Shown: one piece after another, positions 1-64,000 of the stretch
How the letters are laid out: every line of letters starts with the position of its first letter
How positions within the stretch are numbered: position 1 is the stretch's first letter
Source of the DNA: Citrus sinensis
Taxonomy: Eukaryota > Streptophyta > Magnoliopsida > Sapindales > Rutaceae
Direction of reading: 5' to 3'
Assembly (NCBI RefSeq): GCF_022201045.2
Contig: NC_068563.1
Location: forward strand, 868,001-932,000
DNA length: 64,000 bases
The notes under the pieces: model-generated
Database searches by the model: none
Seen by the model: only the letters and a program-made list of their open reading frames with translations
Told to the model about the DNA's origin: nothing
Translations under genes and position numbers: made by a program

Positions 1-676
1 ATTTAGTTTCTGTCAACATAACAAAATACTTCAAATAATAAAAGCGTTTTTTCTCTAACATGATATTAGAGTCAAAACTTCATGTTTATTTTTCTCTGTG
101 TGAAAACTCTTATTTTTAATGCTCTTCTTTGAATGTATGTTTCAAATGAGAACGCCGGTTGAGACACTGTTTTTAATATTGAAGTTGGTCTTTACTCCAT
201 TAACTTTTGGGGTCTGAGTGGTTTCTCTTACAATAATAAACTTTAGCCATTAGGTTTTGTATACCTCTTCAAGTGTAATAACTAAGCAGGTAATTAGCTA
301 AGATTTCGTAGCAGGTAAATGTTTTATAAGATTGAAGTGTCTGCATTACTTCCACTGTAGGTTGACATACATGATGGAGGTATATTTAAGATTGAGCCAT
401 ATATTGTGGCTTTTAATCCATATTTGTTGCGGTATAAAACCACTACATGTCAAATGTAAGTGCTTAAATATTATTGTGGCTTTTTATTCTTTAGTTGTTA
501 TACGCCTTCAAAATTTTTGGAAGCTAGATTGACATTGAGAGTAATTCTTTTAGTGATGCTTAGAGGTCAAACCAATTGATCTTATGATTTGCTATTAAGT
601 TGGTAATTTGTTATGCTACGTTTTGTGTTCATTCAAGATGAATATTTAACAAACTTGATATGGATGGTTATTGCAG
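1..676 (+). other. Probable intron or upstream part of the SUVR-type gene
   Basis: AT-rich sequence with no reading frame I can tie to a protein family. The first recognisable exon of the methyltransferase begins at 677 after a TTGCAG acceptor, so this stretch is best read as an intron of that gene, with the N-terminal exons lying before the window. I found no SUVR-like coding block inside it. Confidence 0.5.
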
Positions 677-3022
677 TGACTGGTGTTTCTTATTCAACTC
701 CATTGCAACTTGTTTCATCCAACAATGGAGAGGCGAAACTCTCCATAGTTTACAACTCTGTATTAAACAATTATAAACACTTTCCAAGTTCGGATGTATT
801 CTTGAAAGTGGTTGAAGATAAAATTTGCAAGAAATATGGAATCACAGATCCTAAGTTTCGCATGAAAAAGCTAATGAGGGAATTATGCGAATACTTTTTG
901 GCAGTGGGCGCTAATGTGACCAATAGTGATCTACATTTACCGCCCATTCTTGATACATCACATAAAATTGAAGCAGAGTTTGAGGATAATGGCAAACATT
1001 ATCACCAAAGCAACTCCAAAAATCAGCCAAGCTCTCCAAATGTTGACGATTGCTGTAGTAAATTTGTGAATCCTCCATTTAACGTCACCAAGAATCCCAT
1101 TTTTGTTGAAGATATAACCCGAGGAGAGGAAAAACAACCAATTTCCTTGTTAAATGAAAATGGAACATCGGAGCTGCCCAAGTTTTTGTATATCTCAAAG
1201 AACACAGTTTATAAAAATGCTCATGTGAACTTTTCACTAGCTCGAATAGGTGATGAGAATTGTTGTTTAAACTGTTCAGGGAATTGTCTGTCAGCGCCGG
1301 CAAATTGTGCCTGCACTAGTGAAACAAGGGGTGACTTCGCTTATACAGCCGCAGGACTACTGGACGAGAAGTTTTTAAGAGAAAGTATTGCTATAATTAG
1401 GAGGAAAAATGATAAAAAGCATCTTTTTTACTGTGAAAATTGCCCACTTGAAAACAGATTGGTGAATGGTAACAGGAACCACAAAAGAAAGAGATCTGTA
1501 AAGCCATGCAAGGGCCATTTGATGAGAAAGTTCATTAAGGAATGCTGGGCTAAATGCGGATGCAGCTTGAATTGTGGAAACCGTGTTGTTCAGAGAGGTA
1601 TCACAGTGAAATTGCAGGTAAATATTTCAGCTCTTTCACTTCTGCATTTTTTTTTTTAATCTTAAGTTATGAGTAGCATATCATTAATTGAGGCTTGTGC
1701 ACAATAGTCTGCACGAAGAGTTCGTGTTTATTTATAGTGAAGCTAGCTGTTGTTGTCAGGTGTTCCAAGCATCTGAAGGGAAAGGATGGGGTGTTAGAAC
1801 TCTTGAGGCATTGGAGAAAGGCACTTTTGTTTGTGAGTATGTTGGCGAAGTTGTAACAAACCAGGAACTAGATGAGAGGAATGAGGAATTTTCCGGTGAT
1901 CGGCATACATATCCAGTGTTACTTGATGCAGATTGGGCTTCTGAAAGATTCTTGAAAGATGAAGAAGCTCTTTGCTTGGATGCAACGAAATTTGGAAATG
2001 TTGCAAGGTTTATAAATCACAGGTACTTTTGTCACACTTTTGAGTCAATGCTTTGTGCATTTATTTTGACGAAGAAGGACACATATGTCCTAATATCTTT
2101 TAATTAATTACCGATCACACCCTTAACGTTAAACCTGTAATAGAAAAATATAGTTTATAACTTTATGGTCTTTTAATTACTACTATTGTCAGTTTCATAG
2201 CATGTGTTTGTCAAAGGAAGGAACAATTTTATTTGGTGAAATTCACATTTTATCCTTTAATAGTAAAGTAGGAACAACTAAATTATAATGACAAGGATGC
2301 ACTAGGTAATTAAAAAAGAGGTCTGGTTAAGTTGGATTAATTCCACAGTAGAGCACTTCTGGTGACCGTACGATCATTGAAATAAATATTAAATTTGTAC
2401 TTATTATTATGATTTAACAGTCATCATCAGTACTTCACCATAGAGCTTGATCCAACTTAGCTATTGTCTTAAAAAAGATTTGAGACTTGAGTAATAAATA
2501 TGAGGAATATTACAGGCCTATTAAAGATCATTCTCCATTCTTTATTAGAAAAGTTTTGTTTTTGTTGCTTAGTTACCACTTAATTTAAACTTTTTTCAAC
2601 ATGTATATCTATGTGTTACAATTTACAGATGTTACGATGCTAATTTGATCGAGATACCTGTAGAGATAGAGACCCCGGATCATCACTATTATCATGTATG
2701 TAATCTCAGAATTTCATTGTTTTTCGTTGAATCTTATTATGTAGAAGATAACTAAAACTTTCTACAGGTGGCTTTTTTCACAACAAGAAAGGTCGAAGTG
2801 AATGAAGAATTGAACTGGGTAAGTAGATTTTACCTCTTAGAGTGTGCATTATTTATCATGTGGTAATTGAAATGTTTAATTCTGTCTTGATTCATGGTTT
2901 AAGATTCAAAATTCCATTGGCCGCAGGATTATGGTATCGATTTTAGTGATGAAACCCATCCAATCAAAGCATTCGACTGCAAATGTGGAAGCTTTTTCTG
3001 TAGCATGAAGTCACAATCTTAA
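677..3022 (+). CDS. SUVR4/SUVR1-like SET-domain histone H3 lysine methyltransferase (5' partial)
   Basis: Exons 677-1617, 1760-2022, 2629-2695, 2768-2818 and 2927-3022 join in frame and all introns are GT-AG. The first exon holds a conserved SUVR region followed by a cysteine-rich pre-SET module (CCLNCSGNC, CAC, YCENCP, CWAKCGC, LNCGN), which binds a zinc cluster. The SET core follows: GWGVRTLE, CEYVGEVV, FINH-R joined to CYDANL (the NHxC motif across an exon border) and ELNWDYG. The post-SET tail is CKCGSFFC. The SET and post-SET part resembles Arabidopsis SUVR4, a nuclear enzyme that adds methyl groups to H3K9 and acts on transposons. The expected N-terminal WIYLD domain is not in the window. 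No break is visible, so the gene looks functional. SUVR1, SUVR2 and SUVR4 cannot be told apart without an alignment. Confidence 0.9.
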
Positions 3023-4242
3023 GTTTTAAGTAAATCTTGTTCTTTTGTCTTATATCTGAATGGAACTGAATTGCTGAATTGCTGATCTCAAAAAATGCCC
3101 TCTTCGTTAAAGAATTAACCTTTGTTCTGCACACTATGTCCGTTCTTGCTATAGTAAATTGGTACATAATCGTTATTTCATCTTCAGGAGTCCATGTTCA
3201 ACTACACCGTTAAGCCGTGGAATCGCTTTTCCAGCAGATTACTCATCAAAATTCTGTGATTTATCTCTCTTTTGTAATGCATTATTCTGTAACCTTCGAA
3301 CCCCATTTTAATTTTTCTAGTTTAAATCTGTGTGTTTATTTATCAAATTCTGTGCCATTGAACCATATCTTTAGAGCTTCCAGAGATAATTATCGTCAGC
3401 AATTGCAAGGGTTGGTTATTTGACTCTTTAATTTGCATTTTTGACCTGCTAAATTTATAATAGAGCTGAGCTCACAAATAGCTGGATGGAGAATGTCTAA
3501 AAAAAAAAAATTGCTTTTACAAAATTATCCTCGAATTTAAAAAAAAAAAAAAAAAACCCTCATGCTATAGGAGCAAACATTATCCTCGCCAAGAATTTCA
3601 AAATAGCCCTCATGCTATAGGAGCAAACCTTGTAATTGAGAATTCAGTTGCACTGGATTTAGAATGAGTGCAATTTTTTAGGCTAAGACGCGAAATGAAG
3701 GGGGACTTCCATTTTGTGAGAAAATTAAGAATATTGTTAACATAAGCTGTAAGCATACTTCTGAATAATACATAACATGCTCTGAAAATTAAATGCGGAA
3801 GTTTTAGGACCTAACCTCCAGCTATTGATGTGTCCTTTGCAACTGTTTGCTTTCGATTTTGATACTTCTGTAGCTTCAGTAATCAGTAATGATGGTGTAG
3901 TTTTTGTTTTCTTTTTTTATTACAAGCTGTCAGGGACCAAAATCATTTTATCATCTCATTATATTATCATCTTTTCATCATACGTGAAGTAATGGTAGTT
4001 ATAATTAGCTATCATAACATCTAACAACTAGCTCCAAACTTGGTAGAATTAATGTCAATGAAATGTTGGTCCATATTGATCCACATATTGGTCCACATAC
4101 TAGAGACTTCTTTTAAAAAAAATACCTCGACATCCAGGTGCCCAACATAAGCAACATAATTTAGACAACTCCTCTTTAGTCTTTACTTAGAAGTTCACGT
4201 AATAACGAAATAATAACGCAAAGAAATTAAAAGATTTGAGTT
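3023..4242. other. Intergenic, with a small local duplication
   Basis: No coding signal. Two poly-A runs (about 3499-3510 and 3540-3556) flank a short direct repeat: CCTCATGCTATAGGAGCAAA occurs near 3559 and again near 3608, each copy preceded by related text. The rest is AT-rich spacer and presumably holds the 3' ends of both flanking genes, since the SUVR gene and the next gene converge here. Confidence 0.6.
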
Positions 4243-4671
4243 TCATAGCTCCTTAGGGATGCTTTGGAGCACAGGTCTCCAAGAACGTAGCCGGTTCTCC
4301 TTCCCTGGATTAACGGCTCTCAAAATATGCTTTCTTCTCAGAAGATTCAGCCGCTGCTCCACTGAAGATGCCGTTAATGGCGAATTACCAGCTGGGATTT
4401 GACTGTGATGAGCACCATTCGTATTCGTATTCATTACTTGAAGCATTTGCTTTAAATCCTGCTTCCTCACCCTGATCTTCATTCTCACAACTCCATTATC
4501 ATCATTACTTGTTTCTGAAACAATATTATTATTACCTCCTCCACCTCCATTCACCTGTGCAATGGCTTCCATTACACTGCTCATCATGGTCCTTTGTTGC
4601 TGTCGAATTTTCGAGGCACGAAGCTCTCTCTTTGGTGATGCTTTGCCTCCTGAAACCTTCAAATAGTCCAT
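4243..4671 (-). CDS. Small PADRE/DUF4228-like plant protein
   Basis: Single-exon frame of 142 residues from ATG at 4671 to TAG at 4243. The middle is basic and amphipathic (VVRMKIRVRKQDLKQML), then comes SSVEQRLNLLRRK, and the chain ends with RSWRPVLQSIPKEL. The central VRVKI-type strand and the C-terminal WRPxLQSIPE block are the hallmarks of the plant PADRE (DUF4228) family, whose members are often induced by stress and pathogens and have unknown biochemistry. A glycine/asparagine-rich linker (residues about 42-50) lies before the domain. The usual N-terminal MGNC myristoylation motif is absent, since this protein starts MDYLKVSGG. Downstream of the gene lies the convergent SUVR gene. The family call is from motif memory only. 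Confidence 0.6.
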   Translation of the reverse strand: MDYLKVSGGKASPKRELRASKIRQQQRTMMSSVMEAIAQVNGGGGGNNNIVSETSNDDNGVVRMKIRVRKQDLKQMLQVMNTNTNGAHHSQIPAGNSPLTASSVEQRLNLLRRKHILRAVNPGKENRLRSWRPVLQSIPKEL

Positions 4672-6699
4672 GTAATTTTTTAATTCTCTTCTCTAAGTTA
4701 TTTTTGTTTTAATGCTTCCTTTATCTGTTTGTAGTGTTTGCAGCAAAGCTCCTGCACATTAATTGAGCCTTAAATAGTGATGGATTGTCAACAGATAAAT
4801 AATACATTAACTCAAGGCACATTAGTTAATTAATTTTAATTTGATCAGACCCTCAATAATCCGAATACAACTCCAAATAGCTAGCTGTATACAGTTGATA
4901 TCAATTAATTACTAGAGAATCTAATTACCTTTTTTTTTTCCTCCGCTCGAGAGGGAGGAGAAAATCTAGAATGCATCAGAAGTGTTACGTCACCCATACA
5001 ATAAGTAAATAATGTTATGACATGTGTGCGTTTATTTTAAAATACCATCATATAAATGATGGTTATATTAAATTTGATTATACATATTATACATGTATCA
5101 ATTAGTTGTAATACATTAGAATTTCTCGTAGGAAGAATATCATCATTGGTTTCATTGACTTTGTTTTTAGAAAAAGGGGAAAAAAACCAAATGCCAACTT
5201 CAAATAGATATATAGACAGCTTTAATTTATGCCTCAACTAAGCATGAAGGATGAAAATGAAAGTGGACCGACGCCGGCGGCGGCAGGTCACACATGCTAA
5301 GCCTATTACCGCGCTGGATTTACCATCATCGCATGGCATGTAGTACATGAAAGAATCTCGATCGTTGATTCAAAATATTGCAACCTGCCTGAGTTAATTA
5401 TTTGATAATGATAATGATATGATATGATAAATTAATTATTTATTTGTTTCATAATTGAACGTACTTTGAGAACTAAAGCTATCGGTGGTTCACCCTTCAC
5501 CTGCCAATAATTTCATTGATTCAAAATATTGCAACTTCCCTGAGTCTATGTGAATAATTTTTATTTACTAAAACCAATTTCTCAATTCCGATTGAAAAAA
5601 AAAAGGGAAAGAACAGACAAACCTGAATAATGATAATGTTACTCAGCTGCTTCTAGAAAAACACAGTACCATAGCATTGAAATTAAAAAAAAAAAAAAAA
5701 CAAAAAATAATAATATTAGGGATCTCAATATTTGAGTCCGAACTTAAATTCTAATACTATGTGTTATTTATTTATTGGATACTTATCATTGTTCAAACAA
5801 ACAGTAGTTTACTAAATCATTTCTCCTAAAAGTATAATAACATGCATTTTTGAAGTACCTTGAAAATATTTCCAATCCTTGGCCCTCCAAAATAACAATG
5901 ATCATTTTGAACTCACTGCAACAAAATGATGAAATAAGCACTCAAATTGTTCAAATAAAGGATCATGCAAAATATTTCATTCCTCAGGACAGAGATCCCA
6001 GAAAATATGTCCACAATTCGATATGATCAAGGTGAAAGTGAAGAACAAGAGAGTTAGTTATTCATGCTACGTATGAATGAAAAAGAAACTACACTAGATC
6101 TGAGCGAATCCCTCGTCAATTTCCATAAATGGTTCGTTTTTGGCAAGAGGTGGACATTAATTTATGTAATTTTGGGTGCATGGTACAGACCAGCCTCCGA
6201 TAATTGTGAACTTGATCATCACTGATTGTTTAACATGGAAATTGCAAGTTTTTCTTACTGCGTCTTGCCTTCTTCATCTTTGGTATGTTTGATTTGAAAA
6301 AATAATAAGGTAAGGAGAAGAGAAGAAAGGAAAGGAGGAAGGAAATAAAAGAAAAGATGATTTCATATCAAATCAAATAAGTAACATTGAAATTAATTTT
6401 TTTTTCCTCATTTTCTCTCCCCCTCTCTCCTTTCCATTCCGCTGCTCTCCTCTCATTTTTTTTTAACCGACTTCAGTATTTACTAACATTACAAAGAAAT
6501 GAAGTAGGTTTAAATACAAAACCCACTTTGTTGTTAATAAAAAAGAAAATCGTATTATGCTTGAGCAAACTGGACTTTCTCCATGTGGTTACCATGATAA
6601 ATAATCACCAAATTGAAACAACTTTATTTTCATTGAACAAGGCCTTCACTAAATACCTTGTTACACGGAATATAAAAATAAAATTATAACAAATAATAT
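4672..6699. other. Intergenic, AT-rich, no gene seen
   Basis: Upstream region of the PADRE-like gene and downstream region of the next minus-strand gene. It contains poly-A/T runs (4930s, 5600s, 5685-5700) and a short repeated phrase (TGATTCAAAATATTGCAAC at about 5367 and 5518). The small open frames here have no family resemblance and poor codon character. Confidence 0.55.
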
Positions 6700-8458
6700 T
6701 CACAAAATTTCCACGACGAAGAGGAAAGCAGCCAGCAGGGTATGAAAATTCTGCAACAATAACCAGAAAATCTGCAAGCCATGGAAGATAGTATTCATAC
6801 CGATGACATTAGACTGTCCTCCAACTTGAACAGCTTTCATAATGTCCCGGTTCTGTTTCCTCTCTCTTTTCAGCTTTTCTGTATCTTCTGATTAAGAGCA
6901 GCCTCTTCATGTACACAAGGAATAAAAAAATACAAAACCAAACTGGTAGTTAAATAACGCTCTCCCATGCAAATTTGCAAGAGCACTCTACTATTGAGAT
7001 ATTGGCTCATAAGTTTGATGCTCCTGCCCCTTGTTATGATGTTGATTGATGCATAAGCAACTGTATGAGTTTAATTAGCAAGATAAGCCTCAACCTAGGT
7101 TGGTTTCAAAATATTCTAGAGTATATGAAACACCATGTGTGCGCACACAGCAAGAGGGAATAGAAGAAAGAGAAACCAGAGTTGGCAGAAGGAAACATTG
7201 ACATCAACTTTAAATTTATTGAAGGATGCTGGAACACAGCATTCAGTATACATTCAGAAATGTGATAAAATGCCAATTAAAAAGAATACTAATTTACAAA
7301 TAAGTTTAATATGCTTGAAATAAATTGCCAACAAACCAATAGGGCAATAGGGTAACATGTTGAAGATTTTTCCATTTATTTGCGTTTCAGTCATGCAAGA
7401 ATAATTTAAATAACAAACCATTGAACAAAAATTAGATCAAAATCCGAACAAAAGTAACAAACTGAGTTTTGCAGCTTCATAATACCTTTTCGAATCAATG
7501 TGAAGACATGTCTTTAGCTCTTCAACGGTCAAGATATCGTCATTATCACATTTTAATAAATTGCAACCAGCAACAAATGCTAGAGGCTCAGCTGAGCCTG
7601 GGAAAAGTGATAAATCCTTAACCTTCTCCTTCAGATGTTCCATCAAAATGAACCCTGAATGCGATCCAAAAAGAAACTAACAGTCAGACAAATATGAAGT
7701 ACAAAAATCAACTTCAAACATCCATAATCGGTGAGTTGTTTTGCGTCTGAATCATAAATTTTCGCAGGCTAGTAGGCATATCTGACATTCACCGACATTA
7801 GTTTCAATTAATGTGTTAATTCTTATTAAGACAAGACATGCAATATTAGTTATCTTAACCACCCCAACCCACAATTCATCAAAATCCTCTAAACATGAAA
7901 TTTAGATGTATGATGAAAGGAGTAAAAAGAATCATAAACAAAAATTAATAGTGATGTAACTACAACTTGGTTATATAATTCATTAAAGAATTTGTTATTC
8001 AAAATAACGGATGTAAGAAATTTTGGAGAATGGTAAACCAAGCTCAAATATTCGCCTAACAACTCTATCAACTCTAAGAAATAACTATGTTAAAATATAT
8101 GTTACTCAATATTTCATTAATCTCCAAGCGTAAACAATGAATGCCGAAGGATGAAAATGAAAAGAAATACCTAGGGCTCGAAGTGTCTTCAAATCAAACT
8201 TATTGGCAAGTTCTTGATGGCCAATTACTTTAGCACGTTGTAAAACAAGCAGCTTTAAGCTAATAAGCATGTCCTGCTCAAAAGAAAAAAAAGAAAGAGA
8301 GAGCTGACTTTCTAGGTCAAATTTCTTTTTCAAGAAGAAGTGATAACTAGTGGAAGAACAAGAGATCTTACAAGCTCGGATTCGGAGAGGGAACAAAGCC
8401 AACTGACATCTTCGACCCTATTCTTACTCAATATTTCATTCATCTCCTTCACTTCCAT
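6700..8458 (-). CDS. Unrecognised plant protein, four-exon model
   Basis: A frame-consistent model runs from ATG at 8458 through 8372-8458, 8171-8273, 7463-7654 and 6700-6887 and gives 189 residues. The first three exons are the best supported. They have an N-terminal acidic stretch (MEVKEMNEILSKNRVEDVSW), then LQRAKVIGHQELANKFDL, FILMEHLKEKVKDLSLFPG, and CDNDDILTVEELKTCL, which resembles an EF-hand or acidic helix but is not a clear one. Exon 4 is charged (LKRERKQNRDIMKAVQVGG) and, if read through, ends in a hydrophobic tail that could be a membrane anchor. The exon 3 donor at 7462 is weak; a better donor at 7485 would break the frame into exon 4. A GT at 6800 could splice to a further exon. 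I do not recognise the family. Confidence 0.45.
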
Positions 8459-10988
8459 GACTTCACCTCTCTCTCTCTTCTTTCACTCTACGCGGTGGCA
8501 GCTCTGCCCCTCTCTCTCCCTCGTGCGCAGCGTCTGTAAATTTGAAAACTAGGATTTAGGATTAGGGAAGTAGGTATTAGTTTTTCTGTTTTCCATTTAT
8601 ATTCTAAAAATAAAATAAAATTAAAAAATAACGGGTCTATTTGGAATTATAGTGGGTGTGAAGAAAAATAAAAAATTTATTAATTAAATTTATATCAGCA
8701 CTGATGTTTGCCCTAGGTCAAACCCCAAAGATTCCAAAAACAACGCCGTTTTAAAGATTTTTTTTTAATCGAAATCGCTATCTGCACTGCACTGAGGATT
8801 TAAATTCTGCTTTCTCTTAACTGTTATCTTCCATCTTTCTTCTCAAATACACACTTACTGTTATCTTCCTTCTGGGCACACAATTTAGCTTCTTTTAAAT
8901 TCTGATTTATCAAGCATAAATCTAGAAAATCTAGAAAACCATGAACAACATTTTCAGAAACAGAGTACCACCAACTCAAACAGAACCAACTTATCAAACC
9001 ACTATAACCCAGCTTGTATATTTCTCTTTACTTATTTCTAAGCCTGCCAGCTTCTTCATCCATGGGCTGATCAAGCTTCTAATCCAAGACGACATGCTGA
9101 CCTTGTTAGTCTCACTGTCTTCATTTGTGTTCTTTATAAACAATGATTTTAACAACAAATTCATGATGCCGTAACTAAATTGAAAAATTAAGACAACTCT
9201 AATCAATTTAAGACAAAACAGCGAGAAAAACCCACAATAGGGTAACTCAACATTTTCGACAGATTTTCAAAACTCTACAATAATTTCTTAGAATTTCTAC
9301 AATTAAAAAAAAATAAAGCTTACTTGAGGTGGAGTTGGTGTCTTGGTGATGGTTTGTTGCTGGTTTGGTTCGGGCGCTGGGTTCGATGGCTGCTGCTGCG
9401 TCGCCCGGGTTCGGTGCTGAGTTCGCTGCTGGGCTCGCGTGCTGGTGCTGCTGTTGCGCCGCGTGCTGCCGCACGGGCTCGCTTGGCTGCGTCGCGATTG
9501 CTGAACGGTGAGGCTGCGTCGCAATTTCTGTCTTGCTGAACGGTGTGGCTGCAATCGTTGTGTTGGATGTTGCCTCTTGGGTGGGTGCCGTGGCTGCAAT
9601 TGTGGCTTCACTTAGGTTTTGTGTTTTGGCCTTTAGTAATTGGGTGTGAATCGTAAGAGTATCAGACTCATTTAGGGTTGGCCGTTTTTGTTTTGTGCTT
9701 TCGTTTTTTTGAATTATTTTTTATTTATATATTACAAAGCCCGAGCCTTTTTATCAAGCCCAGGCCTTATATACTTTGCATTTTCTAAGCCCTTTTCCAA
9801 ATCTTGTCCTGCAGGCTGGGCTTAAAACCCGCGGCCCCAGGCCGAACCGGCCCGAATGTTTTTGTCAAGCCTACCAACTATATTGCTGAACGAAAAAGCA
9901 AGCGGCTATTTTTTTTTAAATAATAATTTATTAACTCCTCTTTGCAAATATGTATTTACGGTATTTTAGATTATATTTATCAGACCAAAAATCAAATGGT
10001 ATTTATTTTAATACAAATATTTTATAGCCATTCACTCCTTCGCTATTCAACATTAAAATTTTCTGTTAGCTATTATAATTTTATATTTACTTCCTCAAAA
10101 TTTTGATTGGGATAACATAAATTTCCTAGGAATTCACTTGAAAATATAAATATAAATTTATATTACTGGTTTTGATTACTGAGCTGGCATTATTCAAAAT
10201 ATAAATTTAATTTCCCAACATTATTCAAAATATAAATTTTGATTGCTGAGCTGATCATTACCCACTTGATTACTGGTGTTCACTTCCTTTGTATTTTGCT
10301 GATGCTCCACGTCTCTATCTCTTCTGTGTTTTATGTCATCCTGTTTCTGCCTTTAACTAAATATACATCAGTCGCTTATCTCAACTTTCTTCTTCTTACC
10401 GGTTCCGGTACTTTTGTGATGTCAAGACTCTAAAGAAAGCATCTCAAAAATCATCTTTTCCCGTGTTGAAGCCACAAAATGCTTTGATATTAGCTCCAAA
10501 AACCTTTCATAATTAAGGGTATTAAGAAAGAAAATTGTGGAGCATTTTTGGGTCAAGCAGTGGCCTGTTTATGTCTGTAAATATATATATATATATATAT
10601 ATTATATTTATGCCTATAAATATTAAAAGATAAAAAACAAAGAAGTTTTTCAAGTATATTTCGAAAAGCGCCCCCGAGTCCCTGACATCCTTAGGCACCA
10701 ATACTTTTTATAATATTTTGTCAAAAAGACAAGGATATTATCATACTACATCGACAAGGGAATTCATAATTTATATCGAAGAGTTCAGTGGACCTCCGGT
10801 TATCCTTGTGTTCATAATTTCGTGTTTGAGGTTCATTAATTGCTTTAGCGGAGCCTTTTCTTCCTATACTGCAGCCATTTTTTGCTTATGATTTCGTAAC
10901 AAGATTCCTCTACGGCTAGAATAATGAGAAAACAGTAGTAATGAAATAATTTGCTAGAGCCCCTAGCACCCGTTTGACCAAATAGATC
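8459..10988. other. Intergenic, with a GC-rich low-complexity block at 9320-9860
   Basis: After the presumed leader of the minus-strand gene (pyrimidine-rich, 8460-8530) the sequence is AT-rich. At 9320-9620 it becomes CGY-rich low-complexity DNA that opens Gln/Arg/Ser-rich frames in several phases. At 9740-9860 it has GCCCGAGCC, GCGGCCCCAGGCC and GAACCGGCCCGAATG, a run of C/G clusters typical of the ends of plant hAT-type elements. I could not fix terminal repeats or a target duplication. A (TA)n run sits at about 10579-10601. No gene is supported. Confidence 0.45.
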
Positions 10989-13167
10989 ATGGAAGAAGAT
11001 GAAGATATTGTGATCGTGGGAGCTGGAATTGCTGGCTTGACAACATCTTTGGCGCTTCACAGGTATTCACCAACTGATTGAACGTAAAGTTGTGAATTTG
11101 TGCATGCTATATCTGTAATTATATTTTGATTAGAGTTGCAGGCTGGGAATCAGGAGCTTAGTATTGGAATCATCAGAGAGCTTGAGGGTCACAGGATTTG
11201 CAATAACATTATGGACTAATGCTTGGAGGGCCTTAGATGCTGTTGGCATCAGTGATTCTCTTCGCCAACAACACATACAGCTCCAGGGGTAACTTAAAAC
11301 ATCTGATTCTACTACCAAGTTGTTCTTATCATGAATATAACCAGAACTATTGATAGTTTCTTTAATCTATTTCCTAACTGCATCTCGGAATACTGGTGCC
11401 TCACTTATCACTAGTAGTACTGATAGTTTATGATTGCTTGACGCTGACCTGAATTGATCCGATGCAGGATGGTGGTTGCTTCTTCAGTTTCTTGTCAACC
11501 TGCTTCAGAGATATCATTTAAGACCAAGGGAAATCGGTAAATTATCTCATAATGTTATAATGCCTCATCATTTCATCCCCCACATTACCATTTTTCTAGA
11601 TTACTTTCTTTGTATGCGAATGAGTATTAATAATGTAGTATGAGATGCTTAGTGGAGGCCATGAAGTTCGATCTGTCAAAAGGAGCTTGTTGATGGAAGC
11701 GCTTGAAAGGGAACTTCCAAGTGGCACCATAAGGTACTCCTCCAAGGTAGTTTCGGTTGAGGAATCTGGATTATTTAAGCTTGTGTATCTAGCTGATGGA
11801 GCCGTTTTTAAAACTAAGGTAAAATAACAGCTAAACTTATATATTTTCAAAATATTCAGGCTACTCAATGGTATAATTATGTGACAGCGGCAATATTGGC
11901 AACCTATGTGATGGATGAATTGCAAAAACATGTAAATGAGCTTGATAATATGTTTATATCATGTTGATAATGGAATATGATCCTTAAACTCTGTGCTGCT
12001 CTAATTTGTGAGCTGCTGCTCGTCCAGTTTTCAGAACTTTATCATTTGCATTGCTTTGTGATGAAAGGTCTTGATTGGCTGTGATGGAGTGAACTCAGTG
12101 GTGGCAAAATGGCTCGGGTTCAAGAAACCGGCTTTTGCAGGAAGATCTGACATAAGGGGTTGCACAGATTTCAAGTTGAGACACGGCCTTGAGCCGAAAT
12201 TCCAGCAGTTCCTTGGGAAAGGTTTTCGATATGGTTTTCTCCCTTGCAATGATCAAACTGTTTATTGGTTTTTCAACTGGTGTCCGTCCAACCAAGGTAA
12301 TTATCCCTTCCTCTCAACCTTGATTAGTTCAGCTATTCAGGTATGGGAAATGTATCAGTAGATATGGTTATGCAGCATATCATCAGATCAGCGAGTACGA
12401 AACCTTGAAGCTTAGATTACCTTACAAAAGTTTATGGTAACATAAGTTATTCAAGTAAAATTTCATTGTTCAAGAGGAACATGGCAACTCTAGATTCGCC
12501 AAAGTCATATCATCAACAATCCTTACTGAGTTTCTTGGTTGTCTGCATAATCATTAATGTTACGTTCACTTCTAGGTTTGTCACTTTCTGATCAGCATTT
12601 GGCAAAATTTCACTGATTGTAGATAAAGAGCTAGAGGGCAACCCAGATAAGACGAAGCAGTTTGTGTTGAGCAAGTGTCATGATTTACCCGAGCAAGTAA
12701 AGGCTATTGTAGAAAACACTCCGTTAGATAGTATATTAGTATCTCCACTACGATACCGATATCCATGGGAAGTTCTATGGGGAAATATCAGCAAAGGAAA
12801 TGTGTGTGTAGCTGGAGATGCATTTCACCCCATGACACCGGACATAGGTCAAGGTGGGTGTGCGGCTTTGGAAGATGGCATTATTTTAGCCAGGTGTATC
12901 GCTGAAGCCTCAACTGAAAAACCAAGCGGAGTGACTAAAGACAAAGCTGGTGAGGACAAGGAGGAATTTAAGAGAAATGAAATTGGACTGAAAAGATATG
13001 CAACAGAGAGGAGATGGAGAAGCTGTGAGCTCATCAGCATGGCTTATATTGTTGGCTATGATGGGAAGATAATAAACTTCCTGAGAGATAAAATCTTTTC
13101 AGTTCTTCTGGGTAGGCTGATGATGAAGATACTTGAGTTTGATTGTGGAAAGCTCTGCATTTCTTGA
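10989..13167 (+). CDS. FAD-dependent monooxygenase, MO1/CTF2-like (tandem copy 1)
   Basis: Six exons (10989-11062, 11142-11288, 11468-11536, 11653-11818, 12068-12296, 12623-13167) join without a break to give 409 residues. Residues 7-17 ([11 protein letters not shown]) are the Rossmann FAD-binding motif. The second FAD motif is [17 protein letters not shown] around residues 291-307, followed by CAALEDG, and IGCDGVNS is the DG motif of class A flavoprotein monooxygenases. This is the plant family of MO1/MO2 and CTF2, related to salicylate hydroxylase and zeaxanthin epoxidase. The substrate is unknown. No transit peptide is apparent. The protein is close to the second copy at 18099, with identical exon lengths (74, 147, 69, 166, 229, 545), so the two arose by tandem duplication. 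No lesion is seen. Confidence 0.88.
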
Positions 13168-14367
13168 TGCACCTACTTTTGCTAATTTTCCAATCTGTAA
13201 ATAGTTACTTGCACGACTAATTGTGCATACAGAACTTGAAGAAAAATAACAAAAATGTACTCTTCTGGTGCTAAATGTTTGTCCAATATATACTCTCAAT
13301 GCTTTATAGCAAATACAAAATCACAGTACTGCAGAATGAGGGAAATAAAATGAAATAAGAAGTTGATTTATTGGAATAATTTTTTCATCACATCCGTAAC
13401 TTTATTCCGCAGTTTCAAACCTTTGTGATTACAGTTTCTTCTTCGTGATTGTTTCAAGATGATTTGAATGCTATCAATTGAGCAGGCAGCATTTTTGTGC
13501 AACTATATTTTCTGTATCTGCTGGTAACCAGCCCCAATCTCTTTGTATGTAGTTTCATCTATTGGAATCGAATTGATTTATCTAAAGTCTGTCGTTACTT
13601 TTTCCGTGATGGAATCTTTCATGCATTGGCATTATTTCAAGTTCATTGATTACTTTAGGAAAGACCTTATACAAGGCCATGGCTGGAAATAGGGAATTCA
13701 TATTTCATGTTCATTTCTAGTTGAGGTCATGATTGCTATGACCCCACTCGGGAAAATTCTTAGGAGAAGGTGGTGAAACAATCATGGCCGCTTCTAATCA
13801 ATAACAAAATATGAAAGATAAAATAAGAAATCGTAAGTCATCACATATTCTCCATAATGTAGGTTTATTGGCTGCATTACATTAACAGTTCGAGCTGACT
13901 TCTGAACTGAAATAAACATCTGTTATCTTGGAGCACAAAACTGCAGCAGAAGATAAACAACAAAAGAACCAAATATTACTCCATTTTTCGTTCCCCAAAC
14001 ACTTGATCATAACATCCATATGTGAAGCAGCTTCAAAATATTTTCTTAAATATTCCTCTCTGGTCTCCTGAAATTATCGCAGCAAAATACACGGCCCATC
14101 ACTTCTGAACTCACCGAAACAAAAGAAGAGAAATGCCACCTAGTTGATGATGCATTCAAATTTTCTCAACATAGATCCCATATGATACCTTGTTGAGCTC
14201 GAAATCTTCAGCTTCTGATCTAGGATTCAGGATGAAATTCCCCTACAAGTCTTGAAAATGAGGGGGAACAAAAAGTTTAACGATTAAAAAAACAAAACAA
14301 AAAAAATTGTTACGATTAAGAATGTAAACATACTACTATTCAAATGAACATACGAAGTAATAATTAC
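13168..14367. other. Intergenic spacer
   Basis: 3' flank of monooxygenase copy 1, then AT-rich spacer. No conserved frame is seen; the decayed F-box locus begins just to the right on the other strand. Confidence 0.5.
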
Positions 14368-15746
14368 CTGAGAAAAGTTCCCTGTTATATTGACTGATTT
14401 TACATGAGAGAGCCTTTCAGCCAGTCTCTGCAAATCCAAGGCATGCTCTAAATGAGCATATCCTGATAGCATACGAATTTTGACGTTTTCAAGAACAGGA
14501 GTCAAACAAAATGAGGGTTCGAGCAGATATCACGAGCTTCATCGTCTTCTACACGTAATAAGAAAAGAAACCAGATATGGCTAAGTTAACAAGCCGTGGA
14601 GCAGATATTTTAAGTTCATCAAAGTAATCCACTATACATTCATTGAAGTATAGGTTCTCCAACATCAAGCAACCCGAAAAGATATCACTGTATCTATAGG
14701 TATGATCAAACTGGACTCGAGTGAGACACAAAGTTGTTAATGGTGCAAAGTGAGTTGAGTTTGTGATGCAAGGACCAACCACACTCAGATTCCTCGGAGT
14801 TTGAAGTTTAGAGAGCTGTGAACAAATCTCACGAGAATCAGTTTTGAGTTCTTCAACATTGTGTGACCTAGCAAACTTTGAAATTCTTGTTGCCAGAGAT
14901 ACGCTAGATATGGTTCTTGGCACATATTGTTAGGAAATTGGTGGGTGAAGCAGACGCGCAGTTAAAATAAAATTAGAAGAAAATAAAGAACAAGTACAAA
15001 AATAGACACTAGAAATTACGTGGTTCGACTTTTAGCCTACGTCTACGAGCGAAAACATAAGGAAATATTTTACTTGTGAAAATGAGTTACAAGTATTGTA
15101 GTATTTTAGCTCACTTTCCAAAATCCGAATACACCCAAACTCTCATAACACTAATCACTCAAGAGTTTATTAAACTCTTAATACTCTCAACTCTAAAAGA
15201 AGGAAATGCTTCTCTCTTGATGGAATGAATTTGCTCATTCTCTTTGTTTTTATTTATAGAGCAAGTTTTGGCACTATTAATCAATTATTTAATTATTATT
15301 ATTATTTTTTTTTCTTTTCCTTCTTGGGCCCGGCATCTCTTTTTTTCTTCTCTCTCTTTTTTTTTTCTTTGGTCGGCACCAAAACCTTCTTCTTTTTGTT
15401 TTCGTTGATTCAAAGAATGCAGCAACAACCGCATTCTTCTTCAAAAGTGGTGGGCACCACCTTCTAGAAAAGGTGGTGTTATTTTCTACACAGATAGCAT
15501 CCCCCAGTTTTTTCTAATAAAACTGAGTCTAGTGAGATTGAATTGCCTGCGTTGGCGCAAGACGCGACGTATGAATTGCTCAAATTTCTTCATCTTATTG
15601 AAGGACTTATAGTGAAAACTGAGACTATGGACTTGAGTCCAATGCTGAATCCATTTCTTGGACAAGAAGAAAGTCCTCACAGCATATTTAGTAGATGATA
15701 TGGTCAGGAAGATTGCTGAGCCTATCACTATCCATTGGATGATCAC
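14368..15746 (-). pseudogene. F-box/LRR (FBD-type) pseudogene interrupted by a solo LTR
   Basis: Read on the minus strand, the locus begins with an F-box start (DSDRLSNLPDHII near 15700). After a short deletion and frame shift it resumes with STKYAVRTFFLSKKW and WTQVHSLSFHYKSF, the classic F-box to LRR linker. The frame runs to 15491 (RKNWGMLSV), is cut by the LTR at 14928-15490, and resumes in phase at 14922 with PRTISSVSLATRISKFARS, then LRR-like text (LTTLCLTRVQF, MLENLYFNECIVDYF, APRLVNLAISGF). Past 14549 there are more stops and a frame change before PVLENVKIRML, ending at a donor-like site at 14368. So there are at least three independent lesions: loss of part of the F-box, the LTR, and a downstream frameshift. 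In an intact relative the protein would recruit a substrate to an SCF ubiquitin ligase. Confidence 0.8.
14928..15490 (-). mobile_element. Solo LTR (563 bp) inside the F-box pseudogene
   Basis: The ends are TGTTAGG at 14928 and TCTACA at 15490 on the plus strand, so on the minus strand it reads TGTAGA...CCTAACA, the usual TG...CA of an LTR. The flanks are CATAT (14923-14927) and CAGAT (15491-15495), a 5-bp target duplication with one mismatch. A TATAAATA box lies on the minus strand at 15251-15258, which sets the orientation. No internal retrotransposon genes are present, so this is a recombined solo LTR or a very short TRIM. Removing it and one TSD copy restores the F-box reading frame. Confidence 0.75.
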
Positions 15747-16228
15747 CATTTCTGACTCTCTTTCCAGCATTTTGCTGATCCTTCATGTTGGTGTTCCGTC
15801 TCTTATGTGTATATCAATATGTTTTCACCTGCAATTGATTATACAGCAGTGAAAGAAAGCATATCAAGAGACAGTTACAAAAAATGTTTCAGTCCAAACT
15901 ATGCTGCACTAGACTCAGATCAGCAGGCTTACTTTCTAAATATAAGAGAGAAGCTTTTTTCTAGTATTGCTTGTATGCTTTTCTTCAGGGAAAGAAGACT
16001 TCTATACGTATCTAATGGAAACCTAGAAGCCATTTATGGAACAATATCAAAATTAATAGATTTATGTGGTTTTTGGATAATACTTAATACGATGATGGTC
16101 AACAGCATGTCCCGTCTGAAAATGAGTTTTTTCGACAGCTTTGGTCTATTTCTGAGGGTACTTTCCCTTGGAAATGACCCATTTTCTTCCAGTGAAATCA
16201 ATAAAAATGATTGATGGAAACGCATTTA

Positions 16229-16807
16229 TAGCCACTTTGGTAATATTGTAACTTTCAAAATGATTGTTACTGACCGTACTGGAAAAAAAATTAGCTGTGA
16301 ATAAAATTAATTAATGTTTGATAAAATTTATTTGTAAAAGTGTCGTGAATTTTAAAAGTAGTTTTATGTCTTTAGTAAATCTTACTGTTAAACTACTGTA
16401 AAAATATAAATGATTGAATTGAATATAATATTGAATAAAATTCATTTATAAATTTATAAATATATAAAAAAATTATTGTGTATATGTAATAATTGATAAC
16501 TAAAATAAGAATTTTTTATAGTTAATTTTATTTCTTTATTTTATTATCTTAATACAATTGGTAATAATAATAATCCTTTTAAAGTAAATAAATTTATTTC
16601 CCAATTAGTAAGGATAATTTTGGATATATATATAGTAGTTTTCTGGTCTAGGATCATAAAGTACGGAAAATATTCGGAAAAACTTTAAAACCGCGGGATT
16701 TTAAAAATTTAAAATTTAAAGCGCTTAAACCGCACAATTTGTACATTTTCCCAAATGTTCCCGCACTTTAAAATTTCGGACTGAAATATTTTTTTTTCTC
16801 TCTCTCC

Positions 16808-16857
<50 letters not shown>

Positions 16858-17049
16858 TATATTAAGTTTAAAATTGATTCTGAAAATGAGATTTTGAAAA
16901 ATTACTCTTTCTATACTTTTTAAAATCTATTATAGAATGTAAGTGATTTTGCTAAAAATTATTTATAGAATCAATTTTTTAAAAATTAAAGTTAACTTTT
17001 AACTTTTTAAAATCACTTTTAAATCTCTAAAATAATCCCAAACGTGCGG
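16229..17049. mobile_element. Decayed MITE related to the element at 49932
   Basis: The left end (GCCACTTTGGTAATATTG) and right end (AATAATCCCAAACGTGCGG) are degenerate versions of the terminal repeats of the element at 49932-50541. Internal phrases are shared too: GTTAAACTACTGTAA here against GTTAAACTGCTGTAA there, and TAAAATTGATTCTGAAAAT against TAAAATTGATTCTCAAAAT. It is longer than the other copy because it contains a microsatellite and AT-rich filler. The target duplication is no longer clear, so the borders are approximate. Confidence 0.55.
16808..16856. repeat. (TA)n(TG)n microsatellite
   Basis: A compound dinucleotide tract: TA repeats run straight into TG repeats. It lies inside the decayed MITE. 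Confidence 0.95.
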
Positions 17050-18098
17050 TAAGTGGCTTCATAGTTATAATGTTTACAAGGGAGGCTTTTACTAGAACAG
17101 GGTGAAGCTATTAACATTAATTGAATCATTTGCTAAATTCATCTAACCTTGTCCTTCTTTTATTTGGCGTTATTGGGAAACTTTTCCTGCAAGTGCTCTT
17201 ACGCGTCACCCCTTACGTAATAACATTAAATCTTTAAGTGTTCTAAAAACAAACATGGCTTAAATACGTAGACTATATTGGAAATAAATATCATCCCGTT
17301 AGCCGCTATTAAATTGTACTTTTAACCTTTTTGGCATAATTTTATATATTTTATTTTAAATAAAAACTCATTCCATCTTTATATTTTAAGATTAGTATCT
17401 ATTTAATTTTTATATTTTTTAAAATATCTCAAAACATCATTACTCTTAAATTATTGACATCTCTATTGTTAATTTTTTTTTGTTTCTTTTGACTTATTTT
17501 TATAATATTATTCTCTTACAATAATATTTTTTTTATAAAATTAATAAAAAAATTAAATTATCAATTTAACCTAAAAATAAAATAAAAACAAATATATATA
17601 TATATATATATATTAATTAATTTTTGTGAAAGCTTACATTTGTCCCAAAAAAATTATTGTAAAAATAATTAAATTACCTTTTTTTGGACAACATTAAAAA
17701 AAATTAATATATTAACTCCTCAGCAGTGTTCCAAAAAAGTAACATATATTAATTTTTTTTCTATTTTATTTTTTAAGATTAAATTGATAATTAATTTTTT
17801 CTTTTTACTAATGCTTAAAAAAATTATCGTAAGAGGATAATATTATAAAAATAAAACTAAAAGTAACAAAAAGTAAAAGAAAATATACTAATAATTTAAT
17901 ATCGGAGATATTTTAAGATATTTTAAAAATTTTAGGAATTAAACAAATATTAACCTCAAGATAGGAGAACTAAACTGATATTTTACCATATATTAAAGCC
18001 TCCTCCTTATCCTTCTTGCCATGCATCAATTCCAGAGCCGATCACTTTACGCTCTAGCTAGAACTTGAACTCACAGAAAATAGAAAGCCCAAGATATC

Positions 18099-19983
18099 AT
18101 GGAATCAGTTGAAGATATTGTGATTGTGGGAGCTGGAATTGCTGGCCTGACAACCTCTTTGGGACTTTACAGGTTTAAAACAAAAAAGTAAAATAATAAC
18201 CAATAGAACATAAAGTGTTCCTGTGTGCGTAATTTGTCCAATTAATTAATTGGTGTTGCTGCAGGCTGGGAATCAGAAGCATGGTACTGGAGTCGTCAGA
18301 GAGTTTGAGGGTCACAGGATTTGCATTCACAGTGTGGACTAATGCCTGGAAGGCCTTGGATGCTGTCGGCATCGGTAATTCACTTCGCCAACAACATCAA
18401 CAGCTCAGAAGGTAACTCAAAGCGAATTCTGCTTTGCCAATTTCTAGCTTTTGTGGATGTTAGTGAAGTTTGTAGCTTGAAAAATAGAAATGGAACCACA
18501 AAGCTAAATATGTGTTAATTAAGTTAGTAGCAAGGCCTGCTAGGACATTGTGAAGTAATTAAATATGGCACCGCATAAATATGCTTGCTGGAAACTGACC
18601 TGAACAGATGTGATGCAGCATAGTTGCTACCCCCACCATATCGGGGAAACCCTCTTCTGAGAGGTCATTGAAGGTCCAAGGAAAATAGTAAGTTATCTCA
18701 TTGATGTCACATGTACTGCCTCATAATTTGATCTCATATTAGCAAGCTGCCAAACTAAGCAAAAGTTTGGTGGGGCAATTTTGTTTGTTACTATCGATGC
18801 TGTTGTGGCTGTGATCATGTTTAGCGGAGAACATGAAATGCGATGTGTGAGAAGGAAGTTGTTACTAGAAACACTTGCAAAAGAGCTCCCAAGTGGTACT
18901 ATCAGGTACTCATCACAGGTGGTTTCAATTGAGGAATCAGGACATTTTAAGCTGTTGCATCTAGCTGATGGAACCATCCTCAAGACCAAGGTAAAAAGCT
19001 GAAGCTAAACTTCTATTTGATGTGACAGTTTCCCATTCTTATGCCTTTATCATTGATCACTTTGTGAATGAAAGGTGTTGATTGGGTGTGATGGAGTCAA
19101 CTCCATAGTTGCAAAATGGCTCGGCTTCAAGAATCCAGCTTTTGTAGGAAGATCTGCCATAAGGGGCTATTCAGATTTCAAGGGCAGTCATGGCTTTGAG
19201 CCCAACTTCCTGCAGTTCTTTGGCAAAGGTCTAAGATCCGGTTTCATCCCTTGTGATGATCAGACTATTTATTGGTTCTTCACTTGGACTTCCTCCAGCC
19301 AAGGTAATTATTAAATATATATGTCATCTATGAATGCACATTTTCAATGTAAAGTTATCACATTATGTTTGATTACTACTAAAGTTAGGCCATTTTCTCA
19401 CGTTCTAATCTGTTACTAAAACTTTATTACAAGAGTAGATAAAGAGCTAGAGGATCACTCAGCTGAGTTGAAGCAGTTTGTGTTAGGAAAGTTGCATGAT
19501 TTACCTGCACAAGTTAAGGCTGTTATAGAAAAAACTCCATTGGATAGCATTATATCATCGCGCCTACAATACAGACAGCCACAGGAGGTGCTGTGGGGAA
19601 ATATAAGCAGAGGCAGCGTGTGTGTAGCTGGAGATGCACTTCATCCAATGACACCAGACATTGGCCAAGGTGGCTGTGCAGCCTTGGAAGATGGCATTGT
19701 TTTGGCTAGATGTATCAATGAAGCCTTAAAGACTAAACAGGGAGTTGGAGAAGAAGATGAGGAGGGATTTAATAAGAGGGTTGAAATGGGACTGAAAAGA
19801 TATGCTAAAGAAAGGAGATGGAGATGCTTCGAGCTCATCAGTATAGCTTATCTGGTTGGTTCCATACAACAAAGTGATGGGAAGATATTGAACTTTTTGA
19901 GAGATAAAATCTTGGCTTCATTCCTAGTTGGGTTGCTCTTAAAGAAGGCTGATTTTGACTGTGGGAACCTCACCTCTACTTAA
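18099..19983 (+). CDS. FAD-dependent monooxygenase, MO1/CTF2-like (tandem copy 2)
   Basis: Exons 18099-18172, 18265-18411, 18619-18687, 18825-18990, 19075-19303 and 19439-19983 give 409 residues, the same length and exon sizes as copy 1. The start [20 protein letters not shown] carries the Rossmann FAD motif; [16 protein letters not shown] is the DG motif region; [17 protein letters not shown] is the second FAD motif (DAL here, DAF in copy 1). The open frame is unbroken. The copies differ most in the third exon and in the acidic stretch after the second FAD motif ([19 protein letters not shown] here). A recent-to-middle-aged tandem duplication with possible substrate divergence is the simplest reading. 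Confidence 0.88.
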
Positions 19984-21227
19984 ATGCAAATAATTTTAAG
20001 TTTCAATCATAATAAAGGAATAAAAGCTAGAAGTTCTGCTTGATCAGGAGCATGTCTCAATGTTTCATCATCAGTATCTTTCTTCGAAAATAGAGTAAAA
20101 TATATGCTTATTTTATGAGTGTATTTGAGCATGTATATACGTAATACAATATGGAAAATTTGAAAAAAAAAAAAAAAAGCCTATCTTACTCTTACATCTG
20201 TAATATGTTATAATAATTAGAAATTGTTTATTTGTTTTCCAAAATTTTTCATTTCATTTACAAATTTAAAATTCTAATTAATTGACTGTGGACTTTCGAA
20301 CAAAAAAAAAACGATTACAAAGTTAGTATAATCAAATATATATGTGCAATATTATTCGTACGATAATATTATACAGAATTCTACATGTTTAGTCATCTCA
20401 ATAAAGGATAAACCTCGTAGCAACTTTGGAAGGAATTGGATGGAATGGGGTGCATAGTAATTTTAAATATAAGATTTAGAGGAAAAAAAAAACCTATGGT
20501 TAGCAAATTTTATCTAAATAAAGATTCCATTACTCTAGTGAATCGAAATAATTTAAATCAACTAATCATTGCGGCAGAATTAATTCATTAATCGTTGTAA
20601 TTAAAGTGTCAATCTTTTTGAATAATTTCTTGTAAACTAGATTTAATTTGTGAGCTATGTAAATTATTATTATTATAACACTTTTTTTTAGGAGATTATT
20701 ATAATATTTAAAAGAATTTTTTGTTACCAATAAGTTTGTAGATCATGTGGTAAGGAGTTGTTTTATCTTAATTAAGGTTTTCGAGTCGAGATTTCAGAAT
20801 GTAATTGCATTAAATATTTGTTGAAAGAGCTTTATCGTCCTAATGGTTTTTAATCTAGATTAGTCCCTGATGGTCTTTACCTGGCTCGAATATGGATTAG
20901 TCGAGATCCGATGTTATTCTTCGGATATCAATTGATTTAATATTTAAAAAAAAAAATTGATTTGTACAGGTAGACGACGCCGTTCCAAATCCCCATACAA
21001 ATCCCGAAATCGACGTCGTTTTAACTTTTGCTCTGACTTGCAGAGAAGGAAACCAACCAGTAGACAATCGAGATATCCTAAGCTCGCTTGTTAACTTCAC
21101 CATTCTCCGATCTCTCAAAATTAACACACACGGTCTCTCCCTCACTAAAGGTTCATTATTGCCCAAAAATCCCTAAATTTCGTCACCAAAAAAACCCTAA
21201 TTTTGATTTCACTCACTGTCGAAGAAG
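19984..21227. other. Intergenic; promoter side of RPN3
   Basis: 3' flank of monooxygenase copy 2 (poly-A run at 20164-20178), AT-rich spacer, then about 250 bp of GC-richer leader for the RPN3 gene (GACGACGCCGTTCC, GACGTCGTTTTAAC, ACCCTAA). ACCCTAA-type (telobox-like) words are common in leaders of plant proteasome and ribosomal genes. No other coding signal. Confidence 0.5.
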
Positions 21228-23639
21228 ATGACTCAAGACGTCGAGATGAAGGATAAAGAAAACCCCTCCAATTCCCTCTCCTCCCCCTTTACTCCCTCCA
21301 CTCTCCACCGTAATTTCCATCAGCTAATCAATTTCTTAAATTACTTCTTTAACTAATTAATTAATTAATTTTCTGAAAGAACAAAATCAATCTTTTTGTT
21401 CAGATTTGAAGGAGATTGCATCGCTGATGGAAACTGGTGCTCACGCGCGGGAAGTTCGGCGGATAATGCGTGCTGTGAGGCTGACGATGGCGCTGAGACG
21501 AAAACTCAAGGCGCCCGTTCTGTCGGCTTTCCTCAATTTCGCGCTGGCTCCGGGATCTGAGGCCCACAGTCGCTTGCTTTCGTATTTGCCCAAGGTGATT
21601 TCGTAGTTGTATTAAACTCTATTAAACTTTGGTTGGGTTTTTGGTCAAAATTTAATTTTCGTCTGTGAATAGGAGGATGAACATGAGATGGAAGTTGATA
21701 CCGCATCATCTGGAGCTCCAGCCCCTGCAAAACATCCTTTGCCGGAGTTAGAGATTTACTGCTACTTGCTTGTGCTTATATTTTTGATTGATAAGAAGAG
21801 ATACAATGAGGTATTGCACATTATTATTATTATTAATTTTTGGGTTTTTAATTGATGTTGTCATGCGGTGCTTATTGGAGTTGTCTTGCATTGTGTTGTT
21901 TTAAGGCTAAAGCTTGTTCATCGGCAAGCATTGCACGGTTGAAGAACATGAATAGGAGAACTGTTGATGTATTAGCTGCCAGACTTTACTTCTATTACTC
22001 TCTTTGCTATGAACTCACTGGTGATCTTGCTGAAATTAGAGGGTGAGTTGTGTGTTAATATAATAATCCTGTCTCCTTTTAGATTGGTGATTTATGTTTG
22101 AACACATTACTTGAAATAAAGTCCAGTGCTAGAGGTTTGCGCATTAGGTCTAACTTTGGAGTTTGTTTGTGCAATAGGAATCTACTTGCCCTCCACCGAA
22201 TTGCAACATTGCGCCATGATGAGCTGGGGCAGGTAATCTTTTGGTTTTCAAAGAAATTCTGTCTATATTTCTGGGGTCTTACAGTTGGATAAAACTGCTG
22301 GGTATTTACATTGGATTTCAACTTCGTGCAGGAAACACTTCTCAACCTGCTACTTCGCAATTACCTCCATTACAATTTGTATGATCAAGCTGAGAAACTT
22401 AGGTCAAAGGCACCTCGATTTGAAGCTCACTCAAACCAGCAGGCAACTCCTAATTTTCTGAATCTTTTTCTTTTTTGATGCATTCCAAGATGTGTTTGTT
22501 GTTTAATGTTGGATACCTGTTTAGTAGTTTGATTTATTTTGTTTGAAAAAATGCTGCTCTGATAAGCATGACATGAATTCTGGAATGGAATTTTTTTGTC
22601 AGGGTCATGTATCCCTGCTTGTTTTCCTCTTACTGCCATTATTTATGCTTTCTTCCTGTGGACGCATGATTATTCCTTCTTGACACTAATATTCTGAGCA
22701 TCTTTGGCACTAACTATTTTCTCTTGCAGTTTTGTCGATACCTCTTTTACTTGGGAAAGATTAGGACAATACAGCTGGAGTACACAGATGCCAAAGAATC
22801 CCTCCTTCAAGCTGCTCGGAAAGCCCCCGTTGCAGCCCTTGGCTTCCGAGTTCAATGCAACAAGTGGGCAATCATTGTCCGATTATTGCTAGGAGAAATT
22901 CCTGAGAGGACTGTCTTTATGCAGAAAGGCATGGAGAAGGCTTTGAGGCCATATTTTGAGCTTACGAATGTGAGTTTGCATTTCTCAAATTTGAGCCATT
23001 GGATTTAAATCTTTTTGTTGATATTAAGGTTTAACAAATTCTGGTATAAGAATGTCTTTATTTGACTATTAAATGAAGAGATGCCTTGCACATGTGGCTA
23101 TAATATGATGTTATCTTATATCTCAGGCTGTGCGCATTGGGGATTTGGAGCTATTTAAGTCAGTTGCTGAGAAGTTCTCAAGTACTTTCAGCTCTGACCG
23201 AACCAATAACTTGATTGTAAGGCTGCGGCATAATGTCATTAGGACTGGGTTGCGGAACATCAGCATCTCGTATTCTCGCATCTCACTTGCTGATGTTGCC
23301 AAGAAGCTGAGATTGGACTCTGCCAATCCTGTTGCTGATGCTGAGAGTATTGTTTCCAAGGCAATCCGAGATGGTGCGATTGATGCAACAGTGGATCATG
23401 CAAATGGCTGGATGGTGTCAAAGGAGACAGGAGACATCTACTCTACAAACGAACCTCAGCTTGCATTCAATTCAAGGATTGCTTTCTGCCTCAATATGCA
23501 TAACGAGGCAGTTCGTGCACTTCGTTTTCCCCCAAATTCCCACAAGGAAAAGGAAAGTGCCGAGAAGAGGAGGGAGAGACAGCAGCAGGAACAAGAGCTT
23601 GCAAAACACATTGCTGAGGAGGATGACGATGAGTTTTAA
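21228..23639 (+). CDS. RPN3: 26S proteasome non-ATPase regulatory subunit RPN3 (PSMD3)
   Basis: Eight exons (21228-21309, 21404-21594, 21673-21810, 21906-22042, 22178-22232, 22332-22442, 22730-22969, 23127-23639) give 488 residues, the length of Arabidopsis RPN3a. Landmarks: the N-terminal helical repeat part ([19 protein letters not shown]), [40 protein letters not shown], the strongly conserved [20 protein letters not shown], and the C-terminal PCI domain ([46 protein letters not shown]). The tail is basic then acidic ([21 protein letters not shown]). RPN3 is a lid subunit of the 19S particle that holds RPN7 and RPN15 and is essential. The intron after exon 6 (22443-22729) begins with GC rather than GT. 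No lesion. Confidence 0.96.
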
Positions 23640-24564
23640 ATTAGTTATCTGCAAGCACATCTTTTTTTCCCTACAGAATGCTTTCATCTAGTTCCGCACC
23701 TTCCTCTGAAATACTTCTGTTAAAGCATTCTGATTTTCGTCTTCTGGTTGACCATTATATTTGATAGGTCTTGCTCTTAGTTCATGTCTTAGGCTTTCTT
23801 TGTTAAACTTGAGGAACCGCTGCATTATTGTTTTGAAGTAACCTCCGGGTTGCTCGTCTTAATCTTGTTTTTGTCAATTGCAGACCATGGCCATTTGATT
23901 CACCTATGGTGCTCATTTCATTTTGCAATGAACAGATTGCGTGTTTTCAAGCATTACGATTTCATTTTATGCGCAAATAATTATTCAAAGCAACACTTAC
24001 GTAAGTGATGGGAGTAATGTTATGTTTATTTAGTTAGAACATAATTTGTAACGCAATTGATATGGCATATTACTGTCATTCATTGATTGTGTTGTATTAC
24101 TCATGAGTATTTAACGTATACATAATGATAAATGATTAGCGACTCATCAATTGAGTAAAATAGCATCACCGAATTTATCTACCACTTAAGAGGACAGCTA
24201 TAAAACTATGAGTTGAACATGTTTTTGTGTTGTGGAAATCCTTTCAAGATGTCTTCCAAGAATTGTGTCTCCAAATTCCAGAAACTATATTGGTAAACCT
24301 TCGGACATTAGATGGAAGAAATATTTTCCTCTTGTATCATGAGAATGGCATGATTGGAATAACATGGATACATAATGAAATGGAAGACAAGAAAGATCAC
24401 AATCACTTGCTTTATATTTGGTACAAGTCAGATCCTGAGTTCCTTGAGAAAGAACATAAATGGTACAATATCTGTTCAATTCCTAATTGTAGCTGAGAAA
24501 AGAACTGAGGAAATGAAAACAATTGTCAGGAGATTCAAAAGGTTCAATCTTACACCAGCAGCAA
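23640..24564. other. Convergent spacer between RPN3 and TRAPPC2L
   Basis: Holds the 3' ends of both genes. A frame at 24227-24496 (+) reads like a worn piece of a B3-type DNA-binding domain (ETILVNLRTLDGRN, YHENGMIGITW), but the match is weak and there is no supporting exon on either side. Otherwise nothing is seen. Confidence 0.45.
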
Positions 24565-26453
24565 TTAACCAGCTGAACTCAACCCAAATGACTTGACTAT
24601 GGTGCTTACTCTCTCTGCAAATGTTCTGGATGTTATCTTTTTTCCAGGCACGTGAAATGGGTTTGAAACGGCATCTATATATGCAGCATGGAACCTCCTG
24701 AAGAACTAGACAATTGTTGGGAATAAAATGAGCAAGAATAAGTCAGACCCCATACACTGGTCCCCAACAATTGGAAATATAGACTAATAAGTAAATCAAA
24801 ACAAGACAATCCAATCAGGGGCAAGCTCATACACTGAAAACTCTTCTTTTTCATTTTTCAAGGTCTCATTTCATTATATTTCTTATTATTACTCACAAGG
24901 AAACTAGTTAATCTCATTTGCTAGAAACTTAAAGGGAAGTTGTGACTGCCTAACTTTTCAAAAAGGTAGGGCACTTAAATCTGTAGTTGAAGAGACAAAA
25001 GTTTAAAGCAAGTTATATCATGATTTGATAGTACACATAATATCATCAGTGTGTGATTCATAACTGTGTAGAAGGAACAAGCCCCCAGCATGTTGATATA
25101 ATAATCTGAAGGAAAATCCACAATGATATGAAACTCAAGCTAATAAGAATATTTCACATCAAGGAGAAAATAACATCTCAAGACAGATCAGCAAATCAGA
25201 TAGCAGGTAACATCTCCTGGCAGTCGATGCACCTAATGCGTTGAATTGATAAAACCCCATTGCTTTTAAGAAAATTGTTACCAAGCATCATATGAATGCT
25301 TCAGACAGCTATTCCTTTAAGAATTTGGATCTTAGTTGATGTTTATTAATAAAACCAATCCCACAAAACTCAAACGACATATAACTTTAAGTATCTATGT
25401 ATTGAATCAAACTTGTCAAACAAATCTAGAAATGAATCAAAATCCACAGTTGGTAGACATGATGCACCATTCCCCTTAGCAGTAATACCTATACATCCCA
25501 ACAAGTATTTGGCCTAACATTTGAATGAGATAGTAACACTCACATTTCTCACGTCAGCATCTCTGACATCTAAATCTGTAGTCACTAAGATAAACTTCAC
25601 CTTTGTATTAGTCAAATAGCCGTACCTGAAGAACAAATTGCGTAAGAAAAATAGTATACACGTAAGCATAACTGAACATACCACAATATATTTGCAAAGC
25701 AGCCAAAACAACTCCTTACACTTTATAGTTTTCAGTTGGATAGAGTAAACCCAAAAACGTCTCGTTCAGAGTCGGCCCAGATTTCTTGGGATTGTTAACT
25801 GTGCATGGTTATAACCACAATCACGCATCAAAACTTGAAATTCCAACATTAAATAATCCATTGCAAAACTCCTGCATCTACTCTAGAACAACAGTTACAA
25901 CGATAACACACAGAAACAACAAAACAAAGACAAAAGCCCATAAAACTAACCCATTTCTCACCATCTTGCAAAATTCCTAGAGTCGGGCCATAAATTGTAA
26001 AAACTTGAACAAAACGACTACGATCCGTACGATCAAGACTAAAAACACCCCCCAAAAAAAAAAAAAAACCTTCATATTGCCTCAGAAAGAATCCAAAAAT
26101 AAACATTTACATAGAATTCTAGCAAGATCACATTGAAAAATGGAAACTTTTGAACCAAAAACAGAGCCACACATCAGATCATCCAAAATCAAGCGTTTAT
26201 AGACAAATTACTCAAACAGATATAAATTATTTATATACCACGTTCGTCGACGACATCGAGAGAGCAGTGAACGATGTGATGGAGCTTGAGGGCGTCATCT
26301 GCTTCAGTGAAGCTCTGTATGTAGAGCGGATTGTTCTAAAAAAAATAAAAAAGCAAAATCAGATTTTTATCATCTCTTTACGAATAAAAGAGTAAGGAAA
26401 TTGTTGAAACGAGGGAGTACCTGATGCCCAACGACAGCGACGCACGCGATCAT
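24565..26453 (-). CDS. TRAPP complex subunit TRAPPC2L
   Basis: Five exons on the minus strand (26421-26453, 26239-26335, 25720-25798, 25544-25625, 24565-24705) join in frame to give 143 residues. The chain starts MIACVAVVGHQ, then NNPLYIQSFTEADDALKLHH and DVVDERVNNPKKSG, then YGYLTNTKVKFILVTTD, and ends FFRRFHAAYIDAVSNPFHVP with KKITSRTFAERVSTIVKSFG. This is the longin-like sedlin fold of TRAPPC2L, a small core subunit of the TRAPP tethering complex, which activates Rab GTPases at the Golgi and trans-Golgi network. All borders are GT-AG and the length is typical. The intron before the last exon is long (838 bp). Confidence 0.93.
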
Positions 26454-28621
26454 CTTCTTGATTTCTCAGGTGGGAGAAGAAGGTGATTCGCTATCGCTTC
26501 TCTGCTCAATTGAATTGACAAATTTTCCAGCGTCACCCTCTAGACTGAGATTTTGAGTGTAATGCCACGTAATTTCCACTATTTAGTAAATCGCCCCCAT
26601 CTTGTATCTAAAAATCTCATTCTACATTTGAATATTAGTTATACCTCAAGACGATATAAGACCTTTTTCTTTTTCTTTTTTTTTTCTGATACTTATCGAA
26701 TTTTTACCTCGTGCCCATTTACATTTCATCCATTCATATTTCAAAAAAAAAAAAATTATTTCCACACAATTATACAATATATCAATTATATAATATAATT
26801 GAGTAATGAACTAACTACTACAATGTTTTAATAACGGTTTGGATTGCTGCCCTCAGAATGATATAAAATCTTAATCTTTAAAAATCCTAATCTAATGAAA
26901 AAGGGTAAAATATAAAATGACATTTTAATCAAACTAAAGATTTTAATGAAAGCCAACTTTTTTGTTTGTTTTTTTTTTTTTTACCTCTCAAATACCCACT
27001 TTTGTTGCAACATACAATACACTAGTGATATTGTTTTATTTCTATATTTTATCTACTATAAATAAAAATTGTTATGTTATTAGAAGAATTAGGTATGAAA
27101 AGATTAAAAAAAAAACAAATGTAATTACAGAGAAATTTTTATTGTTCCTCACAAAAATGAGAGGTTTAAACATTTTATCTCTCTTATTTTTAACAAGTGC
27201 TCGAAAAGTATTTTCACATGTTTAAATTTATGCTTTATAAATTTCTCCTACATAAAATAAGAAACAATTAATATCCTTGCCAATTAAGAGATAATCTTTA
27301 TATGATTGGTTAACTTTTTAAAGTAATATAATATAAACACTTAATAGTAAAAAAGAAATACAAGAATTGTGATATTAATTTCAAAAGCTTAACAATATCA
27401 CTAAAAAATGATCACAAAAAAAAAAATTATTACTTGTAACAAAAGGCTACCTTTCCTTTATTTACTTTCCCAAGAAAGCTACTATTCCTTTGCTTCAACT
27501 CTTTTCCTGTTATAGGCGTCACAATTTTCAATCTCAGGAATTCCCATACGGGTCAATTCTACGTTTCGTCATTAGATCCAACGGCTCATATCAAACACTA
27601 TATTCTCAGACACATGACACGTCATTACCCACACAACTTAAAGGTTAAAAAGCCATTATCAAAAACATAAACTCCAACAGATCAAAATTACAAAATAGCC
27701 CGACACCGCCTCCAGAATTTCATCTCTCTCATTCTGTTTTCATTATATTCTCCTCTAACGAGCATCAACAGAACACACCCATTCAGCCAGCCCCCTCCAT
27801 TAGAAATAACGAAAGGAAAAAAAAAAATCCTAAAAAAAATTACACAGCTGTGTTAATTTTTTTAATTTTTTAGGTAAATCTCGTTTATTTAGCTGAAAAT
27901 AATTCGCCTTCATTGTTGTTTTTCTGAAACTCAACGTTGTTTTGAAGATTTGAGCTGGGTTTTTATTTGCGATTAATTCAATGTCTTTTAAAATGCGTTT
28001 TTGTGCAAAAGGGAATGATTCTATTGAGTGGGGTTGTTTTATTTTTCAAATTTTTATTGGTCTTGGCTTCATTGATTTGAAATAATAGAAGGATTGTAAT
28101 GAGCTGGAAGATCAGCTAGAATAATCAATGCAAATTAATGTTTATGGGAATTTAACTTTTGTAATTGTAATTGTTTAATTTGATATACTGGGTAATGTGG
28201 ATTTTATTTCCCTATTGAGTAATCCTTAATGTGTAAGTGTAAATATAAGTTGCTCTTTTTCAATTTTTGGATTTTGGGTTTGATTGGCCTAGACTAAGAT
28301 GTGTATAAATGGTTTACGTGATTCAGAGGCCATTGTCTGGTATAAGTGCAGCTGCAGGTGCTAGGATTCAAGTCTGGAGAGCTGCCACTCCTTGCAAAAA
28401 TGTGCAAAGGGTAGCACCTGGTTAAGATGGGTGTTCATAGGTTTTTCCCTTGTAATGATGTTAGCTAAACAAAAGGAAACACTATATAAGTGTAGTTGAG
28501 AAAATGATAGGAAGATGAATAGTAGTTGAGACATGGCTATACCTTTTCATACATGTTAATTTATGCTGAATGATAAGATCGGGAATAATAGTCTTAACAA
28601 TATTTCAATATTTGTATTTAG
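26454..28621. other. Intergenic, plus leader and probable 5' UTR intron of the UBC23-like gene
   Basis: The left part is the promoter side of TRAPPC2L and AT-rich spacer. From about 27700 a pyrimidine-rich leader appears, and a GT at about 27875 (TTAGGTAAATC) could start a leader intron. It would end at the TATTTAG just before the ATG at 28622, an acceptor directly abutting the start codon. I looked for the miR399 target word that marks PHO2/UBC24 leaders (CTCCTTTGG) and did not find it. Confidence 0.5.
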
Positions 28622-31600
28622 ATGGAGAATGAGCTATGTGCTGCTGCTTCCAATGTTAATGAGCCTGCAACAAGTGTGCATGATGATAATTTCACTGCTC
28701 GTGATGATTCTAAGATGAATGGGTTTGTTGGTGAGCCAAATGTAAATAGTAAAGACAATGAAGTTAAGAAACTAGATGAGGCTGTCAAGAACTTGTATAG
28801 TGTTCCGCATATATATAGACAAGATGTTGTGAGAAGCAACAAGAGTGGTGTGATCGGGATTGTGAGTGAAGTTGCTGGTGACTCAGATTCAGATGATAGC
28901 TTAACTGATGACGAAGACGATGATGAGGATGAGGATGATGATGGGGAAGAGGGGGATGAAGATGGGGAAGAGGATGAAGGAAATGGTGAAGTCAATAACA
29001 ATGCTGTTGAGAATGGGGATGGAAACAGAGATTCCGATAGTTATAAGTGTGATTCTCTTCAAGCTGAACAGGTACGAGTGCTTTGGATGGATGACACTGA
29101 CCCGGTCCAAAATATTAGTGATGTCACAGTTGTCGATCGGGGATTCTTACATGGGGATTATGTTGCTGCTGCTTCAGACCCAACTGGGCAAGTGGGTGTT
29201 GTGGTAGATGTTAATTTGTCTGTTGATTTGCTAGCTACTGACGGATCACTAATAAAAGATGTGTCATCTAAACAGTTGCAACGTGTGAGGGAGTTCACTG
29301 TAGGTGATTATGTTGTTCTTGGTCCTTGGTTGGGTAGAATTAATGATGTCTTTGATAATGTAACTGTATTATTTGATGATGGTTCTTTATGTAAAGTAAT
29401 GAGAGCTGAGCCACTGCGTCTAAAACCAACCCCAAAAACAACCCTGGAAGATGATGGACATTTTCCTTACTACCCTGGACAGCGCGTAAGGGCAAGCTCT
29501 TCATCAGTTTTCAAAAATTCTAGGTGGCTATCTGGCTTATGGAAGGCGAACCGTCTGGAAGGTACTGTTACTAAAGTTGCTGCTGGCTCTGTGTTTATTT
29601 ATTGGATTGCATCTACTGGCCATGGGGCAGATTCTTCTACTCCCCCAGCTGAGGAACAGAGCCCTAAGAACTTAAAATTGTTATCTTGTTTTGCACATGC
29701 AAATTGGCAAGTAGGTGACTGGTGTCTTCTTCCATCCTTGGAAAAATCATCCTCCATTCAGATAGACAGGGGTTTGTCAAAGTTGCAACTTCATGATTCC
29801 AGCAAAACTGAATTAGATCATGATCAAATGGGAAGTGGGTGTGATTCTGAAGAGGTAGCAGAGGATACAAATGAGAATAGTGAATTAATGGACCTTGATC
29901 CTGAGACTTCATATGGCAGAAACAATGGAACTGTTCTCAGTAAAGCCTGTTCTGAACCTGGTTCTTGTAATCGTTCATCATCGGCTTCAAAGGAGCCAGG
30001 CCATGAACCGTGGCCTGTTCATCGGAAAAGGATGCGTAAGGTCGTAATTAAAAGAGACAAGAAGTCTCGAAAGAAGGAGGAAAATTTTGAAAAAGCTCTG
30101 TTAATTGTCAATACAAGGACCAGGGTTGATGTGGCATGGCAGGATGGAACTGTAGATCGCAGACTAAATGCAACAACTTTAATTCCAATTGATAGCCCTG
30201 GTGATCATGAATTTGTTCCGGAACAGTATGTAGTTGAGAAGGTGGCTGATGATGGGGATGATACTTCTGAAGCCAGGCGTGTTGGGGTTGTTAAAACTGT
30301 AAATGCAAAGGAGCGGACAGCTTGTGTAAGGTGGTTAAAGCCAGTTGCTAGAGCGGAAGATCCTCGGGAGTTTGACAAGGAGGAAATGGTAAGTGTGTAT
30401 GAGCTGGAGGGACATCCAGATTATGATTATTGTTATGGTGATGTAGTTGTTCGACTGTCCCCAGTTTCACCTGCACAAACAGACCATGCTGCGGGTTCTG
30501 TTGAGGAATTAAAGCAGCAAACTGGATTAAATGAGGTTAAAGTAAAAAAGAACTTGGGGGATAAAAAAGTTGAGGATCCGTTAGGTGATGAGGCTTCCAT
30601 GGATTTCACCGATCTGTCTTGGGTTGGGAATATAACTGGCCTCAAGGATGGTGATATTGAAGTTGCATGGGCTGATGGAATGGTTTCAATGGTATATTCT
30701 CTCTGATTCCTTTTTTCTTCATGGAATGTACGTTTTCTACCAATAATTAAATCTTCAACTTTCATGACTGGTGACTTCTGTATGTTAATTTTAACCCCAC
30801 GCCAAACCAGCACCCCGCAACACCCCCCAACTCCCCAACCAAGGAAAAAAAAAAGGACAGAGAGAGAGAGATAAGAAAAAAGAAACATTGCATGTCATTA
30901 GATTTAACAAAGCTGTCAGCTGTTTTTGGTAATTAAATTTTTGTGAATAGCATATACGATATGAAGTAAATCTTGGGGTAAGGAGATAGACACATGGAAA
31001 CCTTATAGGAGATTTCTGCTTCTGCATAATTAAATGGTTTTTTGTGCTGTCCTGCTATTATCTTTAGTCATATGGTGGTTACTATTTATTTTTTCCTCAG
31101 TTTGAGAGATTCAGAACTGTTATTGTCTTAATGAATTGATTTTTTGGCTTCTCTTTAGGTTGGACCTCAAGCAATTTATGTTGTTGGTCGAGATGATGAT
31201 GATGAGTCTGTCGCTGCTGGGAGCGATGTAAGTGATGCTGCTAGTTGGGAAACGGTTAATGATGATGAGATGGATGCTCTTGAGAATACTCAAGAGGTTC
31301 GTTTGAAACAGTCATACGGATGTCCTTAATTAAAACGTATTGCATGTCTATTAGGGGAAGGTCTTAATGTGTTTTCTTATGCTGGGATGGGTTTGAAATG
31401 TGTACATCTAGATCAGGTTTGACGAGAGAGAGATGTGGAAAATTACTAATATCTCTCCCATGAATCACAATATGCTTTTGGATGATCTTAATGACGATCG
31501 CCATGCTGAGTAACAATTTTCCTTGCAATATATTGGAGGCGTAAGCATTAAATAGTTGATTTCTCTGCTAGATGATTGCAGCAAGTGCTGAATTGATAAT

Positions 31601-32245
31601 TCATTGACAACAGAGCTTGTTGAATTTAATTCCTGTCTTATTTGATCTGTTTTGTTGGTTAAGTAATTGATGTCAATCTGGTGTTCAGGAACTTGTATCC
31701 CAGCATGCAACTGGAATGAGCTCTGAGGCTGAGGACAGTGTAGAAAATAATTCTGGACGAAATGCTGCTTTGTCTCTCCCTTTAGCTGCTCTTGGATTTG
31801 TTACCAGACTTGCATCCGGAATATTCTCAAGGGGCCGGAAAAATGTAGATCCAGTTTGTTTTGATTCCAAACTTGAGGACGAACTTCCATCTCAGAGAAT
31901 AAAAACAAGTTCTGGGGAAACTGATTCTGGCATTGAGTCCAGCACTCAAAAATCTGATGTCGTAGATAATTGTGGTGTGGAAAGCAGTCATGAAGAACAA
32001 GAAGAGCACGTCAATGCTGAGGCCCCAGAATTTTCAGATGGACCACAATCTTCTTTAACCTTGAGCACTGAAGAATCGGAGAAGCCAACATGTAACAGGG
32101 GTGACACTTTCAGTTTCAAGCGCTTTGATATCACTAAAGATCCTCTGGATCATCATTTTCTTGGTGCAAGCGAACAGGTACATTTTACTCAAACTCAACT
32201 TTACTATAAGAAGCTTTTTCTCATGTTCCCCCCCCCCCCCAACCC

Positions 32246-32277
<32 letters not shown>

Positions 32278-33922
32278 CCCCCCCGCGCTAGTGTTTCGGC
32301 AGAGTTTTTGACATCATCGCAGAATGATGTATGATACCTAACCTGCAAACTTCAATTACATTATGGGGAGTAACGAAAGAGGCATGTCACGGGTAGTAAG
32401 ATATCTTGTAAATGATAATTTTAAGGAATATTAAAACCATGTATGCTCATTTTTATTGTATAATATTATACTTGTCAATAGGTCATTTTCCAGGATATCA
32501 TTTTCCTCGATGTTTCCTATATCTAGAAACAAATGAGTTCTTAGGTTGTTAGCTCAAGTGGGTCATCATCTTCTGCATATTTTTCTTGTTGGCATGGATA
32601 TTCTCAATTCTTGGCAGCTGCAGCTGCACCTTTGCCCATATAGCTTCAGCCTACTTATTTCTTTATCATTAATATGATGCAGAATAACAATGGAAGGAAG
32701 TGGTTGAAGAAGGTCCAGCAAGATTGGAGCATCCTTCAGAACAATTTGCCTGGTAAGTTATGCTGGTATATTTTATAGAACTTGTGCTAATAGCCTGACA
32801 ACACAATCAAATTCATCAGCCTTTGGTCTAAGCAGTTGAAAAATTTAACAAAATTTAACAGATGGGATCTATGTACGGGTTTATGAAGATCGTATGGATC
32901 TTTTAAGGGCAGTAATAGTTGGGGCATATGGAACACCTTATCAAGATGGTCTCTTTTTCTTTGATTTTCATCTACCTCCTGCATATCCTGATGTTCCACT
33001 GGTAAGAGTTGCTTATTTGAATGTTTTCGAATTGTCTTTGGTTCACAAGCTATACTTCTGATCTTGTTTATTCAAATTTACAGTTCTTTCATTCTTTTTA
33101 AGTTGATGATGTCCAAAAATGTACTCTTTTTCCTGACCAAGTCTGCAATCCTGCAGTCAGCATACTATCATTCTGGTGGTTGGAAGATAAATCCTAATTT
33201 ATATGAGGAAGGGAATGTATGCCTTAGCCTTCTGAATACATGGACTGGCAGAGGAAATGAAGTCTGGGATCCAACTTCATCTAGCATTCTTCAAGTCCTG
33301 GTCTCACTCCAGGGGTTGGTGCTAAATTCTAGGCCATATTTTAATGAAGCAGGGTATGATAAGCAGGTTGGGACAGCGGAAGGAGAGAAAAACTCATTGG
33401 CTTACAATGAGAATACTTTCTTGCTTAACTGCAAGACAATGATTTATCTCATGCGCAGGCCTCCAAAGGTGATTATTTCATTCCATTGTTCTGACCAGTT
33501 TTTCTATTTATTTTTTAAATATAGTTTTACCACTTCAGATTTTCTTCCTTTTTTTCCCTTTTCTGGATGCAGCATCTTCATCTCTTTTACTTTATCTTGG
33601 AATTGTTTAATAATGGCAACGTGTATAACTAATTATTGTAAAATTGTCACCATGTGAATGATAAATGCAGGACTTTGAAGAGTTTATCAAAGACCATTTC
33701 AGGAAGCGTGGTTACTACATTCTTAAGGCCTGTGATGCATATATGAAGGGCTACTTAATTGGTTCTCTCACCAAAGATGCGTCCGTAGGTGATGAAGTTA
33801 CTGCAAATTCAAACTCAAAAGGCTTTAAGCTGATGTTAGAGAAAATTGTGCCAAAGCTTTTGTCTGCACTTAATGAATTAGGAGCTGATTGCGGTGAATT
33901 CAAGCATTTGCAAGAGTCATAG
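28622..33922 (+). CDS. Large ubiquitin-conjugating enzyme E2, UBC23/UBE2O-like
   Basis: Seven exons (28622-30691, 31159-31296, 31689-32177, 32683-32752, 32862-33001, 33157-33468, 33671-33922) join in frame and give 1156 residues. The N-terminal half carries an extreme acidic tract (about residues 88-125) and several repeated small beta domains that read like UBE2O conserved regions (VVDVNLSVDLLATDGS, GDYVVLGPWLGRINDV, VDVAWQDGTVDRRLN, IEVAWADGMVSMVG). The UBC domain starts near residue 906 (WLKKVQQDW). The catalytic cysteine is C991 in NVCLSLLNTW, with NPNLY upstream in place of HPN. The closest Arabidopsis relatives are UBC23 (PFU2) and PHO2/UBC24, so a role in regulated ubiquitination is likely. 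The length and acidic tract favour UBC23 over PHO2 (about 907 residues). Confidence 0.9.
32228..32284. repeat. Poly-C tract in the fourth-exon-side intron
   Basis: Almost uninterrupted C over about 57 bases (broken by AA, A and G). It lies inside an intron of the UBC23-like gene. Long pure C tracts are rare in plants and unstable; the exact length here may reflect sequencing. Confidence 0.9.
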
Positions 33923-35921
33923 TCATAGGCTTTGAAGGCCAACTGCCCAGCATTGCCTTGGAGCTGGTGAGGTCATTTTAGTTGCTGCCAGTAATTCCAA
34001 ATTTCACTAACTATTTAATGTAAAGGTTTTTCATGCCATATTGATGTGTTCATATGAATTGTGATTAGAAATATTTTTGGGTTTTTTTTTCCCTTTTTGA
34101 AAGGGGAATATTCTTTGGTCTTATTTGAAAGCTTTATAAATTTTAGTGGCTGATTTTTGTTGGGGCAAATTGCTAGGTCTCATCTTGGTTTTCAAATATG
34201 GAAGTTTGTCAGCCAAACAGCTAGATTTTTTATTTTTACTCTTTCATTACACCCTTAGGATCAAGCATCTGTCAAAAGTTTTTGATCGTTCACTTTGTTG
34301 CTGATTATAAATCAATTACAATTTGGAGGAAAGATTATCCTCCAAGTCCTTTGACATTTCATTATTAATTGTGTAATATCTTCTTGGTTGCGCTGGGTTG
34401 GTTTTGCTTGTATCTCTATTCCTGTTCATGCATTCGGTTAAGTCTGGACCCTTCCCCTTGTTGAACCCGAAATAACGGCAAGTATGATTTCTTGATTCTG
34501 AGTAATTGGTCGTGAAGTGATAATTATTGAGCGATTTGATATGTCAAAGTTACTCTGCTATCCCCCAATCGATCTCTCCATCTACAGAGAAGCTTGTGGA
34601 TAGTTCTTCTATTTCTTTATACCAGTATTATAAAAATACAAATGAACGACTTTATGGAATGCTTTAAAATACAAGCATCACTTAAAATTGGCAGTTGCTT
34701 AACTTAAAACAATTAGCATCTTGAAAGTATCTTTAAAGCACACAAGCGTGAAACCAGAAGTCTAGTGGAGCCCCGAGAACAAGATTCTTTCTCTATCTAA
34801 ACAAAGTGAACCGGGAGCCCCATAATTGGCTGAGACTTCGCACGGTGAAGATGTGAGCTTTATTTTTCTCATTTAACCAGTGAATAAGTTGGACAGGAAT
34901 ACAGGAACCACATTAGTCTTATGAGCACCCAAAAAGCACACATTATGAATGAATCTACTTTTCATGATCACCATCCTCATGGCTTGCCGGCTGGCGGCTA
35001 CTCTTCCTTTGCTATTGAAGGATGCAACACAGGGTGTCAAGGTCTGCTCTTCCAGGATAAGACCAATCTAAAATTTAACATTCTGTGACTCATAAAAGCT
35101 TAAACATCGCAGGCAAATCTTAGGTGAAAATACTCGTGAATGGTGATCTCACTCTCCGACCAGGTAGTTATCTTTAAAATGTTTTTTAACTGTTCATTAG
35201 CTGGTTCGTGGGGGGTTGGATTTAATAAGCTCTTTCTTCTGTTTAAATAAAATCTCTAAAAAGACAATTAGCATTGAGATTTAGGGTATCTCTCATGCGG
35301 GAATATTTGTTATCCATTATTGATAAATGTAATTTTTTTCTTCTGTCACCATACAAATGTTCCAACAGAAACTAGATTATATCGCCTGCTTTTCCCTAAA
35401 GTTACACAAACAGCAATCACTGTATTTTTCCAAATCTTCCACTGCAATAAATTCAAATATTTCATTTCATTCAACTCCAGGAAGAACAAATTCACATCTT
35501 TATATGAATGCAAGCATCATCTACCACCAAAACTCAGACCAATTAGCATAACACAAACTACAGCTAACCGCATTCAATATTGCCTGAATCATATTTAAGT
35601 AACCAACCGCTTGTGAATGAGGCAACCGCGAATGGCAAAACTATAAAACCAAACCATAGCTACGAACAATTACTCTCTAGAACTTAGCTTATTTCATACA
35701 CCAAAAACATTTTCAATTTGTCACATAATACTTCCATTCAACATACTCAAACAAGATATCAAACATAAAATTACTGCAAAGTTGCTATGCAAAATTATCA
35801 AATTTATTTTCCAAAATTCCCTTTCTAAGGTTCTTAAATTTTTAAGACAAAATCATACACAACAAATTGCCCACATCATAAAGGGCAAAAGGGAACCAAA
35901 CAAAAATCAAAATCAAAATTT
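33923..35921. other. Convergent spacer, no gene seen
   Basis: 3' flanks of the UBC23-like gene and of the FAM210-like gene. AT-rich, with small meaningless open frames. Nothing else recognised. Confidence 0.55.
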
Positions 35922-36404
35922 TCATACATTGGTCTTGAAAATCCTCCTCCTAGCCAAGAATCTCGCCACTGGAGGCGTAAGCGCGATGGTTATCGGTACC
36001 CTTATCGGAAAAAGGGCCTTGTTACACAGCACGGCCAAAGCCAAGGCCCCACCAGATGATGCAGCAAGCTCAGCCGTACGATTCCTCTCCTTCTTCCCCT
36101 CCTCTCGAATCACCACCGTTGATTCACCACCATTACTAATGCTGCCAATGCCACCTTCGTGGTGTACCTCTCGGCCTTCTAGAGGGATCTTACCAGTGGA
36201 TTGGGATGACGAACTCGAAACCTCTTCTGGGTTTTTGGAAGAGAGGCCTGGGAGGTGCCACGCGTCGAGTAGCGATTCGACGTCGACGTTGTTCTTGATG
36301 GCGATGTAAAGGCCGGAGACGGAGGCTGCGGAGACGGAGAAGTGGACCCCAAGTGCTACCTTTCCGTACTTCTTTAGAAGCTCCCTGAATCGGCCTCCAG
36401 CCAT
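35922..36404 (-). CDS. DUF1279/FAM210-like membrane protein
   Basis: Single-exon frame of 160 residues, ATG at 36404. It begins MAGGRFRELLKKYGKVALGV, then HFSVSAASVSGLYIAIKNNV, which is the signature of the DUF1279 family: a basic amphipathic start followed by a transmembrane segment. A low-complexity serine and acidic linker (VSSSSSQS, EEGKKERNR) separates it from a second hydrophobic stretch, GGALALAVLCNKALFPIRVP, ending in RFLARRRIF. Animal FAM210 proteins are mitochondrial; plant members are thought to be in organelle membranes, but the exact role is unknown. The domain is usually continuous, so the linker is an unusual insertion, though common in plant copies as I recall. Confidence 0.82.
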   Translation of the reverse strand: MAGGRFRELLKKYGKVALGVHFSVSAASVSGLYIAIKNNVDVESLLDAWHLPGLSSKNPEEVSSSSSQSTGKIPLEGREVHHEGGIGSISNGGESTVVIREEGKKERNRTAELAASSGGALALAVLCNKALFPIRVPITIALTPPVARFLARRRIFKTNV

Positions 36405-38290
36405 TATTTTATTGAATTTAAGAGAGAAGGATGGGTTTTGCGACAGTTTGTTTTGTGCAGGGTTTTAGGGTTTTTGACAAGTTTCACAGATTTGATGACT
36501 TGCGGGTGCCGTCAAGTGGAAGAAAGGCCGCGGTTATTCTTGGAAACGGCGTCGTATCATTGGAATAATCGTTTAGACCAACTACTTAATTGTGTGGGCA
36601 ATTTTCGGTTTCTTCCTTGAGGTTTGGCCCGTTTGGGGTCCTTCCATTTTAATAGAACGCGCCAACGCACTCCACTTTCCTGCCCTGCCGTGCGTACGTC
36701 TCCACCTTTTGTTGATTGATGAAATGACCAAATTACCCTTAACTTATTAAAAACAACGTGGGACATCTGCTGCCCAGTGTACTGCTGGTTGATAGCTAAA
36801 GACTATAAACGTAATGAAATTACTATATCAACCCTATCAATTTGCAAAATGCCTTCGCTGAATTAGTATAAAGTAAAAATTAAAAAGAACTTGAAATTTT
36901 AACTGTTTTTCTGAAATTTTAACTTGTGCTGCCAATATTTCTGTGGCTGGTTAGTGGCTATGTAATTAGTCATTGTCAAGCTTAACAAAAAAATAAAGCT
37001 TTTGCTTCTCACAGTCAACCTACGAAATAAAGCTTTCATCTTCCTTTAGCAGTATCAAACCATTTACAACTTTTTCATCAATCATTCAATTCTCACCACT
37101 TCCTATTCATTATTTAAAGCTGGAACACCTTTGCATATCAATAGATTTCCAAGATTCAAACACATTTCATGAGCCTTATGTAATATGTCCTTAAATCTCT
37201 TACTTTATACATTAAATGTAATACTACTTTCTAAGTAATATGCATATGTGAGTTTATATAAAAAATTGTAGGCTATAATTTCTAATCTTATGGTCCAATA
37301 TAACTTGCCATCAAATACAAAGGCAATCAAAGAGCTAACCCAAACATTGATTTCCTTTAAAGTACCATATTCATAAAAAATATCACTTTGGGATTCATTA
37401 AGGCTCTGCTACTACTGCTCAATAAACATACTTGTTGCCAAAACTTCTACTAGATTCATTATCTACTATCCATCTAGGCTTGGATTAATTGTCTTTCATT
37501 AATAAAAGCATTGTATTAGTGTGTAACTTATAGTGAATAAATAAGTCATGAAGATAATGTAAACAAAAACATAAGTAGATTCAAATGACCATGTTTGTAG
37601 TTGTTAAATGTTTTCATGCTGTTCAAAATACACAAGATACAGTTGCTAAAAATCAGTATCAACAATAGTGGCAGCTCATATTTATAGGCTCAATGTAACA
37701 ACATTTTGTAGAAATTTGATGGAATAGAATTATGTCTAACAGAACTAAGATTCTATTTATAAAATATTCAAGAAGATTTTGGCAATCATAGTGTCATTGG
37801 AGTTGGATCTATCACAAAAATTCTATCTTTTCTTCAATTTTTTTTTTTTTCACGTTATGGAATAATTACTTCCTCATTTCACTATATGCAATGTCAAGCA
37901 TTATCATGTAGCAACCAAAAAAAGGCATTTATGTGAACCCTAAAGCCTAAACTCACTCACCCAACACAAAATAGCAAGCAAACCATTTTCATATTTTTCA
38001 ACCAAAGTATGTCAAATACCATAACATTATCCCCAAAAGGATTCAATAGCATTTTGATTTAATAGAATACTAACTATAAGCATCAATTTATTTTCAACAT
38101 GCATTTGGATTATTCTACTAATTGCCACTAACATTAATCGATGACAAAAATAAAGAGCGTCAGCCACATTTTCAATCAATTTTGAAGACCCATTTTCACA
38201 TTTTTCTCAACTCATCAACAAAGTAAACTAAAACTAGCATGCACCAAAAGCTGTTGATGCATCCCTCATTCACGGCTCGAAAACAGTGGG

Positions 38291-38480
38291 ATGATTGACC
38301 GATCACCGGAAAAACTCAGAGGTCAATGCTCTCTCACCTCGTGGTTGTGAATCGTTTGCCGCCCTTATAGGAGAACTTGTATCCCGGCTCACAATGGAAT
38401 GATTGGCCGGTCGCCGGTGAAACTCACTAGTTGATACTCTCTCACCTCGCAGTCGTGAATCGTTCACTGCCAGTATATGA
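38291..38480. repeat. Imperfect tandem repeat, period about 108 bp
   Basis: ATGATTGACCGATCACCGG at 38291 recurs as ATGATTGGCCGGTCGCCGG at 38399, and TCTCTCACCTCG followed by GTGAATCGTT occurs in both units. It is two diverged copies of one GC-rich unit in an AT-rich region. Confidence 0.8.
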
Positions 38481-39065
38481 GTCATTTGCTTCGTCGTCAT
38501 GGTCTCTTAGTTGTGGCCAAGGTACTTGATCAAAGCATTAAAGATAATTTGATATGGGTTTTGAGCTTTGTTGCCTCGGTTGAGGAAAGAGATAAGCATT
38601 ATTTGATTTCTTGTTAATTTTTTATGGGTATTCAGTGTATTACCCATTGGATATTAATAAATTTCAAACAAAATCCTGAACTTAATGTGAATTTTTTAAG
38701 ATTAAGGTGTTCAATTATGAACTTACGCTCATATCTTACCCTCATATATTCTATCAAAGTGAAAGGACCCCAAATTTTGGGGGAGGTAACCGAAAATTAT
38801 CCTTAATTAAGGGAGTCATTTACTAATTTTACGCTTTGAATTGCACTTATGTCTAAAGAATTTTTTAAATGCATGCTGTCATTCATTTTAATTGGAAAAA
38901 CACTTCGATAATAGTTCGAGGTTTGAAATGTGATTGGTAATTTAATTTTCAATCTTTTAAATCCTCTAAATTCGGTGTAAGAAATCATTCCCTTAACTTA
39001 TTGTTTTTTATTGCGAGAGGTAAATCAATTAGAATATATACTTTAAAATGCATGAATCTCGCACT

Positions 39066-39480
39066 GTAAAATTTTGATGCAAGCATGTCGGAATTTGTTT
39101 TTTTTTTTTAATTAATTACAAAGAAAACCCGCCTGGCGTAGCCGAAATCAAAATAAAGCATGGCATAAAGGCCCATAGTTTTCGGGCTAGAAGTCTTCTA
39201 GAACGAAAGGCTTTGATCAGTCAAGAAATCCTGAAACCCTAGACCTAGTTAAAATGGCTTGAACCGTTGAACGTCGTACGGTAAAATTTTGATGCAGGCA
39301 TGTCGGAATTTGCATTTTTTGTTAATTACAAAGAAAAACCCCCCACTGGGCATATGCCGAAATCAAAATAAAGCATGGCATAAAGGCCAATAGTTATCGG
39401 GGTATAAGTCCTTAAACCGAAAGGGTTTGATCAATCAAGAAATCCTGAAACCTTAGACCTTAGACCTAGTTAAAATTACG
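39066..39480. repeat. Tandem duplication, period about 215 bp
   Basis: GTAAAATTTTGATGCAAGCA at 39066 recurs with one change at 39281, and the units share GCCGAAATCAAAATAAAGC, ATGGCATAAAGGCC and TCAAGAAATCCTGAAACC. The second copy also repeats a short CCTTAGA word. No gene is seen in it. Confidence 0.88.
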
Positions 39481-40506
39481 TAACGATGTCCACAATCCAA
39501 ATGGGTCCCAACTCCCAGGCATAGGTGCCAATCGGCATCAAATATCAATTAATAAAAAATACGTCGTGGAAAGTGCTTATTTTTCTATGACATTACATCC
39601 CATGTTCCAGGCCTTCTAGCAAAAGCCAAAAGCCAAAAGCTCTCTTTAGTTTGAAGTTTCTTCCACCATCATTGGACAGTGTGGAGGGCTATCAATAAGT
39701 GCTTCCCATGATCCCATCTTTACATGCAACTCCATCCCCTTGGTCTCAATTAGCCCTTATTGATTGAATTGGGTCGAATGAAATCTCGTCATCCACCCTT
39801 CATATTTAATTATGTATGGATGCTAAATCATTGATTATCAATTAATTGGTCCTTGATTTGTATACTGGTGATGAGAATTGGAGATGGAATGGGCATCTTC
39901 ATCTTATTTGACCTCTAATAAGAGTGTGTGTGATTAAAATTTGAGTGTTTTTATATTTCTATGCTAACAACCTATCGCCCATTTATATTTTATTCAAGAA
40001 AAATTGGGATTATAAGATAATTCTAACAGTACCATCATAACTCTCAATTGAAAATGGTATTACTATACAAGTCTATACATGTTTAAAATTTTGTTTGATA
40101 TTATTATATTCAGATGTCTTTCCATAGAAAGATCGAATAAGTTAAACATTCTTCTTAATTTGTGATTTCAGTATTGTTAAATATTCCTGCAAGAAACACA
40201 TGACACCCTTCCAACAAGAATTTTAACTCATCATTTATAATTTTGAGTCCACTAGTCTATGTTATTTTTCTTAAAATTATCAGCAACTTGTATCTAGTTG
40301 TATTTCATATAATGGACAAATGGGCATGCACCTATTAAAAGTCTTCTCTCGCCAACCAGACAATAGATGACTCAACAATAAAGAAAGGATATGACCACAT
40401 GCCACTATTATTTTGGTCGAGTCTTTGCTTCACATACAAGCTTCAAAAGAGCTAGCTAATCCATCCCATATTCGTATTCTTTTCAGCATTCCATTTCTTT
40501 CAAGCA

Positions 40507-41394
40507 ATGGAAGATCAAAAGGTTTTCAGATTCTATAGCTTCCCAATCATTATTTTGATCAATTATTTGTTCTTCACAGGCATCAAATCTGAAGTTTATA
40601 CTGTTGGTGGTGATGAGCAATGGAATACCGGGGCCAATTTCGATTCATGGTCACAACAATACAATTACAGCATTGGTGACGTTCTAGGTATTCATCAAAC
40701 TCTTTCCTTGATTCTTACTTTTTCTTTGTCTGTGTGATCCAATTTCATGGTGTCTCTAACTTTCAAGTCAATAAGAGAGGAAATTAATTAAACGGCCAAA
40801 ACCTCTTTATTTGGCGAAATTAACTAGTTTTCCTTCGCGTTTGAAATCGCACTAGGACCATCCTAACATTACTATGTTAAACAGATTGATTCACTTAATT
40901 ATTATGAGAGATAAAAATTTGGTATTTTTGTAATAGACAAGTCTGACAGTTGAAAAATGAATGAACTTTATCACCAATTTTGAAGTAAGAAAGTTGAGAG
41001 TTGATGGATTATTATATCTGACAATGTTTGTCATATTGTAGTTTTCAAGTATACTGAGGGGCAACACAATGTGTATGAAGTAACACAAGCTACATATCGA
41101 TCATGTGTTGCAAGCAGTGGAGTGATAGCAAAATATGAGAGTGGAAATGATCAAGTCACACTCACAGAGGCAAAGAAATATTGGTTTATCTGTAATGTAG
41201 CAGGTCATTGTCTTGGAGGAATGAGATTCAGCATTGATGTGAAAGAAATATCCAACACTAATTCAACAGCAGCTGCAGCACCAACCCTACCACCAGAAAT
41301 TTTGGAACCATCTAATTCTTTTGTAAGCTTTGCTTTTCAAAGGTGGAACATTGTGATTTACATTATTACATGTGTAATTTTATTATATACTTAA
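40507..41394 (+). CDS. Uclacyanin-like phytocyanin (blue copper protein)
   Basis: Two exons (40507-40687, 41042-41394) give 177 residues. Residues 1-28 form a signal peptide with a hydrophobic core (FPIIILINYLFF). The phytocyanin domain follows (VYTVGGDEQWNTGANFDSWS). The type 1 copper ligands are all present: H69 (EGQHNVYEV), C111, H116 and M121 in CNVAGHCLGGM. The axial methionine makes it uclacyanin-like rather than a stellacyanin (Gln) or an early nodulin-like protein (which lose ligands). C82 and C117 would form the disulfide. A Pro/Ala linker and a hydrophobic C-terminus (IVIYIITCVILLY) suggest a GPI anchor at the cell surface. It probably acts in extracellular redox or cell wall chemistry; its exact substrate is unknown. 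Confidence 0.9.
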
Positions 41395-42121
41395 ATACTT
41401 GTAATCTTCTGTCCACAAGGCCTACAATATGAGCATGTTGAATGAGATATATAATTATGAGATATATAATTCATTTACGGTATCAAGGCTCTGTTTATTT
41501 AAGCTGTTTGAAAGCGGTTCATCAAATTCATCCATTAACTTTTACTTGACAGTAGTTTACACTTAATTAGAAGTTGCGATATCTCAATATTAAACGGAGT
41601 CCAATATATTTGTTAACAATCATAATCAAAGGCGGTTAAATGATAAAAGTGCTTAATTATTTGAAAATTTTACCTGCTTGACCATTTTTCAACTTTCAAT
41701 TTCAAAAAAGACCATACCTCCTTTTTTTTTTTAACTATTTACAACCTTTTGGATCCATGCCGCATATCAATGTTACATAATTTAAATTGTTATGTACGTT
41801 TTAGGTGTAATATATATAATTTAATCAAATTTTAGTAACGTGAAAAAGAGAATTAGAAAAACAAAAATCAAGAATAATTAGTTAATTCCTCTAAGCAACA
41901 CTATGACCAGTGTCCACATAGCTTAAATGGACAACATAAAAAATTACAATTTATTTCATCTAAAACAAGTTAACCACCATAGTATCTATCATCTAATTAG
42001 ACCTAACATACATAGGTTACTTAATAAAATATAATGTCCTTATTATCAATCATACATGAAAAGTAAAAAAATTATCAGTGTTTCTCTGTGCTCCGCAAGT
42101 GATACTCTTAAGAGCTTATGC
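41395..42121. other. Convergent spacer
   Basis: 3' flanks of the phytocyanin and the bHLH gene, which face each other. AT-rich; no coding signal. Confidence 0.5.
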
Positions 42122-44448
42122 TTAATTATGATGAAGATGGTGGTGATGGGTACTCATATGGTGACTGTGAAGGTGCTGCTCATGGTGATGATAATTAATC
42201 CCATTATTGACCGTACTATCTGAAGCTTTAGCCACATTCTCAATCCACTCTCTTGCCGGGTTTCTCGTGAGCTCCAGCAATGAGTCCCTTACATGATCAG
42301 CTTGAACCATCTCATTATCTCTTTTCTGCCAACGAAAAGAACAAAATTACAATAAAAATCAATGTTCTTATTCATTTATTGATCTTTCAGTTGGCTTCAA
42401 GAAGTTTACCTTCACATTGAAAACATTAGACACAAGTCCTGTGCGGCTAGTTACGTTCGCATTTGTCACTTCCAGTCCCAAAGAATTCAAAGCCTCCATT
42501 AATCTCACAAACCCACCAGGCTTATGCTCACAAAACACCTTAATAAAGAACTCATTCCCATTTAATTGCGCCACTTCAACTTGCACCTACAATATTCAAT
42601 TAAATCCCATTTCTGCATTGAATTAATTATCTCAAGTTCAATTTTCAAGAGGTAGAGTTGAAGAAATAATGTAACCTCCATTTGTTGTCCTTTATCAATA
42701 GTATTTTCCGAATCCTGATCCTGTTTACGACCATTGCCCATATGACACTGCTTAGGTTCAGTTTTGGGACCAAAATTCGTCCCATTTTGGGTTAAACTCT
42801 CTGATTTCACAGCGTTGTGGTTATTAACACTGATGCCCATATCATCATTCTTTGCAGCTCCATCATCATCCGAGTTCTCCTCTAGCTCCTCTTTTAGCTC
42901 TTTCTCTTGCTTTTGCAACTGCTTCACATATTCAATTGCATCCACAAGAATGGTAGCCCTATCCAGCTGCAAACAAATAAGAGTTAAAAAAACATTATAG
43001 AATCCAAGACTTGTGACACAAGTAACAAAGATAAAAAGAATGTTAATTACTTTAGTAATAATGGGAACCAAAGCTCGAAGTGCATAAAGTCTATCATTGA
43101 GCTTCTTCCTCCTCTTCCTCTCAGCCACAAGATTCTTAGACTGAGGCTCCTTCCCATTTCTCCGCGGCCTGTACTTTACGTCATCTTCCAGATCATCAAT
43201 CTGATCACTACAATCCGAGATAGAATCTGACCGTCCATTGTTATTATTATTATTATTCTGATCCGGTTTGATCAAGTCCTTATTAAGATCATCATAATTC
43301 CCTTGTTGCAGCTCCTTGTTTCCCATATTAGGCTCCATAAATTGCATGTTCATGTTTGATGCATTATCCATCTCTTGAATTCCATTTTGATGAGTTGAAT
43401 CATCACGCGACCCTTCAAAGAACACATCGTTTCTGTGACGTTTAACATTTTTAGAGCTGCTGCTGTAACCAAATTGCTGCAAGAAATTCACTGGAGAAGT
43501 ACAACCACTGCAGATGCGAATTCGATCAACGGAGAGCTCATATGGCACATCACTGTTTTCCAATGCCATGGCGTGCACATTAACTGAGGAACTAGCATTA
43601 TCTAAATAGCAGCTTGTGTTCATATTCATAGGATCCTGCTCCATTGATATGTTACATTGAGCTATGATAAAATCAATCACATGTGGTTCTTCACTTACCT
43701 GTAACATAAATAAGTTGATAATAATAAATATTTTATGCATCTCAATTGTAATAAACTAAATTGAGTTAAATAATTCAAAAGCTAAAATTGCATACTTCTT
43801 TGGTAGCAAATAGCTCAATCAATCCTCCCATTATTGGAATCAAAACCCTAGTCCAAAGTGTTTCCTCCATAACTTCTAAATCAGCGCTATTAGAGAAGTT
43901 TAGCCATCGAGGTTGGTTTGATATCAAACTTTGCGCGTAAATCCTGACGATAAATAATAATTAATTAAACCCAGTTGATCAGATTAAAATGTTATTAATA
44001 AAAGCAGAATATTGAATGAGTGCATGAATGCGCGTACCCGGAGTCAAGAGGCATTGAAGAAGGAAGTTGAGAAAGAAGCTCACAAGATTTGGTTCTTGGA
44101 TGTGGAAATATAACATCCCTGCAAGGAAGAAATGGAGAAACTGGAAAGTGAAGTTCGTCTCCATCATCATTTTGTGTGCCCTCAATTCCAGCACAGCAAC
44201 AATCTATCCATGCGATAAACCTAAGGAAAGAAATATATATATATAGTTTCAAATTATAACATCGAGATAAAAATTAGAAGTCGACGGCATGGGAGAAATT
44301 TATTAATTAACTAAAAAAGAGAAGTACTGCTAAGTTTTTTACTAATTAACCTTTGATCATCACTCAATTTCCAAAGAACGCAGTAGTCCCAGCCTTTCAG
44401 GCCCACTAGTGGCCTCAGTCTATCCATTAGGGTTTGAACAACTGTCAT
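42122..44448 (-). CDS. AMS: ABORTED MICROSPORES-like bHLH transcription factor
   Basis: Seven exons (44351-44448, 44038-44220, 43796-43943, 43051-43698, 42676-42966, 42410-42586, 42122-42325) join in frame to 582 residues. The N-terminal MYC-like domain starts [20 protein letters not shown]; the bHLH is [20 protein letters not shown] with [19 protein letters not shown] across an exon border; the ACT-like C-terminal domain is [16 protein letters not shown] with [20 protein letters not shown]. The tail is very His-rich ([12 protein letters not shown]), as in Arabidopsis AMS (571 residues). AMS acts in the tapetum and controls pollen wall and lipid genes with MYB80 and bHLH partners; loss gives male sterility. 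Start is the ATG at 44448 after an acceptor that ends a 5' UTR intron; the open frame extends upstream, but that part looks like intron. No lesion seen. Confidence 0.92.
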
Positions 44449-45962
44449 ATTAATTACCTGAAAAAGATTAATATTGATGAAAAAAGCTTCTGGCAAACTC
44501 ACTGAACACAAAATAGAATCGGAAAACAAAAAACGAAACTAGGGTTTCTGAAATCAAACCTGAAGAGTAGTAACACTTCACCTACGGAGACAAAAGAAGA
44601 GTGGAGCTAGCAAGGAACAAAACAGAAGTGTAAAAAACAAAAGCAAAGTTCCATACAAAGTAATTTAGTTGATAGCAACTGTTAACTGCAGCATCATCTA
44701 AAATTCGAAACCCATCTCAGAAAATGTAGAAAAAAGGAAAAAAAAAGCAAATTTTTTTACTATCTATAGTTATGGAGTTATTAGAATGAAGAAGAGACAA
44801 AGGGTACCACAATTTGACTTCTATTTTTATACGTATGATGTTAAAATGCTTGTTTGATTAATTTTCTGTTTAAATAATTTGGAACTGAACTCGGTAGGTA
44901 AAGTGCAGGGCTTGCATGAGAAAGAGAGATATATATTTTCGGTTAATATAGAAAGATTTATGTGACTCGTAATGATGGCAGGAGCATATTGCATGATCCA
45001 AGATAGCGTGCAAAACCCTAACTAACTTGTGAGTTTTTTATTCGTTTTGGATATATATTCTTTCGTGTCTCAACTACTCTGCAACTTTGGACAAAATAAG
45101 GCATTACACATCAGCTTTTGTATGCGAAAATGAGGAAAGAAATCTGGCTTGATTGTCCCCCATTTTGAAGAAATTGATTAACTGTTCTTCAAGTAGAAGG
45201 CTGAGCAAGTAGAGTGCTGGCTGTGATGCACCAAGTGTTTGAAAGTGTTATACGCTTCTAACTTTACTTTTGTAAACACAGTTGGTACAGTGTTTAATAA
45301 AAATCCACTGATAATTGACAGCTAGCTAGCTAGCTAGCTAGTGATCTTACTTCATAAAATTGGAGTACTTTATAAAATTGGAGTACTGTGTTATTATTGT
45401 TTAGTTGTATTAAATCTGATTATAAAAATGTTAGAGCGAGGCAAACTGTTAAAACTTTCATGAGAATTTCGTGTAAAATATGTCTACTAAACAAAATTCA
45501 AAACTGCTGAAGGGCATGCATGCCCCTAGCTCCTTAGTCACTTTTAATTTCTGCCTATGATCCGACAACAACGGTGGATTAGAAGTTACAATAATTTAAG
45601 TTTAAGCATATCTTTTTCATAATTTGATATAATTAGCATGACGGTAATAAAATATTCGATTATTCTCTTCATTTTTAAGTGAGTAAGATTCAAACCTTGA
45701 AATTATATATCTCTTATAATTACATAATTAAGAAATTAATTTTACTAGTTGATGCAGCTACACCTACAACATACAGTTTACGATGACATGCAAATCACTT
45801 GTAGTATAGAATTAATAATCTGTATCATCATAAGACCAGCAATGTGTAACTGTTTAATCTTATGATTCATATAATTATGTTACTCATTGATTTGAAGCGC
45901 GATGCAGCTAGAATGTCACATGTGTAGAATGCAACACATATGATATCAAATTAAAGTTATTA
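44449..45962. promoter_or_regulatory. Upstream region of the AMS-like gene
   Basis: About 1.5 kb before the AMS-like start, bounded by a Mutator-like element at 45963. It includes the 5' UTR intron acceptor (TTTTTCAG before 44460) and a (GCTA)n run at about 45321-45341. No specific operator or TATA box is claimed. The transposon lies upstream, not within, the core promoter. Confidence 0.4.
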
Positions 45963-46960
45963 CAATAATAATACAACCATAAACTATTGTACAAATCTTT
46001 TTGTACAACCTGAGTTGGTAGTTTATGGGTACTAGCCACGTCACTAAGTTAAATCACCCCAAGTTACGTCTCCCATTCACGTCTTCACGAGCTCCTTGGA
46101 CGACGGCTCCAACATCTCTCTCTTTTGCCGGCGACAATCTTTGCTGGTTTCGCTCTATTTTACGACAATAATCTTCCTATGCCATCGAATTTTTTTTTGG
46201 GTATGTCCTATAAGATTTTATTTTTAGATCTAAAACTAATAATATTCATTAGATTAAACCAGTCGAAGTTATCAAAACTTCAACAAAATCCACAAAGGAG
46301 AGAGAGAAAGTAAAGAAATTGAAATAATAATAATAATTATTTCTTATTCTATTTAGATATTTGTCTCATCTTTCGGCACTTTCTCTTCAATCTCCTCGTG
46401 CGCTTCTTCTTGCACTTGGCTCTCATGGTGACTGGGCTGTAAAGATTAACAAATTCTCTCTCAGTGGCCTTTGGAATCATGGGTAAAAATCGGTATGTCC
46501 TATAAGATTGCTTGATTGAGAGTGTTTTCAATTTTCTTCAAATTGCGGTTGGTTTTTTGTTTAACATAGCAAAAGCGGATTCAATCCCCCCCAAACAAAA
46601 GACTCAAATTCAATTAGAAAAAAAATCGAAATAATAATGGCACAGCATGGAAGATTGTAAAGAAAATACCCTTAATCTATCTGGCAATTTTATAGAAAAA
46701 CCGAAAAAAAAAAATGGTGGCAAAGGAAGATTGTAAACGAAGAGCCGAAGTCATAAAAGGAGCCCGCGAAGTCGTGAAGTCAGAGAAACAGAAAAACAAA
46801 AATAAAAAAAGAATGCTTTTTATTTGAATTTATAAACCGTATAGGTTTAACTTCGTTAGCTTAGGTTTACTTATCTTGATGATGTGGCTAAAGCCATGTC
46901 AGCTGCCAACTCAAGTTGTATAAAAAAATTATATAATAATTTGTGATTGTATTATTATTG
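45963..46960. mobile_element. Non-autonomous Mutator-like element (MULE), 998 bp
   Basis: The 9-bp target duplication AAGTTATTA is perfect (45954-45962 and 46961-46969). The ends are inverted repeats of about 100 bp: left CAATAATAATACAACCATAA and, read from the right, CAATAATAATACAATCACAA, followed by matching TACAACCTGAGTTGG against TACAACTTGAGTTGG and TAGCCACGTCA against TAGCCACATCA. No transposase frame is inside. Nine-bp duplications and long terminal inverted repeats define MULEs. It sits about 1.5 kb upstream of the AMS-like start codon. Confidence 0.88.
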
Positions 46961-46969
46961 AAGTTATTA

Positions 46970-47350
46970 TGCTAATCGTTTGTTGACACTTTTAGACATG
47001 AGCCTTCGTTGGGGCCCTGTCTGACTCAACAATGGAGCCACAGCGGGAACCACAGCTTTGGTTCAATAATTGTTGCAAATTAAATGAAGTTCCAGTTGTT
47101 GTTTAATTGTTTTTTCTCCTTTATTGCTGAATAATTTGACCAACAAATTAGCCTTATCTGGTTCCCAGAGTCCCAATTGTCGATGTCTCTTACTCATGTG
47201 AAATAAATGAAGTTTTTATCTTTTTTTATTTATTTATTATTACTTTATTACAGTATTATTTCGTAAAAAAATCTATCAAAATCTCTTTACCGTCTGTAGC
47301 ATTTATTTTTCTTATCTTAATTCTGGCTGGGTCTAAATATTTTTGAAATT

Positions 47351-47397
<47 letters not shown>

Positions 47398-47887
47398 ATG
47401 GATATCAATGAATTCTTTATTTTTTAATTTTTAATATCTGTAAGTGATAAGGTACTCAGTTTTTTAGATGAAAAATATTTGAAACCTCAATAATTTATAT
47501 TTTCTCATTGTAAACTTTATGTATACTTGTTATTTATTTATAAATTGAGTACTAAATACCAAAAAAATATTATTTCCGAATAGATCATTTTAATTATAAA
47601 AACCCTTTTTCTAAATAAAGCATATATAAATAAAATTTAAAAATTACATCTATTTTTCTTTAAATTTAAAATTTCTTGTTTATATGTAAAGTGCATTATC
47701 TTACAAGATGAAATAAACTTGAATTCATGTATCATGTTTTTTGGGTTATCATGAAGTGAGATCTATATAAACAATCAAAACTTCGATATGTAGCTTTGCA
47801 ATGTAATTTCATAGATTGCAAGAACATATACCTACAAGATGAAATCTATACAAAGGATGTTTATGAAAGCTTTTTGGTGGCACTTAG
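46970..47887. other. AT-rich spacer with a (TA)n(TG)n run
   Basis: No coding signal. A compound microsatellite, TA repeats then TG repeats, lies at about 47356-47397. The CTTAG just before 47888 is the left target duplication of the next element. Confidence 0.6.
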
Positions 47888-49287
47888 TGTTAACATATAT
47901 GTTTCCATAATATTGATTTTGATGATAACAAACAAGATTAAGAATGATTAATCTTTTAAGATCAAATTATTTTTTATACATCTTAAATAAATCATTATTT
48001 TCACATTTTAAAGGTTTTATATTTAATGGAAAAATGATTTTATGAAATTGATTGTTTTTTATTCTTTTTAAATAAATCATTATTTTCACATTATAAATGT
48101 TTCATATTTAATGGAAAAATGATTTTTTGAAATTGGTTGTTTTTTAAAGTTTATGGTTTAATTGAAAGAATTTTGAAAACTTTGAAATAAAGAAGTATTG
48201 CTTGAAATTTTGGTGAAGGACTTATTTGAAAAGTGTCATAGCATTTTTGGCTATACCATAATTTCAGAAAGTTTTGGGATTAACAAAGTATTATTTAGAA
48301 ATTCTGAAATTGGACTTATTTGCAAAGTTTCATACCGTTTTGGGTCATAGTACAGTTATATAAAGTTTGAGGGTCAAACTATTATTTTACAAAATAGTGC
48401 ACTGTAGTAGTCACTGTAGCAGTCACTGTAGAAAACGGCAATCCGACATTTTGTTAACGGCTCGCCGACATCGAGCAGAATTGAAGATCAGCCTCTGGAC
48501 ACTAACGGCGATCCGACTTCGTGATAACGGCTCGCCGACATCTAACAGAATTGAAGATTAGTCTCTGGACACTAACGGCGATCCGACATCTAGATAACGG
48601 CGATCCGACAATTTGAAAATCAGCCCCAACGGTCATATTGACCAGTCAAACGGCGATCCGATATCTAGTTAACGGCGATCCGATATCTAGTTAACGGCGA
48701 TCCGACAGTGTGCAGACAGTCTATAACGGCTAGTTTTCAGCTGCAACTATAAATAAGCTCATTCAAATCCAAACAAAGATTGATCACAACACAACCATTG
48801 AGCTTATATTCGAGAATACAATCTTCATAGAGCTTTAAACACATTTTCTCTTCATCTATTCACACATTGGGCATTGATTTGTAATCTTAAATATTGTGTG
48901 AGAGAAAAACAATTTGTAATCTTTTACTTTGAGTGATTGTAAGTGTTGGGATACACTTGGGTTAAGAGATTGGGGATAATCTCTTGTTGTAAAGGTCCAT
49001 TGACACCTTGGAAGTCAATTGTAAGCGTTTGAAGCCTTGGGAGGCTAGCTTAGTGAAATCCTCAAGCCCGGTGAGCTTGGAGGCGTGGACGTAGGCGGGG
49101 ATTGCCGAACCACGTAAAAATCATTGTGTTTGTTTTCTCTTCCCTTACTCTTTTAATATTGTGCATGATTGAATTTATTGTTTTCAATTTGATTAAGGCA
49201 ATAGATTAAATTGTTGAGCGAATTGTATTGCATAATTTTTTAGAATCCCAATTCACCCCCCCTCTTGGGTTGCTTACTTGTATTTCA
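47888..49287 (+). mobile_element. Solo LTR (1400 bp), probably Ty1-copia
   Basis: The ends are TGTTAACATATATG (47888) and TTGTATTTCA (49287). The 5-bp flank CTTAG is present on both sides (47883-47887 and 49288-49292). A TATA box (TATAAATA, 48748-48755) and the phrase AATTCACCCCCCCTCTTGGG near the right end match copia-type LTRs as I recall them. There are no gag or pol frames, so it is a solo LTR left by recombination. The length, the perfect TSD and the TATA box point to a fairly young insertion. Confidence 0.82.
48434..48712. repeat. Minisatellite inside the solo LTR (ACGGCGATCCGA units)
   Basis: A roughly 70-bp unit (ACGGCTCGCCGACATC ... GCCTCTGGACACTAACGGCGATCCGA) is repeated, followed by shorter 22-bp units ending AACGGCGATCCGATATCT. 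Positions are about 48456-48596 for the long units and 48640-48712 for the short ones. It lies just before the TATA box, so it may be the LTR enhancer; such tandem repeats in plant LTR U3 regions often are. Confidence 0.75.
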
Positions 49288-49291
49288 CTTA

Positions 49292-49564
49292 GGGTGCGTT
49301 TGGGATTGAGGTTGGGCAGCTGTAGCTTAAAAGCTACAGCACTAAAGTGTTTGGTAAACACTAACTGCTGTAGCTTTTAAGTTATATTGATATGATTTTT
49401 CACTTGTATAATACAAAATCTATTATATCTTTAATAATTTTATCAAAATTATTATTTAAAATTTATATTTACTATATATTATTAATTTTTGTTTCATAAT
49501 TACAGCTTTTTTTTCACAGCAGCTGTAGCTTAAAAGCTACAGCACCTCAATCCCAAACGCACCC
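49292..49564. mobile_element. Tourist-type MITE (PIF/Harbinger), 273 bp
   Basis: The terminal inverted repeat begins GGGTGCGTTTGGGATTGAGG on both strands, with at least 21 perfect bases. The target duplication is TTA (49289-49291 and 49565-49567), the size typical of PIF/Harbinger. Just inside lie hairpin-forming GCTGTAGCTTAAAAGCTACAGC words on both sides. No coding capacity. Confidence 0.9.
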
Positions 49565-49567
49565 TTA

Positions 49568-49931
49568 ATCTTTTAAATTTGTGGCTGCAGTTCATTCAAT
49601 AAATAATTTATTGAATGATATTATTTATTTACAAATTTAAATGTATTAATAGTGGTCATTAGAACAAATAGTGACTTAGGCTAAATATGTAATTACAGAG
49701 GCACGACATTTATCATGAGCCTACCTTTAATTACGGGCATCAAATAGAGGGTTATTAAATGGTGATTATTGATCTAAGATCAGACCTAATATTAATTAAA
49801 AGAGTTTTAATTAATTGGGCTTTGACTTATTAACATAGGTTACTAGACTGCAACTTTAGCTTTTAGCATAATAGTCTATGGTTAACTTAGTAGTGTAATG
49901 TGCCATGAGATGACAAAGGCTTAACTATTAA
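49568..49931. other. Spacer between two MITEs
   Basis: AT-rich, no gene or repeat recognised. Confidence 0.5.
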
Positions 49932-50541
49932 GGGCCAGTTTGGTAATGCTGCAGCTTTTAAAATAATTGCTGTTAGCTGTGCTGTAGAAATAATCAGCTG
50001 TGAAGAGAATCAGTTAAGTGTTTGGTAAATTTTATTTTCAAAAGTACTATGAATTTTGAAAGTAGTTATGGGTGTTTGGTAAATTTTATTGTTAAACTGC
50101 TGTAAGAAAATAAATGACCAAAATGTACATAATGTAAGATGAAATTTACTTATACATATAAAAATGCTGTAAGAAAATAAATTTACTTGCACTAGAGAAG
50201 TTTTGATAGAACACAAAATATGAAGAAATAGGGTAAACGAAAGGTGTGCGTTAATTATAATAAAAATTTATTAAAATATTGATTTTATTTCTAATTTAAC
50301 TAAGGATAATTTCGGGTTTAAGTAATAATTGTAAGGATATTTATGAAATTATATTAAAGGATAAAATTGATTCTCAAAATCAGAATCTAAAAGTTACTCT
50401 TGCCCTGCTTTTCAAAATCAGCTGTAGGAGGAGCTGATTCTGGCAAAAGTGATTTTGATTTTCTTTTACCAAACACCAAAATTAGCTTTTAGATTTTTAA
50501 AATCACTTTTAACCCTCCCAAAAGCAATCCCAAACGGGGCC
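49932..50541. mobile_element. MITE of a second PIF/Harbinger-like family, 610 bp
   Basis: Left end GGGCCAGTTTGGTAATGC and, read from the right, GGCCCCGTTTGGGATTGC, imperfect inverted repeats flanked by TAA on both sides (49929-49931 and 50542-50544). A worn relative sits at 16229-17049. There is no transposase inside. Confidence 0.75.
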
Positions 50542-50917
50542 TAAGTTAGTGCTAGAAAGCTTATGGGTCTATAATCCCTCTGCTAGCTCAATTCCTAATC
50601 AAATTCTAACACTAATAAGTGCCTATATTGAAATTAAACCAAAAAGATTCTTTTAGACACATAAATTTTTCTCTGTAAAAGACAATAGGAATATAGGATG
50701 TTTTAGGGTTTCCATCTTCATGGGAATTAGGGTTCTCTACATCCCACATATGTGAAGAAGACAAGCCCACACATATGAAGGAGGTGATTGAGAATAGCAG
50801 AGATGACAACAACCATATTCTACAAATCCTAACAATGCTAGTAAAAAAGACTACAGTCGTTTTCTTCTAATATTCAATAGGAAATCAATATATTTTTGTA
50901 AATCTATGCATCTACAC

Positions 50918-51000
<83 letters not shown>
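50918..51000. repeat. (AAT)n microsatellite, about 27 repeats
   Basis: A nearly pure trinucleotide run of more than 80 bases. It lies a few hundred bases left of the large MULE. Confidence 0.97.
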
Positions 51001-51882
51001 CCTATTTCTGCCGATTTTATTAAATAAAAAATTATTTTTCTAGGCTTAATCTACCATCTGCGTAGTGATTCAAATCCTCCACATCCATTAATTACGGAGA
51101 GATTTTCTTCCTAATTATTAAAAGATAGAGATATGATTCGTTCAAGGCCCGGATAGCCAAACTACACCTGAAGAGCTATCTAGGAGAAACCCCAACATAT
51201 TTCCAATGTAATTATCACTGTATTGTAGTGTAATATTCAAAAATGTTGTACACGTGATCAAATTATTATTTAATTCTTGCTAAAAGCTCCTTGATTATTA
51301 TAAATTCTCATTCGGTAAATTTTGTTGATGACTAAATCAATCAAAAGTTAATAGGTTTCGAGACTTTTCAGTCCATTCCGGTTGATTCACTTGCCATATG
51401 CATGTTACTTAGAGTCCAATAGATTTTGGGAAATTTTATAAATTAGCCATTAAAATTTTGCATTTTTCACTTTTAACCCCACTAACTTATTTCTATCAAT
51501 ATTAGCCAAACAACAAACTTTTGGACCATAATACCCTTGCAATCTCACCCAAAGCTCACCAAAGCTTGAACTCACCTACACTTCTCACCAAACGGAAGCA
51601 CCATAGAGAGCCAAATCGGAGACCATCATCGGCGGCAATCTCACCGGAATCCCGTTCAGCAACACTAATTCCACCAAAATCACGTATAATAGCAATCAAA
51701 ATCTCCAAGATAACAGTTGAAGTTCAAAAACCCTAGGTTAGCAATTTCAAACACATGCTTTATATTGTTCTTGTGTTGTGTTGTGATGATGTTTGTGGTG
51801 GTTGGTGGTCTATTGTCGGACTGTGTTGGAGGCAATACGTTGCAATGGCTGTTGACCAATTTGTGAAAATTCAAATTTTTTG

Positions 51883-52140
51883 TGCGACAGGGTCCCGTCG
51901 CACAAAGTTTTGTGCGACAGGTTCCCGTCGCACCAAATTTTGTGCGACTGCCTTTCTGTCGCACAAAAAATCTGATTACACAATCTGAAATTTTGTGCGA
52001 CAGGTTCCCGTCGCACCAAATTTTGTGCGACTGCCTTTCTGTCGCACAAAAAAATCTGATTACACTATCTGAAATTTTGTGCGACAGGTTCCCGTCGCAC
52101 CAAATTTTGTGCAACAGATGCTGTCGCACAAAAAAATCAT
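51883..52140. repeat. Left subterminal repeats of the MULE
   Basis: The word TTTTGTGCGACAGGTTCCCG starts near 51909, 51992 and 52077, a period of 83 then 85 bp. Each unit holds inverted halves (GTGCGACAGG and CCCGTCGCAC, or GTGCGACTGC and CTGTCGCAC). It is the same kind of unit as at the right end. Confidence 0.85.
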
Positions 52141-52299
52141 ATTACACAAAATTTAGGTTATTTTCTGGAGGTCATAATTACGGCTAAATAAATTCATTTT
52201 TTTGTGTATAATATATCATTTCAACGCTTGCAACGAAACAAATCAAACCCACAATGTGTAACCACATTTGTTATATTTTTTGTATATTTTGTAGATTTA

Positions 52300-54945
52300 A
52301 TGGATTCAGTTGTGCTTCAACTGTGTTACGACGGTTGGTGGGAGACGTTGGCGGATGGGAGTATGGAGTACGTGAATGGCAATAATACAGCCTTTCTAAT
52401 TCGAAAAGACTGTACATTTGATCAGTTTCTGGCAAGAGTTTATGATGTGTTACAGATAAATCGTAATGAATACAATATCACCATGAAGACAACTTTGAGG
52501 TCTAGTAATACAATGTATCGTACATGTTCACTGCCTATGGACATATTTAACGATGAAATAGTCAAGGTTGTGTTACATATGGCCTCTGATGTGGTAAATT
52601 ACGGATGCATTCCTATATTTGTGACCACATCTTCTCGAGTTGATTACCAAGATCTTGAGCCACCTGTAGAAACTGAAACTTCTTTTAGAGCAAATGTCTC
52701 TGTCCCTGATAGTGAAGAAGAGGTATTACCACAGACACTGTCTTTACAACAACGTTACTCTCCACTCCACGGCTACAATGACACTATTAATGACAATGGC
52801 ATTACCCTAGCGGATGTTGAAGCAGAGGCATTACCACAGACACTGTCATTAGAGCAACGTTACTCTCCATTCTACAATAATGAATTTCGCAGTAATGATG
52901 ATCCTATTGACGACATCGGCAACACAGCAGTAGATAATGTTTGTATGGAACCATATAATAATACAACGGACAATCATTTCAATAGTTCAGTTTGTGATGG
53001 AGGCGTTGGTCCTTCTCATATTCCTACTAATGTTGATGATGATGATCAGAATAGTATTCCTATTAATAACATTGCCAGTCAACCTATTCCTTCAGTGCCA
53101 CGTTCGAGAAGGAGAACAACAGTTGACCACCTCGCACAACTTGCTCCAGTTTTACCTTCAAACTTAGCTGCTCCTAACTTGGTCAGAAATTATAATTATG
53201 ATGATATTAGTGTGGGTAAGTTGTTTGTTGCCAAGAATGAGTTAATACTACAACTGCGTAAAGTTGCCTTGAGGGGTAAATTTGATTTCAGGATCACACG
53301 GTCCACAACAACACGTTTCGAGGCCCAGTGTTCTTCGGAATTATGTAAATGGCGTATTCGAGCAACAAGAGTTTCGAATGAGCAGAATGTTCCATGGTTA
53401 GTGAGAAGAGTTGACAACGTACACACTTGTTGTAATGAGGTATTGGCTGGTGGTGTTCATCAAGTAAGGAGTCGGGTTGTTGGTCATATTATTGCGGACA
53501 AGTTCATCCAAGAAAAACGAATATATACTCCAAATGACATCAGAGCAGACATCCAGCAGGAATACGGTGTCCAATTAACATATCAGCAAGCATATCGAGC
53601 CAAAGAAGTTGGCCTTGAAATAGTTCGAGGCAACCCTGCAGAATCATATAACTTACTTCCTAAATACTCTCATGTTTTGACCAAAGCAAATGAAGGTACA
53701 GTTACTCACCTGCGGCGAGATGGAAATGATAATTTCTTATACTATTTTGTAGCTATTGGCTCTTCTATCAAGGGTTTCATGCAGTGCATGAGGCCAGTGA
53801 TTGCTGTGGATGGTACTCATCTAAAGGGGTTATACCGTGGAACTATGTTTGTTGCGACCTGCCTGGATGGAAACAACCAATTGTATCCGTTAGCCATTGG
53901 GGTTATGGATTCGGAAAACAATGATGCTTGGGAATGGTTTATGACGAAATTACATGGAGTAATTGGTGATATGTCGGAGTTGGTATTTATCTCAGACCGA
54001 TGCACCGCGATCAAGAGAGCCGTTTTAAAGGTATTTCGCTCAGCTGCCCATGGCGTTTGTTTTTACCATGTCAAAGGTAACGTTAAGTCAAAATTCAAGA
54101 TGTCAAAAGCTCTTTGGGATGAATTTGAGCCTGCCTTCATAAACGCAGCGAAAACATATGGACACGAAGAATTTAAAAAATAATTAGAGGGGTTGTGGCA
54201 ACTCCACGCGGGTGCAGCTGACTATTTAGAGAATAATGTTGGCACATGTAATTGGGCAAGGTCTGAGTTCAAAGGTAGAAGGTACAGTATTCTAACCACC
54301 AACATTGCAGAGAGTGTGAATTCATTACTGAGGGAACCGAGGAAATTTCCTATAACTCATCTTGTTGATCACTTTAGGAAAACATTGCAGCAATGGTTTT
54401 ATGATAGGAAAATTACGGCTGAGTCGATGAGTACTCGTCTAACAACGTGGGCAGACGAAATAGTCTCTGATAGGAGAACTTTGGCTGAAAGAATGACCGT
54501 TCGTCCTGTGGCTCAGTATCGATTTCATGTTTTGGTTGGTGGTATTAAAGAAGGGATAGTTGACATTCGTGAGAAGACTTGCTCCTGTAGAGTGTTCCAA
54601 CTTGATCAGCTTGTTTGTGCACATGCAATTGCTGCTTGCATAACCGTGCGCGTGGATTACATAAGTCTTTGTTCCGAATTTTACACTCAGGAATCATTAG
54701 TGACGGCTTATGCACAACCAGTAGAGCCTGTTGGCGACATGGCAGATTGGGAGGTTCCTGAGGAAATTCGAGCAATGAAAGTTAACCCACCAATAGAAGC
54801 ACCACTGCCCGGCCGTCGTCCGGAGCTCAGAATACCCTCTGTTGGTGAGGATGTTGACAGGAGAACTATAAGATGTGGCCGGTGCAACGAAGTGGGTCAT
54901 AACCGAAAAAAGTGCAAAAATCCCATTGCATCGACACGAAGCTAA
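52300..54945 (+). CDS. MULE transposase (mudrA type), one in-frame stop
   Basis: The frame opens at the ATG at 52300, straight after a TTGTAG acceptor-like site, and runs for 882 codons to the TAG-free stop at 54945, broken only by TAA at 54181-54183 (codon 628). The upstream ATG at 52204 is in frame but reads low-complexity. Parts in order: an N-terminal module (LCYDGWWETLADGSMEYV), an acidic low-complexity middle, the MudR DNA-binding domain (VAKNELILQLRKVALRGKFD), and the MULE transposase core with D504 (IAVDGTHLKG) and D566 (FISDRCTAIKRA). A likely catalytic Glu (E671, NIAESVNSLL) lies past the stop, followed by the SWIM zinc finger (CSCRVFQ, CAHAIAAC) and a CCHC knuckle (CGRCNEVGHNRKKC). 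A truncated product would lack all of these last parts. The transposase is the enzyme that would cut and paste the element. Confidence 0.93.
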
Positions 54946-55151
54946 TTGTATCGTTTTAAATTGTTATGTATTTTGAGATCTGATTTTTATTTATTGCACA
55001 ATTATATATAACAACCTATTTAATTTCTATTATATTGCAAATTTTTTATTTCAATTATATGTAAAAAAAAAGTTTTGTACACACCAATAATAATTATAAA
55101 TACAATCGTCTAAAATCCAATTTCATCATTATATATCACTGCCACAATATC
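54946..55151. other. Convergent spacer between mudrA and the Ulp1 gene (copy 1)
   Basis: Short AT-rich stretch where the two transposon genes meet tail to tail. Both polyadenylation sites should be here. Confidence 0.6.
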
Positions 55152-58100
55152 CTAAAGGCCGATATCACCATTAAATATGTCTACAGCAATTTTCTTCCTA
55201 AAGTATTGCCCGTGGCCACTAGTAAAATTAAGTCTTAGCCCAAACATTAAATACATCGTGATCATCAACATAAAAACGCCGCAATCGCCACTACCAGGCT
55301 CTTGTTGCGGCACACCCTTACATATTTTGACATTCCAAGGGTTGGCATTCCGCAAGTCATGTCGGACGTTGTAAAATCCGACATCTTCTAACCATCGAGG
55401 GAAGACGACTTCAAGTGGCTTGAACTTATCCTTGTACGTTTTATCATCACGAACTGCCACCAACGAGTCATAAATCCACACATTTTTCTTGCGAAGGTCG
55501 ACTCGACCTACTATCCAATGATCGCCGCCCAGATTCATGGGAATGAAAACCTACATACATTAATTAATGCAAGTTAATTGTTATGTTTAAGATATTAAAA
55601 AAAAAATAAACCATCTTGAATTGCGTAACTATTCTAACCATATCGACGTCTGAGAAACGTTTCGACATGATTTCTTCTCGTCCATCAATATAACTATTAA
55701 AGTTGTAGCTATATTGTAATGAATTAAGGTCACAGTCACCATCGTTCCATAATTGCTTCAAAAAGACCTAGAAGATATATTCAAAGAAAAATAACAGGAG
55801 AGTATCAATATCAACATGCTATTACAAGATAAGAAAATGAGAGGTTAATTACAAGTTCTGTAAGATCATTACCCAAAAAAACGTATCTGTATGCGTGACA
55901 CGTTGAGACATGGCATTTGGATACTGTCTCTGTTTTTCACTTATCAATCGCAAGTACTGATGGATGTGCTGTAGCATAATATAAACATGTTGGTTTAAAA
56001 TAGAAATAGTAGATGAGACGTATAAGAAAAAAACATTTAAAAAAGCTAACCTCATCCCCCAACCATCCAAGTGCATCGTGGCCCAACAGTATTTCAAAAA
56101 ATTTATGCGATTGTCGAATAGTGCGATCCACTGTTATTGCGCCAGCAAACCACTGATCGAACTCATCGAATCCTCTTGGATCCTCCAATCCTCTAAGTGG
56201 GTTTATATCGACATTGGTTCTTTCATCGATATCACGATCCATTATTTGGAGTGTAGGCGCAGGCCTAATGTTCCATACTTTCTTGAAAGGAGGAATCATG
56301 TACGGACTATCAAAAACATATGAGGGCCGGTAGGGACGTCCAAACTTACTTATGCATGGCGGCGCCTCCGTCAAGATTTGCACGCTATCACCACTTACTT
56401 CCCCGTACAAACTGTATAATGACATGGGAGTCTGATCGTTGTTGCCACCAACATCAGTATATACTCCTCGGTCTCCCGGAGTCTGTCATTTAAAATAAGA
56501 TAAATATATTAAACTAATGTCAGATTAAAATATCAAATAACAAACATAAAATGCTAAACTACCCTACCATATACGAGCGTCCAGTCGGAGAAGTATCGTA
56601 TCCACGCTTGGACGTACCATCATTATATGAATGAATGAACCCCATCACATCTTGTCTAAACTCCCTTAATTCTGACTTCAGCGCAGAAATGGAGCTATCA
56701 ATTTTGTCCATCCGTCGAATGACATAATCGAAGGACAACTTTGTCCTAGACTGGTATCAGGGTAGACAAATATAACAACATAGTGTTAAAATGATTTATT
56801 AATTTATATTTGTGCACCAGAGATGATTATTAAGAAAAATATAACCTCACGATCCTTTGTGTTGTCAGAATCATAGTCCCGGTCGTCCTGGTCAGCTGGA
56901 GCATGCTCGTCGCGGTCGTTGTGGTCAGATGGAGCATGCTCGTTATGGTCGTCGTGGTCAGATGGAGCATGTTCATCGCGGTCAGATGGAGCATGCTCAT
57001 CGCGGTCATCCTGGTTAGCTGGAGCATGCTCATCGTCAATAGGGTTCTGCTCCGGTACCTTCATTCGAATGAGCGGCGCATTGCCTATAAATTGATGCTG
57101 CACATGGTACAAAATAATGAATAAATAATTAGTAACATTGTCGATATTTGATAATATACATAACTTTTTACTACTCCATGCCACTTACATTACGAACCCA
57201 TATCGGGATACGTGGCACGTAATCCTTCACAGACTTCCAATAATTTGTAATTTCCTCATTTGCATCTGCCTGGAGGGTTTGCATAACATTCCCCTGTCAT
57301 TTGATTACCAAATTTGAAGTTAGAAAATCTTTTTAGTACTTAACATTTTTATTGTTATTTAAATATATATAATACTTACAACACGAGTGTTATCGTTGAA
57401 AAACGAATGCACTGCATCATAAGTTATTTTCGAAGAAACAAATGCCTTCCACTTTAAGATGCGGGGAATATGATTGTTTATCTTTACGGCCCACTGTGAT
57501 GGTATCCCCTCGATCACTTCGAAAAGCCAAGCCTACAACAAACAAAGTTAAAAAACCACATAAGTTAATTTGGTATAAATATACTACTAATGAACTCTAA
57601 TATTATTTTTTTTTTTTTACCAACTCACCTGAACCCCATGACTGAACCCATAAATATTGTATTTCTCAATATTATGAGAAGGATCTTTCAAACGCTCCAT
57701 CTTAAATTTGTTGGCCTTCTGGTTCAATGCATTGTCTAAACTGTCGTATATTATTTCCCACGATAAACGACCCCATGGACGACTTCGAAAGTGGTCTATA
57801 TCGTCAACATGATTCATTAGCTGAAAGTCAGCTTGACTATGATCCTTTCTCCCCTTCAGTACCCTATCCGCAAAGTAATACAACGCGATTTTCAAGGCAT
57901 CAGTGTCGTCCATGGCACGAAATTTCAAAGCGGAAAATCTAGCATCCAATTGCTTGAGAGTCAAGTCCTTAAACCGACCACCGAAGTACTTATTAAGCAA
58001 CCTATGTTGCGTCTTCAAATTTTTTGGTTCGATGTTCGGACCATTGGAAAGCCCCGTAATGAGGCACCATTCTCCAATTGATAAATGAACTAAGTGCTCT

Positions 58101-58405
58101 CCAATTTGAAACCATAATTGATTTTTATTAGTTTTTTTATGTGCCACTTGCCTAAGCAATAGGTTGTGAAATATAACACCACTGAAATTATAACTACCCA
58201 AGTCCAGGAAGTGCCCAAAAACATCACTTCTAAACAATGACAATTGTTTGCGCGTTAGCTTACACTGGATAGCTGCGATGACTTTTTTAAATTTTGACGT
58301 CTCTGAAATACGACCCGGGAAATGATCATCAAAATATAACTTCATCACGCCCGGCTCCTTCCTAGGTTCAGGCGGATTGCGCTTTGCCAACTTAGTTTTC
58401 GCCAT
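55152..58405 (-). CDS. DUF1985 plus Ulp1 (C48) protease gene of the MULE, copy 1, intact
   Basis: Nine exons on the minus strand (57629-58405, 57380-57532, 57189-57293, 56846-57097, 56568-56750, 56051-56482, 55873-55968, 55612-55767, 55152-55550) join in frame to 850 residues with GT-AG borders. The first exon is the DUF1985 domain (FKKVIAAIQCKLTRKQLSLF, LHxLLLRQVAHK-like text, IGEWCLITGLSNG). Exon 4 holds an acidic repeat (DEHAPSDRDEHAPSDH). The last exon has the SUMO-protease triad: H729 (GGDHWIVG), D746 (WIYDS) and C808 (GSGDCGVF). Such proteins are carried by Kaonashi-type MULEs and are thought to counter host SUMO-dependent silencing, though this is not proven. Frame and triad are complete, so this copy may be active. 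Confidence 0.92.
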
Positions 58406-58757
58406 CTACCTGAAACAATTGAAATTTTATTCATTATTGTGTTATTTATAGAATAATAATATTAATAATATAAAATAAATAAGGTATCTACAAAGTAAAA
58501 ACGGCCTTGGGTGTAATCTATATTTTTATGCGACAATCTATTGCTGCATTTTTTTATCACACACAATCTGAATTTTTGTGCGATGAGTGCCCGTCGCACA
58601 AATATTTTTGCGACGGCCACTTATCGCACAAAAAAATAGTCTTTTCTTTCAGCAACATGCTTGAATTTAAAGCCGACGGCCACCCGTCGCACAAACTTTG
58701 GTGCAAGGGGCACCGGTTGTACAAAAATTAAGATCAAATACTCTTGAAAAAAAATCT
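58406..58757. promoter_or_regulatory. Promoter region of the Ulp1 gene, copy 1
   Basis: Short upstream stretch between the DUF1985 start and the array, with further GTGCGAC/GTCGCAC words (58577-58635, 58685-58700). The mirrored arm carries the same stretch at 59793-60145, so the two Ulp1 genes are divergent, each with its own copy. Confidence 0.5.
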
Positions 58758-59230
58758 GAATTTTTGTGCGACGGGTGCCCATCGCACAAAAATTTGTGCG
58801 ACGGGCACCCGTCGCACAAAAATTCAGAACGTGTGTTTTGAGTTTTTGTGCGACGGGCACACTGTCGCACAAAAATGTTTGCGACGGGCACCCGTCGCAC
58901 AAAAATTCAGAACGTGTGTTGTGATTTTTTGTGCGACGGGCACCCTGTCGCACAAAAATGTTTGCGACGGCCACCGGTCGCACAAAAATTCAGAACGTAC
59001 GTGGAGAGTTATTGTGCGACGGGCGCCCTGTCGCACAAAAATGTTTGCGACGGGCACCCGTCGCACAAAAATTCAGAACGTGTGTTGTGAGTTTTTGTGC
59101 GACGGGCACCCTGTCGCACAAAAATGTTTGCGACGGGAACCCGTCGCACAAAAATTCAGAACGTGTGTTGTGAGTTTTTGTGCGACGGGCACACTGTCGC
59201 ACAAAATTTTTTGCGATAGGCACTTTTGTG
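58758..59230. repeat. Right subterminal array, 83-bp tandem repeats
   Basis: The word TTCAGAAC starts at 58823, 58906, 58989, 59072 and 59155, exactly 83 bp apart, so there are at least five units. Each unit contains the palindrome GTGCGACGGGCACCCGTCGC or a close variant, plus a second half-site GTTTGCGACGGG. CpG-rich. It lies wholly in the loop of the large inverted repeat, so it is present once. Confidence 0.95.
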
Positions 59231-59239
59231 CGACGGACA

Positions 59240-59410
59240 AACTCGCGCAATGGGAATGGGTGCAGCAAGCAACGCGCGAGCTCGCGCGAGCTGCAGAAAG
59301 CAACGCGCGAGCTCGCGCGAGCTGCAGTACCCATCGCGCGATCTCGCGCGAGCTCGCGCGTTGCTTGCTGCAGCTCGCGCGATGGGTGCTGCACCCATGG
59401 CGCTGCAGCC
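59240..59410. repeat. GC-rich inverted repeat (hairpin) beside the right end
   Basis: GCAGCAAGCAACGCGCGAGC at about 59262 recurs in inverse form near 59352-59380 (GCTCGCGCGTTGCTTGCTGC), enclosing CGCGCGAGCTCGCGCGAGC words. This is an unusually CpG-dense hairpin block in an otherwise AT-rich region. Confidence 0.85.
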
Positions 59411-59783
59411 CAATCCCACTGCACAATCACGCACCCTTCGCACAAAAAATCTCCGTTACAAAACAACACACTCCCAAAATCCACAACCACCATTACAAGC
59501 ACTACCACCACCATTGTTATTCTCAAATTTCATTCTTAATTAATCAAATATAAATAAAATGGCTTACTTATGTTGATGGTGTGTGAAGCCGTCGCCGGTG
59601 ATGGTTGAAGCTGCCGCCGTTTTGCCTCTTGGAGATCTCACGTGAAAGAGGTGGAGTTGGGGGAGAGATGGAGAGGGCACTTTGGTCTTGAAATTTTAGT
59701 TTTGGCTAATATTGATAGAAATAAGTTAGTGGGGTTAAAAGTGAAAAATGCAAAATTTTAATGGCTATTTGTGTAAATTCCCC

Positions 59784-59792
59784 ATAGATTTT
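59784..59792. repeat. Right target duplication of MULE copy 1
   Basis: ATAGATTTT, identical to 51419-51427. The inverted second copy begins at the very next base (CAGATTTTTTTTC, 59793). Confidence 0.92.
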
Positions 59793-60145
59793 CAGATTTT
59801 TTTTCAAGAGTATTTGATCTTAATTTTTGTACAACCGGTGCCCCTTGCACCAAAGTTTGTGCGACGGGTGGCCGTCGGCTTTAAATTCAAGCATGTTGCT
59901 GAAAGAAAAGACTATTTTTTTGTGCGATAAGTGGCCGTCGCAAAAATATTTGTGCGACGGGCACTCATCGCACAAAAATTCAGATTGTGTGTGATAAAAA
60001 AATGCAGCAATAGATTGTCGCATAAAAATATAGATTACACCCAAGGCCGTTTTTACTTTGTAGATACCTTATTTATTTTATATTATTAATATTATTATTC
60101 TATAAATAACACAATAATGAATAAAATTTCAATTGTTTCAGGTAG

Positions 60146-63100
60146 ATGGCGAAAACTAAGTTGGCAAAGCGCAATCCGCCTGAACCTAGGAAGGAGCCGG
60201 GCGTGATGAAGTTATATTTTGATGATCATTTCCCGGGTCGTATTTCAGAGACGTCAAAATTTAAAAAAGTCATCGCAGCTATCCAGTATAAGCTAACGCG
60301 CAAACAATTGTCATTGTTTAGAAGTGATGTTTTTGGGCACTTCCTGGACTTGGGTAGTTATAATTTCAGTGGTGTTATATTTCACAACCTATTGCTTAGG
60401 CAAGTGGCACATAAAAAAACTAATAAAAATCAATTATGGTTTCAAATTGGAGAGCACTTAGTTCGTTTATCAATTGGAGAATGGTGCCTCATTACGGGGC
60501 TTTCCAATGGTCCGAACATCGAACCAAAAAATTTGAAGACGCAACATAGGTTGCTTAATAAGTACTTCGGTGGTCGGTTTAAGGACTTGACTCTCAAGCA
60601 ATTGGATGCTAGATTTTCCGCTTTGAAATTTCGTGCCATGGACGACACTGATGCCTTGAAAATCGCGTTGTATTACTTTGCGGATAGGGTACTGAAGGGG
60701 AGAAAGGATCATAGTCAAGCTGACTTTCAGCTAATGAATCATGTTGACGATATAGACCACTTTCGAAGTCGTCCATGGGGTCGTTTATCGTGGGAAATAA
60801 TATACGACAGTTTAGACAATGCATTGAACCAGAAGGCCAACAAATTTAAGATGGAGCGTTTGAAAGATCCTTCTCATAATATTGAGAAATACAATATTTA
60901 TGGGTTCAGTCATGGGGTTCAGGTGAGTGGGTAAAAAAAAAAAATAATATTAGAGTTCATTAGTAGTATATTTATACCAAATTAACTTATGTGGTTTTTT
61001 AACTTTGTTTGTTGTAGGCTTGGCTTTTCGAAGTGATCGAGGGGATACCATCACAGTGGGCCGTAAAGATAAACAATCATATTCCCCGCATCTTAAAGTG
61101 GAAGGCATTTGTTTCTTCGAAAATAACTTATGATGCAGTGCATTCGTTTTTCAACGATAACACTCGTGTTGTAAGTATTATATATATTTAAACAACAATA
61201 AAAATGTTAAGTACTAAAAAGATTTTCTAACTTCAAATTTGGTAATCAAATGACAGGGGAATGTTATGCAAACCCTCCAGGCAGATGCAAATGAGGAAAT
61301 TACAAATTATTGGAAGTCTGTGAAGGATTACGTGCCACGTATCCCGATATGGGTTCGTAATGTAAGTGGCATGGAGTAGTAAAAAGTTATGTATATTATC
61401 AAATATCGACAATGTTACTAATTATTTATTCATTATTTTGTACCATGTGCAGCATCAATTTATAGGCAATGCGCCGCTCATTCGAATGAAGGTACCGGAG
61501 CAGAACCCTATTGACGATGAGCATGCTCCAGCTAACCAGGATGACCGCGATGAGCATGCTCCATCTGACCGCGATGAACATGCTCCATCTGACCATGACG
61601 ACCATAACGAGCATGCTCCATCTGACCACAACGACCGCGACGAGCATGCTCCAGCTGACCAGGACGACCGGGACTATGATTCTGACAACACAAAGGATCG
61701 TGAGGTTATATTTTTCTTAATAATCATCTCTGTTGCACAAATATAAATTAATAAATCATTTTAACACTATGTTGTTATATTTGTCTACCCTGATACCAGT
61801 CTAGGACAAAGTTGTCCTTCGATTATGTCATTCGACGGATGGACAAAATTGATAGCTCCATTTCTGCGCTGAAGTCAGAATTAAGGGAGTTTAGACAAGA
61901 TGTGATGGGGTTCATTCATTCATATAATGATGGTACGTCCAAGCGTGGATACGATACTTCTCCGACTGGACGCTCGTATATGGTAGGGTAGTTTAGCATT
62001 TTATGTTTGTTATTTGATATTTTAATCTGACATTAGTTTAATATATTTATCTTATTTTAAATGACAGACTCCGGGAGACCGAGGAGTATATACTGATGTT
62101 GGTGGCAACAACGATCAGACTCCCATGTCATTATACAGTTTGTACGGGGAAGTAAGTGGTGATAGCGTGCAAATCTTGACGGAGGCGCCGCCATGCATAA
62201 GTAAGTTTGGACGTCCCTACCGGCCCTCATATGTTTTTGATAGTCCGTACATGATTCCTCCTTTCAAGAAAGTAAGGAACATTAGGCCTGCGCCTACACT
62301 CCAAATAATGGATCGTGATATCGATGAAAGAACCAATGTCGATATAAACCCACTTAGAGGATTGGAGGATCCAAGAGGATTCGATGAGTTCGATCAGTGG
62401 TTTGCTGGCGCAATAACAGTGGATCGTACTATTCGACAATCGCATAAATTTTTTGAAATACTGTTGGGCCACGATGCACTTGGATGGTTGGGGGATGAGG
62501 TTAGCTTTTTTAAATGTTTTTTTCTTATACGTCTCATCTACTATTTCTATTTTAAACCAACATGTTTATATTATGCTACAGCACATCCATCAGTACTTGC
62601 GATTGATAAGTGAAAAACAGAGATAGTATCCAAATGCCATGTCTCAACGTGTCACGCATACAGATACGTTTTTTTGGGTAATGATCTTACAGAACTTGTA
62701 ATTAACCTCTCATTTTCTTATCTTGTAATAGCATGTTGATATTGATACTCTCCTGTTATTTTTCTTTGAATATATCTTCTAGGTCTTTTTGAAGCAATTA
62801 TGGAACGATGGTGACTGTGACCTTAATTCATTACAATATAGCTACAACTTTAATAGTTATATTGATGGACGAGAAGAAATCATGTCGAAACGTTTCTCAG
62901 ACGTCGATATGGTTAGAATAGTTACGCAATTCAAGATGGTTTATTTTTTTTTTAATATCTTAAACATAACAATTAACTTGCATTAATTAATGTATGTAGG
63001 TTTTCATTCCCGTGAATCTGGGCGGCGATCATTGGATAGTAGGTCGAGTCGACCTTCGCAAGAAAAATGTGTGGATTTATGACTCGTTGGTGGCAGTTCG

Positions 63101-63398
63101 TGATGATAAAACGTACAAGGATAAGTTCAAGCCACTTGAAGTCGTCTTCCCTCGATGGTTAGAAGATGTCGGATTTTACAACGTCCGACATGACTTGCGG
63201 AATGCCAACCCTTGGAATGTCAAAATATGTAAGGGTGTGCCGCAACAAGAGCCTGGTAGTGGCGATTGCGGCGTTTTTATGTTGATGATCACGATGTATT
63301 TAATGTTTGGGCTAAGACTTAATTTTACTAGTGGCCACGGGCAATACTTTAGGAAGAAAATTGCTGTAGACATATTTAATGGTGATATCGGCCTTTAG
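60146..63398 (+). pseudogene. DUF1985 plus Ulp1 gene, copy 2, with a premature stop
   Basis: Same nine-exon plan (60146-60922, 61018-61170, 61257-61361, 61453-61704, 61800-61982, 62068-62499, 62582-62677, 62783-62938, 63000-63398). In exon 7 the CAG of copy 1 is TAG here (62624-62626, codon 649), so the product would end before the protease domain. Other differences: TAT for TGT (IQYK), CGT for CAT (LVRL), AGG for TGG (KKVRN), and GTG for ATG at the Met before NLGGDH. The rest is intact. The stop is a C to T change in a CAG context, the kind seen when methylated C decays. Confidence 0.9.
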
Positions 63399-63604
63399 GA
63401 TATTGTGGCAGTGATATATAATGATGAAATTGGATTTTAGACGATTGTATTTATAATTATTATTGGTGTGTACAAAACTTTTTTTTTACATATAATTGAA
63501 ATAAAAAATTTGCAATATAATAGAAATTAAATAGGTTGTTATATATAATTGTGCAATAAATAAAAATCAGATCTCAAAATACATAACAATTTAAAACGAT
63601 ACAA

Positions 63605-64000
63605 TTAGCTTCGTGTCGATGCAATGGGATTTTTGCACTTTTTTCGGTTATGACCCACTTCGTTGCACCGGCCACATCTTATAGTTCTCCTGTCAACATC
63701 CTCACCAACAGAGGGTATTCTGAGCTCCGGACGACGGCCGGGCAGTGGTGCTTCTATTGGTGGGTTAACTTTCATTGCTCGAATTTCCTCAGGAACCTCC
63801 CAATCTGCCATGTCGCCAACAGGCTCTACTGGTTGTGCATAAGCCGTCACTAATGATTCCTGAGTGTAAAATTCGGAACAAAGACTTATGTAATCCACGC
63901 GCACGGTTATGCAAGCAGCAATTGCATGTGCACAAACAAGCTGATCAAGTTGGAACACTCTACAGGAGCAAGTCTTCTCACGAATGTCAACTATCCCTTC
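63605..64000 (-). CDS. MULE transposase, copy 2, C-terminal part (runs off the window)
   Basis: The minus-strand frame ends with the stop at 63605 and covers the SWIM finger (CSCRVFQLDQL) and the CCHC knuckle (CGRCNEVGHNRKKC), the same as the end of copy 1. The site matching the TAA of copy 1 would be near 64367-64369, outside the window, so I cannot say whether this copy has that stop. Confidence 0.88.
   Translation of the reverse strand, partial: EGIVDIREKTCSCRVFQLDQLVCAHAIAACITVRVDYISLCSEFYTQESLVTAYAQPVEPVGDMADWEVPEEIRAMKVNPPIEAPLPGRRPELRIPSVGEDVDRRTIRCGRCNEVGHNRKKCKNPIASTRS

Follow-up and report, generated by a model that had tools for sequence, protein, structure and literature searches.

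A Mu killer-shaped palindrome of Kaonashi-like MULE copies in sweet orange and its possible part in small-RNA production

Among the natural triggers of transposon silencing in plants, Mu killer (Muk) is the best known. Does a large inverted repeat of MULE sequences in the genome of sweet orange (Citrus sinensis), for which an earlier note had proposed a likeness to Muk, have the make-up of such a trigger, and how did it arise? The repeat lies at the end of the window, the whole stretch of 64,000 bp that was analysed (C8:868001-932000 of the parent genome). According to the account in PMC9832951, 31 of the 40 spontaneous structural variants detected in sweet orange come from three MULEs, and the restraint of citrus MULEs therefore has practical weight.

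Layout of the palindrome and its relatives

The locus is a 15.7-kb palindrome of two sister MULEs. Copy A is a complete Kaonashi-like element; copy B stands inverted to it and is truncated at its right end. The features are listed in Table 1. BLASTN comparison of the window with itself aligned 54550-58760 with 64000-59791 at 99.74 % identity over 4211 bp, with 10 mismatches and 1 gap, and a repeat search of the window returned the same two arm pieces with their inner ends 1030 bp apart. When the arms were read beyond the end of the window in the parent genome, 51428-58760 matched 59791-67115 (7.33 kb, 99.7 % alike), a length and identity that put a chance origin out of the question. The earlier note had described a complete MULE at 51428-59783 with a perfect TSD, an inverted and partly deleted second copy straight after its right TSD, arms of at least 4.2 kb in the window and about 7.3 kb if complete outward, a loop close to 1.03 kb and some ten differences between the arms within the window, all of which were borne out. 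The outer end that it placed near 67122 exists, though its true position is 67115, 7 bp away. An arm end at 67127, given by BLAST extension, was rejected, as the last 12 bases are flanking DNA in which 9/12 match.

Table 1. Features of the palindromic locus (positions in the window)
Feature	Position	Strand	Remarks
Left TSD of A, ATAGATTTT	51419..51427	.	Identical to right TSD
Complete Kaonashi-like MULE, copy A	51428..59783	+	8356 bp; TSD 9/9, terminal repeats at both ends; mudrA, C48, DUF1985 domains
Left (mudrA-side) terminal repeat of A	51428..51557	+	51427-51557 vs 59654-59784, 131 bp, 82 % complementary
Left arm	51428..58760	+	Matches 59791-67115 in inverted orientation at 99.7 %; holds left terminus, mudrA and peptidase ORFs
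mudrA of A	52300..54945	+	MuDR DNA-binding, MULE, SWIM domains; frame cut at 54181-54183
C48 (ULP1-type) peptidase ORF in A	55152..55538	-	PF02902, E 4e-20
DUF1985 ORF in A	57617..58405	-	PF09331, E 6.4e-18
83-bp tandem repeat array and short palindromes	58757..59223	.	Sits where B is truncated
Spacer (loop)	58761..59790	.	1030 bp; 83-bp tandem repeats, GC-rich palindromes, right terminal repeat of A, most of its TSD
Right terminal repeat of A	59654..59783	-	Partner of left terminal repeat
Right TSD of A, ATAGATTTT	59784..59792	.	Last 2 bp (TT) also inner end of B
Right arm, copy B	59791..64000 in window	-	Inverted sister MULE, runs on to 67115 (C8:935115), exact left terminus there
DUF1985 ORF in B	60146..60934	+	Inverted copy of 57617-58405
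C48 peptidase ORF in B	63012..63398	+	Inverted copy of 55152-55538
mudrA of B, 3' end	63605..64000, outside window to 66243	-	Own 7-bp deletion

Copy B (59791/3-67115) lacks only the right 1.02 kb of the element. It joins A at the end of the right TSD of A, where 2 bp (TT) are common to both, and the two outer ends (51428 and 67115) are the same mudrA-side left terminus in inverted orientation. The terminal repeats of A can be taken either as 85 bp that are 94 % alike or as 131 bp that are 82 % alike. The mudrA-kind MULE transposase (PF10551, PF03108, PF04434) is encoded on one strand of A and the DUF1985 and C48-peptidase ORFs on the other; the DUF1985 ORF is likely an exon of the peptidase gene, and the C48 ORF is likely an exon as well. 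A stretch of 3.8 kb that includes the peptidase ORFs separates mudrA from the spacer. The mudrA frame of A is interrupted by a derived nonsense change (54181-54183) that is not present in B or in the C2, C9 and C1 copies, while mudrA of B carries a derived 7-bp deletion opposite 54271-54277 of A.

Among seven copies, A and B are mutually closest, differing over the element by 15 substitutions in 7323 compared sites (0.205 %) and by two indels, the 7-bp deletion that B carries and a 1-bp gap. The A and C2 copies differ at 31 of 7329 sites (0.42 %), and the other copies at 0.48-1.9 % (C3 and C6 compared over part of the arm). The grouping of A with B has an ultrafast bootstrap value of 97 and six shared derived sites in the seven-copy set, and, judged from these substitutions, the two separated from each other later than they jointly separated from the C2 copy. 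TSDs of 9/9 bp flank A and the C2, C3 and C9 copies, with 8/9 for C1 and only 5/9 for C6; none of 180 mispaired controls reached 9/9 and two reached 8/9 (C3:7996095 was left out of this analysis and of the 24-mer count below). A gene-conversion patch in the first 2.3 kb of the arms, where none of the 15 changes falls, was considered and set aside as weak, for the C9 comparison is also poorer in changes there.

A possible small-RNA source or an inert pair

If a transcript crosses the 1.03-kb spacer, the palindrome could, as an inverted repeat, give rise to small RNAs directed against its own family, a proposal that we put forward tentatively, as possible rather than probable; silencing by such a structure is plausible. 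The transcript would start in an outer terminus or at a cryptic promoter in either arm, cross the spacer and form a hairpin, which Dicer-like enzymes of the plant would process into 21-24-nt RNAs, and these would direct mRNA decay and DNA methylation at the C2, C9 and C1 copies. Those copies are the predicted targets because they share exact 24-mers with arm A: 6695 of its 7308 (92 %) are found in C2, and 4759 and 4742 (both about 65 %) in C9 and C1, respectively; the counts for C6 and C3 are 3459 and 2173. Relatives with an uninterrupted mudrA could be targets of hairpin RNA, and the C2 and C6 copies have uninterrupted frames of 881 aa. Since the peptidase ORFs lie nearest the spacer, their small RNAs would come first and those of mudrA only with a long transcript, as pairing of mudrA takes no less than 8.7 kb of RNA, and 12.2 kb when transcription begins in the outer terminus.

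The complete right end of A within the spacer may stop or divert read-through. In an ORF-list search, which misses spliced genes and on the right covered two of 13 ORFs, both of them retroelement parts, no gene reading into the palindrome was recognised; on the left, the first ORF with a domain (42562-43740, HLH) lies 7.7 kb away in minus orientation.

The locus may equally have no such activity, two sister MULE insertions abutting by chance, with dead transposases and ordinary RNA-directed DNA methylation but no special hairpin RNA. We regard this as a serious possibility, somewhat short of even. Both mudrA frames are broken, the outer flank of B has the look of an ordinary TSD, and C:G to T:A accounts for 10 of the 14 changes that were polarised on the branches leading to A and B, as expected for any methylated transposon (6 of 13 on the C2 branch; manual count). 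It would, however, make the independent insertion exactly at the broken end of B (0-2 bp) a coincidence, in a family that often shows other inverted structures with two left ends. CG/CHG transitions were not retained as a sign of silencing, as they are expected of any transposon.

Origin of the pair and left-left derivatives

We lean to an order of events in which B inserted first and lost its right end, and A then landed at the broken end. The right flank is the end of a dispersed repeat, which at this locus starts exactly at TGAAG, and in 9 of 12 copies of the repeat (hand-picked for reading) GAG directly precedes a TGAAGC-like start, which fits a 9-bp TSD belonging to B. This evidence is suggestive only. 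If B did insert into the repeat, the empty site should read TTAGAGTGAAGCTATTGG. The inner TSD of B cannot be seen.

Alternatively, the pair could have arisen in one step. Synthesis from the 3' end of the right TSD of A would have switched template at 58758 during insertion or repair, run back out via the left terminus and joined the right flank by short homology, making B a true inverted duplication. A and B are indeed closest relatives, their junction lies exactly at the TSD/flank border with 2 bp common, and template switching with a median of 2 bp of microhomology is described for animal TIR elements (PMC8277862). The flanks CCAATAGATTTT and CCAATAGCTTCA (read inverted) match at 9/12, seven of the matches being consecutive. 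Random pairs do as well in 0.03 % of cases, and the likeness favours a template switch or is due to chance; with only 9/12 bases matching, a 12-bp homology was dropped as proof of inverted duplication. Yet outward copying should have placed the left flank of A, AAAATCTATTGG, beside B, and TGAAGCTATTGG, the dispersed-repeat end, is there instead. We consider a one-step origin rather unlikely. The inverted, partly deleted second copy of the earlier note stands, but its reading as a one-step inverted duplication of A is less well supported, since the outer flank of B looks like its own TSD.

Searches for the joined flanks as an empty site found the left flank nowhere else among the scored candidates, and the right flank recurred as the dispersed repeat. 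In a pattern search, the left flank matched exactly at the locus itself and nowhere else, while 51 hits differed by one or two mismatches, compared with 19 for the control. C4:8053304 and C5:37895160, which cross the joint by 9 and 15 bases, were rejected as empty sites because of 3-4-base gaps and different upstream DNA. One repeat copy that was read has AGTCCAAT upstream, as in the left flank of A, and so fits a former neighbourhood of left flank and repeat, weakly because it is only eight bases long.

Left-left derivatives at other loci are a new observation. Eight other loci have the mudrA-side terminus inverted at both sides, seven of them enclosing mudrA or peptidase fragments, and six have TSDs of 8-9 of 9 bp; such derivatives therefore moved as units. 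In the terminus search, 40 of 162 candidates were scored, giving 39 matches of at least 200 bits, of which three that were internal only were dropped and 36 kept (in one of these, the C3:7998081 right arm, the match begins at base 226 of the query). Sixteen of the 36 kept left ends form eight convergent pairs, the window locus included and C2:3981706, with a 138-bp arm, not counted. The remaining left-left elements resemble A at 78-90 % over the terminus query and fall into at least four distinct junction types, so they are not descended from the window locus.

This bears on whether the palindrome is a nascent composite transposon, its outer left termini allowing the 15.7-kb unit, or versions of it with internal deletions, to be mobilised, and whether the family's small left-left elements came about likewise. 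The TSDs at six of the other loci, and the fragments enclosed at seven of eight, are in keeping with it, whereas the separate descent of those elements is not. The bases around 51428-67115 match at only 3/9, so the 15.7-kb unit has no TSD and did not move as such. Transposition of the whole unit was rejected on this ground, and the composite explanation in general is unlikely.

No left-left derivative was found among the 40 best-scored ends of 553 candidates in a high-copy, 81 %-similar sister family, and since only those 40 were scored the result is not a count for the whole family; one short convergent pair, C6:14373736 beside C6:14374485 (130 bp, 78 %), was left out of the count. It might be that the family of A limits itself, continually shedding mobile, Mu killer-shaped derivatives that, with the window palindrome, would supply small RNAs holding it at few copies while the sister family spread, but on these sequences we find that idea very doubtful.

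Large palindromes are a known class of assembly artefact, but a misjoin is unlikely here because the arms carry separate mutations (15 substitutions and the 7-bp deletion) and the junction, with only 2 bp common, is not inside shared sequence, and as B also stops at an exact terminus followed by unrelated flank, a misjoin or fold-back read is hardly credible.

Comparison with other MULEs and with Mu killer

Kaonashi (KI) and other ULP1-bearing MULEs, as described in PMC2528002 and PMC6117577, carry mudrA and a C48 peptidase in opposite orientation, as does the window element. Kaonashi is described as non-TIR in Arabidopsis, from which the window element, with terminal repeats of 85 or 131 bp, may differ, and the family description in those accounts holds no palindrome. 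In the clementine 'Arrufatina', CitMule is another MULE of citrus, whose inverted TSDs are called 'dissimilar' and whose flank is rearranged; it is 6.9 kb long, has a 5-exon transcript and FAR1 and SWIM domains, and is tied to a 2-Mb deletion, but the description in PMC4334395 is of a single inverted element and, as far as it goes, includes no palindrome. Ferguson and Jiang (2012, PMC3310237) also report extra terminus copies in moved elements with TSDs, in several plants, for MULEs that have multiple long TIRs. In the elements described there, the TIRs are mostly in tandem at each end, while in sweet orange one type of end is inverted at both ends around mudrA or peptidase fragments.

Among the papers listed in searches of the open-licence PMC literature, no report of a Muk-like locus in Citrus was found, though one may exist. 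Muk arose once, in one maize line, and gives a hairpin RNA and siRNAs, according to PMC2563033. Sweet orange offers a sequenced, clonally propagated crop with a Muk-shaped palindrome, moved relatives, targets with an uninterrupted mudrA and a sister family apparently free of derivatives, a set that would let one ask how often plants gain silencing triggers and whether they act.

In size and internal deletion, the small left-left elements come nearer to Muk than the palindrome of the window does. As the mudrA coding sequence in their inverted arms does not exceed about 136 bp (C8:6690154, C6:13324400 and C3:7996095) or is absent, they were not accepted as closer to Muk overall.

The likeness to Muk claimed in the earlier note holds in outline and fails in detail. 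Muk is a MuDR derivative of maize with about 1.3 kb of mudrA duplicated and meeting at the inversion point, as described in PMC3440606, while the window element is a sweet orange MULE with a C48 peptidase and arms of 7.3 kb, where those of Muk comprise the TIR and the 1.3 kb of mudrA. The peptidase ORFs, not mudrA, adjoin its spacer, mudrA being at least 3.8 kb away; one of its two copies is complete, with the right end of A inside the spacer; and mudrA repeats brought to the inversion point by internal deletion, as in Muk, are absent from the window locus. Even in the case of Muk, a long hairpin is a contested model: in plants where Muk silences, mainly short antisense RNAs are reported, longer hairpins being left only a possible share (PMC3440606). 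As to the outline, both TIRs of Muk stem from the mudrA side, and mudrA sequence is duplicated in inverted form (PMC3440606). The window locus likewise has both outer termini from the mudrA side and mudrA in the inverted duplicate (the whole of it in both arms), is partly deleted, and has relatives with an uninterrupted mudrA elsewhere in the genome.

The inverted MULE pair and its relatives

The window lies at G000:C8:868001-932000 in a 299.7-Mb assembly of 11 contigs, and the earlier note had described in it an inverted second copy (B) beside a complete MULE (A, 51428-59783). This arrangement is present: positions 54550-58760 and 59791-64000 form palindrome arms that share 99.74 % identity across 4211 aligned bp. 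They show 10 mismatches and a single gap, where about ten differences had been noticed, and the 1030 bp between them agree with the expected loop of about 1.03 kb. Beyond the window, the parent genome shows the right arm continuing to 67115, where it ends at the exact left terminus (the mudrA-side end) of the MULE, and the full arm length of 7.33 kb bears out the estimate of about 7.3 kb made for a second copy complete outward. Comparison of A and B at 7323 sites of the full arms gave 15 substitutions; in addition, B has lost 7 bp by deletion and the alignment contains one 1-bp gap.

Copy A is complete, and its perfect 9-bp TSD, ATAGATTTT, shows that it arrived by normal transposition. The plus strand of A carries mudrA with MULE, MuDR-type DNA-binding and SWIM domains, and the minus strand carries ORFs with DUF1985 and C48 (ULP1-type) peptidase domains, likely exons of one gene, an arrangement that matches the Kaonashi MULE layout as described in the available parts of PMC2528002 and PMC6117577. 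Copy B is without the right 1.02 kb, the loss beginning where an 83-bp tandem array starts, and begins directly after the TSD of A, with two bases, TT, common to both.

Seven close copies were compared across the arm, those on contigs C3 and C6 being covered over part of it only. Divergence from A is 0.205 % for B, 0.42 % for the C2 copy, 0.48 % (2513 sites) for the C3 copy and 1.4–1.9 % for the C6, C9 and C1 copies. The lower A/B value, an ultrafast bootstrap of 97 for the A and B grouping and six derived sites in common point to a split of A and B later than the departure of their common ancestor from the C2 lineage; private changes number seven or eight in A and five or six in B. A nonsense change at 54181 cuts mudrA of A and is absent from B, and neither this change nor the 7-bp deletion of B, which A also lacks, is found in the C2, C9 and C1 copies. 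The 881-aa mudrA frame is uninterrupted in the C2 and C6 copies, and is not kept in those on C9 and C1.

The flanks fit an order in which B would have inserted first into a dispersed repeat with the TSD TGAAGCTAT and lost its right end, A then landing there. The outer flank of B, TGAAGCTATTGG, is the end of such a repeat; GAG directly precedes the TGAAGC-like start in 9 of 12 hand-chosen repeat copies, the repeat at the locus begins exactly at TGAAG, and TTAGAGT lies 13–19 bases upstream of A in the left flank. Two points count against insertion of B first: it makes the position of A exactly at the end of B a coincidence, and the two flanks match in inverted orientation at 9 of 12 bases, a level found in 0.03 % of random pairs, which could have served a template switch that copied B from A. 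A repeat copy (L057) with AGTCCAAT upstream, the same as in the left flank of A, also speaks weakly against it.

Recurrent left-left derivatives

The more surprising finding is that of recurrent, once-mobile derivatives of this family that bear the left terminus on each side, in opposite orientations (left-left structures). A left-terminus search in which 40 of 162 candidates were scored gave 36 usable left ends of at least 200 bits, and 16 of these make up eight inverted pairs, that of the window among them, whose ends converge at a distance of no more than 20 kb; a ninth structure was also found. At least four distinct junction types are represented. Among the eight structures outside the window, whole-unit TSDs match at 9/9 positions in five and at 8/9 in one, another matches at 2/9 in register and at 7/8 with a one-base shift, and one is without a recognisable right end. 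Two of the 9/9 TSDs, ATATATATA and GATTTTTTT, carry less weight because they are simple sequence. Among 180 mispaired controls, none matched at 9/9 and two at 8/9.

Other element sequence lies between the inverted left ends in seven of the eight, each time with a stretch inside element positions 3.0–4.6 kb (parts of the mudrA tail, of the C48 ORF, or of both), and these seven measure 2.2–4.3 kb. Terminus and untranslated sequence make up most of the inverted arms. Their ends share 78–90 % identity with A in the left-terminus search, and 9–46 % of their arm 24-mers are shared with the C2 copy, the share being 1 % in the ninth structure (C3:7996095 not included).

Left-left structures outside the window and other features of the window and its surroundings
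Feature	Location	Remarks
Left-left structure	C2:28252043-28254236	Junction type of its own
Left-left structure	C8:6690154-6692638	Junction set with C6:13324400 and C3:7996095
Left-left structure	C6:13324400-13327275	Junction set with C8:6690154 and C3:7996095
Left-left structure	C3:7996095-7998900	Junction set with C8:6690154 and C6:13324400
Left-left structure	C4:4758546-4762803	Junction pair with C2:30548158; longer 5' mudrA parts inside
Left-left structure	C2:30548158-30551848	Junction pair with C4:4758546; longer 5' mudrA parts inside
Left-left structure	C2:1865426-1868409	Junction type of its own; longer 5' mudrA parts inside
Ninth structure	C2:3981706-3982564	Second inverted arm only 138 bp
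AAT-repeat run	window 50918-51000	Just left of palindrome; likely a length-variable marker
GC-rich nested palindromes (GCGCGAGCTC...)	window 59240-59390	In spacer; may impede replication or transcription
Near-perfect 112-base palindrome	C8:935894-936005 (window coordinate 67894-68005)	106/112 positions self-complementary; MITE-like; 0.8 kb beyond right end of large palindrome
LTR-retroelement coding parts (L011)	C8:937801-947000	Right of palindrome; reverse transcriptase, integrase core (2 of 13 ORFs scanned)
Direct-repeat blocks, several	window 10986-13055 and 18096-19859	75–81 % identity; probably a single longer element present in two diverged copies

A sister MULE family, sharing 81 % identity with A over mudrA, occupies most of the mudrA search results below the close copies. 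None of its 40 best left ends (of 553 candidates) has a partner end converging on it within 20 kb; one has a short convergent match the size of a terminal repeat (130 bp, 78 % identity), which was not counted. Fisher's test of 0/40 against 16/36 gives p = 7e-7, a value to be read with caution, since it covers the best 40 and related elements do not count as independent draws. One sister copy lies at C9:8435700-8443700, and many score alike. The family may be one of the MULEs whose hyperactivity in sweet orange is reported in the available part of PMC9832951.

Silencing potential and comparison with Mu killer

A transcript across the spacer would fold on itself, with up to 7.3 kb paired. The 7308 24-mers of arm A recur in large numbers in the family copies (6695 in C2, 4759 in C9, 4742 in C1, 3459 in C6 and 2173 in C3) and the single sister-family copy read has only 5 of them, so that trans silencing would be predicted inside the family of A and hardly outside it. 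The uninterrupted frames on C2 and C6 show that relatives exist on which a silencer could act. The peptidase ORFs adjoin the spacer and mudrA lies 3.8–6.5 kb from it. From the outer terminus, a transcript must extend over 8.7 kb before its first peptidase sequence can pair and over 12.2 kb before any mudrA can, and any molecule with mudrA on both sides, whatever its start, is at least 8.7 kb long; in a transcript begun near the spacer, peptidase sequence could pair within 1.8 kb. Silencing by the palindrome is plausible, and an inert MULE pair is about as likely.

The likeness to Mu killer (Muk), a maize MuDR derivative with an inverted duplication, that the earlier note drew holds in outline: both outer ends are mudrA-side, mudrA is duplicated and inverted, there is a partial deletion, and relatives with uninterrupted mudrA are present. 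It fails in a defining detail, as the Muk inversion point lies approximately 1.3 kb into mudrA (PMC3440606, available part), whereas here mudrA is not at the inversion point. For Muk, the available part of PMC2563033 describes a hairpin RNA of 2.4 kb that is cut into siRNAs. Even there the hairpin model is disputed, because PMC3440606, in the part cited above, reports mainly short antisense RNAs in plants undergoing silencing by Muk, with longer hairpins as a possible contribution only. The left-left structures are like Muk in size and internal deletion and in carrying the mudrA-side end at either side, but their inverted arms hold at most approximately 136 bp of mudrA coding sequence.
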